Of a stretch of 64,000 nucleotides of DNA, positions 1-64,000 are shown one piece after another; positions within the stretch are counted from its first letter, which is position 1; each line of letters opens with the position of its first letter. A program made the translations under genes and the position numbers. This DNA is from Arctopsyche grandis (Eukaryota; Arthropoda; Insecta; Trichoptera; Hydropsychidae): assembly GCF_051622035.1 (NCBI RefSeq), contig NC_135358.1, positions 23,936,501 through 24,000,500 of the forward strand. Reading direction: 5' to 3'. Below the pieces are notes generated by a model. That model searched no databases, had not been told where the DNA came from, and was given only the letters and a program-made list of their open reading frames with translations.

Positions 1-2699
<2,699 letters not shown>

Positions 2700-2766
2700 T
2701 GAATTATTTGTGATTAGATAAGACTATTTGATTATTATTATTATATAAACAATAGGAAAATTTGAC

Positions 2767-2868
2767 TTCAAATTCAAATGATTCGCCGTATATAGAGGGC
2801 GTATGATGAACGAGCGGCAAATAATGCGGCATCCACTCTGTGTTGTGATTTAGGCGCTCTGTAAAATA
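2767..2868 (-). other. Possible orphan terminal exon
   Basis: On the minus strand a TTTTACAG acceptor is followed by about 100 bases that are more GC-rich than the surroundings, with two open frames of 27 and about 50 codons. I do not recognise either product and found no partner exon upstream. It could be the last exon of a gene whose other exons I missed, or chance. Confidence 0.2.
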
Positions 2869-3011
2869 TAAATAATTATTAATCATTTTATACTTCACAC
2901 TCTGTGGTGTTTCTTTAAATTATTATTATATATATACATAGATAGGTGTTTAGATTTTTTAAGGAGGTCACCGAATGAAACTTACAGAGACACGAGTATT
3001 ATATGTATATG

Positions 3012-3111
<100 letters not shown>

Positions 3112-3269
3112 GCCATGCCAATTTATTCAATGTTAATAGGTAACACTCAAGGCTCTGGAATGCCTCCAGTCCCGGTCGTCCTGTGACTCCTTCATTGGGT
3201 CGCGTCAACTCAGCATATCGTTGAACAATAATAAAACAATATAATATATTAAATATATACATATAGAAA

Positions 3270-4618
3270 AATATTTTAAGGTGAAAACTTATTATTGCTG
3301 TCTTATCATTAGTTTAATATTTTAATATTGAATTCAGTATAGCTACGCTTAGGAATTAATATTTATTATTTTCTATACGTTTTATGCTTTATTGTATTGT
3401 CAATTTTTTTTTTTTGTTATTTAATGTGTTACAACAAAAACAACTCAATTCTTAAGTAGCTCATACTACTATAAGCAGACGAGCTACACGTTTATTCCAA
3501 CTCTTCCATTCTCAACAATCAGAGATAACTTCTTCAATGATAAAATCATCGAAAATTTTAAAAGGCCTATTCAGTATGAAATATTTATTACGATGGAAAA
3601 AATATGAATTATGAATTTGAATTATGAAAATATGAATTATGAATATGAACTATGAATTTATATAACGGTACTCATTCACCAATTAAACCAAAAAGTCAAA
3701 ATCAACTTGCGTTTATTTATAACTGTCAGTTATAAATAAATGCCTAGACTTAAACTTTTCAACTTGTCATTTTGAATTTCAACAATTAATATTATGTACC
3801 TGACGTATTAGTTCATTCAATTATAATATTTTCCCCGATAACGTCTACAGTCATCTACTGATATTCGTCGGTCAAAGATCTCCGTTGTAAATATACTATA
3901 TAGTGAAAACTGGAAGATTTTTGTTACAACTTTAATTGTAACAATGAATTTATTGATCCATAACATATTTAATACTTAAATTATACGCGTCATCGTACAT
4001 GTACATATTGAATGTCACAATTGGATTAATTTGTCATAGAAAAAAATCATTGAATCGTTTTATAAAGACATAATGTGCATTTATACGTTTTCCAGTTTTT
4101 TCAAAAATTCGCAGACATCTTTTAATTAACTTTTCCTGTCCACTGCTTTTTGAATCCTACACCCCTTTTATATGTAGTTTGCTTTGTTCGCTAAATGCTA
4201 AAGAGTAAACCAAAGAAAGTATTATTATAATGCAAATTATTAAGTTTGAATTTGAAAGGTTTTGCAACTTTTGTTTCACACATCTTGAAATCTATTTCGT
4301 AACAAATGCTCAAATTCAAGTTTTAAATTAGTAAATAAAAAATTAAACTAAGACTAGAAATTATCAATTTGGCAACATCCAGAATTATCGTGTGTTCTTT
4401 TACTTTGGTTGTATTGGAAAATTACCATTAGAATTCACTCAAACATGCTCAAAGTTCACGAAAACTCAAATACATAATGACGTGTCTTCCCCTTCCGAAT
4501 AGCATTTCGGTAAAATTATTTAAAGACATTCAGTTTGCAAGCTTTAGTGATTGCAAAAAAAATGTTCTTGTTTTATCCCTTTTAAATTTTCAATTTATTT
4601 TAGATCCAATTTATAAAA

Positions 4619-4675
<57 letters not shown>

Positions 4676-7600
4676 TTTAGGTAGTAATCAACGCAATGCA
4701 TCCCTACTGTAGTTAAATTTAATATGTTGAAATAAATACTGTTTTTATGCGTCTTCTAGTATTATTTTATGTGGTAAATAGAATAAATCTTCATGAATAT
4801 AAAAAAAAATCACAACCATTTTATATACGCACCAAATGTGTATATCTGTGTTTACGTTTGTGTACATGCAACAGTGTGTTATGTGGAATGGATGTATTAT
4901 TAAATAATTTTATAGTAACTTAAAAAAATCTTACGTATAAGAGACAATCGTTATTAATGTATTAAAAAAAACTGAATGAATAATAAAAAAGATGACAGTG
5001 ATTCAGAAGATAACTTTTGGATTGATTTAATTTATGATTGTTAAGATTAGACAATTTTTAGATTAGCAAATTCAATGATATAATTTTAGATGGTTAGATG
5101 CTAGTTGAAACTAAATTTAAACTGGCAGCTTAATTATAAAAAAAGTAGTCAATGTGCTCGAAAATACTAAACGCTCTAAAAAGTATAATCATTTATTTCT
5201 TTTTGTATATATATTATATTTTTGCAGCATTTATTATTTTTAAATGTGTAAACCTAATTGTCAATCATCGAAACTGCAAAGCTTACTTCCGCATCCAGAA
5301 CCATTGATTGAAATTTAAAAACTGCTCGAGGACGAGTTTGATACTTACTGTTAATATTTTGTGTGACATTTCGAGACCTAATTGTTATTTATTTATTTAA
5401 TTAATACAGTATTTTAAAACTATAGAATTTTGCTCACAAATTAAGAAAGTATTCTTCTGCTCAATGTAATCTAGTCATGGTAGAAATAACATATCCTTTT
5501 TATATATGATTAATCGTAATGAATCCGGGATTTAATAAATTTTGTGCCAAAACAACGGAAAACTTTACGTTTAATGATAAAACCATTGTTTTAAATGATT
5601 CAATGTAGTTTGTATTATAAAAAACTTTCTCAGTATTAAATTTGATATTTTTTTTATTTGTTTTTTCTTGAAGCAATATTATGTGGACATGACTTTCTGA
5701 TTAAATAGTCAATTAGATATTGTACAATGTATATGATGCCAAATATATTTGAATGGATGTACTAAAAACGATTTTTAGCACATTATTTATTTAAAATATA
5801 AATAAAATAAAATAAAAATGTACTTCTGATTCCATTCTGATGTGAAAATTATTTTTTATATGTAATTTTATATGCGCAAAAAAAACTAAAGAGCAGTACA
5901 GAGCTGAAATGGGTGCTCGAAGCCAAATATAAAATAAAAATAAAATAATAATTTATATAATAGAACATATTTTAAATGAAGCAACACGTTAAACAAAAAA
6001 AATTAGTATTTCACCCCCAAAACGCTAAATTCAAAATTACATACATATTTAGTACGTTGTTGGCTTTCAGATTTGATGCATTTTTTGTTTTGTTTTGTTG
6101 TTCATAAACATTTTATACATGTCTCTTTTCAATGTTTTTCAATTTAAATTTCTAGCACGTGTCTCATGATTTAAGCTCTAATGGAATTATATTTTGTATG
6201 ATGCGACTCCATGCCATGCAATTTTGCAAAAAATGATCATGCCTCATATACAATAAATGATAAGAATCATTTCATGTGACTAGCAAAAGAATGTCTTTTC
6301 ACTTCAATATGAATAAGACATATTTTTTTATGTGCTTCATTTTAGTATTTCATTATGTGATTAAATGACACACTTGTTATGTCTATAAAAAACTAGCCTA
6401 GTGATTGGATATTAAATGGAAATAAATAAAAAATGTACAGTTTTAAAAAGTAAAGTCTATGTGTCTTTGCCATTTGATGGCCTAAAATAGATTATAAACA
6501 TTAATATATATATATTGATTGTATTAAAATTAATATACATATATATATTAATTTATATATACATATAAATATATATATATATGTGTATAACATTATTATT
6601 ATAACTGAAATGTGTTATCTTGTATATAGAAATGTTTTACAGACTATTAAACGTTCGATGTACCTTTAAATTTTACAGCAGAGATATTGTAATTAAGATA
6701 ATATATTTCTACTCAACATTTTGATATATTACGTTGATGTTTATATTCAAATTATTCTAGGGTATATTTCAAGAATTTCTCAAAAAAAAAAAAATAACAT
6801 TATTACTCGAGAATACTTATTGACATTGTTGTTGATGTTGTTTTTTTATCCAAATATGTTATTTCCCTGTCGTTTATGTTATTAAATTTACTTGATTGTT
6901 TCGTTTTTAGGTAATTTATTAATTACTCTATTTCATAGTAATATTAATATAAAAAGTCAATGTAATATGTATATGTATATCTTCATGTAATATACAATAT
7001 GAGTAAAAAAAATATTGATTTTTTATTCATTGTTGTTTTTTGTTCTCGTATTCCTTAAAAAAAAACGCACTGAAGAAAAACCTGAAAAATTAAAAAAAAA
7101 AAAACAAATATGTCTATATTTAATATTATCATTTATTTCAACAATATTGAACACTTAAGATATTTTTCAATCATACCACAAAAAGCTTAGGACGTATTCA
7201 TAGAACAACAAAATTCTAAAATAACAACAAAAAAAATCAAAATAAAACGGATTTGTGTAATTTAATATAATTTATAAACATACAAATATGTATCTATTGT
7301 ATTTGTATAGGTTTTAAAAATACAGGTAAATCAAATTCGATAGCATGTCATACATGATTACATTGCACAATAATTTATCTGTTTTATGATCAAAAAAATA
7401 TATAAAATAAACCACACACGTTAAAATTAAAAAGTAATAAATTTAAATCAATAATTTTATAAATTGCAAATTTCATCTCAAAATCAGTATAAACTCTTTT
7501 CAAATAAATAAATGCATTTTTTTATATATTAAAAGGAACGCTGTTATATTGAAAATCTAAAACCATACCTGTTCATTTCTTTTTCAATTTTGACACAGAA

Positions 7601-8640
7601 TATCTGACGTTTTAATGCCACAAAAAAGAGACGTGAGTCTAATAGAAATTTATATTGAATTTTATGTAATCCATCAATAAAATATTTTGGCACATCGGCA
7701 ACGCATTGCAAATTCAATCAAGAATCAAATATATTACACATGAACAGGTTTTAATTTCTTAGTTCCAAAATAGTAAACAAGTCATTTAAAATTATAATAA
7801 AAAAAAACATAGAAGTGTGCGTGTGCATTCACAAAAACGAAAATGTGGAATAGGTTGTGAATTAAAATAAATATTATGTATTCATATGCATCAATAAAGT
7901 GAACAACACGTAACCACAACTAAGTACCGCTTATCAATCTACAAAAAAATTGAAACAGATACATAATATAAAATTTAAGATCACATTTTGAAAATTCTTA
8001 TATGCCTATTTCACAAATGCAATCTCTAAAAAATGCTTGAGAAAAATTATTATGATTGCTCTTTGTTACTTTTTTGAGAACGAAACAACAGAACGAATAT
8101 AAAGAGGGTTTTGACAGAGAGAATAAAAAAAATACATTTACGGTAGTGATCTACCAAAAGTGTGACTTTCGAATTTTCTTTATTAAATAGCATGAAAGTA
8201 TTGCAAATAACATTTTCAAAAATAATTTTAAATAAAAGTTGATTAATTTACAAGTATTACAACACAAATACATAATTCAGCAAAATATTTGAGATTAACA
8301 GCAATACATTTAAATTAATTAACGAAAAAAACCCTACATAATATATGTATGTATGCTATTGCAAGTATAAATATGTATATCTATTTATATACTGATAGAG
8401 TAGGTCAAGTGAAGATTGCAAGGTTTTTTTATTTAATATTAATTGGGTTTTTTTTTCATTTATTATTAACACTTCAATCACACACAATAATAAAAACATA
8501 CCCATCTCAAAGCACAATAATGAATTTAGAAAAAGTACCACTAACACATCACAGCCAGTTTATACTCTGAGTCGTGCCAGTTAATTGAATTCTGTTGTCT
8601 AGTTAGTAAGCTTAAATAGTAAAACTATTTAACTTTAAAT
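3270..8640. other. AT-rich intergenic sequence, no gene seen
   Basis: About 5.4 kb of AT-rich DNA with poly-A/T tracts and a third (TA)n run. I saw no open frame with splice sites, no RNA gene and no element with paired ends. Its right end probably contains the 3' flank of the STT3B gene. Confidence 0.5.
4621..4674. repeat. (TA)n microsatellite, short
   Basis: About 26 TA units without interruption. Confidence 0.9.
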
Positions 8641-8723
8641 TTGTTTGATATTTTATTATTTGTTTCGGTGGACTAGTTCAAAAATGAAAAGTCTTGTGTG
8701 GGAAAAAAATCACTGTTTGAAAA

Positions 8724-11700
8724 TTACGTTTTAATTGGCTTTTTTCCTTTTACCACAATTGGTTTGTTTTTAATTGTTCCTTTTTTGCGTTTACTAGTCT
8801 GTGAAAAGAAATACATCATACATAAGAAAATATAAGCACGTATGTATTATATGTATTTCAATATGATAATTTCATACCTTTTTAGATATGAATCCTGAAG
8901 TTTTGATCGACCTCTCTGCAACGGGAAGTCTTGGACGGTTAAATTCGTGTGGCTTTTTTACCCTAAAAACGAAAACCAAAAGCATTAAAACATTATTACA
9001 AAAAACCATCAATTAACATAAAAAAAAAAAATCAACAACTAACCTATAAATTCTAACTAGCCAATGTTCTGAGGTATAAGCTTCTTCTAAGTAAGTGAGT
9101 TGAAATCCACGATTTCCAGGAACCGCCTGTCTGGTTCTATCAAATCCAGCAGGTCCTCGCGAGTCTCCTTCAAAACCGTAATACGACAATTTGTACATAA
9201 GACAGTTCAAAAGTGCCGGTGCACCTTCAGCATCTATACGAAACTCTCCACGCTCCGTGAAATAATCATTCTCCTACGAATTTCACACATAATTAAAAAT
9301 AAATTATTCGTTATATGCAAAGACTAACACACCAAAAACTATAATTACCCGTATGTCTTTGGGATGTTCTCCTTCGGCGATGCGCACCATCCATAAAAAT
9401 TTATTGATATCATCTCCAGAATAACCAATGGCACCGCCAAATATCACAAGAACGTAGTCAACATCCAGCGATGTCATAATTTCGTATGCAGCACTCTCAT
9501 TAGAAGCCATCGCTTTGCCGACAAGCGCAATATGAGAGTTGTTCCAAGTATTATTATCCACTAGCGTTGTCCGATTTGCCATCCCTGCTATCTAAAAATA
9601 AAAATCAGACATTTGAAGATGAATATCGAAAACATTTCATAAAATTGCATATAATATATGTGTGTGTGTGTGGAACATACCTGATATCCATAATCCCACC
9701 AAGACATTACACGAGCTTCATCATCAGTATTTTGCGACAGCCAATAATAGGCTTCCCTAAAGTCATCCAAAATTTGTCGAGACCTAAAAAATAGAAGCAA
9801 CGCATTAGACAATATCAAAAATTCAATTGAAACATACAAATTTGAAAAATTCATACCCTCCTTCATCCCTTCGAAAGCATTATGACAAAAATATATTTAA
9901 ATCAGTAAATGATAACAAAAAACAACGAATATAATTAAAACATTCAGAATATTTCAAATTGAAAATTGATACATATTTACATAAATCTGTATTTAAATTC
10001 AAAGCAGGTGCTTAATAAATAAAGGCCAAAACACCTTGCAATAAAAATAGCATCTCTCGAATACAACAGACTCAATATAAAATATACTGAACTTGCTCGC
10101 ACCGTTAATAATTGGTAAGGTTTAATTTATTAAAATTAATACGACAATGAGAAAACATATATATTTCAAATGCAAAATAGTTATCAAAAAAATCTTACCC
10201 ATCATTGGTATAAAAAGCGAGTACAATGCTTGGACTTGAATATGCATTGGCCGTAACCCACGTACAATGCACAGCAAACAACATTAACAATATCAAACAT
10301 ATCATAACTACAGCAGTCTGGAAGTTTACACCGAGTCCCTCGTTAGCGTTTGTCGTACCAGTGGCACCGACGCTAACGCCATCTTGTTCGTGCTTCATTC
10401 TGCGGAGTTTGCCAGCCTAAAATAACAACCACTTAATAACTCGGCAATCACAGCTATGTACATATAACAAAAAATAATATATATGAATTTACCTTATCAT
10501 ATAAATTTTTATTAGACCCTGATTGCGTGGTATCATCTCCATCGTTAGCACTGGAAATGTGTCTCTCGTCTGACTTATTTTCTCGGAGGAATATTTCCAA
10601 AATGCCCGAGAATGCAATACCAGACAAGATGCAAACTACAGGTGTTAATGTCAGCATTAAACGCACCATAACACCAGCAAAATATACAGCACTCAATGCG
10701 TACAAAGCCACTGAAAATTAACATAATACAAATTTAGCACAGCTTTGGTTATGTTAAAGACAAAAAAAGCAACAAAAGCACTTTGTATTTTTTATGTATG
10801 AATCACAATATTTTCTTGTTTAATAGTTCAACCGACTAATACATATATATTTATTTATATTTTTACCATGGTGCCATTACAGGTTACCCCAGAGCGACAT
10901 CCATGGTTTTAAACGTGTACATATATACATTTATATATTAAAAATTTGAAACTATGTATATTCTAAGAGTGGTGACAAACAGTAGGTAGTTGACAATTTG
11001 GTGAGGAACCGTTTCAACAAAGAAATAAGATAAATTGACAAGTTTCTATAGCAAACGATCGACTTGGAGTCAGTATTCAAATCTGACCATCAGCAATGCA
11101 GAAATACTCCAAATAAATTCTTTTCAATCGAAGTCAAATGAGAACTTAGACCCGGGACCTCTCGGTGGTTAGCATTAACACAACCACCAAGCTATCTCTT
11201 CCTTCTCGTTTGCTCAATGCTGAGCTTCATGGTCATTGATGTCATCTTGAATTTGATAGACGATCCACTTCCATTCCTCCCGTTTTTGTGCCAAGTTAAA
11301 AGACAATCCCGCCAGTTTTTTTATTTGGTCAGACCATCTCTTAGGAGACCACCCTATCGCTCACCTTCCCTCCAGCGTTCCGGTGACTACCAGCCTGTCT
11401 AGACTCACCACATTCTTCCTGCCCATATGGCCAAAGTAGACAAGAACTCTTTACTCTCTTTTCCCTAGTCTCTCCGAGAATACCAGCTCTTTGAGGATGG
11501 AGATGTTCGGACGACTTGCGGTCCATGGTATGAGTAGCATCCGTTTCTAACATCAAATTTCGAATGTATCTAAAATGTCTCTTTCTCTCTTTTTCAGGGT
11601 CCATGTCTCGGCGCCATACAATGGAATGGGGAACACCGGAGATCGCACCTAACGAATTTCCCTTTTATTCATAATACATAGAGCGGTCTTCCTTACTTTT

Positions 11701-14700
11701 ACCAGATTGATCATCGCTATTTTCGTCATTCCTACTCTTCTGCATATTTCTGATTGGCATCCTCCTTCCTTTGAGATCAAGGCACCAAGTTTTCGACTTC
11801 CTCATTGTCTTTTAGAGCGTTGGACTTTGTGAGAGTCTCAAATCTGTCAACGAATATGATTTTTGATTTATTTTTATTTATGTCTAGACCCAAGTGTACA
11901 GTTTTTATCTCAGCAGAAATAGTTCAGCCATTTCATACTCATTGCTGGCCAGAAACGTCGTATTGTCTGCGAATCTTATGTTAGAAATCTTTCTGCCGCC
12001 TTTTGTTATCCACCAAACTATACTGCTGGTTACATGGAAATTTATCCCACTATTCTAACTCGTATGAAGACTTCATAAGAATACTATAATTAAAATATAT
12101 AAAAGAAAAAAAATTTCTATCACAACTTGCACGATACTATCATGCTACTGTAGCAAGTACATAATCATACAAAGTGCTTTTGAAGCCCCAGATATTAAAA
12201 ATGTATTTGTTACCAAAAACTCTTTCATCGTTGATGTTCTTAATGCAATACCATAACCCTACAGGGAAAGTGCACACTAGTATATGCAGATCGAAGAAAA
12301 ATGAAAACCACGTCGTCGGCTGATGTTCAGACACCGACGCTATAATAGGTATGTGCACCTTGGCATACGCAGTATCCCATAAAGAGTAGAATCTAAAACC
12401 AAACGGCAATTAATATAAACAACAAAAACGAAACATAAAAGTCAAAAACAAGGCATAAAATTAACCTTCCGCTCCACGGAGCTATGACGCCGGCATACGT
12501 CAAAAGCACAACCATCAAAAATACAAAGGCCCCAGCAATCAACCCTCCGCCCAATATCAACTTCTTCCATTCCCCTTTGGGCATCATCGATTGCAAATAT
12601 CGTAACGAACCGATGGCTATCATTAAAACGAAGACGCCTAAAAACAATCAGAACAGTTAAAACATGCATCGATGTACATATGAATATATATATGTATGTC
12701 AATTCGACTTTCAATATACAAACCTGAAGCAGCCATATGTTCACTGGTTCGAATTGGCTGAAATCCAACAAACGGTATTTGCATAGAGAGCAATAGTCCC
12801 AAGATGTAAAATACAGTATAACTGGTGAAGAGTCGAACCGAGTAACGACCCATTAATAAAAGTACAAAAACGTGCAAAGGGATAAGATTGATGATAAAAA
12901 CGTAACCACCCCATGCCGATACCTGAAAAAAAACATCAATATTAATCAAGTAGAAACGTACGTATATTTTAATAGCTTCTATTATAATTCAAAAATTGTA
13001 CAAAATACACTACCATATAGAAATATGAGAGGGCGGTCATCGACGACCAGAAGATAGAACCGGTTTTTACACTTTTGACCCATAAATAGTATGTAAATTG
13101 AAGGGCGAAAATGGCAATGCCCTCGTTGTCATAGCTTCCAGCTACTGATCTGCTTATATAGCCCGGAACAATCGCTATAAAACAGGCTGCAAATAGTCCA
13201 GCACCTTTGGACCACAGTTCCGCTGTGAGCAGGTATGTAGATATAGCAGTCAGGCCACTGAAAAGCAGTGTAAAAATCAGTAAATGTCGGCGATGTAAAA
13301 ACATGCTTGCAATTTAATTAAAAACATACCTAAAGACTGGTGCGAGAAATACGCATACATCTCTGATGTGAATGGGAATGTTCAGTGTGTGGAGGATCCA
13401 ATGTATAGCTCCGGAAGTTATCATGAGGCCGGGATAAACCGTACCTCCGACGATACGACCCAGCGGATACCATGCTCTCTCGTCGAACCAATTTAAAAAA
13501 TTATAAAAACCATGCTTGACCATGTAAGCTGTAGCTCGATAGTTGAACCTTAAAAGAAATCATTTGATTATTTAAATTTATATATTAATAATTTGATTGC
13601 ACAATTTTACATGAGTATAATTTTTTTATTTTTTATTACCAGTTACATAAATCGAGTGAAACTTAAACTAAAACTATAGCTATGAGTATGTAATGACATT
13701 ACAAATCATTGTATTCATAATGTAATGTGTGATTAGAATAACACATGACATCATATCATAGCAGACATTTCAATAAAATATTAAAATCTAAATCGTAAAC
13801 GGTTCACATTCCCATTATAATGATGAAAATAATACTTCCCATCGCCAAATTTTTAAACACTAAAGAGTTTTCTATACAACATTTTAATAAACAGGTAGTC
13901 TAATGTAATACCTAAATTAAAAATTAAGATATACATAAGTTGTTCAGTAAATGATTTTTATCGCCATTATTATTTCATTCAACTACATGAAAGCTAACTT
14001 CATACATGGACAAAGAAAGCACTTTGCACAAATGGCATAATAATAGTCACATTATCATTGGAATTTATGCTTCACATACATATGTACATGTGTACGTACA
14101 TAAAGCAGATGTCGACTGCAATTGGTAAAATGCCAACAATACTGAGATGTGTATGAAAAAATCTCCAATTCCGTAATGGATTCGAATAGGTGACGAAAAA
14201 ACTAAGTATACAATAATATCTATCAAACCTAAACCATTTTATATTGTATCTATTACATATATTGCGTGTTTTTTTGATATTACATATAATTTAATCTGTG
14301 GTAAAATAGTGAATGAAACTTTATTAAATATAATTCTTTTCATCTGAAACAGTGGTCGGAAACTCGATATCACCTGTTATTTAAGTAACGTTGATGAGTA
14401 TTGTATTTATAACACCAAATGTGAAGATTTTTAATGTTAAATTAACATCATATTATGACCATGTGATTAAATTGAAAGTCTCATTGTCCTTATAGTTTTG
14501 TTTTATTCAAGTTGCTTTCCTTAATCATAAATGATTCAAATTTGTTTTATTGTTTCCTTTAGAATTTCAACAATGGTTCTAATTTTAGTCACATTTTAAA
14601 TATATTATACACATTTTAAAAAAACCAAAAATCAAATGAAATTAGAATTGCAAATATTTTTAAATACAGTAAGAATTTATTATCACATTTTTGATTTACC

Positions 14701-17700
14701 GTATTACTATTAATTACACTGAGCAACAAAAAATCACGTTTTTGAGTTACCAGAGTGGAGACTAATCAATCTTTACTAAGTTTGACCCACTGAATTCGAA
14801 TATGATAATGATTTTTGTTGCGCGATTTTTACAGTTTTTTTGGCTTTTGCGGTCTTTAACTCAAAATCTAATATTGCTGTGCTCAAAGTGAGTATTGGAA
14901 TCAATAGTCAGATGTTTTTCCTATTGATTGTAATATATCATAGCTTTAAAATACTTCTAATTAATTGTCTAGCGAATTTTAAAAGTCAAAAATATATATT
15001 TTTTTACGGATTTTTTCTCCGTGCTATTTTGCGTTTATTTGGCCAGTTTTTTATTTCACCACGTTTATAAGGCTTGGTTTTCTATCTCAATATTTTTTTT
15101 TTATCTAAACATACTAACTCGAGCGGTAATTGCGATAGAAAAGCTTTCGTTGTGTACACATTTATGACGCTGATAGCGTTGGTGCAAGCGAGATGGCATG
15201 TAGTCCGACCACTGTACTCTGTGAGGTGGACTAAGTGCCATCTCGCTTACACCAACGCTATCAGCGTCACAAATATGTACACAATGAAAGTCTTACTAAC
15301 GAAATTACCGCTTGAGTTAGTACGTTTAGATAAAAAATTAAAAAATTTAGATCGAAAACCACTTTTGAGTTAATGACCGCAAAGCCAAAAAACTGTAAAA
15401 ATTGTGCATTTTTTTAAACGCTCATATCTCGAAACGATCGCGAACCAACGAAAATCATTATCATATTCGAATTCAGTGGGTCAAACTTAGTAAAGATTGA
15501 TTAGTCTCCGCTCTGGTAATTTTTTTTGTTACTCAGTGTTATTAATATATACAATACGCATATACATATGTAATATGTTTATAAGAGTATATTATATTAA
15601 ATTATTATATGTATGTTGGAAAGATTTTAAATATGTTGGATGTGTGTTTAACGAGCGTGCATAGTGCAGAGTGTGTATGGGCAGAGCGTTTGGGAACTAT
15701 CTAACTGTGTGTAGGGTACTTGCCCTTTGGCAGGCCTGATGGGGGACGCGACAATTGGTGCAAGTCCAAAAGGTTCAACGACAAAATGTACCCGAAAATT
15801 AGTGCACTGACAAAATGTACCTGCGACAAAATGTTCAAGCGACAAAATGTCCACGGAAATAATGTTAAAGCGACAAAATGTTCAAAAATCCTAAATTTTC
15901 CTATTTTAGTCGAAAAAGTAACTTTTTATTGTATTATATTTATCGATGTATATGGTATCTTGTACTGGTACTTTTTATCGTATACATCGCGGGCGTTATT
16001 AAATTTGTATAAATGACAGGTGTTCTCAACCGTATCCAATATTTACTTATTTAAATTGAAAAAAAAAAACTTTCTAAGCGTATGAACTGCAGATTACATT
16101 GAATTAGTTTTTATGGCAGGGCTTCTCAACCGTCTCCAAAATTTTCTTTATTTCAAATGAATAATTTACTGCCTACTATATAAACTAATTCAATGTAATC
16201 TGCAGTTCATACGCTTAGAAAGTTTTTTTTTTCAATTTAAATAAGTAAATATTGGATACGGCTAAGAACCCCTAACATTTAAATTAATTCAATGACATCT
16301 TAAAATGATATTCAATGAGTCACAATGACATTCGCTTAAAATGTAATTGTTCAATTTAAATAAGAATATGTTGATACGGTTGAGAGCACCTGTAATTTAT
16401 ACTAATTTAATAAAATCCGCGATGTATACGATAAAAAGTACCATATACATCGATAAATATAATTCAATAAAAAGTTACTTTTTCCATTAAAAATTTAGGA
16501 TTTTTGAACATTTTGTCGATTGAACATTATTTCCGTGGACATTTTGTCTCGTGAACATTTTGTCGCGGGTACATTTTGTCAGTGCACTAATTTTCGGGTA
16601 CATTTTGTCGTTGAACCTTTTGGACTAGCACCAATTGTCGTGTAACCGGCCTGATGTAATAATAATAAACGCTGTTTAGTCGAATCGGCATGCATCATTG
16701 AAAATCCTTCGCATCCTGATTCTACATACATATATTATATATACATGCATTAATTCCTTTCCGAAAACAACCGTTGAAATATCAACAGGAACAATACTAG
16801 CTAGGAAAATATTTTGCAATTTTCGAACAGAGACGATTGATAAAATTCAAATAGATTTTATGATATTCCGTTTGAATATTCAATTATTAGTCCGATTTTA
16901 CGATTCTAAAATCTATAAAATATTAATCAATTAAATATTTCTAAAATAGCATGCTGCCACTCTCAGAATTTGCTGATTTTACAAATTTTTTTTAGAAAAT
17001 GGTCCATCTACTGCTGGACGAAGGCTTCCCCAACATGCTTCCATTGATCTCTGATTTGCGCAACTCTCATCCATCTCACCTCAAACATTTGTCTAATTTC
17101 GTCTACCCATCTTCCTTGCAACCTTCTTTTCAAGCACTTCATTCCATTCCAGCACTTCTTTTGTTCACCTTTCATCCATTCTTCTAACCACGTAACCCGC
17201 CATTGCCATTTCATTCACGTCACTCTCTCCACTATATCCACTACCCTTATAATACATCTTACCCGCGCATTCTGTTTCCTATCTCTCTTCATCATGCCAA
17301 GCATAAAACGTTCCATACTTCTTAGACTGCATTGGACTTTGTGTTCAATGTCCAAGTTTCACATCCACACGTCATCACTACCAAAACACGTTGATCAAAG
17401 ATTTGTGCATTTGTGCAAACGCTCTCCACCATATATACACATGTATATCATATCGTAAATGACATACAATTCTAACTCTATAATATTTTTCATAATAGGT
17501 ATCCTTTTCATTTATTATCAGGAAATAATGATTACGTTTCTAATCAAAATCTTTGATTCAAAGTTACAACCAGAACAAATATATTATCATTTCAGTTCAT
17601 ATTATTTGACCAATAAAAAAATAAAATAAAAAACATTCAATTCATAGAACATAGAACAGTGGTTCTTAACCTGGGTTCGATCGAACCCCAGGTGTTCGGT

Positions 17701-18692
17701 GAGTCAATCTCAGGGGTTCGGCGGAAATTCAGCAGAGCCAGGTTCAACAGCAACTCTTCAGAACAACAACGTTTTGGTGTCAACAAATGGTAACGTACCC
17801 TGTTATTGCTAAGAAAGCTCTGGAGATTTACATACCGTTTGTTACAACATACATATCTTTGCGAGCAATCCTTTTCGAGGATGCTGGACATAAAAACGAA
17901 GAAAAGGAACAGATTTTGTTGCGAAAATAGCATGAGAGTGGTACTTGCCAATGTGAAGCCGCGCATTTCTGAACTGATCTCTGAAAGGCAACAGCAAAAG
18001 TCACACTGATTTGCAGTAAATATTCATTATTATGTTTTTGTTTTTGTGTGAAAATCATATTTTAATGGTTTTGTTCTTTGAACACAGTGATGTTGACGCA
18101 CGGTTCATTTTGTGCACCAGTAAAATATATACCTATGTTTTGAATTTGAAAAAATTCATATTTTATTTTTCCAATTAAGAAGGGTTCGGTGAATGCGCAT
18201 ATGAAACTGGTGGGGTTCAATACCTCCAACAAGGTTAAGAACCACCGACATAGAAGAATCAGAAGAAAATAATTTCGATTAATTTTAAACATCGTGTATA
18301 GTAAAGTTCCATTCAAAACAAATCAATAACTGCATCCACATCCGCACCTGTAAACAGTCACGCGACACGTACATCAATGATAAAACCTGCAAATGACAAC
18401 CGGCCAGCACTGGTACTAACCATGGGTCGAATTCGTGAATGATACTCTCGAAGCGGATGACGGCGAAGAGTCTAGACGCGAAGCCCGAGATCCAAGCTAA
18501 GGCCAGCACCGTGAAGACCAGCAGACTGGTGGCGCCGGCAGCCCCTCGAGACACACCGGCACCAGCATTACTAGCATTCCCACTGGCAGTTCCAGCGACG
18601 GTGCTAGTGGCAGTGCTAGTGCTAGTGCTAGTGCTAGTGCTAGTGCTAGTGGCAGCGGTGCCAGTGGTGGTGGAGCCCCCGCTTGCCGGCAT
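8724..18692 (-). CDS. Stt3B: Oligosaccharyltransferase catalytic subunit STT3B
   Basis: STT3 transfers the lipid-linked glycan to Asn-X-Ser/Thr in the ER lumen; the B type works largely after translocation. Thirteen coding exons: 18692-18421, 13548-13330, 13257-13014, 12922-12724, 12637-12466, 12392-12214, 10710-10493, 10416-10199, 9783-9681, 9591-9349, 9273-9044, 8962-8878, 8798-8724. They sum to 2457 nt, or 818 aa, close to human STT3B (826). Visible motifs are HEFDPWFNYRAT (first acidic motif), [22 protein letters not shown] (the SVSE loop), the WWDYG catalytic signature, [11 protein letters not shown] (DK-type motif), NNTWNNS with sequons, many membrane segments and a basic Lys/Arg C-terminal tail. 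The low-complexity Ser/Thr N terminus is encoded by a GCTAGT-type repeat. The 4.9-kb first intron and the 1.5-kb sixth intron are full of transposon remnants. A minus-strand AATAAA lies about 67 bp past the stop. The splice sites are GT-AG; B rather than A paralogue rests on length and N terminus. Confidence 0.95.
10838..11213 (-). mobile_element. tRNA-derived SINE in STT3B intron 6
   Basis: On the minus strand the sequence starts with a tRNA-like head (GTGGTTGTG...TAACCACCG, then a B-box-like GAGGTCCCGGGTCTAAG). It continues through a body with AAACGATCG..., present again at 45.6 kb, and ends in CTGTAATGGCACCATGG plus an AAATA-rich tail, which recurs at 52.05-52.13 kb. Three partial copies sharing the order head-body-tail support one SINE family. 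Confidence 0.65.
11214..12045 (-). mobile_element. LINE fragment, reverse transcriptase C-terminal half
   Basis: The minus strand encodes pieces of a non-LTR reverse transcriptase in shifting frames. They are an IRFADN motif (the catalytic FADD box with the last Asp replaced), then [22 protein letters not shown] and [11 protein letters not shown], ending HEAQH-stop. This order is typical of the C-terminal part of insect LINE ORF2. Several stops and frame changes show it is dead, and it is 5'-truncated. It lies in STT3B intron 6 next to a SINE. Confidence 0.8.
14717..15538. mobile_element. Fold-back DNA element, copy 1
   Basis: The ends are exact inverted repeats (CACTGAG...CTCAGTG) and the inverted arms run over most of its 822 bp. 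The centre is a near-perfect palindrome with GGTGCAAGCGAGATGGCA on one side and its complement on the other. It is flanked by TTA on both sides, a 3-bp target duplication. A second copy at 47.7 kb has the same ends and a TAA duplication. No transposase is present. It sits in STT3B intron 1. Superfamily unresolved; a 3-bp TWA-type target would fit PIF/Harbinger. Confidence 0.85.
15742..16647. mobile_element. Long fold-back element with 9-bp target duplication
   Basis: The outer arms of about 170 bp are inverted copies of each other (left end GGGGACGCGACAATTGG, right end complementary to GGTTACACGACAATTGG). Each arm carries about six spaced copies of GACAAAATG. Inside is a second inverted pair, about 16035-16112 and 16188-16263. 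The element is flanked by the perfect duplication GGCCTGATG. It has no coding capacity and lies in STT3B intron 1. Confidence 0.85.
17005..17400 (-). mobile_element. LINE 3' fragment
   Basis: The minus strand encodes CGCETWTL, then [34 protein letters not shown] and [11 protein letters not shown] followed by a stop. This is the C-terminal end of a non-LTR ORF2. Frame shifts are present between the first and second blocks, so it is a dead 5'-truncated copy. It lies in STT3B intron 1. Confidence 0.8.
17657..18247 (+). mobile_element. hAT transposon remnant
   Basis: The ends are CAGTGGTTCTTAACC and GGTTAAGAACCACCG, an inverted pair typical of hAT/Charlie-type elements. They are flanked by the perfect 8-bp duplication ACATAGAA. 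Inside, 17806-18009 encodes a 67-aa stretch with [19 protein letters not shown] and [18 protein letters not shown], which matches the C-terminal dimerisation region of hAT transposases of the ZBED5/SCAND3 group. The catalytic part is absent, so this is an internally deleted derivative. It lies in STT3B intron 1. Confidence 0.88.
18600..18656. repeat. GCTAGT hexamer repeat inside STT3B exon 1
   Basis: Repeats of GTGCTA within the coding exon produce an alternating Ser-Thr tract on the minus strand (protein residues about 12-30). It is likely length-variable. Confidence 0.8.
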
Positions 18693-18899
18693 TTCCTTTC
18701 TCTCTCACGCGGAGACGGACACCGACAGCAAACGACCAACACCAACACCGGCGCGCACTATCGCACCTTCCGCACCTCACCGCACCGCACCGCTCGCTTG
18801 ACACGTCCACCGGTGACAACCACGACTTAACACCTCTATTCGCGGCCATCTACACCCAACACCACGTTGATGTTACACCTACATTTCAGCAAATACATG

Positions 18900-20017
18900 T
18901 TTTAATTGTCATTGCCGGAGCAGGCTGACTTGGGGACCGGTGAATCCAAAACACCTGGGCCCCTTCCATGAAAGGGGCTCCGAGAAATAAATAAAAAAGA
19001 AAGAAAAAAATGGATTTTGTATACAAAACTTTCACGATTACCGTCTCAGGTACCTGTGGTTCGAAAGGTAAACGGACTACTAGTCATATGTGAACCAGGT
19101 TGACACGACAACTCGTTCACAGATTTTCCGTAAACCGAGGATGCGCTCCAGGCATTACGTATGCGGCCATCTCTTTCTCATCCCGTCTGTTCACCAAGAT
19201 CTCGTTTATTATGCCATTACGTATGCAGCCATCTCTTTCGCAAACCGTCTTTTCACCGATAACAGACGGTCTGTGAAAGAGCTGGCTGCATACGTAATGG
19301 CATAGTAAACGAGATCTTGGTGTACAGACGGGGTGAGAAAGAGATGGCCGTATACGTAATGCCTGGAGCGCATCCTCGGTTTACGGAAAATCTGTGAACT
19401 AGTTGTCAGGTTACCGTGAACCAGTCACAGGACAACCGGTCGCTCTAGATCGGTCACACGTGATCACCCGTCACACTAAAACTGGTCACACCCTAAAATC
19501 GGTCGCGAGAAAACTGGTTGACTGATTTTTGGGTGTGACCAGTTTTCTCGTGACCAGTTTTAGTGTGACGGATTCACATTGACCGGTTCACATTTGACTA
19601 GTAATCACCGAACCGGTTCGAAAACCAGGATCGACCGGCTTGTTTCTCTTGCAGAAAATATTTTGATAATTAAATAGCAAATTACTAATTAATTGTCATT
19701 GCTGGAGCCGGCTGACTTGGGGACCGGTGAATCCAAAGCACCTGGGCTTGTTTCTCTTGCAGAAAATATTTTGATAATTAAATAGCAAATTACTAATTAA
19801 TTGTCATTGCTGGAGCCGGCTGACTTGGGGACCGGTGAATCCAAAGCACCTGGGCCCCTTCCATGAAAGGGGCTCTGAGAAATAAATAAAAAAAAAATGG
19901 ATTTTGTATACAAAACTTTCATGATTACCGTCTCAGGTACCTGTTGTTTCGAAAACAAAAAACGACCGGCTTGTTTCTCTTGCAGAAAATATTTTGCAAA
20001 TTAAATAGCAAATTGCT
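18900..20017. repeat. Composite repeat, three related units with a 108-bp tandem duplication
   Basis: GCTGACTTGGGGACCGG occurs at 18924, 19711 and 19819; the last two are 108 bp apart within a perfect tandem copy (about 19638-19745 and 19746-19853). The block TTTCTCTTGCAGAAAATATT occurs three times, and the stretch ending CTCAGGTACCTGT occurs twice. One unit is interrupted by the fold-back element at 19067. Family unknown; no protein is encoded. Confidence 0.75.
19067..19614. mobile_element. Fold-back element with large palindrome and 9-bp target duplication
   Basis: It starts GGTAAACGGACTACTAGTC and ends GACTAGTAATCACCGAACC. About 19122-19406 is a near-perfect palindrome of two roughly 140-bp arms. 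The flanks are GGTTCGAAA on both sides. The uninterrupted target is visible about 880 bp away (TGTTTCGAAAAC near 19948), so the insertion boundaries are clear. Ends resemble the short elements at 20027, 21929, 47197 and 53639. Confidence 0.85.
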
Positions 20018-20026
20018 AATTAAAAC

Positions 20027-20240
20027 GGTAAACGGATTATTTCGCACATTGCGATCGCGCGCACGACACTCGTTGCCACGAAAATCGCGAATACGGAATA
20101 TTTGGCACTCGAGTTTTCGTTAGTACAATATTTCGCGATTGATGGAGTTTTTGGGTGCCAGATGTTCCGTCATCGAGATTTTAGTAATGTGCGTGAGATC
20201 GCTTTTTTCGGAATAATCACAGAAGTTCGGTGACCGAACC
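20027..20240. mobile_element. Short non-autonomous element, 9-bp target duplication
   Basis: A 214-bp element starting GGTAAACGGATTATT and ending GTGACCGAACC, flanked by perfect AATTAAAAC. No coding capacity. Its middle (GATTGATGGAGTTTTTGGG near 20138) is the intact version of the site that the LTR element at 22064 has split in a sister copy. Confidence 0.88.
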
Positions 20241-20279
20241 AATTAAAACATACAACCAAAATAACAAACTATAATATAG

Positions 20280-20525
20280 TATATCGTACATATGCATTTT
20301 AACTAATATAATTATTTATTTCACAGAGATGTCTATTAACAACCTTCAAGAAGGCACTAATGTTTTTAGCACCTTTAATGTTTACAGGAAGAGCATTATA
20401 TATATGAACAGCCCGTGGAAAATACCTCTTGCAGTTTTTTGCTTTCTTAACTTTACCCATAAATAATTTATTCATATTTCTTGTTTGATGATTATGCATA
20501 TCTCTATTTCTAACTATGATACAAG
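20280..20525 (-). mobile_element. LINE 3' fragment (CR1/Jockey-like tail)
   Basis: The minus strand encodes NHQTRNMNKLFMGKVKKAKN, YFPRAVHIYNALP and a short tail to a stop. This pattern (NxxTR...YNxLP) is typical of the last 70 residues of many LINE reverse transcriptases. It is heavily 5'-truncated. A G-rich run follows at 20536. Confidence 0.6.
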
Positions 20526-20639
20526 GATGGATCCAGAGGGGGGGGGGCAATGGGAGCAATCGCCCTCCCCACCCCCTAAATTTGGTTGCTGTTTGAAAAT
20601 AATATATTGATTTAAAATATTTTTGTAAGAGCGACAAGG

Positions 20640-21918
20640 ACGGAGACGGATTCTCAATAGTATTAAAACATAAAGTAAAATATAAAGATAAAGTAAAAAG
20701 TGAATCGATACATTGTTTTTAATATTAATTTCAATTCAATGTTCATTGTATTTTCATTGTGAGTACAAATTCTAAAAAATAATGGACTGTAGAGCATGTA
20801 TGTGTCAACCAGTATAGCGGTCTATAAAAACTCGGTTAAGTTTTACAGAGGATTTATTTGTTCAGTATACAAGTTTACTGTAAGTACAATGTATCCGCAG
20901 CGAAAGAGCTAATTGTTCGACTTCGAATAACTAGCTTTGGGATTCGCTGAACTCTGGAGGTGAGCTCATTGTGGTGATTCGTAGGTTCTATTGGTGTCTG
21001 CATCTGATGCCCTGGTTTACATCTTCGTTGGTCGTTCAAGAACTTACGCTTGTTGACGCTTTAACAAAAGGTCTCTGAGTGTAAACCTGGTTGTATTGTT
21101 GAATTTGATGTTTGAATCCAAGGCTAGGAAGTCGTTAAAAAAATACGATTCCGACTCAAACATTTTCCCACAATGCGACTACGATTTTAAAAATGAAAAT
21201 TTTTATTTGTTTCCCATTTCTTTCCATTGAGCAAATTTTTTAATACATCTGGAGAACTGATACAAATGCATACATGTGGAATATAGTAATACTAATAAAA
21301 TTAACGCATTTAGCCTAATTAATTTGTCATATATCGAACTTTTCTCGATTTGACCTAAACATCGGAAAAAGGCAATTATAGAATACATAGGGTGTTATTG
21401 AACGGCTCGTGATTAGTAATTTTATATTCATAAATGTACATTAGTAAAAAAATAAATGTGATTTCGACACAAAACCTTATTCGGAGCTACTTGAAATTTT
21501 AACAACTCCGACTCCAATCAAAAAGTCACGACTCTACATCATGATACGATTGCGTGGACATAAAGAAATGTTTCAATATTGAAGGCAAGAAAATGTAGTG
21601 AGTACTAGTGATCGAAGTAGTTCATTTTTCGCATTTCTTACTGCCAACTTTGAGTGAATCAATGTTATTGTGGACAAGTTTTAAAGATAAATTAAGACGG
21701 CAAACTCCTACAACTATCGATCCATTGGTTTAAATACGATCTAACACGCATTTGTGAGGTGGTGGGTGCTAGTAATTACGCACTAAGTAATTCGCTAACC
21801 AGCTCTCTGATTATACGATGAGTGCTGGTCATCCACTGTTTGACGAACACTGATCGTCATATCTCTGCGTTAAAGTATCATATTTTTAGAAAGAGCGGCA
21901 TTTTGAATTTCACCTAAA
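20640..21918. other. Intergenic stretch of repeat-like sequence, unclassified
   Basis: No coding exon seen. The portion 20815-21090 is more GC-rich and includes a TATAAAAA box. The portion 21120-21540 contains CCGACTC-type motifs also present in the hAT-type element at 27485, suggesting an older relative. I could not define ends. Confidence 0.35.
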
Positions 21919-22063
21919 GGCGGTAAATGGTAAACGAATTATTGGGCAAATTGCGATCGCGCACACGACAATCGTTGCCACAAAAATCGCGAATGCGGAA
22001 TATCTGTTACTCGACTTCTCATTAATACAATAATTCACTTGGGTTCCTTTTGATTGATGGAGT

Positions 22064-22957
22064 TGTAGGAATCTCGTCGTCGTCATCGTCATCGAAACCT
22101 TCGAGAATATTCCGCAACAACAAAATACATCGAGCGGAACAGCATCAAGCATTCCAGAAAATACTACGCCTCGACGAAAGCAAATTCCTCTTGTACGCAT
22201 CAACAACTAAATGCTCGTACGACCACTTCCATCAAGCATTCCAGAAAATACTACGCCTCGACGAAAGCAAATTCCTCTTGTACGCATCAACAACTAAAAG
22301 CTCGTACGACCACTTTCATCAAGCATTCCAGAAAATACTACGCCTCGACGAAAGCAAATTCCTCTTGTACGCATCAACAACTAAATGCTCGTACGCATCA
22401 ATAACCACTTCCATCAAGCGTTCCAGAAAATTCTACGCCTCGACAAAAGTGCATTCCTTTCTTACGCATCAACAAACCACCACCATCGGTCAGGCGATTC
22501 CAGAAACACTATAAAAGGAGGTACAACCCAAACAACCCCAGTCGACCCACAGCAGCAAGAGTCGACCCACGGCAGCAAGCGTCGACATACAGCTCCTGAC
22601 CAGCCACCACTACACTACGCGGACTTGGAAGATCAACCAGCCGGACGAGCCAGCAACACACTGCCGTATCCAGAGACCTTCCGAACATAGCCGAACACCG
22701 AGCCAGCAACACACTGCCGCATCCAGAGACCTTCTGAACATAGCTGAATGCCGAGCCAGCGACACTCTACCATATCCAGAGACCGCTGAACGACATACTT
22801 TTACCAACAATTAACCATACTTGTGTATACGTGTTACTACCAAATAAATACCATATTAAACATATAGTTGTATTAATACCGAACACAGACGAATCTGTCT
22901 ACAATACATGGCGGACTGGTGGTGAAGAAGACCTTCACAATAAGACTAGTTCCCATA
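22064..22957 (+). repeat. Left LTR
   Basis: Contains about four tandem copies of an 87-bp unit (CAAGCATTCCAGAAAATAC at 22146, 22233 and 22320, with a diverged copy at 22416). A TATAAAAGG box follows near 22510 and a polyadenylation signal near 22843. Confidence 0.88.
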
Positions 22958-24580
22958 CCTGGTGACCCCCGACTAAGAGCCACGCAGCCTTCAAAGCAGT
23001 CAACAAAGCAGCCCACAGCGCAGTCAACTTCCAACCTCACCATACCTGGTGACCCCCGACTAAGAGCCACGCAGCCTTCAAAGCAGTCAACAAAGCAGCC
23101 CACAGCGCAGTCAACTTCCAACCTCACCATAACTGGTGACCCCCGACTAAGAGCCACGCAGCCTTCAAAGCAGTCAACAAAGCAGCCCACAGCGCAGTCA
23201 ACTTCCAACCTCACCATAACTGGTGACCCCCGACTAAGAACCACGCAGCCTTCATAGCAGCCCACATCGCAGCCTTCATAGCAGCCCACATCGCAGCCTT
23301 CATAGCAGCCCACATTGCAGCCTACATAGCAGTCCACATCGCAGCCTACATAGCAGCCCACATTGCAGCCTACATAGCAGCCCACATCGCAGCCAACATA
23401 GCAGCCCACATCGCAGCCTACATAGCAGCCCACATCGCAGCCTACATAGCAGCCCACATCGCAGCCTACATAGCAACCGCAGACTTCATAGCAACCGCAG
23501 ACTTCACGCAACCGCAGCCTTCAACGCAGTCTACAACGCAACCCTCAACGCAGACTTCAAACGCAGTCCGCTACATGTTCCCACAACTAGTGACCATGTC
23601 AAACAACTCCGCAGCTTTCGCCACAACAAGACGCAACCCGGAGACAACAACCAAATGGATCCACTACTGTTGATCCGCCAGCACCGCTCATCACACCTTC
23701 GATGAGTCATCACCTCGATGAGCCCATGCAGGACGCCGCAGCCTGCACAACAGCACCGTCCAGACCGACACAAACCTTCACTACCATTGTAACGACCGAA
23801 ACAGTAACATGGTGTGAAAGTACATATGGACCAGCTACCAACACAACCCGCTGTTGAGTCAACCGACTCCAGCACAACCAACGAAGACCAGCACTCAACG
23901 CACTTCGTAAACCAACGTTCTTCACGCAAGACCCGCTGCCGAGACAACTAACTCCAGCACAACCAACGAAGACCAGCACTCAACGCACTTCGTCAACCAA
24001 CGTTCTTCACGCAAGATCCGCTGTCGAGACAACTAACTCCAGCACAACCAACGAAGACCAGCACTCAACGCACTTCGTCAACCAACGTTCTTCACGCAAG
24101 ATCCGCTGTCGAGACAACTAACTCCAGCACAACCAACGAAGACCAGCACTCAACGCACTTCGTCAACCAACGTTCTTCACGCAAGATCCGCTGTCGAGAC
24201 AACTAACTCCAGCACAACCAACGAAGACCAGCACTCAACGCACTTCGTCAACCAACGTTCTTCACGCAAGACCCGCTGCCGAGACAACTAACTCCAGCAC
24301 AACCAGCAAAACAGTCACGCGAATGACTCCACGCAGAACACAGCAGCCTGCACAACAGCACCATCCAAGCCATCACAAACCTTCACTACCAACGCAGCTC
24401 GCCCAAAATAAGCAACCTGGTAGAGAACAAGACTTGGACCGGCATGCAACACAAGACCCGCTGTTGAGACAACTTTCTCCAGCACAACCGGACGAACAAC
24501 GACGCCATCGAGTCAATAGACTCCAACACATCAAGATTCCCACAAAATCACACACATCGCTAACACTCACCGGAGAGCCA
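22958..24580 (+). repeat. LTR element interior made of minisatellites
   Basis: Three blocks: an 87-bp unit (starts 22958, 23045, 23132 and 23219), each beginning with the CTGGTGACCCCCGAC primer-binding-like sequence; about ten 24-bp units of GCAGCCTACATAGCAGCCCA type (about 23250-23480); and about five 85-bp units with CTTCGTCAACCAACGTTC (about 23880-24300). Long open frames here are by-products of the repeats. Confidence 0.85.
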
Positions 24581-25474
24581 TGTAGGAATCTCGTCGTCGT
24601 CATCGTCATCGAAACCTTCGAGAATATTCCGCAACAACAAAATACATCGAGCGGAACAGCATCAAGCATTCCAGAAAATACTACGCCTCGACGAAAGCAA
24701 ATTCCTCTTGTACGCATCAACAACTAAATGCTCGTACGACCACTTCCATCAAGCATTCCAGAAAATACTACGCCTCGACGAAAGCAAATTCCTCTTGTAC
24801 GCATCAACAACTAAAAGCTCGTACGACCACTTTCATCAAGCATTCCAGAAAATACTACGCCTCGACGAAAGCAAATTCCTCTTGTACGCATCAACAACTA
24901 AATGCTCGTACGCATCAATAACCACTTCCATCAAGCGTTCCAGAAAATTCTACGCCTCGACAAAAGTGCATTCCTTTCTTACGCATCAACAAACCACCAC
25001 CATCGGTCAGGCGATTCCAGAAACACTATAAAAGGAGGTACAACCCAAACAACCCCAGTCGACCCACAGCAGCAAGAGTCGACCCACGGCAGCAAGCGTC
25101 GACATACAGCTCCTGACCAGCCACCACTACACTACGCGGACTTGGAAGATCAACCAGCCGGACGAGCCAGCAACACACTGCCGTATCCAGAGACCTTCCG
25201 AACATAGCCGAACACCGAGCCAGCAACACACTGCCGCATCCAGAGACCTTCTGAACATAGCTGAATGCCGAGCCAGCGACACTCTACCATATCCAGAGAC
25301 CGCTGAACGACATACTTTTACCAACAATTAACCATACTTGTGTATACGTGTTACTACCAAATAAATACCATATTAAACATATAGTTGTATTAATACCGAA
25401 CACAGACGAATCTGTCTACAATACATGGCGGACTGGTGGTGAAGAAGACCTTCACAATAAGACTAGTTCCCATA
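24581..25474 (+). repeat. Right LTR
   Basis: Same length as the left LTR, at a constant offset of 2517 bp and apparently identical. It is followed directly by GAGT, the target duplication, and then by the second half of the host element. Confidence 0.88.
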
Positions 25475-25588
25475 GAGTTTTTGGGGGCCAGATGTTCCGT
25501 GATCGAGATTTTAGTGACGTGCGCGAGATCGCTTTTTGCGGAATTATCACCGAATCGCGGTAAATATTCTAGGAATGTCATTAGATAT

Positions 25589-25971
25589 TGTTGCGTAGGG
25601 GTGGGTGGAGGATCCAAGTAAAAGGCCAAAGTAGTGTCACAGCATTTATTGGTGATTAAGGAGATACACACACTAGCAGTGCTCCGTCCAGAATGTCTTG
25701 ATATCGCATAAGTACCGCCATATAACGGGTCGGTTGCTTAAGGCATCTTCAACGTCCGGTTTGCTTGCCTATTGTTGTGGTCACGTACTAGATGTCCCAC
25801 GCTACCGCTTTGGGTTCTGAGAACTCTACCGGAATGCGACCCCGATTTACCACTACCCCCGCTAAGTGCATTCGGGGGAGATAATCCTCGAAACCAATTA
25901 TAACGATCACACAGTCTCTGGGACGCTACTCGGCCTAATTCGATTGCAACTACTCGGCGGTGTACGTAACA
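25589..25971 (-). mobile_element. Solo LTR, Ty3/Gypsy-like
   Basis: Read on the minus strand, a 383-bp unit starts TGTTACGTACACC and ends CTACGCAACA, with an AATAAA about 75 bp before its end. The flanks are ATAT on both sides (4-bp duplication). No internal region is attached, so this is probably the product of LTR-LTR recombination. Confidence 0.7.
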
Positions 25972-26401
25972 ATATAAACGGTCACTAGGTATAAACCTGA
26001 CATGTACACGTGCATCCAACACACGCTTAGTGTAATAACTATTTTAATTAAACTACTGACTAACTTTAATAAGTTTTGTTCATATGATAATTTTATTGGA
26101 TCGCTCTAATTTATTGATTATTCCGATTAAGTATTTGCACTAATGAGAATTGTATTCCTGAGAAATCTTCATTTTCTTTAAGGTTTTTTTTAATCTGTAA
26201 ACTTCATCAAAATAGATCATGTCAAACCAAACTAACGAAAGAAAATATTTGAATATAAAGATCAATAATGGCCGGAGTAGTTAGTATTAGAGTGCGCGGA
26301 AAACTGTCGAGTCCAAATGACGTTTGGGGGCGGCGAGCGTGAGCTACTAGTTGCATTTGTATTGTGAAGTTGGACGCGTATGTGTTTATATTATTTACGA
26401 G

Positions 26402-29400
26402 ATGATATCAAGAAAAGGACAGAAAGCAATCAAAGAGGGAGTCGTCGGCAAATATGTCAAAAAAGACACCCCGCCGGAAATGCCCAGTTAATAGTTTTTA
26501 GCTATTTTACCCCTTAGAATTTTTAAGTATATATACATTATTTTGAATTTTTTCAAAAATTCTCAGTTATAAACGTATGGACCACAGAAAGAAACAGAAG
26601 GTCTCGCAGTCAACAACCGCAGAATGTAGTTGACAATAATGTAGTCGCCACATCTCAACCTGAGCATAAATTTGGTAAGGGCGAGGGTCTCGGAGGACAC
26701 GCTGGAAAATATACACCCAGTGAATCCGTGCCCAATTTAGCACACAGGTAATTTTATTTTAAATTTTGATCTAGCAAAATAAATATTTAATTTTCACAAA
26801 AAAAACAAAAGAGTATCAATGCTATCCACCATATGTATTTATATTAAATTAACTATGAAAATAAAAGTATGTCAAATACAAAGTTTAATATATTAAAAAG
26901 TTTCATAGTTTGTTGATTTTTATTTTAGATTTGCTAGTCTTTCTACCAGTGGTGATTCGTCATCCAACTTATCAACGCCATATTACAGCACCGACTTGAC
27001 ACCGGTTAAATAAATAATTTTTGAATACATTGAAACTGGACGTATTTGAGTGCTACATATATAGTATTTTATATTGCCTTACAGAGTTCACATTTATTGC
27101 CTTTCGACGGAGAGGGTGGAAGTTTCAGTAGACAACCAAGTAGACAAAGACATCCGATACGTCAACAAACTGAAGATCCAATTTATCAAAATCAACAACA
27201 AGTAAAACAGCAACAGCACAAAATGCTACTGAGAGAGAATAGTAGCGATTCTCATAATAAAGTCACACCTACTTCTTCTACGCACCATATTACGCCGACT
27301 TCATCTCAACTACACTTGTCTACGTCTTCTGTCAATGTCTCACACCATTCTATACCCATTGGGCAAATTCAACAAGGTACATATACATATATCCGTATGT
27401 GCTACTACGGCATACGCTTTGCGATCATTAACAAATACACTTCACCAACTCTTTTATACATGACAAGGCAATCTCAGTATTTATCAGAGCTGTGGTGTTT
27501 ACTGAGAAAATTTACCGACTCCGACTCCAACTTGAACGATTTAGGTGGACTTTTCTTGCCAACGTAAGCAATTATTAGTAGTGAAAATAATAACGATTTT
27601 CAAAATAAAAAAAATTAAAGGAATTAAAAAATCGACAGTAACCCAATTTATTGAATTATTGGTAATAAAGTAGGTATAAATAATAGTATATATGTATTCA
27701 CAGTATTTGTGTATGAATTTCATACACAAACAAATCAATTTAATAAAAAAAGTATATAAGACAGAGGAAATATCAATTCATCGATTTTATTTTATAATGT
27801 TATTTAAATTCATGATTTTTATAAAGAAATTATTAAATTTCTATTAGTCGATCTACTTCAATAAAATTAGAGACTAGTTAACGCATACTGTAATACTATA
27901 ATTGAAAAAAAATAAGAAAAAGGAGTCAGTTGATTTTTTACGACTGCTTGAAATGCTCCAACTCTAGGACTACGACTTCGACTTCACAGGCCGGGTATTT
28001 ACAATAAACATGAATATTGGGTTAAATAATATACATACATATATTACATTTGTAAAACTACTAGCTGGAACTATGTTTGTATATTCAACCCATATTTGAC
28101 AGTTCTATGTATATTGTGAACTTAAATTGTACAAACTTCATGAGATTTTTATCAATCTCAATAAAAATGCAATATAACGTTGTTCATCATGTTCCTTAAA
28201 ATCACTTTGTTTAATCTTGAAATGGAGCAATTTGTTTTAATTATATTTATGTTTGTAGGATATACCAACAATGCAGCATCAGTGCCTATTTATTCCAATG
28301 TTATGACCGGACCAACGGGAATGACCTATGGCGAACAATTGATCCATAATGCAACCCACAGTCCAGCATTAATGAATACTAATCAAAGTAAACACCTCAT
28401 TACTCATATCGTGATATCTCAATTTTTGTATTACTATAGTGCTGTTTTTATTCTTATGTGATAATAGCGGATGATGGAGAACTACCACTTCCGCCTGGCT
28501 GGTCAGTGGATTTTACTTTGCGAGGCAGAAAATATTACATGGATCATAATACGCAAACTACGCACTGGACACATCCTCTCGAATCCGTCCCTTCGGGCTG
28601 GCAAAGAGTCCACAGTCCACAACAGGGCATTTACTATTTCAAGTACATATTTGATTTGTACAAATCTATAATTCGAAACTTAATTTTTATGTAAAATTGT
28701 ATTATTTTGTTAAAGTGAAATGACCCGACAAGCATCGTATGCCCATCCGTGCCTTGTCGGAGGATGTTATTTATTCGGTCCACTTACGGGTGCCTTAGTT
28801 CCACCTTATTTATTAGAAGAAATTCCTCCATGGTTAATTGTATATTCAAAAGGTAATAATATACTACAAAATTATTTTTCACGTTTTTATTATATACAAC
28901 TCACAAAAATATAATGTCTTTTATGTATCATGTTCTTGGATCATAAAGGTGATAATGCTACCCAGAACAAAAGTTTTCTAGGGATTTTTTTATTAATTTA
29001 AAGTTCCTTTAGCTTTTTTCTACTAGTTTTTGCAAAACCAGTGTGCTCTGATAGAATATGAAAACAGAAACAAACTGCAATGATCTTTGCAAAATGCAAA
29101 CTTCTTTGGGTTATGGGGTTGATAAATTGTCACTGACTTACACATGCATGTGTATAATAAAAAATAATACAAAGCATTTATTATATTTTAGCGTCCCAAG
29201 AATTGGATCATAAATTACGATGGGGTATGTTCAGACTGAGTGATTTGGATTGTTACTCGGCAATGTTAACCAGACTCTACAAACAAGAATTACAATTAAT
29301 AGTTATGAAATATGAGCAATACAGGTGTGATATGTTGTTTATTTAAATTTTTTTTTTACATATGTACTTTAAAATAGCTTTCATGCTTATATATTATCTC

Positions 29401-29483
29401 ATTGCTTTTCTTTTAGGGCAGCGTTAGTGCAAGAAATGGAAAACAGAAGAGCTATTTCATACCACACACATTCAAACTGTTAA
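26402..29483 (+). CDS. sav: Salvador, WW- and SARAH-domain scaffold of the Hippo pathway
   Basis: Salvador brings the kinase Hippo/MST to Warts/LATS at the cell cortex, restraining Yorkie-driven growth. Nine exons: 26402-26486, 26567-26747, 26929-27004, 27085-27376, 28259-28387, 28468-28642, 28716-28852, 29192-29324, 29417-29483; together 1275 nt, or 424 aa (human SAV1 383). The N terminus MISRKG...GKYVKKDT matches the conserved start of SAV1. A Gln/Ser/Thr-rich middle follows. WW domain 1 (about residues 258-291) has [20 protein letters not shown] and THWTHPL; WW domain 2 (about 294-326) has PSGWQRV...GIYYFN and AHPC. The last about 70 residues ([16 protein letters not shown], then [20 protein letters not shown]) fit the SARAH helix that binds Hippo. 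Intron 4 carries a hAT-type element. An AATAAA lies at 30055. Splice sites are GT-AG and all phases agree. Confidence 0.95.
27485..27994. mobile_element. hAT-type non-autonomous element in salvador intron 4
   Basis: It starts CAGAGCTGTGG and ends in the inverted, diverged CACAGGCCGG. The flanks GTATTTAT and GTATTTAC agree at 7 of 8 positions, as expected for an old 8-bp duplication. Near the ends it has the CCGACTCCGACTCC motif. No transposase coding is seen. Confidence 0.65.
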
Positions 29484-31380
29484 ATTTTTTGTTACAGAAT
29501 TTATCTTAATTTAATATTCCTCTGACTATGAGTCACGACCTCTGGGGTCGCAAGGATCTATGATTGTACATAAATATGGTTAAATGTTCGGTTATGTAAT
29601 CGAATCAAACTCATTCATTGAAATATAAATCAATTAGCACTTATAAATAATATCGCAAATTATGCACAATAGTGTCGTAAAACCACAAATGAAAGAATCT
29701 CCATCTTATATAGTTTGTGTATAAAGAATTATCAATCTGACAATCTGTGCCAAATAAGACTTAAGCATATGATATTGAAAAAATATATTATTTATTCAAA
29801 GCTATTTTCAAAATTTTATATAATAGATGTATGTATTATATGATACATTTACATATGTATGTATGTGAGTATATATTTTTATTTTTCAATGTGAAAGCAC
29901 AACAACTGTGATAAAAATATATTTTTGTCAAAATTTTTAATATTGAAATTAAACTATTGTATATGATCTCAATATTGTATATTATATAAAAAAAACGAAC
30001 GCCTTTACGATGGTTTGCCTTAAAACTTTGTATTAATTGTATTTTATATTACCCAATAAATTTAAGTAAAAATAAAAGTGCTGTTGGATCATTTCTCTAA
30101 ATACAATTTCGAACAATCTTAAGTATTCAAATGTGTAATCTTTTGAAGTTCCTTTTTAATGTTTCTATTTTATTAGTTAAAATGCTCTCTAAATGTGATA
30201 ATAAAATGTTTAACAAAATAAACTTTGTTTCTATATAAACCATCAGTAATTGAAAAAAAATGGCTTCCAAACCTCAACTATCTACATATGTATAATATAT
30301 TCAAATTTTTGAAATGTCAAAAAAAAAATTGTTCAGTGTATTATTGTGTTTAAAATCCACATATTTCGGACTTTCATTTTAAGTAGCAATTTCGCCAATT
30401 TTTTTATAACTAGGGATTATAATATTGTGATAAATATATAAACCCCAAAAAAATATATATCTAACAGAAAACTAGCACTTCTAAAAACTAAAAACCTATC
30501 GTCTTTGAAATATTAATTATCAAATATAAATTTTAAACTATATATTTAAGACTAATTGTTTGAGAGAAATCACAAGTTGACATAATTTTAGAGTTTTTTC
30601 TTGACGAATTCAGTAGTTTTTTTTATAGACAGTTTAAATTTCAATACTGAGGCGTTGGCCCAACGTAAAATATGGAACATGGAAACTTTAACCATTATTT
30701 AATAATTATCAAAGAACAATACTGCTTAAAAATCACTCAATTACTCGAGTCTAAATTTCGCAAGAAAACACTTTTTTTGTGTATTGTGTATTTTTGTGTA
30801 AAATGAAGTAAATAAAAATCACTATGCACATGCATATAAACATTGATTATATTTTCATAAATATAAAATGTGCATGTATTTTAATACCAAACATATGTAT
30901 GTATGTACATATGTTGATATCAAATTTCGACATGGTATTAGTAAATTAAGATCAAGATATACATAGATTAATCTATATACGGTTATATTGAGTTTTTCAG
31001 AAAAAGAAATGCGACGACTTTGTGTAACTACAAATTACTGCTTATTTGCTATTTTCTGGTTTAGTAACCAGCTCTATGAAGTTCTTTTTTATCAGCAATT
31101 TCAACTGCGCTATTATTTCGAAAACTTATAAATTGAGATATAAAGAAACTATTTCATATACATTATGCGATTTATTGCATTGTGCATGTATTGAATTTTG
31201 GAAAAATATTCCAAAAAAAAAAACAAATAAATTTAACACGAATTAAATGATACACATAAATTTAAGACAGTAAATACTAGCTTTAGTAATTTTATTTCCA
31301 TTATGTACATATAATAGCTACAAGTAAAAGTAAAATTGAAATCAACTACGTAACTTCAAGACTTTGTATTACGTTTATTA
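29484..31380. other. salvador 3' UTR and intergenic AT-rich DNA
   Basis: The first about 570 bases probably form the salvador 3' UTR, with an AATAAA at 30055. The rest is AT-rich with no exon, RNA gene or element ends seen. Confidence 0.5.
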
Positions 31381-31382
31381 TT

Positions 31383-31793
31383 TTAACTTTCAACATTTTT
31401 ATTCTCTTTGACTTCATCATCAGCATCTTCAATTTTCTTAATATTGAAACCAGAAATTCTGTATATTAAAGCATTGCCTGATTGTAAAGAACGCTTCCAA
31501 TATTGACCTGAAATGAATATTAAACCAATTTAATTTACATTAACATAAAAAGACATTAACAAGTAAAAATATGAGATAATACCTGAAGATAAACTAGCTT
31601 CTTCTTCCGATTTCAATCCATAATAATCAGCCCAGTCCGCTTTACCATTTAAGCAATTATAAATGACACATGTGAAAGCCCCTAAAGCAAAAATATTATA
31701 CAAATACTTTAAACGATCTCTCCATACCGTCTTTTTATCGACATACAAAGATGGCGGTGGGGTTTTTAATACGTGTTTCCATTTCCCAGACAT
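31383..31793 (-). CDS. Small single-span membrane protein, unrecognised
   Basis: Two exons (31793-31583 and 31507-31383, with a 75-bp GT-AG intron) give 111 aa. The N terminus (MSGKWKHVLKTPPP) is basic with a Pro run. One hydrophobic segment follows at about residues 34-50 (YLYNIFALGAFTCVIYN). The C-terminal part has a charged linker (LKSEEEASLSSGQYWKRS) and an acidic Lys/Glu tail. Size, a single short membrane span and positive N terminus would fit a small mitochondrial inner-membrane or assembly protein, but I do not recognise the family and assign no function. The clean intron and unbroken frame argue that it is a real gene. Confidence 0.75.
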
Positions 31794-31799
31794 TGAAAA

Positions 31800-33230
31800 T
31801 TATAACTGAAATAAAAATAAAATTATTATATAATAAATCGTACACTTCTAGAACATTTCATTTATTTATAGATAGTTAAATATATTAAAAATACAGCACA
31901 ATAATTTATATATATAGATTAATTCGTATTGAAATGAATTAAAAACAAACTCTAAACAAAACCGGTGCACACACGCGACGAAAATGACATTTGTCAAAAC
32001 ATGTCACTGCTGCCAACCTTTGATTCTAACAATCAGTGCTACCCACTGCAAACACAGTTCATGTCAACTTATCAAATCTGTAATAACTGTTAAACAAAAC
32101 TTACGATAACTTAAAAAGAGCTTTGATTTTTAAATTCAACAAAAAAATGTAGGGAAATATATAATCATTGACCTTTTGAACTAAAATAATTAACAGTTGC
32201 TCACCCAAGCGGGGTATACATATGTAAGTGGACTCCACATTCATATTTTAGTAGCATGACGTTTGTCTATCTCTCCAAAATGCTATAAAATACAAAACTT
32301 CTTCGATATTTAGGAATATAATAATTATAATAACACATATAAAGTTTTATAATCAAATAAGTCTGTTTTTGGCGATATGATATTTTTGTTTAGTAAAAAC
32401 GCAGGTTAACGCTACTTGAGGTTGGCACTTTTTGAAGGTACTCTAGTTCATTACAAAAAAGAAAACTGAAAATTGTACAAAAGATAATCAATAATGTCAC
32501 AGTGACTCACAGACAGGGTCAGCGTTATATGTATATAGATATAACCGGCAGCCATCTTTTGTAGGCCGGCAATATTATTGAAGTGACTTCATCGGCCCTT
32601 TCACTCGGATTCAAAATACTGCATAAGAAATCCCAATTTAGCTGCCGAGTCTCCTTTAGGTTCGCACTCGGGTTTGTTCAGCTGCTTATCCATTCACTGG
32701 GTGTGTAGAGCTATATATTAGAGCTGGGTGTGTAGAGCTATATAAGAGTGATATTTTTATTGGCCGTTTTTCATGTTAGTATCACTCGGCCGAAAATCTT
32801 ATTCACACGTTGCGTATGTGAGAAAATGTGTTTCCGTCGAAAATGTGGTCTTTGCACGACTGCAAGTATCACAATTCGTGGTCGACAGTCTAGAGTAGGG
32901 GTTTCCAATTTTTTTCGATCCATTCCCGTTTCACCATTGTTCAGAATATAATTCCCCCTTCCCCCCTCTTTTTTTCTTCAATCCATTTCCCAACACAATT
33001 TCCACCATTTTGAGAGCACATGATTTGTACGAAGTTTACCCAATCAAATGTGGATTTTTCAGCTTTTCTATCTCTAGTATTACAACATAAGTTTGATAAC
33101 TTTTGGTCCGATTTCATTAAAAAAATTAAAATTTACATGAGAAAGTTTGAAACCTTGTAATATTAAATTTTAAAGCTGGTCGAATAACTACGAGTCTGGG
33201 CGACAAGAGAACCTCTCATCGAGCACAAAC
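31800..33230. other. Intergenic, probable promoter region and unclassified repeats
   Basis: Upstream flank of the 111-aa gene, then AT-rich sequence. Around 32700-32750 a GAGCTGGGTGTGTAGAGCTATATA-like unit is repeated twice. Near 32898-32960, GTAGGGGTTTCCAA and C-rich tracts look like a hAT-type end, but no partner was found. No coding exon seen. Confidence 0.4.
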
Positions 33231-33236
33231 GATTGA

Positions 33237-34306
33237 AGGTCTGTTCATACCTAGTCGGCACGTACCGACTTCAGCAGGTATCCGGCCGTACGAAAAGTAT
33301 TCTTTGGTACATTTTGTATGGGTATGTTCATTTCAACCGTCACGTTTACGCCACGGCAGGCTTACAGCAGTACCCGACATTTCCTGTATCGTTCCTGTAT
33401 CGACGTGTCGTATCCTTCTTTTTGGCCATCGTGGAGTGGTTCGGTGATTACTGGTCACAAATTCACTAAAATCTCTATAACGGAACATCTGGCAGCCGAA
33501 AAGTCCATCATACTAACGATAACTATCATAGTAACGAGAACTTGAGTGCCAAATATTGTGTATTCGCGATTTTCATGGCAAAAATTGTCTTTGTGACCAC
33601 CCTAATGTGACGAATAGTCCAATTACCCGTGGAGATATACACGCGAATTACGTGCCATGAGTCTGCCGCTTTGCTGTTTTGGACCAATTATAATTATCGA
33701 TAGTGACAGTTGACAGCTGTTCAATCTTTCGACATGGTTTTGGCGCTGACAATGACTTTTTGACAATGCTTCCTTAAATTTTGTAGATTTTTTGGTGATT
33801 TGTGTTTTTATTTTATCCAGTATTGTTTCAAATTGGTATCGGTTCATACGGAAATATTTAAAAAAAATTGTCCATCATCCACAAGCTCCTTATACAGTGT
33901 CCAAAACTCTCCTTCGGTTTTTCTATTTTTTAACATGGGATGCACATCAAAACGCCTCCGTGCTTTTTTATTGCCTTCTTGAGCTTCTTCTTCCAACAAC
34001 AACGCGATTATACATCATTTTTCGTTCGATAAACGCCGAAACATTTTTGCTGACTTGTAATCTGACGCGTAGCTACGAATGCACGTGTATGCATTCATAC
34101 TGTAAGTATTCGACAATACGACCTAAGCAATATTGCGCCGTATCATCATGGCCTGCAATGTATAAGTAAGCCGATTTTGCCTTGCACTCGGCCAAAGTGC
34201 TGTGAAAGTGACGTGACCGCGACGTGTAGGTAGATATGAATAGAAATGTAATAAATTGACATATTTGAAACGGAGTCGTGCAGTGCTGTTAAGTATGAAC
34301 AGACCT
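33237..34306 (-). mobile_element. PIF/Harbinger transposon remnant with a nested element
   Basis: The ends AGGTCTGTTCATAC and GTATGAACAGACCT are perfect inverted repeats flanked by TGA (3-bp duplication). On the minus strand, about 34010-33740 encodes RRRFDVHPML, EGEFWTLYKELVDDG and a frame-shifted FRMNRYQFETILDKI...STKFKEALS. This is the N-terminal pattern of Harbinger/HARBI1-type nucleases. The catalytic core is missing. A 190-bp element is inserted at 33438. Confidence 0.8.
33438..33627. mobile_element. Short non-autonomous element (190-bp family), copy 1
   Basis: It starts GGTTCGGTGATTACTGGTCAC and ends GACGAATAGTCCAATTACC. The flanks (TCGTGGAGT / CGTGGAGAT) share an imperfect duplication. 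It is nearly the same sequence as the copies at 47358, 50545 and 53639 and is nested in the Harbinger remnant. Confidence 0.85.
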
Positions 34307-34309
34307 TGA

Positions 34310-37280
34310 GTCGTTAAATCAAACAAAGCCAATGATTCGATATGTTCTGACTATGATATTCTTCCTAAAGCAGCGCGGGTTAGGAATGGTAGTGAGAATC
34401 GGAAGTGTTCTCTACTGGTAAATGCGACTGGGAAATGATCCCGCTCTGCCAGTGCCTGCATAAGAATTTTCCATTCTTGGATTTATGTCGGAGTTGGGCT
34501 CCATTCACAAGATCTACAATAGGTAACTCGCGGGTGAAAATAGGAACACCAACCTAACTATCGGCCATTTTTACCAACCGTGCGAAATGTAGGACGTAAC
34601 GTTACATTACTTATTAAAATTAAACCATTGATATAAAAAAAATTCTTAATAATGACAAAATCAAAATAGTCCAAAAACAATATTTTAACATCAATGCTTT
34701 ATGTTTATTGATTTATCCCAATAGCGATAACAAAAAATCTAGTGCTGGCACTGTCACAGGGCTATTATTTTTCAAATTTTACCGATAAACTTGACACAAT
34801 CAGCAACAGCAGTGTTAAGCTGGACGCATATCGGGAATTTTGTCTAGCTGTACATATGATTGGCGCTCGCTATTCAAATATAGTCCTGGATGCATTGTCG
34901 TAATGTCTCACGACAGAGGAGCAAAACAGCCTCCATGTGGACCCAGCCTAAGAGCCAGACCACACCGTGCGACTTGGTTGAGGGCCACTAGACCAATATA
35001 TGGAGTTAGATGGGACATGCCACACCCATCAACTTCTTCAAATCGTTCACATTTTCATACATTTTTTCTGGTCGTGCAACTAATCGGCCGACAAAGTTGC
35101 ACGGTGTGGCCCGAGTCTAACTCCTATTATGATATTGTTATAGGTAAATCAGTTGTAACTCATGGTTCCAGTCACAAAAGGTTTTATGATAAGGTTATTT
35201 ATTTATTAAACAATTATGAATAAGAGATATTATACATTTAATGAAAGAATGTAAAAATAATTATAGCATTATAGTGAAATACAAAAAGAATGCGTTATCT
35301 ATTGATACCTTGTGAAAAATTAAAAAAATAAAACAAAAAGGAAAATTATTTAAAAAAATAAATGTAATGACATTTTACAGAAATACATATATAATTAAGA
35401 AAGTAACAAGGTTACTGGGGGAAAAGTATTTCACTCGTGGCCCGTCTTGATGTTAGCCAAGTTAGGGCAAAAGATCACAATCCAAAACGTGTAAGTTATG
35501 CGGTGCACATTCTGATCTCACACACGCTTTTTTAAGGTGGTTGGTCTAACGTCAAAAGGGGCAACTAGATGAATAATTTTCAATATAAAACAAAGCATAC
35601 TACATAATAGGGTATGCTACAATGCTGAAAAAAATCAAACTATTAGACCAGATATGGTCCCTGCTGAGTTTTCTACAATAATTATTATATTCATACGTGA
35701 TAAAACATCTCACAATATACTTCTAACAAGTGTGTATACTTGTCATGAGAGATATCTCGTGACTTACTACATACGTACATATTACCAAAATTAACCAAAC
35801 TTAAATTTATGATTTTAAGTTAAAAATAATAAACAAAATAGATAGTTAAATTATTTAAAAAACCAATTAATTATTTATAACAACAATGAATAGTTATGAA
35901 TAAAAAACGCAGTTCACTATAAAATTTTGGGAAATCAGTTATTTGAAAGTTTACTTAAAATAAATCGTATGTCATTTAATTAAATAAAAAAAATAGATAA
36001 AGTAAAAACCATCGAGAAAAAAAATGTGGAGATAATTAAACACATTTTTTACTAACTTCGTTCACATTCGTAATAGTATACAAATAATCCGATTCTTAAA
36101 AATCACTAGTCAATTTGAGTTCAATTTCTGGATTACAAACCATGATAATCATGTAAACCAATTTTGACTGTCCGACAATTCATTCAGAATTGTTCCCCAA
36201 CTATTTGTGAAATTAATTATGAGAAAAACGCACGGAATGAAGTAAAAAAAAAGCTCGTAAAAATATCTTTTGTAAAATTACTTTCGATTAAAAATTATAA
36301 TGCCCTCAAAAACTAAAACATCACAAAATTTCATCTTTATCTTAGGTATGGTAATTATTTGACGAAAGTATAAATATAAATGTGTAGTTTTATCATAAAC
36401 ATTTTTTTCGTTTTTACTTGTAAATTTGTAAGATTACTAGTAAATTGTAACAATTTGTAAGAGCACAAAAAAAATAGAAAGTATGTGGGTAGCAAATTAA
36501 TTCTCAAATATTTAGAACTGGATAACGTTTAGTTTATAAATTTGTCCAGAAAATTTATTTTTTAAATCCAAAATCTGTTTTATCCAAATCTCACTCTAAT
36601 GCAAAAACCTGACAACATTTTATAGGTATGAAATAATACATGTACCTATTACATTACATACATAGGTCCAACAGATAAGTGTTTTCATAAATCTATGAAT
36701 AAAATAATTCTTTGTGATAAGAGCTTAGTAATAGTAATTTTAGCTGTCAAAATGATTTTCTTGATTTGCAATAAAAATATCTCTAAACATCCAACCTACT
36801 CTAAACAAATTTAATCCTATACAGATATATAAAATATTTTCATGCCATTTCTGGCCCAGGAGGTGCACACTAAAGATATTCAATAAAAACTCAAAAACAA
36901 AATTGACGTACATCGACAAATTCTTGAAAATTTTGTTTAGACAGAATCACCACTGGAGTAGATTGTATAAAGGTAAAGAATCAAAATTAATTTTCAAAAA
37001 AAAAAGACAAATCGTCATATTTAATGCACTTAAGTAATGCTTACAAATATAATCAATACATATAAACCTTTCACTAATAATTAAGAAAGAATTTTTTTCA
37101 ATTCGTCAATACGGCATGCCAAATATTCAAGTGTTAAAGTTTAAGTGTTTTTCTAAAAGTGTGAAAGTTTTTTTCATATTCTTAGAACGTCTCAGAATCT
37201 TCCTGAAAAAAAAAAAAAAAAAATCAATTACTAATAATTTATTAGTGACTTGTAAATGTGTAAGTAAAAATTTTGGCATT
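34310..37280. other. Intergenic AT-rich DNA, no gene seen
   Basis: Apart from the inverted repeat at 34960-35109 I saw only AT-rich sequence, poly-A tracts and a long A run just below the ZAD gene (about 37206-37223). No coding exon was recognised. Confidence 0.5.
34960..35109. repeat. Short inverted-repeat element
   Basis: CCACACCGTGCGACTT at the left is matched by its complement AAGTTGCACGGTGTGG at the right, enclosing about 120 bp. No target duplication could be defined. Confidence 0.45.
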
Positions 37281-37285
37281 CACAT

Positions 37286-37947
37286 TTAAGACTCCTCTTT
37301 AATTTGTCGAGTTTCTGCATACACTGACAATTCTTGTGGAGTCGGCTTAACATCCTCAGTGTCAATACTACCAGTATTGACATACTCTATTGGCAATTGG
37401 CATTCGGTCTCCATTACGCCAACTGGTAGTTCTGCCACATTTGGTTTCACATCCTCTCCTTCCTCTCCCTGCTCACATTTGACAACATCAAACACCCGCT
37501 CTAGTTTTACCTTGATGTTCTTGGACGACCTCTCAATCAAAATCTTATTGGATCGATGGCAAGTCGTTATGAACTGGGAGAAAAATGTCAGTTTCGATTC
37601 GCACGATTCGCAGATTTTTTCAGATAATCCATCGTCCTTTTCCACCTGCAAGAAAATCGTGAATCCAAAACTAGCCTTCTGCACATATTTCAATAGAAAA
37701 CAGATAACATATTCTCATTATGCCTCACTTGTAGTTCACAACAGTTCCGAATGTGTTGGGCCAATGGCTCCGGGGAGTTGAAGATATCTATGGACGCTCC
37801 CAGGGACAAACACAATCGGCATTCGGCTCCGGTGCCGTTGGATACTTTAGATTTGACTTCATTCTCCACTGCTTCTGGACGCACAGGCTGTCGGCCTGGC
37901 TTCTTCTTTATAGTCTTTGACTTGGCGGCTATGCTTGTGGTCTTCAT
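37286..37947 (-). CDS. ZAD-domain protein lacking C2H2 zinc fingers
   Basis: Two exons (37947-37729 and 37645-37286, with an 83-bp intron) give 192 aa. Residues about 43-105 form a zinc-finger-associated domain: ECRLCLSLGASIDIF, then an inserted helix, KICESCESKLTFFSQF and TTCHRSN. The Cys pairs C-x2-C and C-x2-C are the four zinc ligands of ZAD, which dimerises arthropod transcription factors. The N terminus is Lys-rich and basic (SKTIKKKPGRQP), like a nuclear signal. The C-terminal half is acidic with two EDVKP motifs and ends IKEES. Most ZAD proteins carry an array of C2H2 fingers; here the frame stops without one, and no further exon was seen downstream. It may work as a dimerisation partner or adaptor; that is inference. 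Confidence 0.85.
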
Positions 37948-37949
37948 CT

Positions 37950-38940
37950 TTCAATCGTTCCGGAAATTCTGAAACCGATATGCATGATTTAAGATTCGAG
38001 CAGAGCATGTAAATGCGTAAAACATGGAATATTCACAATTTGAAAATCTTACCTCGCCTTCCCGAGAGCCCAAGCTAAAATGACAACCACAACAGCGGTT
38101 GGTTATAACACCACTAATTCCATCCATTCCTTTTGTCAGTTTTTATCGATTTTATTCCATTGAAGTACCAATTTGAAAGATAATAATTTGTTAATTGAAT
38201 AATTTATATCTCTAAATCATTTATATATTTAATAGACGTTAATTTGCTCGTAATAATTTACATATTATTAAAATTCGCCCTTATTATGGATGAAATAAAA
38301 TAAAAATTTCAAGTTCTACATATATATGAGGACTGATTTTATGATTTAAATTGGAAACAAGACTTAATTAATAAATTTTCAAAAAAATTTTAATCATTTA
38401 AGATTTCAACGACATAATCTTTTTAGTTCTATAAAACTAATATTTTATAAGAAAAAATCCTTGTATTAGTTTATTTTGATGAAGTAGGTTTACAATTTTC
38501 ACAAATAATACAAACAGTACTGAATAAAAGCACAAATTTAACGATGGCGTTTTATTAAATAATTTGCGTAGTTACAAAATTGAAAAAACATATGTCAAAA
38601 CTTATAAATTTAACTCGAATTGGTATTCTATAATCATTGAAACATCTGAATTTATCAAAAAATCACCAAAAATGCAATTTTGGAATATTCCAGCAATGCA
38701 GTTGAAACGTATGGTTGATATAGAACGCTTTGCGGTCACTAGCGATCGATTTAAAAACAAATTCATCCAGAATTTTCTGTACATCCTACAAATGTTTAAG
38801 TACTCACTATAAAAAAATATGAATAAAACTACATAATACTATTATTTTACTAATTGAAAAATTATAATTTATTAAATTATTGAGTTTCATAAAATCAAAT
38901 TGATTGAAATAAGTTGATAATCAAAGAAGAGGGCTTAACT
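37950..38940. other. Intergenic between the ZAD gene and Hsp90
   Basis: Short promoter flank of the ZAD gene, then AT-rich DNA. An 82-codon open frame at 38564-38812 has no similarity I recognise and no supporting signal. Confidence 0.5.
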
Positions 38941-38966
38941 TCCGGCGGAAGATTACAATTCGATCT

Positions 38967-38987
38967 GGAAAGTTCTCGCACGTTCTA
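38967..38987 (+). promoter_or_regulatory. Heat-shock element of Hsp90
   Basis: GGAAAGTTCTCGCACGTTCT contains four 5-bp heat-shock units in alternating orientation at exact spacing (GAA, TTC, GCA as a GAA variant, TTC). This is the binding site for trimeric heat-shock factor, about 20 bp upstream of the TATA box. Confidence 0.85.
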
Positions 38988-39005
38988 GCGACGCCGGCAC
39001 GCGTC

Positions 39006-39013
39006 TATAAATA
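39006..39013 (+). promoter_or_regulatory. TATA box of Hsp90
   Basis: TATAAATA lies 20 bp downstream of the heat-shock element. Transcription would start near 39036-39040. Confidence 0.8.
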
Positions 39014-39139
39014 GTCCGAGCGTCGCTCGCTTGGCGCATTTATAGTTGAAACTCGAGAGCGGTAGCAGTCCCAGTAGGAGCTCCAATTGGCTGATCAGCC
39101 CGCTTCTTCTCTGATTCGTCAAACCAATTTTCAATCAAG

Positions 39140-39652
39140 GTGCGTATTTCAACGCGTCCCATCCATCATTTGAGTTTTCTATACGCAATGATTTAAGGAT
39201 TCTTCGGTTTATGCAGATTTGATTTTGGCGGTCTTTTCAATTTTTAAATTGGGCGTACGCGTGCTTATGCGTAGCATTCGCCGATTTGTGCAATTCGATT
39301 TTACCTATTTGTATTTTGAATCAAATTGAACTGTTTTGGACTTTCTCGTCGTTTCTCAGGTTTGGTCTGAACCTACTGGAGGGTTCTGGAACGTTCGTCT
39401 CACCCCCCCTCCCCCCCCAACACGAGGTCGCGTCTCCAGTTCTTTCCATGCTTTTGAACTATTGTACTAAGATTTCATTTTGTAATATGAAACTGGCTCT
39501 TACGATAATACTGCATTTTCAAAATAATTACCCGCATGGTTTCCGAATTAAGTTTGTGATTCACCCAAACAAGGCTTGTTTGTCGTACCCTGATGCGACC
39601 ACGCGGTCCTTTGTTAATAATTTAGACTAACTTTTTTTTTGTTGTTTTTCAG
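39140..39652 (+). other. Hsp90 5' UTR intron
   Basis: Donor AAG/GTGCGT at 39139 and acceptor TTTTTCAG ending directly before the start codon. An intron in the 5' leader is known for Drosophila Hsp83. The predicted leader exon runs from about 39037 to 39139. Confidence 0.75.
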
Positions 39653-41878
39653 ATGCCTGAAGAAACTATTCAGGATGTGGAGACCTTCGCTTTCCAAGCT
39701 GAGATCGCTCAGCTCATGTCCCTCATCATCAACACTTTCTACTCGAACAAGGAAGTGTTCTTGAGAGAATTGATCTCAAATTCTTCTGATGTAAGTTTGC
39801 TCAATTTTCACATTCACGATTTTTATTTACTCTCAAAATGCGTTTACTAATTTTTTTTTTGTTTTCTGAAGGCTTTAGATAAAATCCGTTATGAATCCCT
39901 CACCGACGCTTCACGTTTGGACAGCGGCAAAGACCTCTTTGTCAAGATCATTCCAAACAAGAGCGAAGGAACACTCACCATCATCGATACCGGTATTGGT
40001 ATGACTAAAGCCGATTTGGTAAACAATCTCGGTACCATTGCCAAGTCTGGAACAAAGGCTTTTATGGAAGCTCTCCAAGCTGGCGCTGATATTAGCATGA
40101 TTGGTCAATTTGGTGTTGGTTTCTACTCGGCTTACTTGGTTGCCGATAGGGTCAAGGTTGTCTCAAAGCACAATGACGATGAACAATATATTTGGCAATC
40201 GTCCGCTGGAGGATCTTTCACCGTTGGGGTTGATCATGGCGAACCTTTGGGCAGAGGCACAAAAATCGTCCTCAACATCAAAGAAGATCAATTAGATTAC
40301 TTGGAGGAATCTAAGATCAAAGAAATCGTCAAGAAGCACTCTCAATTCATCGGATATCCGATCAAGCTTCTAGTGGAGAAAGAACGCGAGACTGAAATGT
40401 CTGACGATGAAGAAGAAGAAAAGAAGGCTGACGAGGAAGAAGACCCATCCAAACCAAAGGTTGAAGATATTGGAGAAGATGAAGAGGAAGATAAGGAAAA
40501 GAAGAAGAAGAAGAAGACCATCAAGGAGAAGTATACTGAAGATGAGGAATTGAACAAAACCAAACCAATCTGGACTCGTAATGCTGATGATATCACACGC
40601 GAGGAGTATGGAGAATTCTACAAATCTCTCAGCAATGATTGGGAAGACCATTTAGCCGTCAAACACTTCTCTGTTGAAGGTCAATTGGAGTTCCGAGCTC
40701 TCCTCTTCGTCCCCAGAAGAGTTCCATTTGATCTGTTCGAAAATAAGAAACGCAAGAATAACATTAAACTGTACGTCAGGAGAGTATTCATCATGGATAA
40801 CTGTGAAGAGCTCATCCCAGAATATTTGAACTTCATGAAGGGAGTAGTTGACAGCGAAGATTTACCTTTAAATATTTCTCGTGAAATGTTACAACAAAAC
40901 AAGATTTTGAAAGTCATCAGGAAGAATCTAGTAAAGAAATGCATGGAACTCTTTGATGAATTGGCTGAAGACAAAGACGAATATAAAAAATTCTACGCTC
41001 AGTTCAGCAAGAATCTGAAACTCGGTATTCATGAAGACTCTCAAAATAGAAGCAAATTGGCTGAACTTTTACGATTCAACACATCTGCATCCGGAGATGA
41101 ATATTGCTCATTGAAGGAGTATGCTACCCGAATGAAGGCCAACCAGAAACACATCTACTTCATCACCGGTGAAAACAAAGAACAGGTAGCCAACTCTTCC
41201 TTTGTAGAAAGGGTCAAGAAACGTGGTTTCGAAGTTATCTACATGACTGAACCCATTGATGAATATGTTGTCCAACAAATGAAAGAATATGATGGAAAAC
41301 AACTCGTTTCTGTTACCAAAGAAGGACTTGAACTTCCCGAGGATGATGAAGAAAAGAAGAAGCGCGAGGAAGACAAGACCAAATTCGAAGGTCTTTGCAA
41401 AGTAATGAAAAATATCCTTGAGAACAAAGTAGAGAAGGTAGTAGTAAGTAACAGACTTGTGGAGTCTCCGTGCTGTATCGTTACATCTCAGTATGGCTGG
41501 ACCGCTAACATGGAACGTATCATGAAGGCACAGGCTCTTCGCGACAGTTCTACAATGGGTTACATGACTGCCAAGAAACATTTGGAAGTCAACCCCGACC
41601 ACTCCATCATCGAAACTCTCCGTCAGAAGGCTGACGCTGATAAGAATGACAAGGCTGTAAAGGACTTGGTCATCTTACTGTTCGAGACTGCTCTCTTGTC
41701 TTCTGGTTTCACATTGGATGAACCTCAAGTACACGCTGCCCGTATTTACAGAATGATCAAATTAGGTTTAGGTATCGACGAAGACGAGCCCATGATGGCC
41801 GAAGAAGTTTCCACCAGCGAAGTACCACCTCTAGAGGGAGATGCTGAGGATGCGTCCAGAATGGAAGAAGTCGATTAA
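39653..41878 (+). CDS. Hsp90: Heat shock protein 90, cytosolic (Hsp83)
   Basis: ATP-dependent dimeric chaperone that matures kinases, steroid receptors and other clients in the cytosol. Two coding exons (39653-39790 and 39872-41878) give 714 aa, matching insect Hsp83 (about 717). The N-terminal ATPase domain shows [25 protein letters not shown], interrupted by the intron after SSD, then [15 protein letters not shown] and [16 protein letters not shown] charged Glu/Lys linker spans about residues 215-265. The middle domain has [19 protein letters not shown] and NISREMLQQ. The C-terminal dimer region ends in MEEVD, the TPR-cochaperone docking signal that marks the cytosolic form. The start follows the acceptor of the leader intron directly. 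AATAAA is at 42024. The coding intron of 81 bp is GT-AG and in phase. Confidence 0.98.
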
Positions 41879-42029
41879 ATATTTAAACCTAGTCAGTATT
41901 TTACATACACTATGTAATAAGGCCTCGTTTTAGCGGTACGTTGACAGATTTCTCTGTTATGTTAATGTCATCTTAACCATTCCTGCTTAATGTTTAGTTT
42001 ATTGTATTTTCTTTTTATAATTTAATAAA

Positions 42030-43549
42030 GTACAAACATTGCAAAATATTTGTTTCGTTTTTTTTCTTCATATTGATTGAACCTACATATGTATGTTTTG
42101 GCACAAACAATTAAAAAAACTATTAATTTAAAATACGATAGTATATTTCAATGGATTTACACGTTCTATTACATACAAAATATTTGGGATTATACATTGA
42201 TGTATAATATACTAGATGGGCCCAGACTACCTACTAAGAGAAACTGCATGTGCATAAAGGGGGACAAGTATAACACGTGAGGGCGGATCTAGTATATTCT
42301 AGATCTATGGGATTATACGTTAAAACCTTCATAAGCAAGAATTCTAGTATGTTAATTTGATGAAGATCTTTCTTTGATCCATGCCTTGCATTAGATGTAC
42401 ATAGAATTTTTGCCAGTTTATAATAATTACCAGATTTATATCTTCACCGAAACAGTACACCATTTTAAAATTTGCCATTACTCTGCAAATATACTGTATA
42501 TATAGTTGAACATTTGCTTCGTTACTATTGTTTGCAAAGGGAATACAAATGTGAAATTAAAAACGGAAAACTAATAAAAATCAATATATGCGAGTGTCGT
42601 GTCACGATAATACGCATTTAAAAGCCTCACATTGTGGACAGTTTTCAGTACAACGTACTTTCCACACGCTATCCAGAAATCGAATTTGTCCATGCATATG
42701 TAAGCGACCTTAAACTGAATACCCAGTTTATGATAATAGTAATTTTACTCAACCAAGGTCGCAAATTATAATTAAAATAGCCATCCACCATTCTGCGGTG
42801 AAATTAGATTTTGTCTAATTATAGCATATGGAATGCTCTCGAATTTCCTGCTTCTATGTAACATCAACCATTCTCAAGTTGGAATGTTTTATAGACATAT
42901 GTAGATATAGAATAACAGACAAGGCATTGCAAACAAATTTGCCCGGAGAAAAATGAAGGCGAAAATGTCAATCAATCTTCATATTTGGAAGCCAGCTAGC
43001 TATTGAGAGAGTGCACCTTTTTTTGGCGTGCATTCTTCAAAAGTACATAATATTTCGAGCATAATCTGTTTCTAGAATATTACCTAATTTATTGGGCTTT
43101 AATGTGATATTGCATCGACCTGAAAATAATCCAAGATTTTTATACATAAAAGCCAGTCGAGAATAGCTTAAGTTTGAATAAAAACCAGATTAATACAATG
43201 AAATGGCGATCGCCTTAAAGCTTCTCCAAAAATGGAAGGTTGCCTTATTTTTTTCAGATTAATATGATATTACTATTCGGTATTTGATAAGATGCTGCAA
43301 TTTCCAATCAGAATTAGATTATGTCAATTGTATTTAAAAGCTCAATAATATGATTTTTAACAATAAAAAGCCTTGTAAGTAAATGGTTTATTTCTAGAAA
43401 TAATTTGTAATAATCAAAACATGATTTGTAATAATCAAAACACGTTTTTTTTTTTGGCTTCCTTGAGTTTGAGTTTTCAACCAGTTTAAAATTGACAAGG
43501 TATATTAATAAAATAATATAAAACAAAAAAATAATAATTTATTAGTATC
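42030..43549. other. Intergenic between Hsp90 and the FAM20 gene
   Basis: AT-rich sequence downstream of the Hsp90 polyadenylation signal. Near 42206-42305 there is a slightly more GC-rich stretch with the half-palindromic TAGATCC motifs. No coding exon, RNA gene or paired ends recognised. Confidence 0.5.
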
Positions 43550-46500
43550 TTAAGAATTATTTGTTTTCAAAATAGATTTTCCATGTTCGGTTATACAAGC
43601 TTCAACAGTTGCGTAGATTGTAAGCAACCGTCTTTCCATTGCCTGCAAATGGAGTTCCGTCAAAACTGGCCCGCCAAGTTCTTCTGATAATAATTCAGAT
43701 AATGTTGTGGTTAAATATCCTCCTGATAAAAGCTTTAATCTTTTCCATGTGGACAACCTCAATCTGAAGAAAAAACATGTTTTATTTTGATACCAAAAAT
43801 TACTTAATTCATTCTTTATATTATTTGATAACTTACATGCAACATTGATACAAAGGAGCCAATATATCGTTGAAATCTTTGTGAGGGTTTCCCAGACCTT
43901 TGCCATTGTCCAACAAGATTACCCGGTCTTTTATTGTCTCGTAATGGTGTCGGTCACCGTTTTGGAGTAAAAAGTCAAATATGGATGCATCAATTAAATC
44001 CAACAATCGTTGCATTGTCAATACTTTCTTCACTTTCCTAATTAATAATGTAGATTTAAATAGTAAGAGCGTGTTTGTTATTAGTATATATGTTACAGTT
44101 GAAGAGTATCTTCCAGTTGTAATATATTTTGACTAGTTGGTATATATTTCATCTAACCTGGTACCAACTACCTTTATGGTTGAACTAGTGTTGTAAAATT
44201 CTCGGTAATAATCTTTTGGAGAATATTCTCGAGAATAATCTCCAAACCGAGAATTTTCGAGAATATTCTTTTTTAGAGCTAGAAGGGTTCTATACTATTC
44301 CGTTGCAATTTCAAAAAATGGATAGATTCATGTGAAAGGTATGATGAGGGAAGACACGAATAAAATTAATTAACTAATGCAAAAACCTAATTAATAATAA
44401 TTTTTAACATTTTGCATTTCATATGTACAGAGAGAGGGTAAGCAAATGTGATTTTTGAGCAGTTGGCGAAACACAACAGAAATGTTACGCCTATTATGTT
44501 GTTTGTGTTAAAAGATTTAACATAGATCTGGAATAAAAAAAAACCAACTTACATTTTAATGTTAATGGTAACTCGCATTGTTTATTTACCAATTTTTATC
44601 GTTTCTAAAGTTAATAAATTTACGAGTTCATATTATGTAATGTGTTTTAAAAGTACGCACTGATGTGAAATAACAATGAAAATACCCAAAATCATACAAA
44701 ATCTGTGCTAAAAAATTTCTAAAAAAAGTAAACTGATAAATTCATGTGAACGTTAAATATGAGAGAGGAAATGAATAAAATATTTTTTTACGATCTTGTG
44801 TGTTAAGTTTAAAAGAATGATTAAAGCAAGAAAAAAGAAAATTCTCGGCGAATAACGAGAATATTCTCGACTTACAACGCTAGGTTGAACTGTATTTTCA
44901 GTTGTAATATATTTTGACTAGTTGAATATATCCCATCTAACCCACGTAAGTTGACTCATATGACGAATTACATTTCAACTGGTCAAAATATATAATACTT
45001 CAACTAGAAGTTGGAAGCTACCAGGAAGGATGGAGAGATTAGGTTTTCGTGAAAATTTCACTCGACTAGTAAATTGAGTTGGAAAGTCACATTTTGGTTT
45101 TGAACACATTCTTAGAGTTATCGTAATATGGCACTCATTCCCTTTATTCGTAATACCTAGCAAATATTAGCACATTATTGAATTCTAAAGCATCTGTAAA
45201 AACATCAGAGCTGTCAAAAACAGTTACAATGGCGCACAGTTACAATAGCTGTCAATTACAATTGGCGCACATTGTTGAAAGTGTATTTGCGTTTGTTGAT
45301 ACATAATTTACTAGTTGAATTGTATTCGAATATTATTTTATTATTTTTGTTAATTTATAACTGGTAACCCCGATGCGCCTTTCTGGCCAGAAACATTGTA
45401 CATTTGATACAAGTATTATTATACAAAGTAAATACATATCAATTAACAGCCACAAACACATTTATGGCCAAATTTGTAAATTTGAGGCATTTTATACTAT
45501 TCAGCAAAAATCGAGATTGCTGAAAACTCGAGATTTGCTAGAAAATGGGTAAGGTTGCCAATTTGTTGGAACCGTTTCAATGAAAATCAGATAAATTGGC
45601 AAATTGTGATAGGAAACGATCGACTTAGAGTCACATATCCAAGGTTTGGCCAGCAGATACTAGAAGGATTTGAACCCGTGACAACTTTGTTCAAAGCATT
45701 ATAAGCTAACCACTATTCTGCTGAATATGAATGTTGGAATATATTACAACTGAAAATACACTTCGACTGTAACATATATACATAGATAAATGGTTGTGAG
45801 CCTTTATCGAACAAAAATATCGGTAACATTAAAAGCCATGTGTTCTCGACCACCATTATTGATCATAAAAATGATAATTACGTGCAATAGTTAGGATTGA
45901 CTTCCCAATCGGCTTGTCGTCGATCATCGTAAGTTCTTTGCCAGGGTGATCGATACTTTTGAAAACGATAATCAACAGATAAAATCATTGCTCCTTCGAT
46001 CTCATCGTTTTCATCACTACACACGGTTTCATTGCGTTTGCAGTAAAAACATTTTCCAAACATACACATAGTTCCATTATCTGAAATACACATAGGTATT
46101 TGAAAATTTTTGTTGTGAATATAAAATACAAACGATATATGGTTGATACCTGTTTGAAACATTGTCTCTTTGAGTTCTGGAGTTGCATTATTCCATACCT
46201 CGGTTTTAATGTTTAACCGTCTAATGATTGCTAGAGGAGCCCATCGAATATCTAAAACGACTGCTAAATAGAAAGCTACGACTTCTGCGTTATGTCTATC
46301 TTTTCCAGAATATACGGAACCTCGAATAACTTCATTCCTTTTGTACCACTGCGGTTTGAAGAAAGCAGTTCCATTTCCCTGGAAAAAATACATAAACCTT
46401 AAAAAATTTGCGTGCAAATGATTGATTTAAGAAATTATGTACTCGTACTTCAAGTCCTAATAAAAGTTTGAATTGAGTGCCCTTGCGTGAGTTTTCGGCC

Positions 46501-47061
46501 CGGATAATTTTTGCCGTCCGTAGAGCTGTGAGAACTTCTCCAATTGGATAATTTAAAGAAAATACATTTTCTTTATTAGTCCACTGAAATCATAAAACGA
46601 CTCATATTCAAAAGGTGTAATGTATTAAGTACATACTACATATGAGAAGCGCAAAACTTGAGTTTAATATACATAGTTGATGACAAAGTATTGAAATTTA
46701 AATGTATCGATTGTAAAAAAACGTATTTGTGAATATGAATCTATCAAAAAAGATCAAATTATGCTTCCTCACTTCTGAACTTGTTTTATGGTTAAACCTT
46801 TCTGGCAGTATTCCAAGTAAAGGTGATGTCATGCGCTTTGGAAGGTGTAAGTTTGTGTGTCAATTCATTCAATAGCAGTTTAAATCTGGGATGGAATGCA
46901 AGAGGTTGTTGCGGGGGTGGAGGGGGCGGCGGCCCTTGAAGCGGCAGCAGTCTATGAAGACGCAAATTGAGCGCCAAAAGGGCCAAAGGGGCCACCAACA
47001 GAGCCGCCGCGCCCCATCGCCATCTCCCGCGACAACACCCACACCGCATTACACCCCTCAC
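43550..47061 (-). CDS. Fam20: FAM20B-like glycosaminoglycan xylosylkinase
   Basis: A Golgi secretory-pathway kinase; FAM20B phosphorylates the xylose of the proteoglycan linker. Six exons: 47061-46798, 46583-46449, 46378-46150, 46080-45882, 44037-43837, 43763-43550; together 1242 nt, or 413 aa (human FAM20B 409). The N terminus is a basic patch then a hydrophobic anchor ([18 protein letters not shown], about residues 16-33) and a Pro-rich stem, as in type II Golgi proteins. Kinase features: FFKPQWYKR (ATP-binding Lys), [19 protein letters not shown], a Cys-rich loop ([15 protein letters not shown]), the catalytic NGDRHHYE (human NADRHHYE), [13 protein letters not shown] (metal-binding Asp) and [15 protein letters not shown]. 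Intron 4 (45881-44038) holds a hAT-type element, a SINE piece and inverted repeats. FAM20B versus another family member is judged from these motifs and length. Confidence 0.93.
44186..44882. mobile_element. hAT-type non-autonomous element
   Basis: Ends TAGTGTTGTAAAATTCTCG and CGACTTACAACGCTA are inverted relatives, flanked by the perfect 8-bp duplication GGTTGAAC. Near both ends it is rich in GAATATTCTCG palindromes. It has no transposase. Confidence 0.85.
45552..45725 (-). mobile_element. SINE fragment, same family as at 10.8 kb
   Basis: The minus strand has a tRNA-like head (TAGTGGTTAGC..., B box GGGTTCAAATCC) followed by the body motifs AAACGATCG and GGAACGGTTCC-like sequence shared with the copy in STT3B intron 6. 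Confidence 0.65.
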
Positions 47062-47196
47062 CCCTCGCCCCTCACTCCACCTGCACCCTTGACATCGCTA
47101 TAGGTTATGTCAATCTACTGTCACACAAGAATAATGACACTCGTCTATAATGATATCGAATAACGGCCATTATAATTCCATATAAAAATTTTCTTC

Positions 47197-47318
47197 GGTA
47201 AGCGGATTATTCCGCAAAAAGCGATCTCGTGCAAATCACTAAAATCTCGATCACGGAACATCTGGCACTCGAGTTCTCGTTAGTACAATATTTCGCGATT
47301 ACAAATAATCACGGAAAC
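47197..47318. mobile_element. Short element, 122 bp, 9-bp target duplication
   Basis: Starts GGTAAGCGGATTATTCCGC and ends AATCACGGAAAC, flanked by perfect ATTTTCTTC. Related in its middle to the elements at 20027 and 52308. It lies just upstream of the FAM20 gene. Confidence 0.8.
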
Positions 47319-47357
47319 ATTTTCTTCTGAAATCTACTTCTAGTGTTAGTTGCTAGT

Positions 47358-47547
47358 GGTTCGGTGATTACTGGTCACAAAGTCACTAAAATATCTATAA
47401 CGGAACATCTGGCAGCCGAAAAGTCCATAATACTAATGATAACCATCATACTAACGAGAACTTGAGTGCCAAATATTGTGTAGTCGCGATTTTCATTGCA
47501 AAAATTGTATTTGTGACCACCGCAATGTGACGAATAGTCTAATTACC
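47358..47547. mobile_element. Short non-autonomous element (190-bp family), copy 2
   Basis: Same ends as the 33438 copy, flanked by GTTGCTAGT and GTTTCTAGT (8 of 9 match). Located about 300 bp upstream of the FAM20 start codon. Confidence 0.88.
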
Positions 47548-47663
47548 GTTTCTAGTTGGGTACATGGTATCACAGTGATTGGATTTTAAATTAAAAATGA
47601 ATAATGACAATGTAACAAAGTAGGAGGCTTGCACGTCAATGAAACGGTGTTCTTGTCCATTAA

Positions 47664-48316
47664 CACTGAGCAACAAAAAAAAAATACCAGAGCGGAGACT
47701 AGCCAATCTTTACTAAGTTTGACCCACTGAATTCGAATATGATATTTATTTTTGTTGGTGGGCGATCGTTTACGAGATATGAGCGTTTAAAACAATCCGT
47801 GATTTTTACAGTTTTTTGGCTTTTGCGGTCTTTAACTCAAAATTTAGGATTGTTACGCTCAAACTGAGTATTGTAATCAATAGTCAGATATTTTTCCTAT
47901 TAATTGTTATATTTCATTGCTTTAAAATATTTCTAATTAATTGTCTAGCGAATTTTAAAAGTCAAAAATATATTTTTTTACGGATTTTTTTTCCATGCTA
48001 TTTTTCATTTATTTGCCAAATTTTTTATTTCACCACGTTTATAAGTATTGGTTTTCTATCTCAATATTTTTTTTTATCTAAACGTACTAACTCAAGCGGT
48101 AATTGCAATTTAAATGCTTTCGTTGTATATATGGTTGTATCGCGTAATATGTTAGGTGCAAGCGAGATGGCAGTAGTGCGACCGCTGTACTCTGTGAGGT
48201 GGATTATATGCCAAAAAAAAATAAATATCATATTCGAATTCAGTGGGTCAAACTTAGTAACGATTGGCTAGTCTCCGCTCTGGTTACTCAAAAACGTGAT
48301 TTTTTGTTGCTCAGTG
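47664..48316. mobile_element. Fold-back DNA element, copy 2
   Basis: Same ends (CACTGAGCAAC...GCTCAGTG) and left arm as the element at 14717, but the right arm is shorter. Flanked by TAA on both sides. No coding capacity. Confidence 0.85.
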
Positions 48317-48362
48317 TAATCAGTCTTAATCTATTAATGAATGCTATCGCATTATGTATACA

Positions 48363-48537
48363 CAGGGCTTTTTTTCCCATGTAACGCGGTGGGACGGCGT
48401 TCTGGCACCTTTTTCTTTTAGCATTTTTTATGTTTCAAACGAATATTCTTTATAATATAATTTTAATATAATCTTTTTCAATAAAAAACTTGACAAGAAG
48501 AGAGTTCCGGCACCTTTTTTTTTTAAATAAAGCCCTG
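48363..48537. mobile_element. hAT-type MITE
   Basis: A 175-bp element starting CAGGGCTTTTTTTCCC and ending AAATAAAGCCCTG, flanked by perfect 8-bp TGTATACA. The two inner GGCACCTTTTT motifs are characteristic of it. Confidence 0.85.
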
Positions 48538-48856
48538 TGTATACATATGTATTTGCAGTTAAATTTTAAATAAAAATGGCCAACAACTACATACCAGGTC
48601 AATTACTGTGGTCTCTCCCCCCCTTTTCGTTAGAAATTCATTCATTTTTTATTTTCGATTATGTACATTCACACAAGTTTTAGTACACAAAATCATTTGT
48701 TGAATTTTTTAATAAGACGCATAAGAAAATCATTTCATTTCAAAAAGCTATATTTCGTTTCAGAATTATTGTTATTTAAATTTTTTAATTTTACCTGAAT
48801 TCGATTGAAAAATTCGTTTGTTTTTTTTAAATAAAAATTTAATAATGTTTTATGAC

Positions 48857-48870
48857 TTGTTTATAGCAAC
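48857..48870 (+). promoter_or_regulatory. Candidate RFX X-box upstream of the first CFAP276-like gene
   Basis: CTTGTTTATAGCAACC contains a perfect RFX half-site (AGCAAC) and a degenerate left half. The same motif precedes the second gene and, diverged, the third. RFX factors switch on ciliary genes. It lies about 120 bp before the start codon. Confidence 0.5.
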
Positions 48871-48987
48871 CACGAACGAATGAAAAGGTATTGTTAGCAA
48901 AAATACTACTTTGAAAGAACACTAGATTTTTTCCTACTTGCATTCCTAGTTTGTTGATAAGACAGATAATAGCACAGAAAATAAAAT

Positions 48988-49582
48988 ATGGATAGTAACT
49001 TCGCTAACAGTGACACTAATAAAATAAAAAAATCGATTTGTATGAAAAAATTAAAATTCGTTCATGAAAGGTTGATTAATAACCGCACGATATCAAATTT
49101 AAATAAATGCAATTTTACAAAATCTGAGAGGTAATTTAATAGTTAATAATCTAGAATAATCAAATAGTACGATTTCAAAACATTTATTTAATTTTCTTTT
49201 TTTACGTTAGTTACGACAGTTTGGATCTTTCATTGTCATCAACGTACAATCACTGCAGAGAAGCATTTCCTGATAAGGTAGATTACTACATTCAAACGGA
49301 AACAAAATTAAAAGGAGTTCGGATTCCTGTGGTACAGCCCGAATTTAAAAAGGACTCGATTGTAAATATAATATTTTTTTTTTAATATTATATCGATTAA
49401 ATTGCGTAAAATTAAATATGTAATATTATTTATAAAAAAATTAGGGGCATCCAATAAAGTTTGGTGGAATTTATGAGCGTATTTCACCACATACTGTAAA
49501 AATGATGAATCCATCCCATTACTCGGCAGCAACCAGATCAGGATTTTCTAGAAAAGATGATGGCATGATTTATTATTACTGA
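48988..49582 (+). CDS. CFAP276-like axonemal protein, copy A
   Basis: Three exons (48988-49130, 49211-49361, 49445-49582) give 143 aa. The conserved order is HERLINNRTISNLNKC, then YDSLDLSLSSTYNHCREAFPD, GHPIKFGGIYE and SAATRSGFSRKDDGMIYYY. From memory this parallels human CFAP276/C1orf194 (RLNSTPTITSMRR, DFRLAALYNHH, SPHTAATNGGYSRKKDGGFF; 169 aa), a small protein bound inside axonemal doublet microtubules. Identical intron phases and exon sizes in the two following genes show tandem duplication. This copy has the longest N terminus, with a Lys-rich extension. AATAAA lies at 49629. The family call rests on short motif matches; the gene structure is secure. Confidence 0.8.
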
Positions 49583-49763
49583 ATATATTACTATATATTA
49601 AAAGTTATACTAGTTCTTATCTGTACTCAATAAATCAAAATTATTTTAAAATACATTGGTACTTAATTAATATCCTAATGTACGGCATTCAACTATAGGC
49701 TAATTGTAAATAAACTATAGAACCTTGACCAATCAATCACTTTTAAATTCTTAATCTCTCAAT

Positions 49764-49905
49764 GGCTACGTCCACACTACCGATATTTACGAAATTTTCC
49801 ATATCTAGTTCCCATATTGCAACCTGTGGTTGCTATTTAGGAACTGGTTATGGAAAATTTCGTAAATATCGGGTGTACATAGATATCGGTAGTGTGGACG
49901 TAGCC
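49764..49905. mobile_element. Palindromic MITE, 142 bp
   Basis: Nearly the whole element is an inverted repeat (GGCTACGTCCACACTACCGA and its complement at the right end), flanked by AAT on both sides, a probable 3-bp duplication. It sits between copies A and B of the CFAP276-like genes. Confidence 0.75.
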
Positions 49906-50073
49906 AATGAATGAGTATTGTGTATCAATTTTTATGATTAAATGTTTTATTAGACTCGAAATAAAGGTCTACATTTCAAAAGATTGGATGTTTCAAAAGT
50001 GCATAGTTCCTAAATGTTTTGGCCATAAAAATATGTGAGCTTAATAACTTTCACATCCTTGGTTTCTATAATC

Positions 50074-50087
50074 GTGTTTATAGCAAC
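50074..50087 (+). promoter_or_regulatory. Candidate RFX X-box upstream of the second CFAP276-like gene
   Basis: GTGTTTATAGCAAC agrees at 13 of 14 positions with the nematode X-box consensus GTHNYYATRRNAAC (from memory). It is about 65 bp before the chosen start codon. Confidence 0.55.
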
Positions 50088-50150
50088 CACGACAACGTAA
50101 ATAAATATTTATTTCGTTGTGTACAACTGAATTACCAAAATTGTTTCATC

Positions 50151-50961
50151 ATGAAAAATTTGAAAAATAAAACCATTCACGAAAAGAAATTTCCATCAGT
50201 TTATCAAAGGTTATATGAAAATCGGACGGTATCAAGTTTAAGGAAATGCAATTTCATTAAAACAGAAAGGTATACATACATATGTAATTTAAAACCACCA
50301 CCCCAGCTATTTAGAGAATTCTTTATTGAATCATAAAATAATATTTAAATATGTATTATTACAATTGTTAGATGTAATCACCTAGATTTGGCATTATCTT
50401 CAACATACAATCACTGTAAAGAGTCGTTCCCCGACAGACAAGACTATTACATTCAAAAAGAAACAAAATTAGGAGTTTGGAGTCCTCGCTGCTTCGTAGC
50501 CAAGCAATCAAAATTTAAAGACAGCGACATGGTAATTCAAAAAGGGTAATTGGACTATTCGTCACATTGGGGTGGTCACAAAGACAATTTTTGCCATGAA
50601 AATCGCGAATACACAATATTTGGCACTCAAGTTCTCGTTACTATGATAGTTATCGTTAGTATTATGGACTTTTCGGCTGCCAGATGTTCCGTTATAGAGA
50701 TTTTAGTGACTTTGTGACGAGTAATTTGTGACCAGTAATCACCGAACCTTCAAAAAGATATTAAATTATTTTTCATATCACATTTAATGATTTAAATATT
50801 TTATAATTCATAATTTTTAGAGACATCCAATAAAATTTGGTGGAATCCCCGAATACATATCACCATACAGTGTGAAGCTTATGAACTCATCACATCATTC
50901 TGCAGCGACGGCTCCAGGTTTTTCAAGAAAATTTAAAGGTGGAATGATATATTATTATTAA
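50151..50961 (+). CDS. CFAP276-like axonemal protein, copy B
   Basis: Three exons (50151-50269, 50372-50531, 50821-50961) give 139 aa. It keeps YQRLYENRTVSSLRKC, HLDLALSSTYNHCKESFPD, HPIKFGGIPE and SAATAPGFSRKFKGGMIYYY. The frame is open further upstream to 50019, but that stretch includes the X-box-like motif and is not conserved in the sister copies, so I chose the ATG at 50151. Intron 2 contains a 204-bp transposon copy with intact flanking splice sites. AATAAA follows at about 51001. Function is inferred as for copy A. Confidence 0.8.
50545..50748. mobile_element. Short non-autonomous element (190-bp family), copy 3
   Basis: Starts GGTAATTGGACTATTCGTCAC and ends AATCACCGAACC, in the opposite orientation to copies 1 and 2, flanked by perfect TTCAAAAAG. 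A small internal duplication makes it 204 bp. Located inside intron 2 of CFAP276-like copy B. Confidence 0.9.
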
Positions 50962-51193
50962 AAACATGTATAAATATTTAAAGTTAATTTATCTTTTTCT
51001 AATAAATAAAACAAAATTGTTACAAAACAACATAAAACGTGAAAAATGTTTTACTTAATACATGCAAATATTGTCAGTAATCTAATACCATTTAAATAAA
51101 AAAATAAATAAGAATTTTAAGTAGTTCTTGTTGTCGTGTCTTAGACCAAAATAAATATATTTAATCGATGAAGAGGTAAGGTTTCTACCGACT

Positions 51194-51209
51194 TATTTAT
51201 AACAGCAAC
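51194..51209 (+). promoter_or_regulatory. Diverged X-box-like site upstream of the third CFAP276-like gene
   Basis: TATTTATAACAGCAACC retains the AGCAAC half-site at a position equivalent to the sites before copies A and B, 40 bp before the start codon. Confidence 0.35.
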
Positions 51210-51248
51210 CGTGAGAAGGCATACATTGACTTATAGTCCAAAAACGAA

Positions 51249-51843
51249 ATGGAACGGATCTATGAAAGATTAAACGATAATCGCACTATATCAAATATGA
51301 GAAGATGTCGTTTTATTGAGAATGAAAGGTAACATCATCTACATATGTACATATGCACATATTGTTATATGTGTACATACATATATTCTGTGGTGTAATA
51401 ATTAATTATTAATTAAATTATAACCGTGTGTTTTCAATGTTAGATATGATCGCTTAGATTTAGCGTTATCGTCAACTTATAATCACTGCAGAGAACTTTT
51501 TCCTGACGAAAAGGACTATTATCTACAGAAGGAGACAAAATCAAAAGGCGTTTGGGGTCCTTCCGGTTTTATTTTCAAGCAACCACAGACGAAAGACAAT
51601 AGCATGGTAAGCAGAGCAATTAAATAATATTGTTAGCAGCTTAAAGTACACAATACCTACATATGTAAGTATATTACAAGTATTTTGCATTGCTACAATC
51701 TTTAGGGACATCCGATAAAGTATGGGGGAGTACCTGAACGTCGTTCACCACACAATGTGAAACTTATGAATTCTTCACATCATTCTGCTAAAACCGCTCC
51801 TGGATATTCGAGACCATTTGGTGGCACACTCTATTATTATTAA
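51249..51843 (+). CDS. CFAP276-like axonemal protein, copy C
   Basis: Three exons (51249-51328, 51444-51606, 51706-51843) give 126 aa. An in-frame TAG at 51234 fixes the start, so this copy is the shortest and begins MERIYERLNDNRTISNMRRC. It continues YDRLDLALSSTYNHCRELFPD, an unbroken KGVWGP segment, GHPIKYGGVPE and SAKTAPGYSRPFGGTLYYY. The Lys in SAKT and Pro in SRPF differ from copies A and B. AATAAA is at 51917. The exon structure and phases (2, 0) equal those of the sister genes. Confidence 0.82.
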
Positions 51844-52046
51844 ATGTATACATTATTATCGGTCAATTTTGAAGCTCATTATCATTGTAATTGTAATTGT
51901 AATGTAATATCATCACAATAAATAAAATATTTACAACAAATTTTTCTATGCGTGTGATATATAATATTTGTTATCATCGTTATCATTTGTAGCCGTTCAC
52001 CACCCGCTATTGGACAAAAGCTTCTCGAATATGTTTCAATTAATGT

Positions 52047-52130
52047 TTTTCTTTTTATTTATTTAATTTTTATCATGGTGTCATTACAGGATTTCCCCAT
52101 GGCGACACCTGTGGCCAACTTTGTACATGG
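52047..52130 (-). mobile_element. SINE 3' tail fragment
   Basis: The minus strand ends CCTGTAATGACACCATGATAAAAAT plus AAATA repeats, the same tail as the SINE in STT3B intron 6. Confidence 0.55.
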
Positions 52131-52199
52131 TTCGGTGATTATGGCTAGAACACTAAGTAGAATTATTTCGGGACGAGGTGCATAAATAAAATAAAGTAG

Positions 52200-53220
52200 T
52201 GTTAATTAGTTTACTCCTATGTTTAATTTAATTTATTTTTATTTTAAATATAATGGAACACATACAGAATGAAAATATATTAAAAGAGAAATGGAGCGAA
52301 AAAAAACGGTTCGATGATTATTTCGCACAAAATGATCTCGCGCACGCCATTAAAATCTCGATCACGGAACATCTGACACCCGATAATTCCATCCATCGAG
52401 ATTTACCCACGTGAAATATCATACTAACAAGAACTCGAGTGCCAGATAATACGTATTCACGATTTTCGTGGCAAAGATTGTCGGTCGAGTGATCGCAATG
52501 TGCGACCATTTATCAATCCATTTATCAAAATTAAAAAAAAAACATAAATGTATGTTTATAAAAAACAATATTCAAATTCCTATTAAAGTGAGCACCGCAT
52601 GATAATATAATAAAAACAAAAGTTACAAAAACATAGTAAATATAAAATAAAACAATGAATGAAAATGAATCAACCACAAATTTACTTCTTCGCCTTAGCC
52701 TTAAAAGTACTGATTGAACAAATCAAGGCAATCGTCTGTTCAATCGTAGAGACTCCATTACCGGGCAATTGTACCATTAAATGAAGTAAATATTATTAAA
52801 ATTTGGCGATAAAAAAGTTTTGAACATCTATTGAATTGGGTATTGACATTATTTTTATTTATTTATTTAAATAAGCACACATACAGAATAAAATATAAAA
52901 AGAAAGTTGTATAGTGAGATAAAAAATAATAATAAAAACAAATAAAAATATAATATTCCATTTACAGTGAGCACCACATGGTGATAAAGTAAAATTACAA
53001 AAACATCAAGATTTAAAAAAAAGAAAAGAAACAGATAAAGTAAAAAAGAAAAGAAAGACAATGAAGGTGAAGAAGCAAATCAACCACATATTATTTTCTT
53101 CACCTAAGTAGTTTGTCTTAAAAATACTAAAAGAGTCACTAAACAGGTCAGGGGACAATTAATTAATTAATGTTTGTTAAAATTAAAATTAAAATTAATA
53201 TTTGTAAAAACAAATGTATC
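52200..53220. repeat. Two diverged copies of an unclassified AT-rich repeat
   Basis: AGTGAGCACCGCATGATAA (52589) and AGTGAGCACCACATGGTGATAA (52967) lie within longer matching stretches that end in ATCAACCACA and CTTCGCCTTAG/CTTCACCTAAG. The first copy is interrupted by the element at 52308. No coding capacity seen; they could be LINE tails. Confidence 0.5.
52308..52519. mobile_element. Short element related to the 9-bp-duplication group
   Basis: GGTTCGATGATTATTTCGCAC at the left and GGTCGCACATTGCGATC (complement) at the right resemble the element at 20027. I found no matching flanks, so the ends may be eroded. Confidence 0.65.
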
Positions 53221-53638
53221 AATAGCACCATTAACTATTTTATGTAAGAGCAATAAATCAGAAAGTCTTCTGCTACGAGATAAACTTATAATTTTAATCT
53301 ATTTATATTACTTTTTTTAATTTTTTCTGAAATGGGAGTTTAGTCTATGGCTTTCAGAAGTTCTGATTAAACGGGATTGTTACCATTTTTTTACAAGCCT
53401 CTTATTAGCTTTCTTTTACAAAAAATTGAGCTAAAATTCCTAAAATCTTCAAATTGTTTTGAAAGTGTAGGAATTTAATTTTTTTTAAGCCCCTTGTTCC
53501 GGTTTGATCAGATGGTTGATGTTCTCACCGAGGACTTTGATCAGATGGTTGACGATCTTATCGAGATACTCGAAGTAGTCGATTTATATTAGACTGAAAA
53601 GAATACGAAACAGCATAAAAGGGAATCGTAAAATCGAT

Positions 53639-53828
53639 GGTAATTGGACTATTCGTCACATTGGGGTGGTCACAAAGACAATTTTTGCCATGAAAATCGC
53701 GAATACACAATATTTGGCACTCAAGTTCTCGTTACTATGATAGTTATCGTTAGTATTATGGACTTTTCGGCTGCCAGATGTTCCGTTATAGAGATTTTAG
53801 TGAATTTGTGACCAGTAATCACCGAACC
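53639..53828. mobile_element. Short non-autonomous element (190-bp family), copy 4
   Basis: Nearly identical to copy 3 but without its internal duplication, flanked by perfect AAAATCGAT. It lies about 335 bp upstream of the SRSF2-like start codon, against the GC-rich leader region. Confidence 0.92.
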
Positions 53829-53849
53829 AAAATCGATATGCAGCAGGAA

Positions 53850-54163
53850 ATGGTCGTGTTAGGCGCGGTTAGGAGTCGCGTGGCGCGGACGCGGGGTGGG
53901 AAAGGGAAGGAGAGGGGGGGGGGGTGTGTGTGTGAAGAGGGGGGGGGGAGCCAACGTCGAGCGGGTCGAGAGCGCTGCGTGCGTTTCCCGTTCCGGCGAT
54001 CGCTGAGTGCGGTCGTTCATCGGCGGGTCGGACGCCATCATCGACGTGCGCGTTGCAGCGTGCGCTTTAGTCTGCTAGTCTGGCGTCTCCCGGCCCCCGG
54101 GCCGCCAAAGGAAGCCAGAGCCAGAGCCAGAGCCAGAGCCAAAGCCAGAGCCAGAGCCAGAAC
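53850..54163 (+). promoter_or_regulatory. GC-rich promoter and leader of the SRSF2-like gene
   Basis: An abrupt change to GC-rich, CpG-rich sequence with G runs (53912-53950). Just before the ATG there are about nine AGCCAG hexamer copies. It fits a housekeeping promoter and 5' UTR; no TATA box seen. Confidence 0.6.
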
Positions 54164-56033
54164 ATGAGCTACGGCCGGCCGCCGCCGCGCATCGAGGGCA
54201 TGGTCTCGCTCAAGGTCGACAACCTGACGTACCGCACCACGCCCGAGGACTTGCGGCGCGTGTTCGAGCGCTGCGGCGAGGTGGGCGACATCTACATCCC
54301 GCGCGACCGCTTCTCGCGCGAGTCCCGCGGCTTCGCCTTCGTGCGCTTCTACGACAAGCGCGACGCCGAGGACGCGCTCGACGCCATGGACGGTCGGCTG
54401 CTCGACGGCCGCGAGTTGCGCGTGCAGATGGCTCGCTACGGCCGCCCCACCTCGCCTTACCGCGGCAACCGCTACACCCGACAGCCCCGACGCAGGTACG
54501 CGGCCGCCATCTTTTATTGCTGTTTTGCTCCCCTCTCCCCTCGCCCGAAAGACGCGTGGCGGCTATTGATTCCATTCATTATGTCCTACTACGCATTTTA
54601 TTGTTGTCGTTGGCCCCAAACGATTTTCCTTCGACACGTTCGTTGAAGGTTCGTTGTTGTTGCACGGGAGCTTGTTCGAAGATTCGATCGAAATTTCACC
54701 CATGAAAGTGGTACCAAAGTAGCAAAAATTTGGTCCTAATAGCCCCTAATTTTAACCCTCTGAGCCGGTCAAATCCCCCCCCCCCCTCCCCGCCGCCGTA
54801 TGGCACATTTAAAATTGATAGATTTCTATTGAATTACGTTCTATATCGCGATGGTTGAGACACTTTTCTAAATAAAAATGAATGATTTTAAAATGTTTTC
54901 TTCCGAACGCTAGCTTTATGTTGGAACTGTTGAATTGCTTGGCCGATCAGGAAAATGTTTGATGCGTAGCTAATGACCATCTAAAACTATTTTTATTAAA
55001 AATAAAATGGCGGCACTTTCCTGTTTGGAAGAGTCATGTTAAAACAATTGAATAAAATAATTCATTCATTTATATATTAATTATAACTTTGATTGGCTAC
55101 GAAAATCTCTGACCTACTGTTTCCATGAATTCAAACGAATAAGACTTTCAATTCTTTCGTCTTGTAGGCACTTTGAATTATTAATTATATAGAACCCATT
55201 TCGGTATTCTCCAATGTTGCAAAGAATTGACGAGGAAGTTCTCGGCTGGCGTTGTATAGTGAACGAGCTCTCGTCATTTTCGGAGATTAATTTACAAATT
55301 AGATTTCTCTTTAGTTGCTCTGGACAATAGGAAAGTACATGATTGGTGCTATTACATTTTTTTTTTAAATAGTCCTATGTTTCTGCTGAACATATATGGT
55401 TCCAAAGAGAGAAAAATATATAAAATAAAAATGGCAACACTGTCGAACAGATGTGTGCATATTAACGTTGCTACCCGAAGGCAGTTTGAAGATAATTCAC
55501 CAAGCCAATCCAATATTGGCCTCGTGTAATTGGATGTTCCAAGATCAATGTTGGCTTGGATTACACTGACGTGAGTGAATGTCCGCAAACTGCATGATCC
55601 GACAGATTAAAAAATTATATTAATTTATTTTTAAAATGTATCTACAGTTGGTTTCGAAACTTGAAAACAATATGCCATATAACTTCAAAAACAAAGTTCT
55701 GATAATAGTATTTAATATTATATAATAATAATAGCATACAAATTATTTTGTAGTTTTTATTGCATCCGGAATTTCTCATAGTAGTTGTGCAAATTCAATA
55801 AAGCACATTGTATGATTTTTTCTTTTTTGGTTAATGATTGTAGGTCCAATTCTAGGTCGCGCTCTCGCTCGCGGTCTCGAAGGCGCTCCCGCTCCAGATC
55901 TCGCTCCAAGAAGCGGTCGTATTCCCGTTCGAGATCTCGCTCCCGATCGGACTCAAAGAGCAGCCGTGGTCGCTCCAGATCCCGCTCTGCCAGCCGTCGC
56001 AATTCACGCTCTGGATCTGGTTGTCGTTATTGA
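54164..56033 (+). CDS. SC35: SR splicing factor SRSF2/SC35
   Basis: An SR protein that binds exonic enhancers and promotes spliceosome assembly in the nucleus. Two exons (54164-54495 and 55844-56033) give 173 aa; the GT-AG intron is 1.35 kb. One RRM spans about residues 14-92: [11 protein letters not shown] (RNP2), then [22 protein letters not shown] (RNP1) and [15 protein letters not shown]. The hinge [15 protein letters not shown] joins an RS tail of about 60 residues, [15 protein letters not shown]...[11 protein letters not shown]..., ending GCRY. Exon 1 is extremely GC-rich (third codon positions almost all G/C) while the rest of the window is AT-rich. The RS tail is shorter than in human SRSF2 (221 aa). 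The frame from exon 1 would run into the intron if unspliced. Confidence 0.93.
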
Positions 56034-58630
56034 TTTGAATGACATTCGTTAATTCTACTGATGGTAATTATGTGGTATTTTAAGTTTGATTCTAATCATG
56101 CTATTATATTACCTTATATGTACATTTTATGTGTAATATTATTTTTTTATATAATGATATAGTTATTTTATCGATTAAGAAATAAGTTATAATTCAACGT
56201 TTCAGGTGTAAAACGACAAATTATCACAAGTGCAGATTGACTGGATTTTCAGTATGAGCCTTCTGTTCCTAATTCAGAAGGTACTTCTGTTTTCAACTCC
56301 CACATCATCATTTTATTATCGTAAATCTTAAAATAATAACTTTACCCTTTTTGTTTATATTTTGATATACTTTTTTTTAACTTGTAGTCGTCTTGTTTTT
56401 TCAAGTGAATGTAACAACAACAGTTAGGACTTGGTTTTCAGGACATTTGTCAATTTGTATTCCTTTTTTTTCTCAACGTATAAAAATTGTAATGTCATTT
56501 GATTATTTTGTACTTACCATATTTTGTTGAATGAGGTTGTTACGTTCATGAAATTCAAAAAACGAAAATCCAATTATGGTTTTTCTCTTATGCATTTTTC
56601 GTATGCGATATATCTTTTTTGTCACAAATGACCTAATAGACTCAACTTTTCAATTTTAAAACATTATAATATGTAAATTTTTTTTGATGAAAAAGAAAAA
56701 ACTAGTTTAACATTAAACGTTAATTAATATTGAAGAAAAAATTGGTCATCATAGAAATGTGGGTTTTTCGATTAATTGGATATAGTTTAGGCTTGAAAAT
56801 GGTCCTGTTAAATTTTATGTGTATTAATAATTGACTCATATGAAACTTCACATGTAAAATAATAAAAAAAAACATGAATTATATATTAAGCTCTAATTAA
56901 TATATGTAAAGTTTATTGTATTGCTTTTCATTTACTATATAGAATGTGTTAGCTGTGCCAGGCCGTGAGCGGTGCAGGCGGGTTAGCTGTGTGAGAGATG
57001 GGGGGAATGGGAGAGAGTTGGGTGAGACGCTGATTAGCAGCAGGTGATTAGCTGACTAGCAACAGGCGGAGGTGTTAAATGGGTGTAGAGACGCCCCCGC
57101 GGTCACTGAGTAGGGCGTGCGTGCAGTCCTGACGGGCCTCGCGGCTCTGGCCGTTGCTTCAGCCTCAGCCTCCTTCCTGTGCCTGCTGCTTGGTATCCAT
57201 CCATTCAATGGTTATATTATTGACAGCGTTATGGCTCTATCAACACTGGGCTAATTCTCGCCTGCCATTTGCACCTGTTCATTTTTAATTTTTCTTTTTC
57301 TTATATTCAGTTTTAAACTAAAATATTTAAACAGTAGTTTTGTCAATCAATTCAAAGGCATGCTTCAAAGTGCAATATGTGTTTTATGCTCAACCAGTAG
57401 ATGTAATCGATTTTATATAATTTATTTTTTTCGAGCACATTATATAATATCTAATACATTATAGAGAATTTGAAAACTTAATAGATTTTTGATTTGAATT
57501 TGTGAAATAATATGAACATGCCTAGTGCTTTTGTGTAGGGACAATATTTAACTTGTGTTAACCTGGTGTGATGTTCTACAGGCCGGGGCAGTTGCTGGCT
57601 GGCCTGTGCTGTACACGTGGCAGCGTTGCTGTTTGCTGTTATTCTAATCGGTGTCCATCCAGTTTACAGTTTACATTTCTCACTTTATGTATATCAAAAA
57701 TATATAAAGAAAGAAAAACCATCCAGTCACATTCGTTTGCCGCTTATGAAAAATATTAATATGATACAAACAAAAAGAGACGTACGCTTCATATGCAAAA
57801 GATTTTGCACGTGATACAACTAATCATTCTATTCCATGGTCACAGTTCCTCATACATACACGTGTCTTATAACTACATACATAATTTATGTGAAAACTAT
57901 GTTTGCCTCATCATTCATGTGTCCTGTGTTCCATTGACTATGTTTTTTCTTTTTTTTAAAACAAGATTTAAGTTTTAACAATACAATAGTTTTTTAAGGA
58001 AATAAATAAAATCTGAAAATTAATTTTTCTTTTCTTTTTTCTTGTATTCCTGTGTCTGAGAGAATTTATTTTTACAAATAAGGCTCTGGTGGATTGGTTT
58101 GTTTTAGGTGCTTGTTTAGTTCTATCGTCGAAGTAGGCTAGCTTACTATGGACAGATAAGATGTGTATGTATCGGTTTTTTATATTTTGAAAGAAATTGG
58201 AAAATAAAGAGCATGGGGTTGATGTGGAATAATTATGAAACCCTTGAAACATTTACATGCTATGTATGGAAACAATGACAAGTAAGTATGGTCAACGACC
58301 CCTATTGTGTGTTCACGAATATAAGAAACTAGTTTTATGCCTGTTGAAATTTCAACGGGTGCTTTCGGATTACAATATGAATAGTAATAATCGGAATCGG
58401 TCATGCCAATTAAATTATGCATGAAAGAATAATAATAAAATTCGAATTCAAAATCGTATAATATGAAAAAATAAATGTTCCAAACCTCGTAAGGAAAAAT
58501 GTGTATGAGCTTTGTAAATTTAGTTAACAAAACCTAATACCTACAATTATGTATAAACAAATTCCGGTCATTGACCTCGCAACCTTGAATATTATAAATT
58601 ACATATATGTATATTAAATTTAGAACATTT
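56034..58630. other. SC35 3' flank and intergenic DNA with a GC-rich island
   Basis: AT-rich sequence, probably including the SC35 3' UTR. A GC-rich island at 56945-57195 ends at a donor-like CTTGGTATCC, and a second GC-rich block starts after the acceptor-like TTCTACAG at 57581. No convincing reading frame spans them; they may be exons of a non-coding or unrecognised transcript. A GTTGAAATTTCAAC palindrome is at about 58341. Confidence 0.4.
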
Positions 58631-58637
58631 CCTTTGT

Positions 58638-58715
58638 CCGCCCCCGTGGAGCATTGGTCTACATAGTGAAGTAATAGAACGGTCGGCCCAGGCTCGATCT
58701 GGAGTTAATTCTATT
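58638..58715 (+). repeat. tRNA-like SINE fragment
   Basis: CCCCGTGGAGCATTGGTCTA (A-box-like) and CCCAGGCTCGATCTGG (B-box-like) are spaced as in a tRNA gene, but the arms do not pair well, so I read it as a SINE head rather than a tRNA gene. Confidence 0.4.
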
Positions 58716-58873
58716 TTCAAATATCGTTAAAATATAAATATATATTTAATTGTTTAATATGAAAACAAAAAAAAAATGATTCAAAACCTCGCTTAATAAA
58801 ATTAATATATTTATAATGATGTATTTTTATATGGCGAGAACGAAAAATTTTCAATTAATGTTTAAAAAAAAAG

Positions 58874-58990
58874 GATGATAGCGTAATCGGTTAGCTCACC
58901 AAACTCAGATATATTTGTGTTCGAGTTCACCATTTCGACACCGCTGCAAGTCTCGACGAATGAATTTATACAAAGTTTAGACTTTTCATC
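58874..58990 (+). repeat. tRNA-like SINE fragment, second type
   Basis: GATAGCGTAATCGGTTAGC (A box) and TGTTCGAGTTCACC (B box) about 35 bp apart. An unpaired tail with CGACACCGCTGCAAGTC follows. Confidence 0.5.
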
Positions 58991-59038
58991 GATTCATTCA
59001 TTATGTTCGGCTAGCGTTAGGCCACACACAGATTACCG

Positions 59039-59982
59039 TGTAGGAATCTCGTCGTCGTCATCGTCATCGAAACCTTCGAGAATATTCCGCAACAACAAAC
59101 TACATTCCCGAAACCCAGACGACATGCACCTGCAGTCGTTATATTAAACTCAGGCGGAACGCCCCTACCAGTCGAGTGGAACCAAAACGGTCGAAACACG
59201 CCGCCACCATTAAAATACATCGAGCGGAAAGGCGCCAAGCATTCCAGAAAATTCGACGCCTCGACGAAAACAAAATTCCTCTCGTACGCGTCAATAACCA
59301 CTTCCATCAAGCATTCCAGAAAATTCGACGCCTCGACGAAAACAAAATTCCTCTCGTACGCGTCAATAACCACTTCCATCAAGCATTCCAGAAAATTCGA
59401 CGCCTCGACGAAAACAAAATTCCTTTCGTACGCGTCAATAACCACTTCCACCAAGCATTCCAAAAACACTATAAAAGGAGGTACAACCCAAACAACGCCA
59501 GTCGACCCACAGCAGCAAGCGTCGACACACAGCAGCAGACCAGTCGACATACAGCTCCTGACCAGCCACCACTACACTACGCGGACTTGGAAGATCAACC
59601 AGCCGGACGAGCCAGCAACACACTGCCGTATCCAGAGACCTTCCGTACATAGCTGAATGCTGAGCCAGCGACACTCTACCATATCCAGAGACCGCTGAAC
59701 GACATACTTTTGCCCACAAATACCATACCTTTGTACAACCATAGGCAAACAATAAAACTCTATAAAACTAGCACAACAGTGTTTCGTTAGGCCGGGATAA
59801 GGTCAACACATCGTACCCCGCCTACATTGGTACTACTCCGACGTGATCTACGCAACCTTCTGATCATCCAACAGCGCTGTCAACACATCGCTACCCCGCC
59901 TACATTGGTGACCCCATCTTTGAACCACACAACAGTGTTTCGTTAGGCCGGGATACGGTCAACACATCGTACCCCGCCTACA
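59039..59982 (+). mobile_element. BEL/Pao-like LTR remnant, related to the 22-kb element
   Basis: It starts with the same TGTAGGAATCTCGTCG as the LTRs at 22 kb and keeps a 72-bp tandem unit (three copies), a TATAAAAGG box and the CGAGCCAGC-type segment. Its 3' part differs and repeats GTTTCGTTAGGCCGGGATA twice. A short stretch TTGGTACTACTCCGACGTG, and again TTGGTGACCCC, resembles the start of a BEL/Pao interior. Perfect ACCG flanks show one insertion event. It looks like a reduced LTR with little interior left, older than the 22-kb element. Confidence 0.72.
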
Positions 59983-60144
59983 ACCGTTTTTATATATATA
60001 ATTACCGTCTTTATATACATATAATGTCAAATTTATAATTTAAAAAAATAAATGAGAATAATAATTTACAACAAAATCGTGTTTAGAGCTTCAATTTTGC
60101 CATTTCTAGCCATCCACTCGCCTCTTTCTCGCTTAGTTTCAGCC

Positions 60145-60371
60145 TGGTTTTACACGGGCAGGTTGGATTAGACCGGCACCGTGCCTGCGACAGTTACTAA
60201 GTGCTGTATTTTATGGGTGGGTACGCAATGTTTCAGACGGGCCGGATAAATCCACCAGTTAGGAATCATCCGGCCCGTATGAAACGTTGCATACCCATCC
60301 ACACAACACAGCTTCTAGTACCCAGTGATGGTTCGATACCGGTCCAATCCATCCTGCCCGTGTAAAGGGGA
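60145..60371. repeat. Inverted-repeat MITE
   Basis: TTTTACACGGGCAGG at the left and CCTGCCCGTGTAAA at the right are complementary. Inner arms pair too (GGGTACGCAATGTTTCAGACGGGCCGG with CCGGCCCGTATGAAACGTTGC). No clear target duplication. Confidence 0.7.
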
Positions 60372-60790
60372 GCTCACTCGCGGTGGAGCCCCAGCTGAAT
60401 TCTTATTTAAAATACTTTTAGAAATTTAATTGGATGAGAAAACTAATTATATTTCAATTCTTGTAAGATGGTTAATTTAATAGCATTTGATTTAAAATTA
60501 GTAAGTTAATATGTACATAAAATGTTTTTATTCCACACTATAACAAATGTTGAAAATATTTTTGTACGATACAAAATACTTCTTTAGATGAAGGCGGATC
60601 CGAATAATCTGTGGGTTTCTCCACAAAGCATTTTGGTTAAGCTTCCTAGTAACTGACAGGAATAAAACACATTGCTACGATTTTGTTGGGCTTTTGAAGC
60701 TTAAGGCCAAATATTGTTTGACAGTTGTACAGTCGTGTGGCAACACCGCTGACACACGTGCACATAACCTCTTCACTAGAAGACAGCGCG

Positions 60791-62155
60791 ATGTCGTTCT
60801 TCCAAAAGGCGAAGCCTCGCAAAGCCCCTAAGCGAAAATTCGAAGCCAAATCAAAGAAGAGTAAGAAACCTCGACAACCTCAACCGCAGGATGATGACGG
60901 AGAAGAATCTTTGGACAGTGATTTGGAAGCACGAGACTTTCCAGACCGCTCCGATTCGGAAGGTGAGCTGGAAACGGCTCAAGAGAAGAAATTGCGGTTG
61001 GCTCGACTCTACTTAAGCGAAGTAGAACGCGAGGAAAGAGCTAGGAATGGTGAACCAGATGACGGACAAGTTGGAGCACGTCTCCGTGACGATCTACTTT
61101 TACAACAGGGACGACTTCGTAGCGCCAAAGCAGCCCAACTAGGAATACCTGCCCCTTTAGACATTCGTATATTACGAGGTAAGGACTTGCGTTTACCCGT
61201 TACTTGCATGTGTATATCATCGGATGGACAACACCTGTATTCTGGGACAAAATGTTCAGCGATCATACATTGGTCATTAACAGACATGAAGAAAGTGAAC
61301 AGTATACTATATAATAAAGATTCAAAAAAGAATTCGAAATTTGAATGTCACTCTTCACCGATAGCTGCTCTAGCCATAAGCACCGATAACAAATATTTAG
61401 TATCGTGTGAGAACGCCAATGATATTCAAGTATGGGACGCAGCCACTTTAAAGCATTTACACACGTTTCGCGGCCACAGAGATCACGTGACCGATCTCGT
61501 ATTCCGTAAAGACACTCATCAGTTATTCTCTGCCAGTAAGGATAGGTCTGTGAAAGTGTGGTCTTTGGATGAGATGGCATATATTGAAACTGTATTCGGT
61601 CACCAGTCGGCAATTACTTCAATTGATGCACTCTCGAGGGAACGAGCTATAACGGCAGGCGGCCGAGATAACTCAATAAGGATATGGAAAATAGTCGAAG
61701 AGTCTCAATTGATATTCAATGGACATTCCGGCAGTATAGACTGCGTCAGACTGATCAACGAGGAGAATTTTATATCTTGCAGTGACGATGGTTCGATATG
61801 TGTGTGGGGTAATATGAAGAAAAAGGCACTTTGCACAGTGAACAAAGCGCATGGTTCTGAAGACGGACAAGCCAGATGGATAACGTGTGTTGCTGCGTTG
61901 TTAAATTCAGATTTAGTAGCGTCGGGATCTCACGACGGCTTCCTCAGGTTGTGGAGGCTAAAAGAAGGGTTCAGAAGCATCGAGCCAGTAATGGAAATCC
62001 CCATTGCAGGGTTCATTAACTCTATTGTGTTTAGTTTGGATGGAAGTAAATTAATTGTAGGAGTCGGTCAAGAGCACAAGTTGGCGAGATGGTGGAAAGT
62101 GAAAGAGGCAAAAAATGCTGTGTATGTTATACCGTTAACATACAAGTCTAGCTAG
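60791..62155 (+). CDS. Rrp9: RRP9, U3 snoRNP WD40 protein (U3-55K)
   Basis: RRP9 binds box B/C of U3 snoRNA in the nucleolus and is needed for 18S rRNA processing. A single exon of 454 aa (human 475). The N terminus is basic with KKSKKPRQ nuclear-localisation-like runs, then acidic (DDDGEESLDSDLE); the conserved EKKLRLARLYLSEVEREE follows. From about residue 130 on there are WD40 repeats: SAIIHWSL, NDIQVWDAATL, DRSVKVWSLDE, DNSIRIWKI, GSICVWG, HDGFLRLWRL and LARWWKV. The frame is open 66 bp upstream, but the ATG at 60791 (MSFFQKAKPRKAPKRK) matches the family start. AATAAA is at 62480. It has no intron, unlike its neighbours. Confidence 0.95.
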   Translation: MSFFQKAKPRKAPKRKFEAKSKKSKKPRQPQPQDDDGEESLDSDLEARDFPDRSDSEGELETAQEKKLRLARLYLSEVEREERARNGEPDDGQVGARLRDDLLLQQGRLRSAKAAQLGIPAPLDIRILRGKDLRLPVTCMCISSDGQHLYSGTKCSAIIHWSLTDMKKVNSILYNKDSKKNSKFECHSSPIAALAISTDNKYLVSCENANDIQVWDAATLKHLHTFRGHRDHVTDLVFRKDTHQLFSASKDRSVKVWSLDEMAYIETVFGHQSAITSIDALSRERAITAGGRDNSIRIWKIVEESQLIFNGHSGSIDCVRLINEENFISCSDDGSICVWGNMKKKALCTVNKAHGSEDGQARWITCVAALLNSDLVASGSHDGFLRLWRLKEGFRSIEPVMEIPIAGFINSIVFSLDGSKLIVGVGQEHKLARWWKVKEAKNAVYVIPLTYKSS

Positions 62156-63064
62156 TGTTAAATGATATTTTTTATTATTGAATTAATTTAATCATTTGAT
62201 TGCATCGGTTTTTGCATTTATTTATATTATGTATGAACCAATCCGGAGAAATTGATTAATCTTTATGATAATTATAACAATGTATCTTTAATGCTTTAAG
62301 ATTCTGATGGTGTGTTTGCAACATATTTATTTGCATTTTAACTATGTTTAACCATGCTGGGTTATGTCACTTTTCTGTTAAATCTTTCACACATGTATAA
62401 ATTTATTACAAAAAATTTATGAATGCTGATTTTACATAAAATGTGAATATTTGATTTGTATATATATATGAAAAAAGATAATAAAAGAAAAATATTTTTC
62501 AAAATATTTTATTTGTATTAACTAGACGATAAATACATTTTTAATGGTTATAAATGTAACAGTACACCCGAGGTTTTTAAACAATGTGAATACCTGATGA
62601 CAAAATTATAAATATTTATACTATCCTTTATATCGTGACAAGAATTAGTCCTTTAGTTTTTTTTTATTACTTTTGCAAAGATAAAATTTAAAGCATGCGT
62701 TGTATACATCGAACGCTTCGAGCCTGTGATTGCCGTAAAATAATTATATAGAAGCACCATCGGACTGGAAAATCGTATTCGAAATTTTGGTCTATCACAA
62801 TTTGTATAGTAGAAAATTACCAGAAAAACAAATTTCACAGAAACCAGAAAAAAATATGTAGATTGATATTTAACATACATAAACAAAAGGGTAAATAAAC
62901 TTAAAAAGAAATACAAGTTTAACTAGTGAGACCCTGTCAGTATCCACAATATCGTTATTTAATATAAGAAAAAAAATGTACACTTGTAAGTAAAAGCTGT
63001 TGTATTGTGCAGTACATTGTGATCTGATGGAAGCGATGCGTGCATTTTCTTCCAAGAATAAGAT
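62156..63064. other. RRP9 3' flank and convergent intergenic DNA
   Basis: RRP9 (plus) and the shuttle craft gene (minus) converge here. RRP9 has an AATAAA at 62480; the rest is AT-rich without a recognised exon. Confidence 0.5.
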
Positions 63065-63920
63065 TTAGTCTTCAGGTGGTGCATCGAAGTAGTCTATGCG
63101 AGGTTTTGGTGGATCTTGACTGGTGCTCGGTTCAGAAGCTGTCACTGTTGACGATGAACGAGATAGTTCCAGAGTAGTCGAAGTGCCGTAATTCGTACTC
63201 AATGTTGCCCAAGCTCCCCCGCTAACGAAAAAATTAATTAATTAAAAATAAGTAAGTAAAAATATTGGTAGTATTTTTTAATTAATGCAATACCCTGGTT
63301 TTTGCTGTTGTCCTGTGGAATTGTTTGTAGCGCTGACAGTTACTATTGGTCCGGGCACTCTTCTTTGTCCTTTGTCTCGTCTGATTATCTCCATAAGACT
63401 CAAAGCCGGTAACCAAGACTATAACATAACATCTTTTTACTAAGTATCGATTCATCAAGAGCAATAAATTCATAATACGATATAGTATACCTTTTCCCTA
63501 TATGCTGTAGCAACAATGTTTCTATATGGTTCCGTATCATAAGCTACACTATCACAGCCGAAATGTTCGCACATTTCGTGTACAAACTGCCGCTTTTGAT
63601 GGTTCATCGGTTGAAACGAATGACTACGAGTTTTCTGCTTCGACTGTAAAGTTTTTATTGACAAATAAGGTTAACAACTTATGTTAAAATAAAGTCCGTT
63701 TGTTTGAAGTGCTGCTTTTACCTTTTGCGCCAACAATACAAGTTCTGATAATTTTTCATGTATTTTATTAGAAAAACCTTCATCGCGTACGGCAAACTGT
63801 TTCAAAAAATCTGAATAGCGTGGAGTCAATTTGGCCGACAGATCTGGATTGCGAATTTGAAGTCCGATGGCCAATCTACGATTGCGCTCTTCAATCTGAC
63901 ACTCATCGTCACACTCCAAC
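63065..63920 (-). CDS. stc: Shuttle craft / NFX1-type protein, C-terminal part
   Basis: NFX1/shuttle craft is a zinc-finger nuclear protein with a C-terminal R3H domain. Only the last four exons are in the window (63920-63722, 63643-63491, 63418-63294, 63221-63065); the gene continues beyond the right edge. Order seen: LECDDECQIEERNRRLAIGLQ (end of the NF-X1 region), then RYSDFLKQFAVRDEGF. The R3H domain follows: KTRSHSFQPMNHQKRQFVHE, FGCDSVAYDTEPYRNIVATA (human NFX1 LESVSYDSEPKRNVVVTA). A Ser/Thr-rich tail ends RIDYFDAPPED, like DYFD at the NFX1 terminus. Splice sites are GT-AG and phases agree. The Cys-rich NF-X1 fingers themselves lie outside the window. Confidence 0.9.
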
Positions 63921-64000
63921 CTAAACGAAAATTCATACATTAACTCCAAACTACATATACACAAACCTAACACTAATCAACCCAATGAATAATTACGTCG

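Follow-up and report, generated by a model that had tools for sequence, protein, structure and literature searches.

A tandem trio of CFAP276-family genes preceded by a Fox motif and an AGCAAC half-site in Arctopsyche grandis

Several sets of axoneme-protein paralogues have been described in other organisms. In trypanosomatids, paralogues of PACRG, CFAP106 and RIB72 are described as dividing by position along the doublet (PMC7617938), and in Tetrahymena multiplied microtubule inner proteins are reported with their copies at different positions (PMC10105768). As far as these accounts describe them, both sets, together with the CFAP299 set of Drosophila, resemble the gene trio reported here in being axoneme-protein paralogues with divergent ends; they differ from it in belonging to other families and in that their position or expression is known, whereas the trio is known from its genes alone. 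Within the family concerned here, CFAP276 (C1orf194, DUF3695), a structural model of the mouse sperm protein places it within the B tubule, where it is attached at the ribbon (PMC10663601). A Chlamydomonas protein, FAP276, shares the name and one table row with CFAP276 (PMC10460401); it is reported to anchor FAP52 once per 16 nm and was called Chlamydomonas-specific by its discoverers (PMC6994238), and a second paper also treats it as species-specific (PMC10105768). We searched the PDB with an animal CFAP276 profile, and FAP276, if a chain of it is among the sequences searched, gave no match at E<=10. Since FAP276 is called Chlamydomonas-specific and gave no profile match, we did not transfer its role to the trio. 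On the regulatory side, a Fox motif and an X box are reported to lie close together in almost all Drosophila fd3F targets, whose X boxes are often good in a single half-site, RGYAAC (PMC3414849).

We analysed a stretch of 64,000 nucleotides of the Arctopsyche grandis genome (C4:23936501-24000500; the genome comprises 189 contigs and 475.7 Mb), referred to below as the window, whose first nucleotide is position 1. At 48988-51843 on the plus strand it holds three intact genes arranged head to tail, with three exons each:

48988..49582, plus strand: gene A, 143 aa, exons 48988-49130, 49211-49361 and 49445-49582 (including the stop)
50151..50961, plus strand: gene B, 139 aa, exons 50151-50269, 50372-50531 and 50821-50961
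51249..51843, plus strand: gene C, 126 aa, exons 51249-51328, 51444-51606 and 51706-51843

All six introns run from GT to AG and their phases are 2 then 0 in every copy, which, with the exon coordinates, confirmed the adjacent trio of common three-exon layout and intron phases described in the initial annotation. Local alignments among the introns of the three copies gave raw scores of 18-24, and an inner Met at residue 19 of gene A is a candidate alternative start. In the protein alignment about 60 columns are invariant across A, B and C, and the most variable parts are the N terminus and the linker ahead of HPIK. The initial annotation had placed the largest differences at the N terminus and before GHPIK; both positions held, with the correction that B reads RHPIK in place of GHPIK.

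Other genes of the window, of which the HSP90-like frame was recognised by eye, are the following:

9304-19000, minus strand: STT3
28440-28694, plus strand: WW-domain protein
39851-41878, plus strand: HSP90-like frame
43550-46426, minus strand: exons of a Fam20C-type kinase
54071-54646, plus strand: RRM protein
60722-62155, plus strand: WD40 protein

Repeats were also found in and around the locus. A repeat of about 180-190 nt occurs as two direct copies that are 99% identical (50545-50725, in intron 2 of B, and 53639-53819) and as an inverted copy at 47357-47547 (94-95% complementary), with the look of a recent mobile element. Between A and B, an inverted repeat with long terminal arms (GGCTACGTCCACACTACCGATAT...) at 49764-49908 is MITE-like. 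Further upstream, two long blocks (22026-22814 and 24564-25331) carry identical open frames, with related frames at 59017-59656, and a tandem array of units of about 85 nt lies between the two blocks (23858-24291).

To assign the family, we searched the three predicted proteins against the Pfam DUF3695 profile (PF12494), and all three exceeded the curated cut-off of 27 bits, with 41.1 (A), 41.0 (B) and 45.9 (C) bits and E-values of 1.6e-10, 1.8e-10 and 5.2e-12 respectively, the matched stretches spanning profile positions 7-75 of 101. With a profile built from the trio, five different sequences of the PDB were matched at E<=0.01 (7ung_q, 7rro_q, 8i7o_N2, 8snb_3R and 9cpc_2E), every one of them CFAP276/C1orf194. 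Gene C alone recovered the same five chains plus one ribosomal protein at E 0.1, and the trio profile widened with two PDB chains again returned only the five CFAP276 chains at E<=10; 18 columns are invariant among the trio and two outgroup chains. These searches support the CFAP276/C1orf194-like identity that had been proposed from the letters of the window together with a profile search against CFAP276 as its check, a search in which the three predicted proteins did match. The likeness to the PDB chains is that of a sequence family over nearly the whole protein: the match of the trio profile starts at chain residues 41-44 and extends through the C terminus, and in the search with C alone residue 5 of C aligns first, with residue 44 of 7ung. 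The PDB chains differ in their N-terminal part, about 40 residues of which have no counterpart in C, and in that the trio consists of three tandem genes. The N termini of A and B are longer than that of C and different. The vertebrate-type N terminus is not defining in Pfam, whose DUF3695 profile A, B and C satisfy.

To our knowledge, CFAP276 is single-copy in vertebrates. Using tblastn, we found no fourth copy in the 64-kb window (best match outside the locus at E 0.38). A genome-wide DUF3695 search scored three candidates, two of them at E<=0.001, which correspond to the second exons of A and C. Exon 2 of B is absent from that list at E<=0.001, so the exon-wise search is not fully sensitive and could miss a diverged extra copy. 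In other collections, 21 genome-contig stretches and 53 viral-contig stretches fitted peptide patterns of the trio, and none was confirmed as a relative. The genome holds one locus of PACRG, one ENKUR match and two CFAP20 loci; tripling is thus not common to these partners. No CFAP276 gene cluster was found in the titles and abstracts of the literature searched (CFAP276, C1orf194, DUF3695), where a mention deeper in the text is possible, and the local tripling of CFAP276 appears to be undescribed, the family itself being known.

Pairwise amino-acid identity among A, B and C is 0.61-0.65 (122-134 codons), and third codon positions are identical at 0.48-0.56. We estimated dN at 0.23-0.30 against dS at 1.9-4.1, which is saturated (NG86, pairwise). 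With dN this low relative to a saturated dS, the duplications are taken to be old and the proteins to be under selective constraint. A tree with three outgroup chains, in which 8snb forms a long branch, placed A, B and C in one clade with a support of 100/100 and left the order within the trio unsettled. Pseudogenes were ruled out by the open frames, the intact splice sites and a dN far below dS, and all three genes probably make protein.

We then examined the sequence before each ATG, where the initial annotation had reported an AGCAAC half-site upstream of each gene, within TTATAGCAAC in A and B and diverged in C. The half-sites were confirmed, and each is accompanied by a Fox motif that the annotation had overlooked:

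48858..48870, plus strand: upstream block of A, TGTTTAT abutting AGCAAC, half-site 123 bp before the ATG
50075..50087, plus strand: upstream block of B, TGTTTAT abutting AGCAAC, 69 bp before the ATG
51194..51209, plus strand: upstream block of C, TATTTAT, a gap of 3 bp, then AGCAAC, 45 bp before the ATG

The Fox motif is RYMAAYA; the blocks carry its reverse, which reads TGTTTAT in both A and B and TATTTAT in C. The annotation had called the element an RFX-type motif, which holds for the half-site (AGCAAC in 3/3 genes) and fails for the full X-box: on neither strand did the 150 bp before A, B or C match any of four published two-sided forms, and the loose form RYYNYYN1-3RRNRAC, with 86 matches in the window, had none in these three 150-bp stretches.

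At 48856 and 50073, A and B agree in 19 of 20 bases, whereas 60 dinucleotide-shuffled pairs reached at most 17, and this likeness persists despite the saturated synonymous sites. Ungapped, the best match of C to A is 16/20, lies at another place and was equalled by 14 of the 60 shuffles, and that of C to B is 14/20, equalled by all 60; neither is above chance, so the membership of C in the block depends on the gapped alignment. There, every copy has TTTATA and GCAACC unchanged, and C has three additional bases between the two; TTATAGCAAC is present in A and B only, C retaining GCAACC preceded by the extra bases. A genome-wide search for the exact 14-mer TGTTTATAGCAACC yielded two sites, those of A and B, the reversed control pattern yielding four.

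The pattern TRTTKRY-N0-4-AGCAAC occurs three times in the window (both strands), every time upstream of A, B or C, and 40 shuffles gave a mean of 0.25 and a maximum of 1. Allowing any orientation, 4 of the 37 AGCAAC sites of the window lie at most 4 bp from a Fox motif, three of them at the trio. The fourth such pair, at 57625, has the opposite orientation and is tied to no gene here. Outside the locus, 0.2% of 150-bp background stretches contain AGCAAC at most 4 bp from a Fox motif and 5.6% contain RGYAAC at most 50 bp from one. All three upstream regions carry RYMAAYA within 50 bp of RGYAAC (being paralogues, they are not independent). These enrichment tests are not independent, given the common ancestry of the copies and a tight pattern that was in part picked after viewing the sequence.

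As described for part of the Drosophila targets, Fd3F/Rfx chordotonal promoters resemble those of the trio in having a Fox motif near a single strong RGYAAC half-site by the gene start (PMC3414849). Measured to the ATG, the criterion of 50 bp from the transcription or translation start used for Fd3F/Rfx targets compares with 45 bp in C, 69 bp in B and 123 bp in A. In order to see how far the pair extends among ciliary genes of this genome, we set the rule that RYMAAYA lie at most 50 bp from RGYAAC, both in the 150 bp before the ATG; PACRG had already been seen beforehand. PACRG, an inner-junction gene on the minus strand (L003, C10), carries TGTTTAC 102 bp and AGCAAC 80 bp before its ATG, 15 bp apart. 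None of the four ciliary genes tested after the rule was set (CFAP20 on C5, CFAP20 on C11, ENKUR and one tektin) had the pair. Among the other ciliary genes whose start could be assigned, it is thus present in 1 of 5, against 5.6% of background stretches. Upstream of ENKUR, GTCGCTATGGAAAT beside GTAAACA resembles an X-box with its last base off and falls outside the rule. For the tektins we obtained 21 exon matches spread over several loci. Four exon loci were looked at, and a start was assigned in L028, which lacks the pair; L022 and L027, apparently internal exons, and L030, which has no Met, were excluded from the count of five. Among these excluded rows, the internal Met of L022 has a single GGTAAC/Fox pair, and in L030 AGCAAC and Fox motifs cluster some 500 bp ahead of the match. 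In control genes of the window, with starts assigned by peptide, the pair was absent in 5 of 6, the sixth being a Met at 27223 that may be internal. The Fox/half-site code is thus suggested for the trio locus and is not extended to the animal generally, given 1/5 other ciliary genes and a 14-mer found only at A and B. In this the genome differs from the Drosophila Fd3F/Rfx code: the pair is missing in 4/5 other ciliary genes, and for the trio the likeness concerns DNA sequence only.

Of the two CFAP20-domain loci, L008 (C11:12466688-12467239) and L009/L010 (C5:8275390-8276197), one has two exons and the other, on C11, holds the whole domain in a single exon; the latter is retrocopy-like and a candidate tissue-specific copy.

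Our preferred reading, to which we give a probability of about 0.6, is an old tandem triplication of CFAP276, kept under constraint and driven by Fox and RFX factors in cells with motile-type axonemes, with products in the B tubule. One CFAP276 gene would have been triplicated in tandem, amino-acid constraint being kept in all copies. A Fox factor of the Fd3F/FoxJ1 kind would act with RFX to switch on the trio in cells building motile-type axonemes, most likely chordotonal neurons (hearing, proprioception) and perhaps sperm too. From their homology to mouse sperm CFAP276, the three products are expected to lie extended on the inner wall of the B tubule, where, by analogy with mammalian structures, they would sit at the doublet ribbon and help to stabilise the doublet. 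With their N termini of unequal length and their differing linkers ahead of HPIK, the copies may be used jointly or in separate axonemes. AlphaFold2 gave a mean pLDDT of 36.4, without a confident model, and decides nothing on mechanism.

The Johnston's organ of male mosquito antennae is very large. A list for Anopheles gambiae places one PF12494 protein under 'Male antennae only' (PMC3839933, Table 1; N=1, P 0.0384), and the same list includes a CFAP20-domain (DUF667) protein and an axonemal dynein light chain. The initial annotation had suggested specialised sperm or sensory axoneme subunits; based on the Fox partner and this antennal listing, we lean towards a role of the trio in sensory axonemes over one in sperm only, an assignment that would carry over from other insects.

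Alternatively, the copies could be partitioned by cell type, some serving sperm flagella and others sensory neurons, with the block ancestral and used by part of the copies. The four CFAP299 paralogues of Drosophila, reported with distinct tissue expression (PMC10425847), offer a precedent, and the three extra bases within the block of C and the differing N-terminal lengths of A, B and C are consistent with such a split; the retention of both the Fox motif and AGCAAC in 3/3 copies argues against it, and we consider it possible but somewhat unlikely. Redundancy or dosage, in which three interchangeable proteins supply more of one abundant part, is unlikely. It agrees with the invariant columns of the trio, and mouse Cfap276 is given as one of the testis genes that spermatogenesis does not require (PMC12653000), but the copies are old (saturated dS) and still differ in their N termini and linkers, and purely redundant copies tend not to persist for such a time.

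We regard as equally doubtful that the block is a core-promoter element (a TATA-like TTTATA and a start region) unrelated to Fox or RFX: TTTATA is invariant in 3/3 copies at 45-123 bp before the ATG, the pair is absent from 4/5 other ciliary genes and the full X-box is absent upstream of A, B and C, but the invariant columns continue through GCAACC, past any TATA box, and PACRG carries AGCAAC with a Fox motif 15 bp off. A further reading, which we consider very improbable, is that CFAP276 was tripled to equip the axonemes of hearing and touch neurons with all three versions at once, each taking a separate place or partner along the inside of the B tubule; the mechanosensory axoneme would then have a patterned inner wall that sperm and vertebrate cilia do not share.

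The trio is a new local expansion of a known family, the expansion of other axoneme families being already known. Compact and sharing a Fox/half-X-box block, it would offer an animal test case of whether such copies split by tissue, split by position or add dose, and it points attention to sensory over sperm axonemes.
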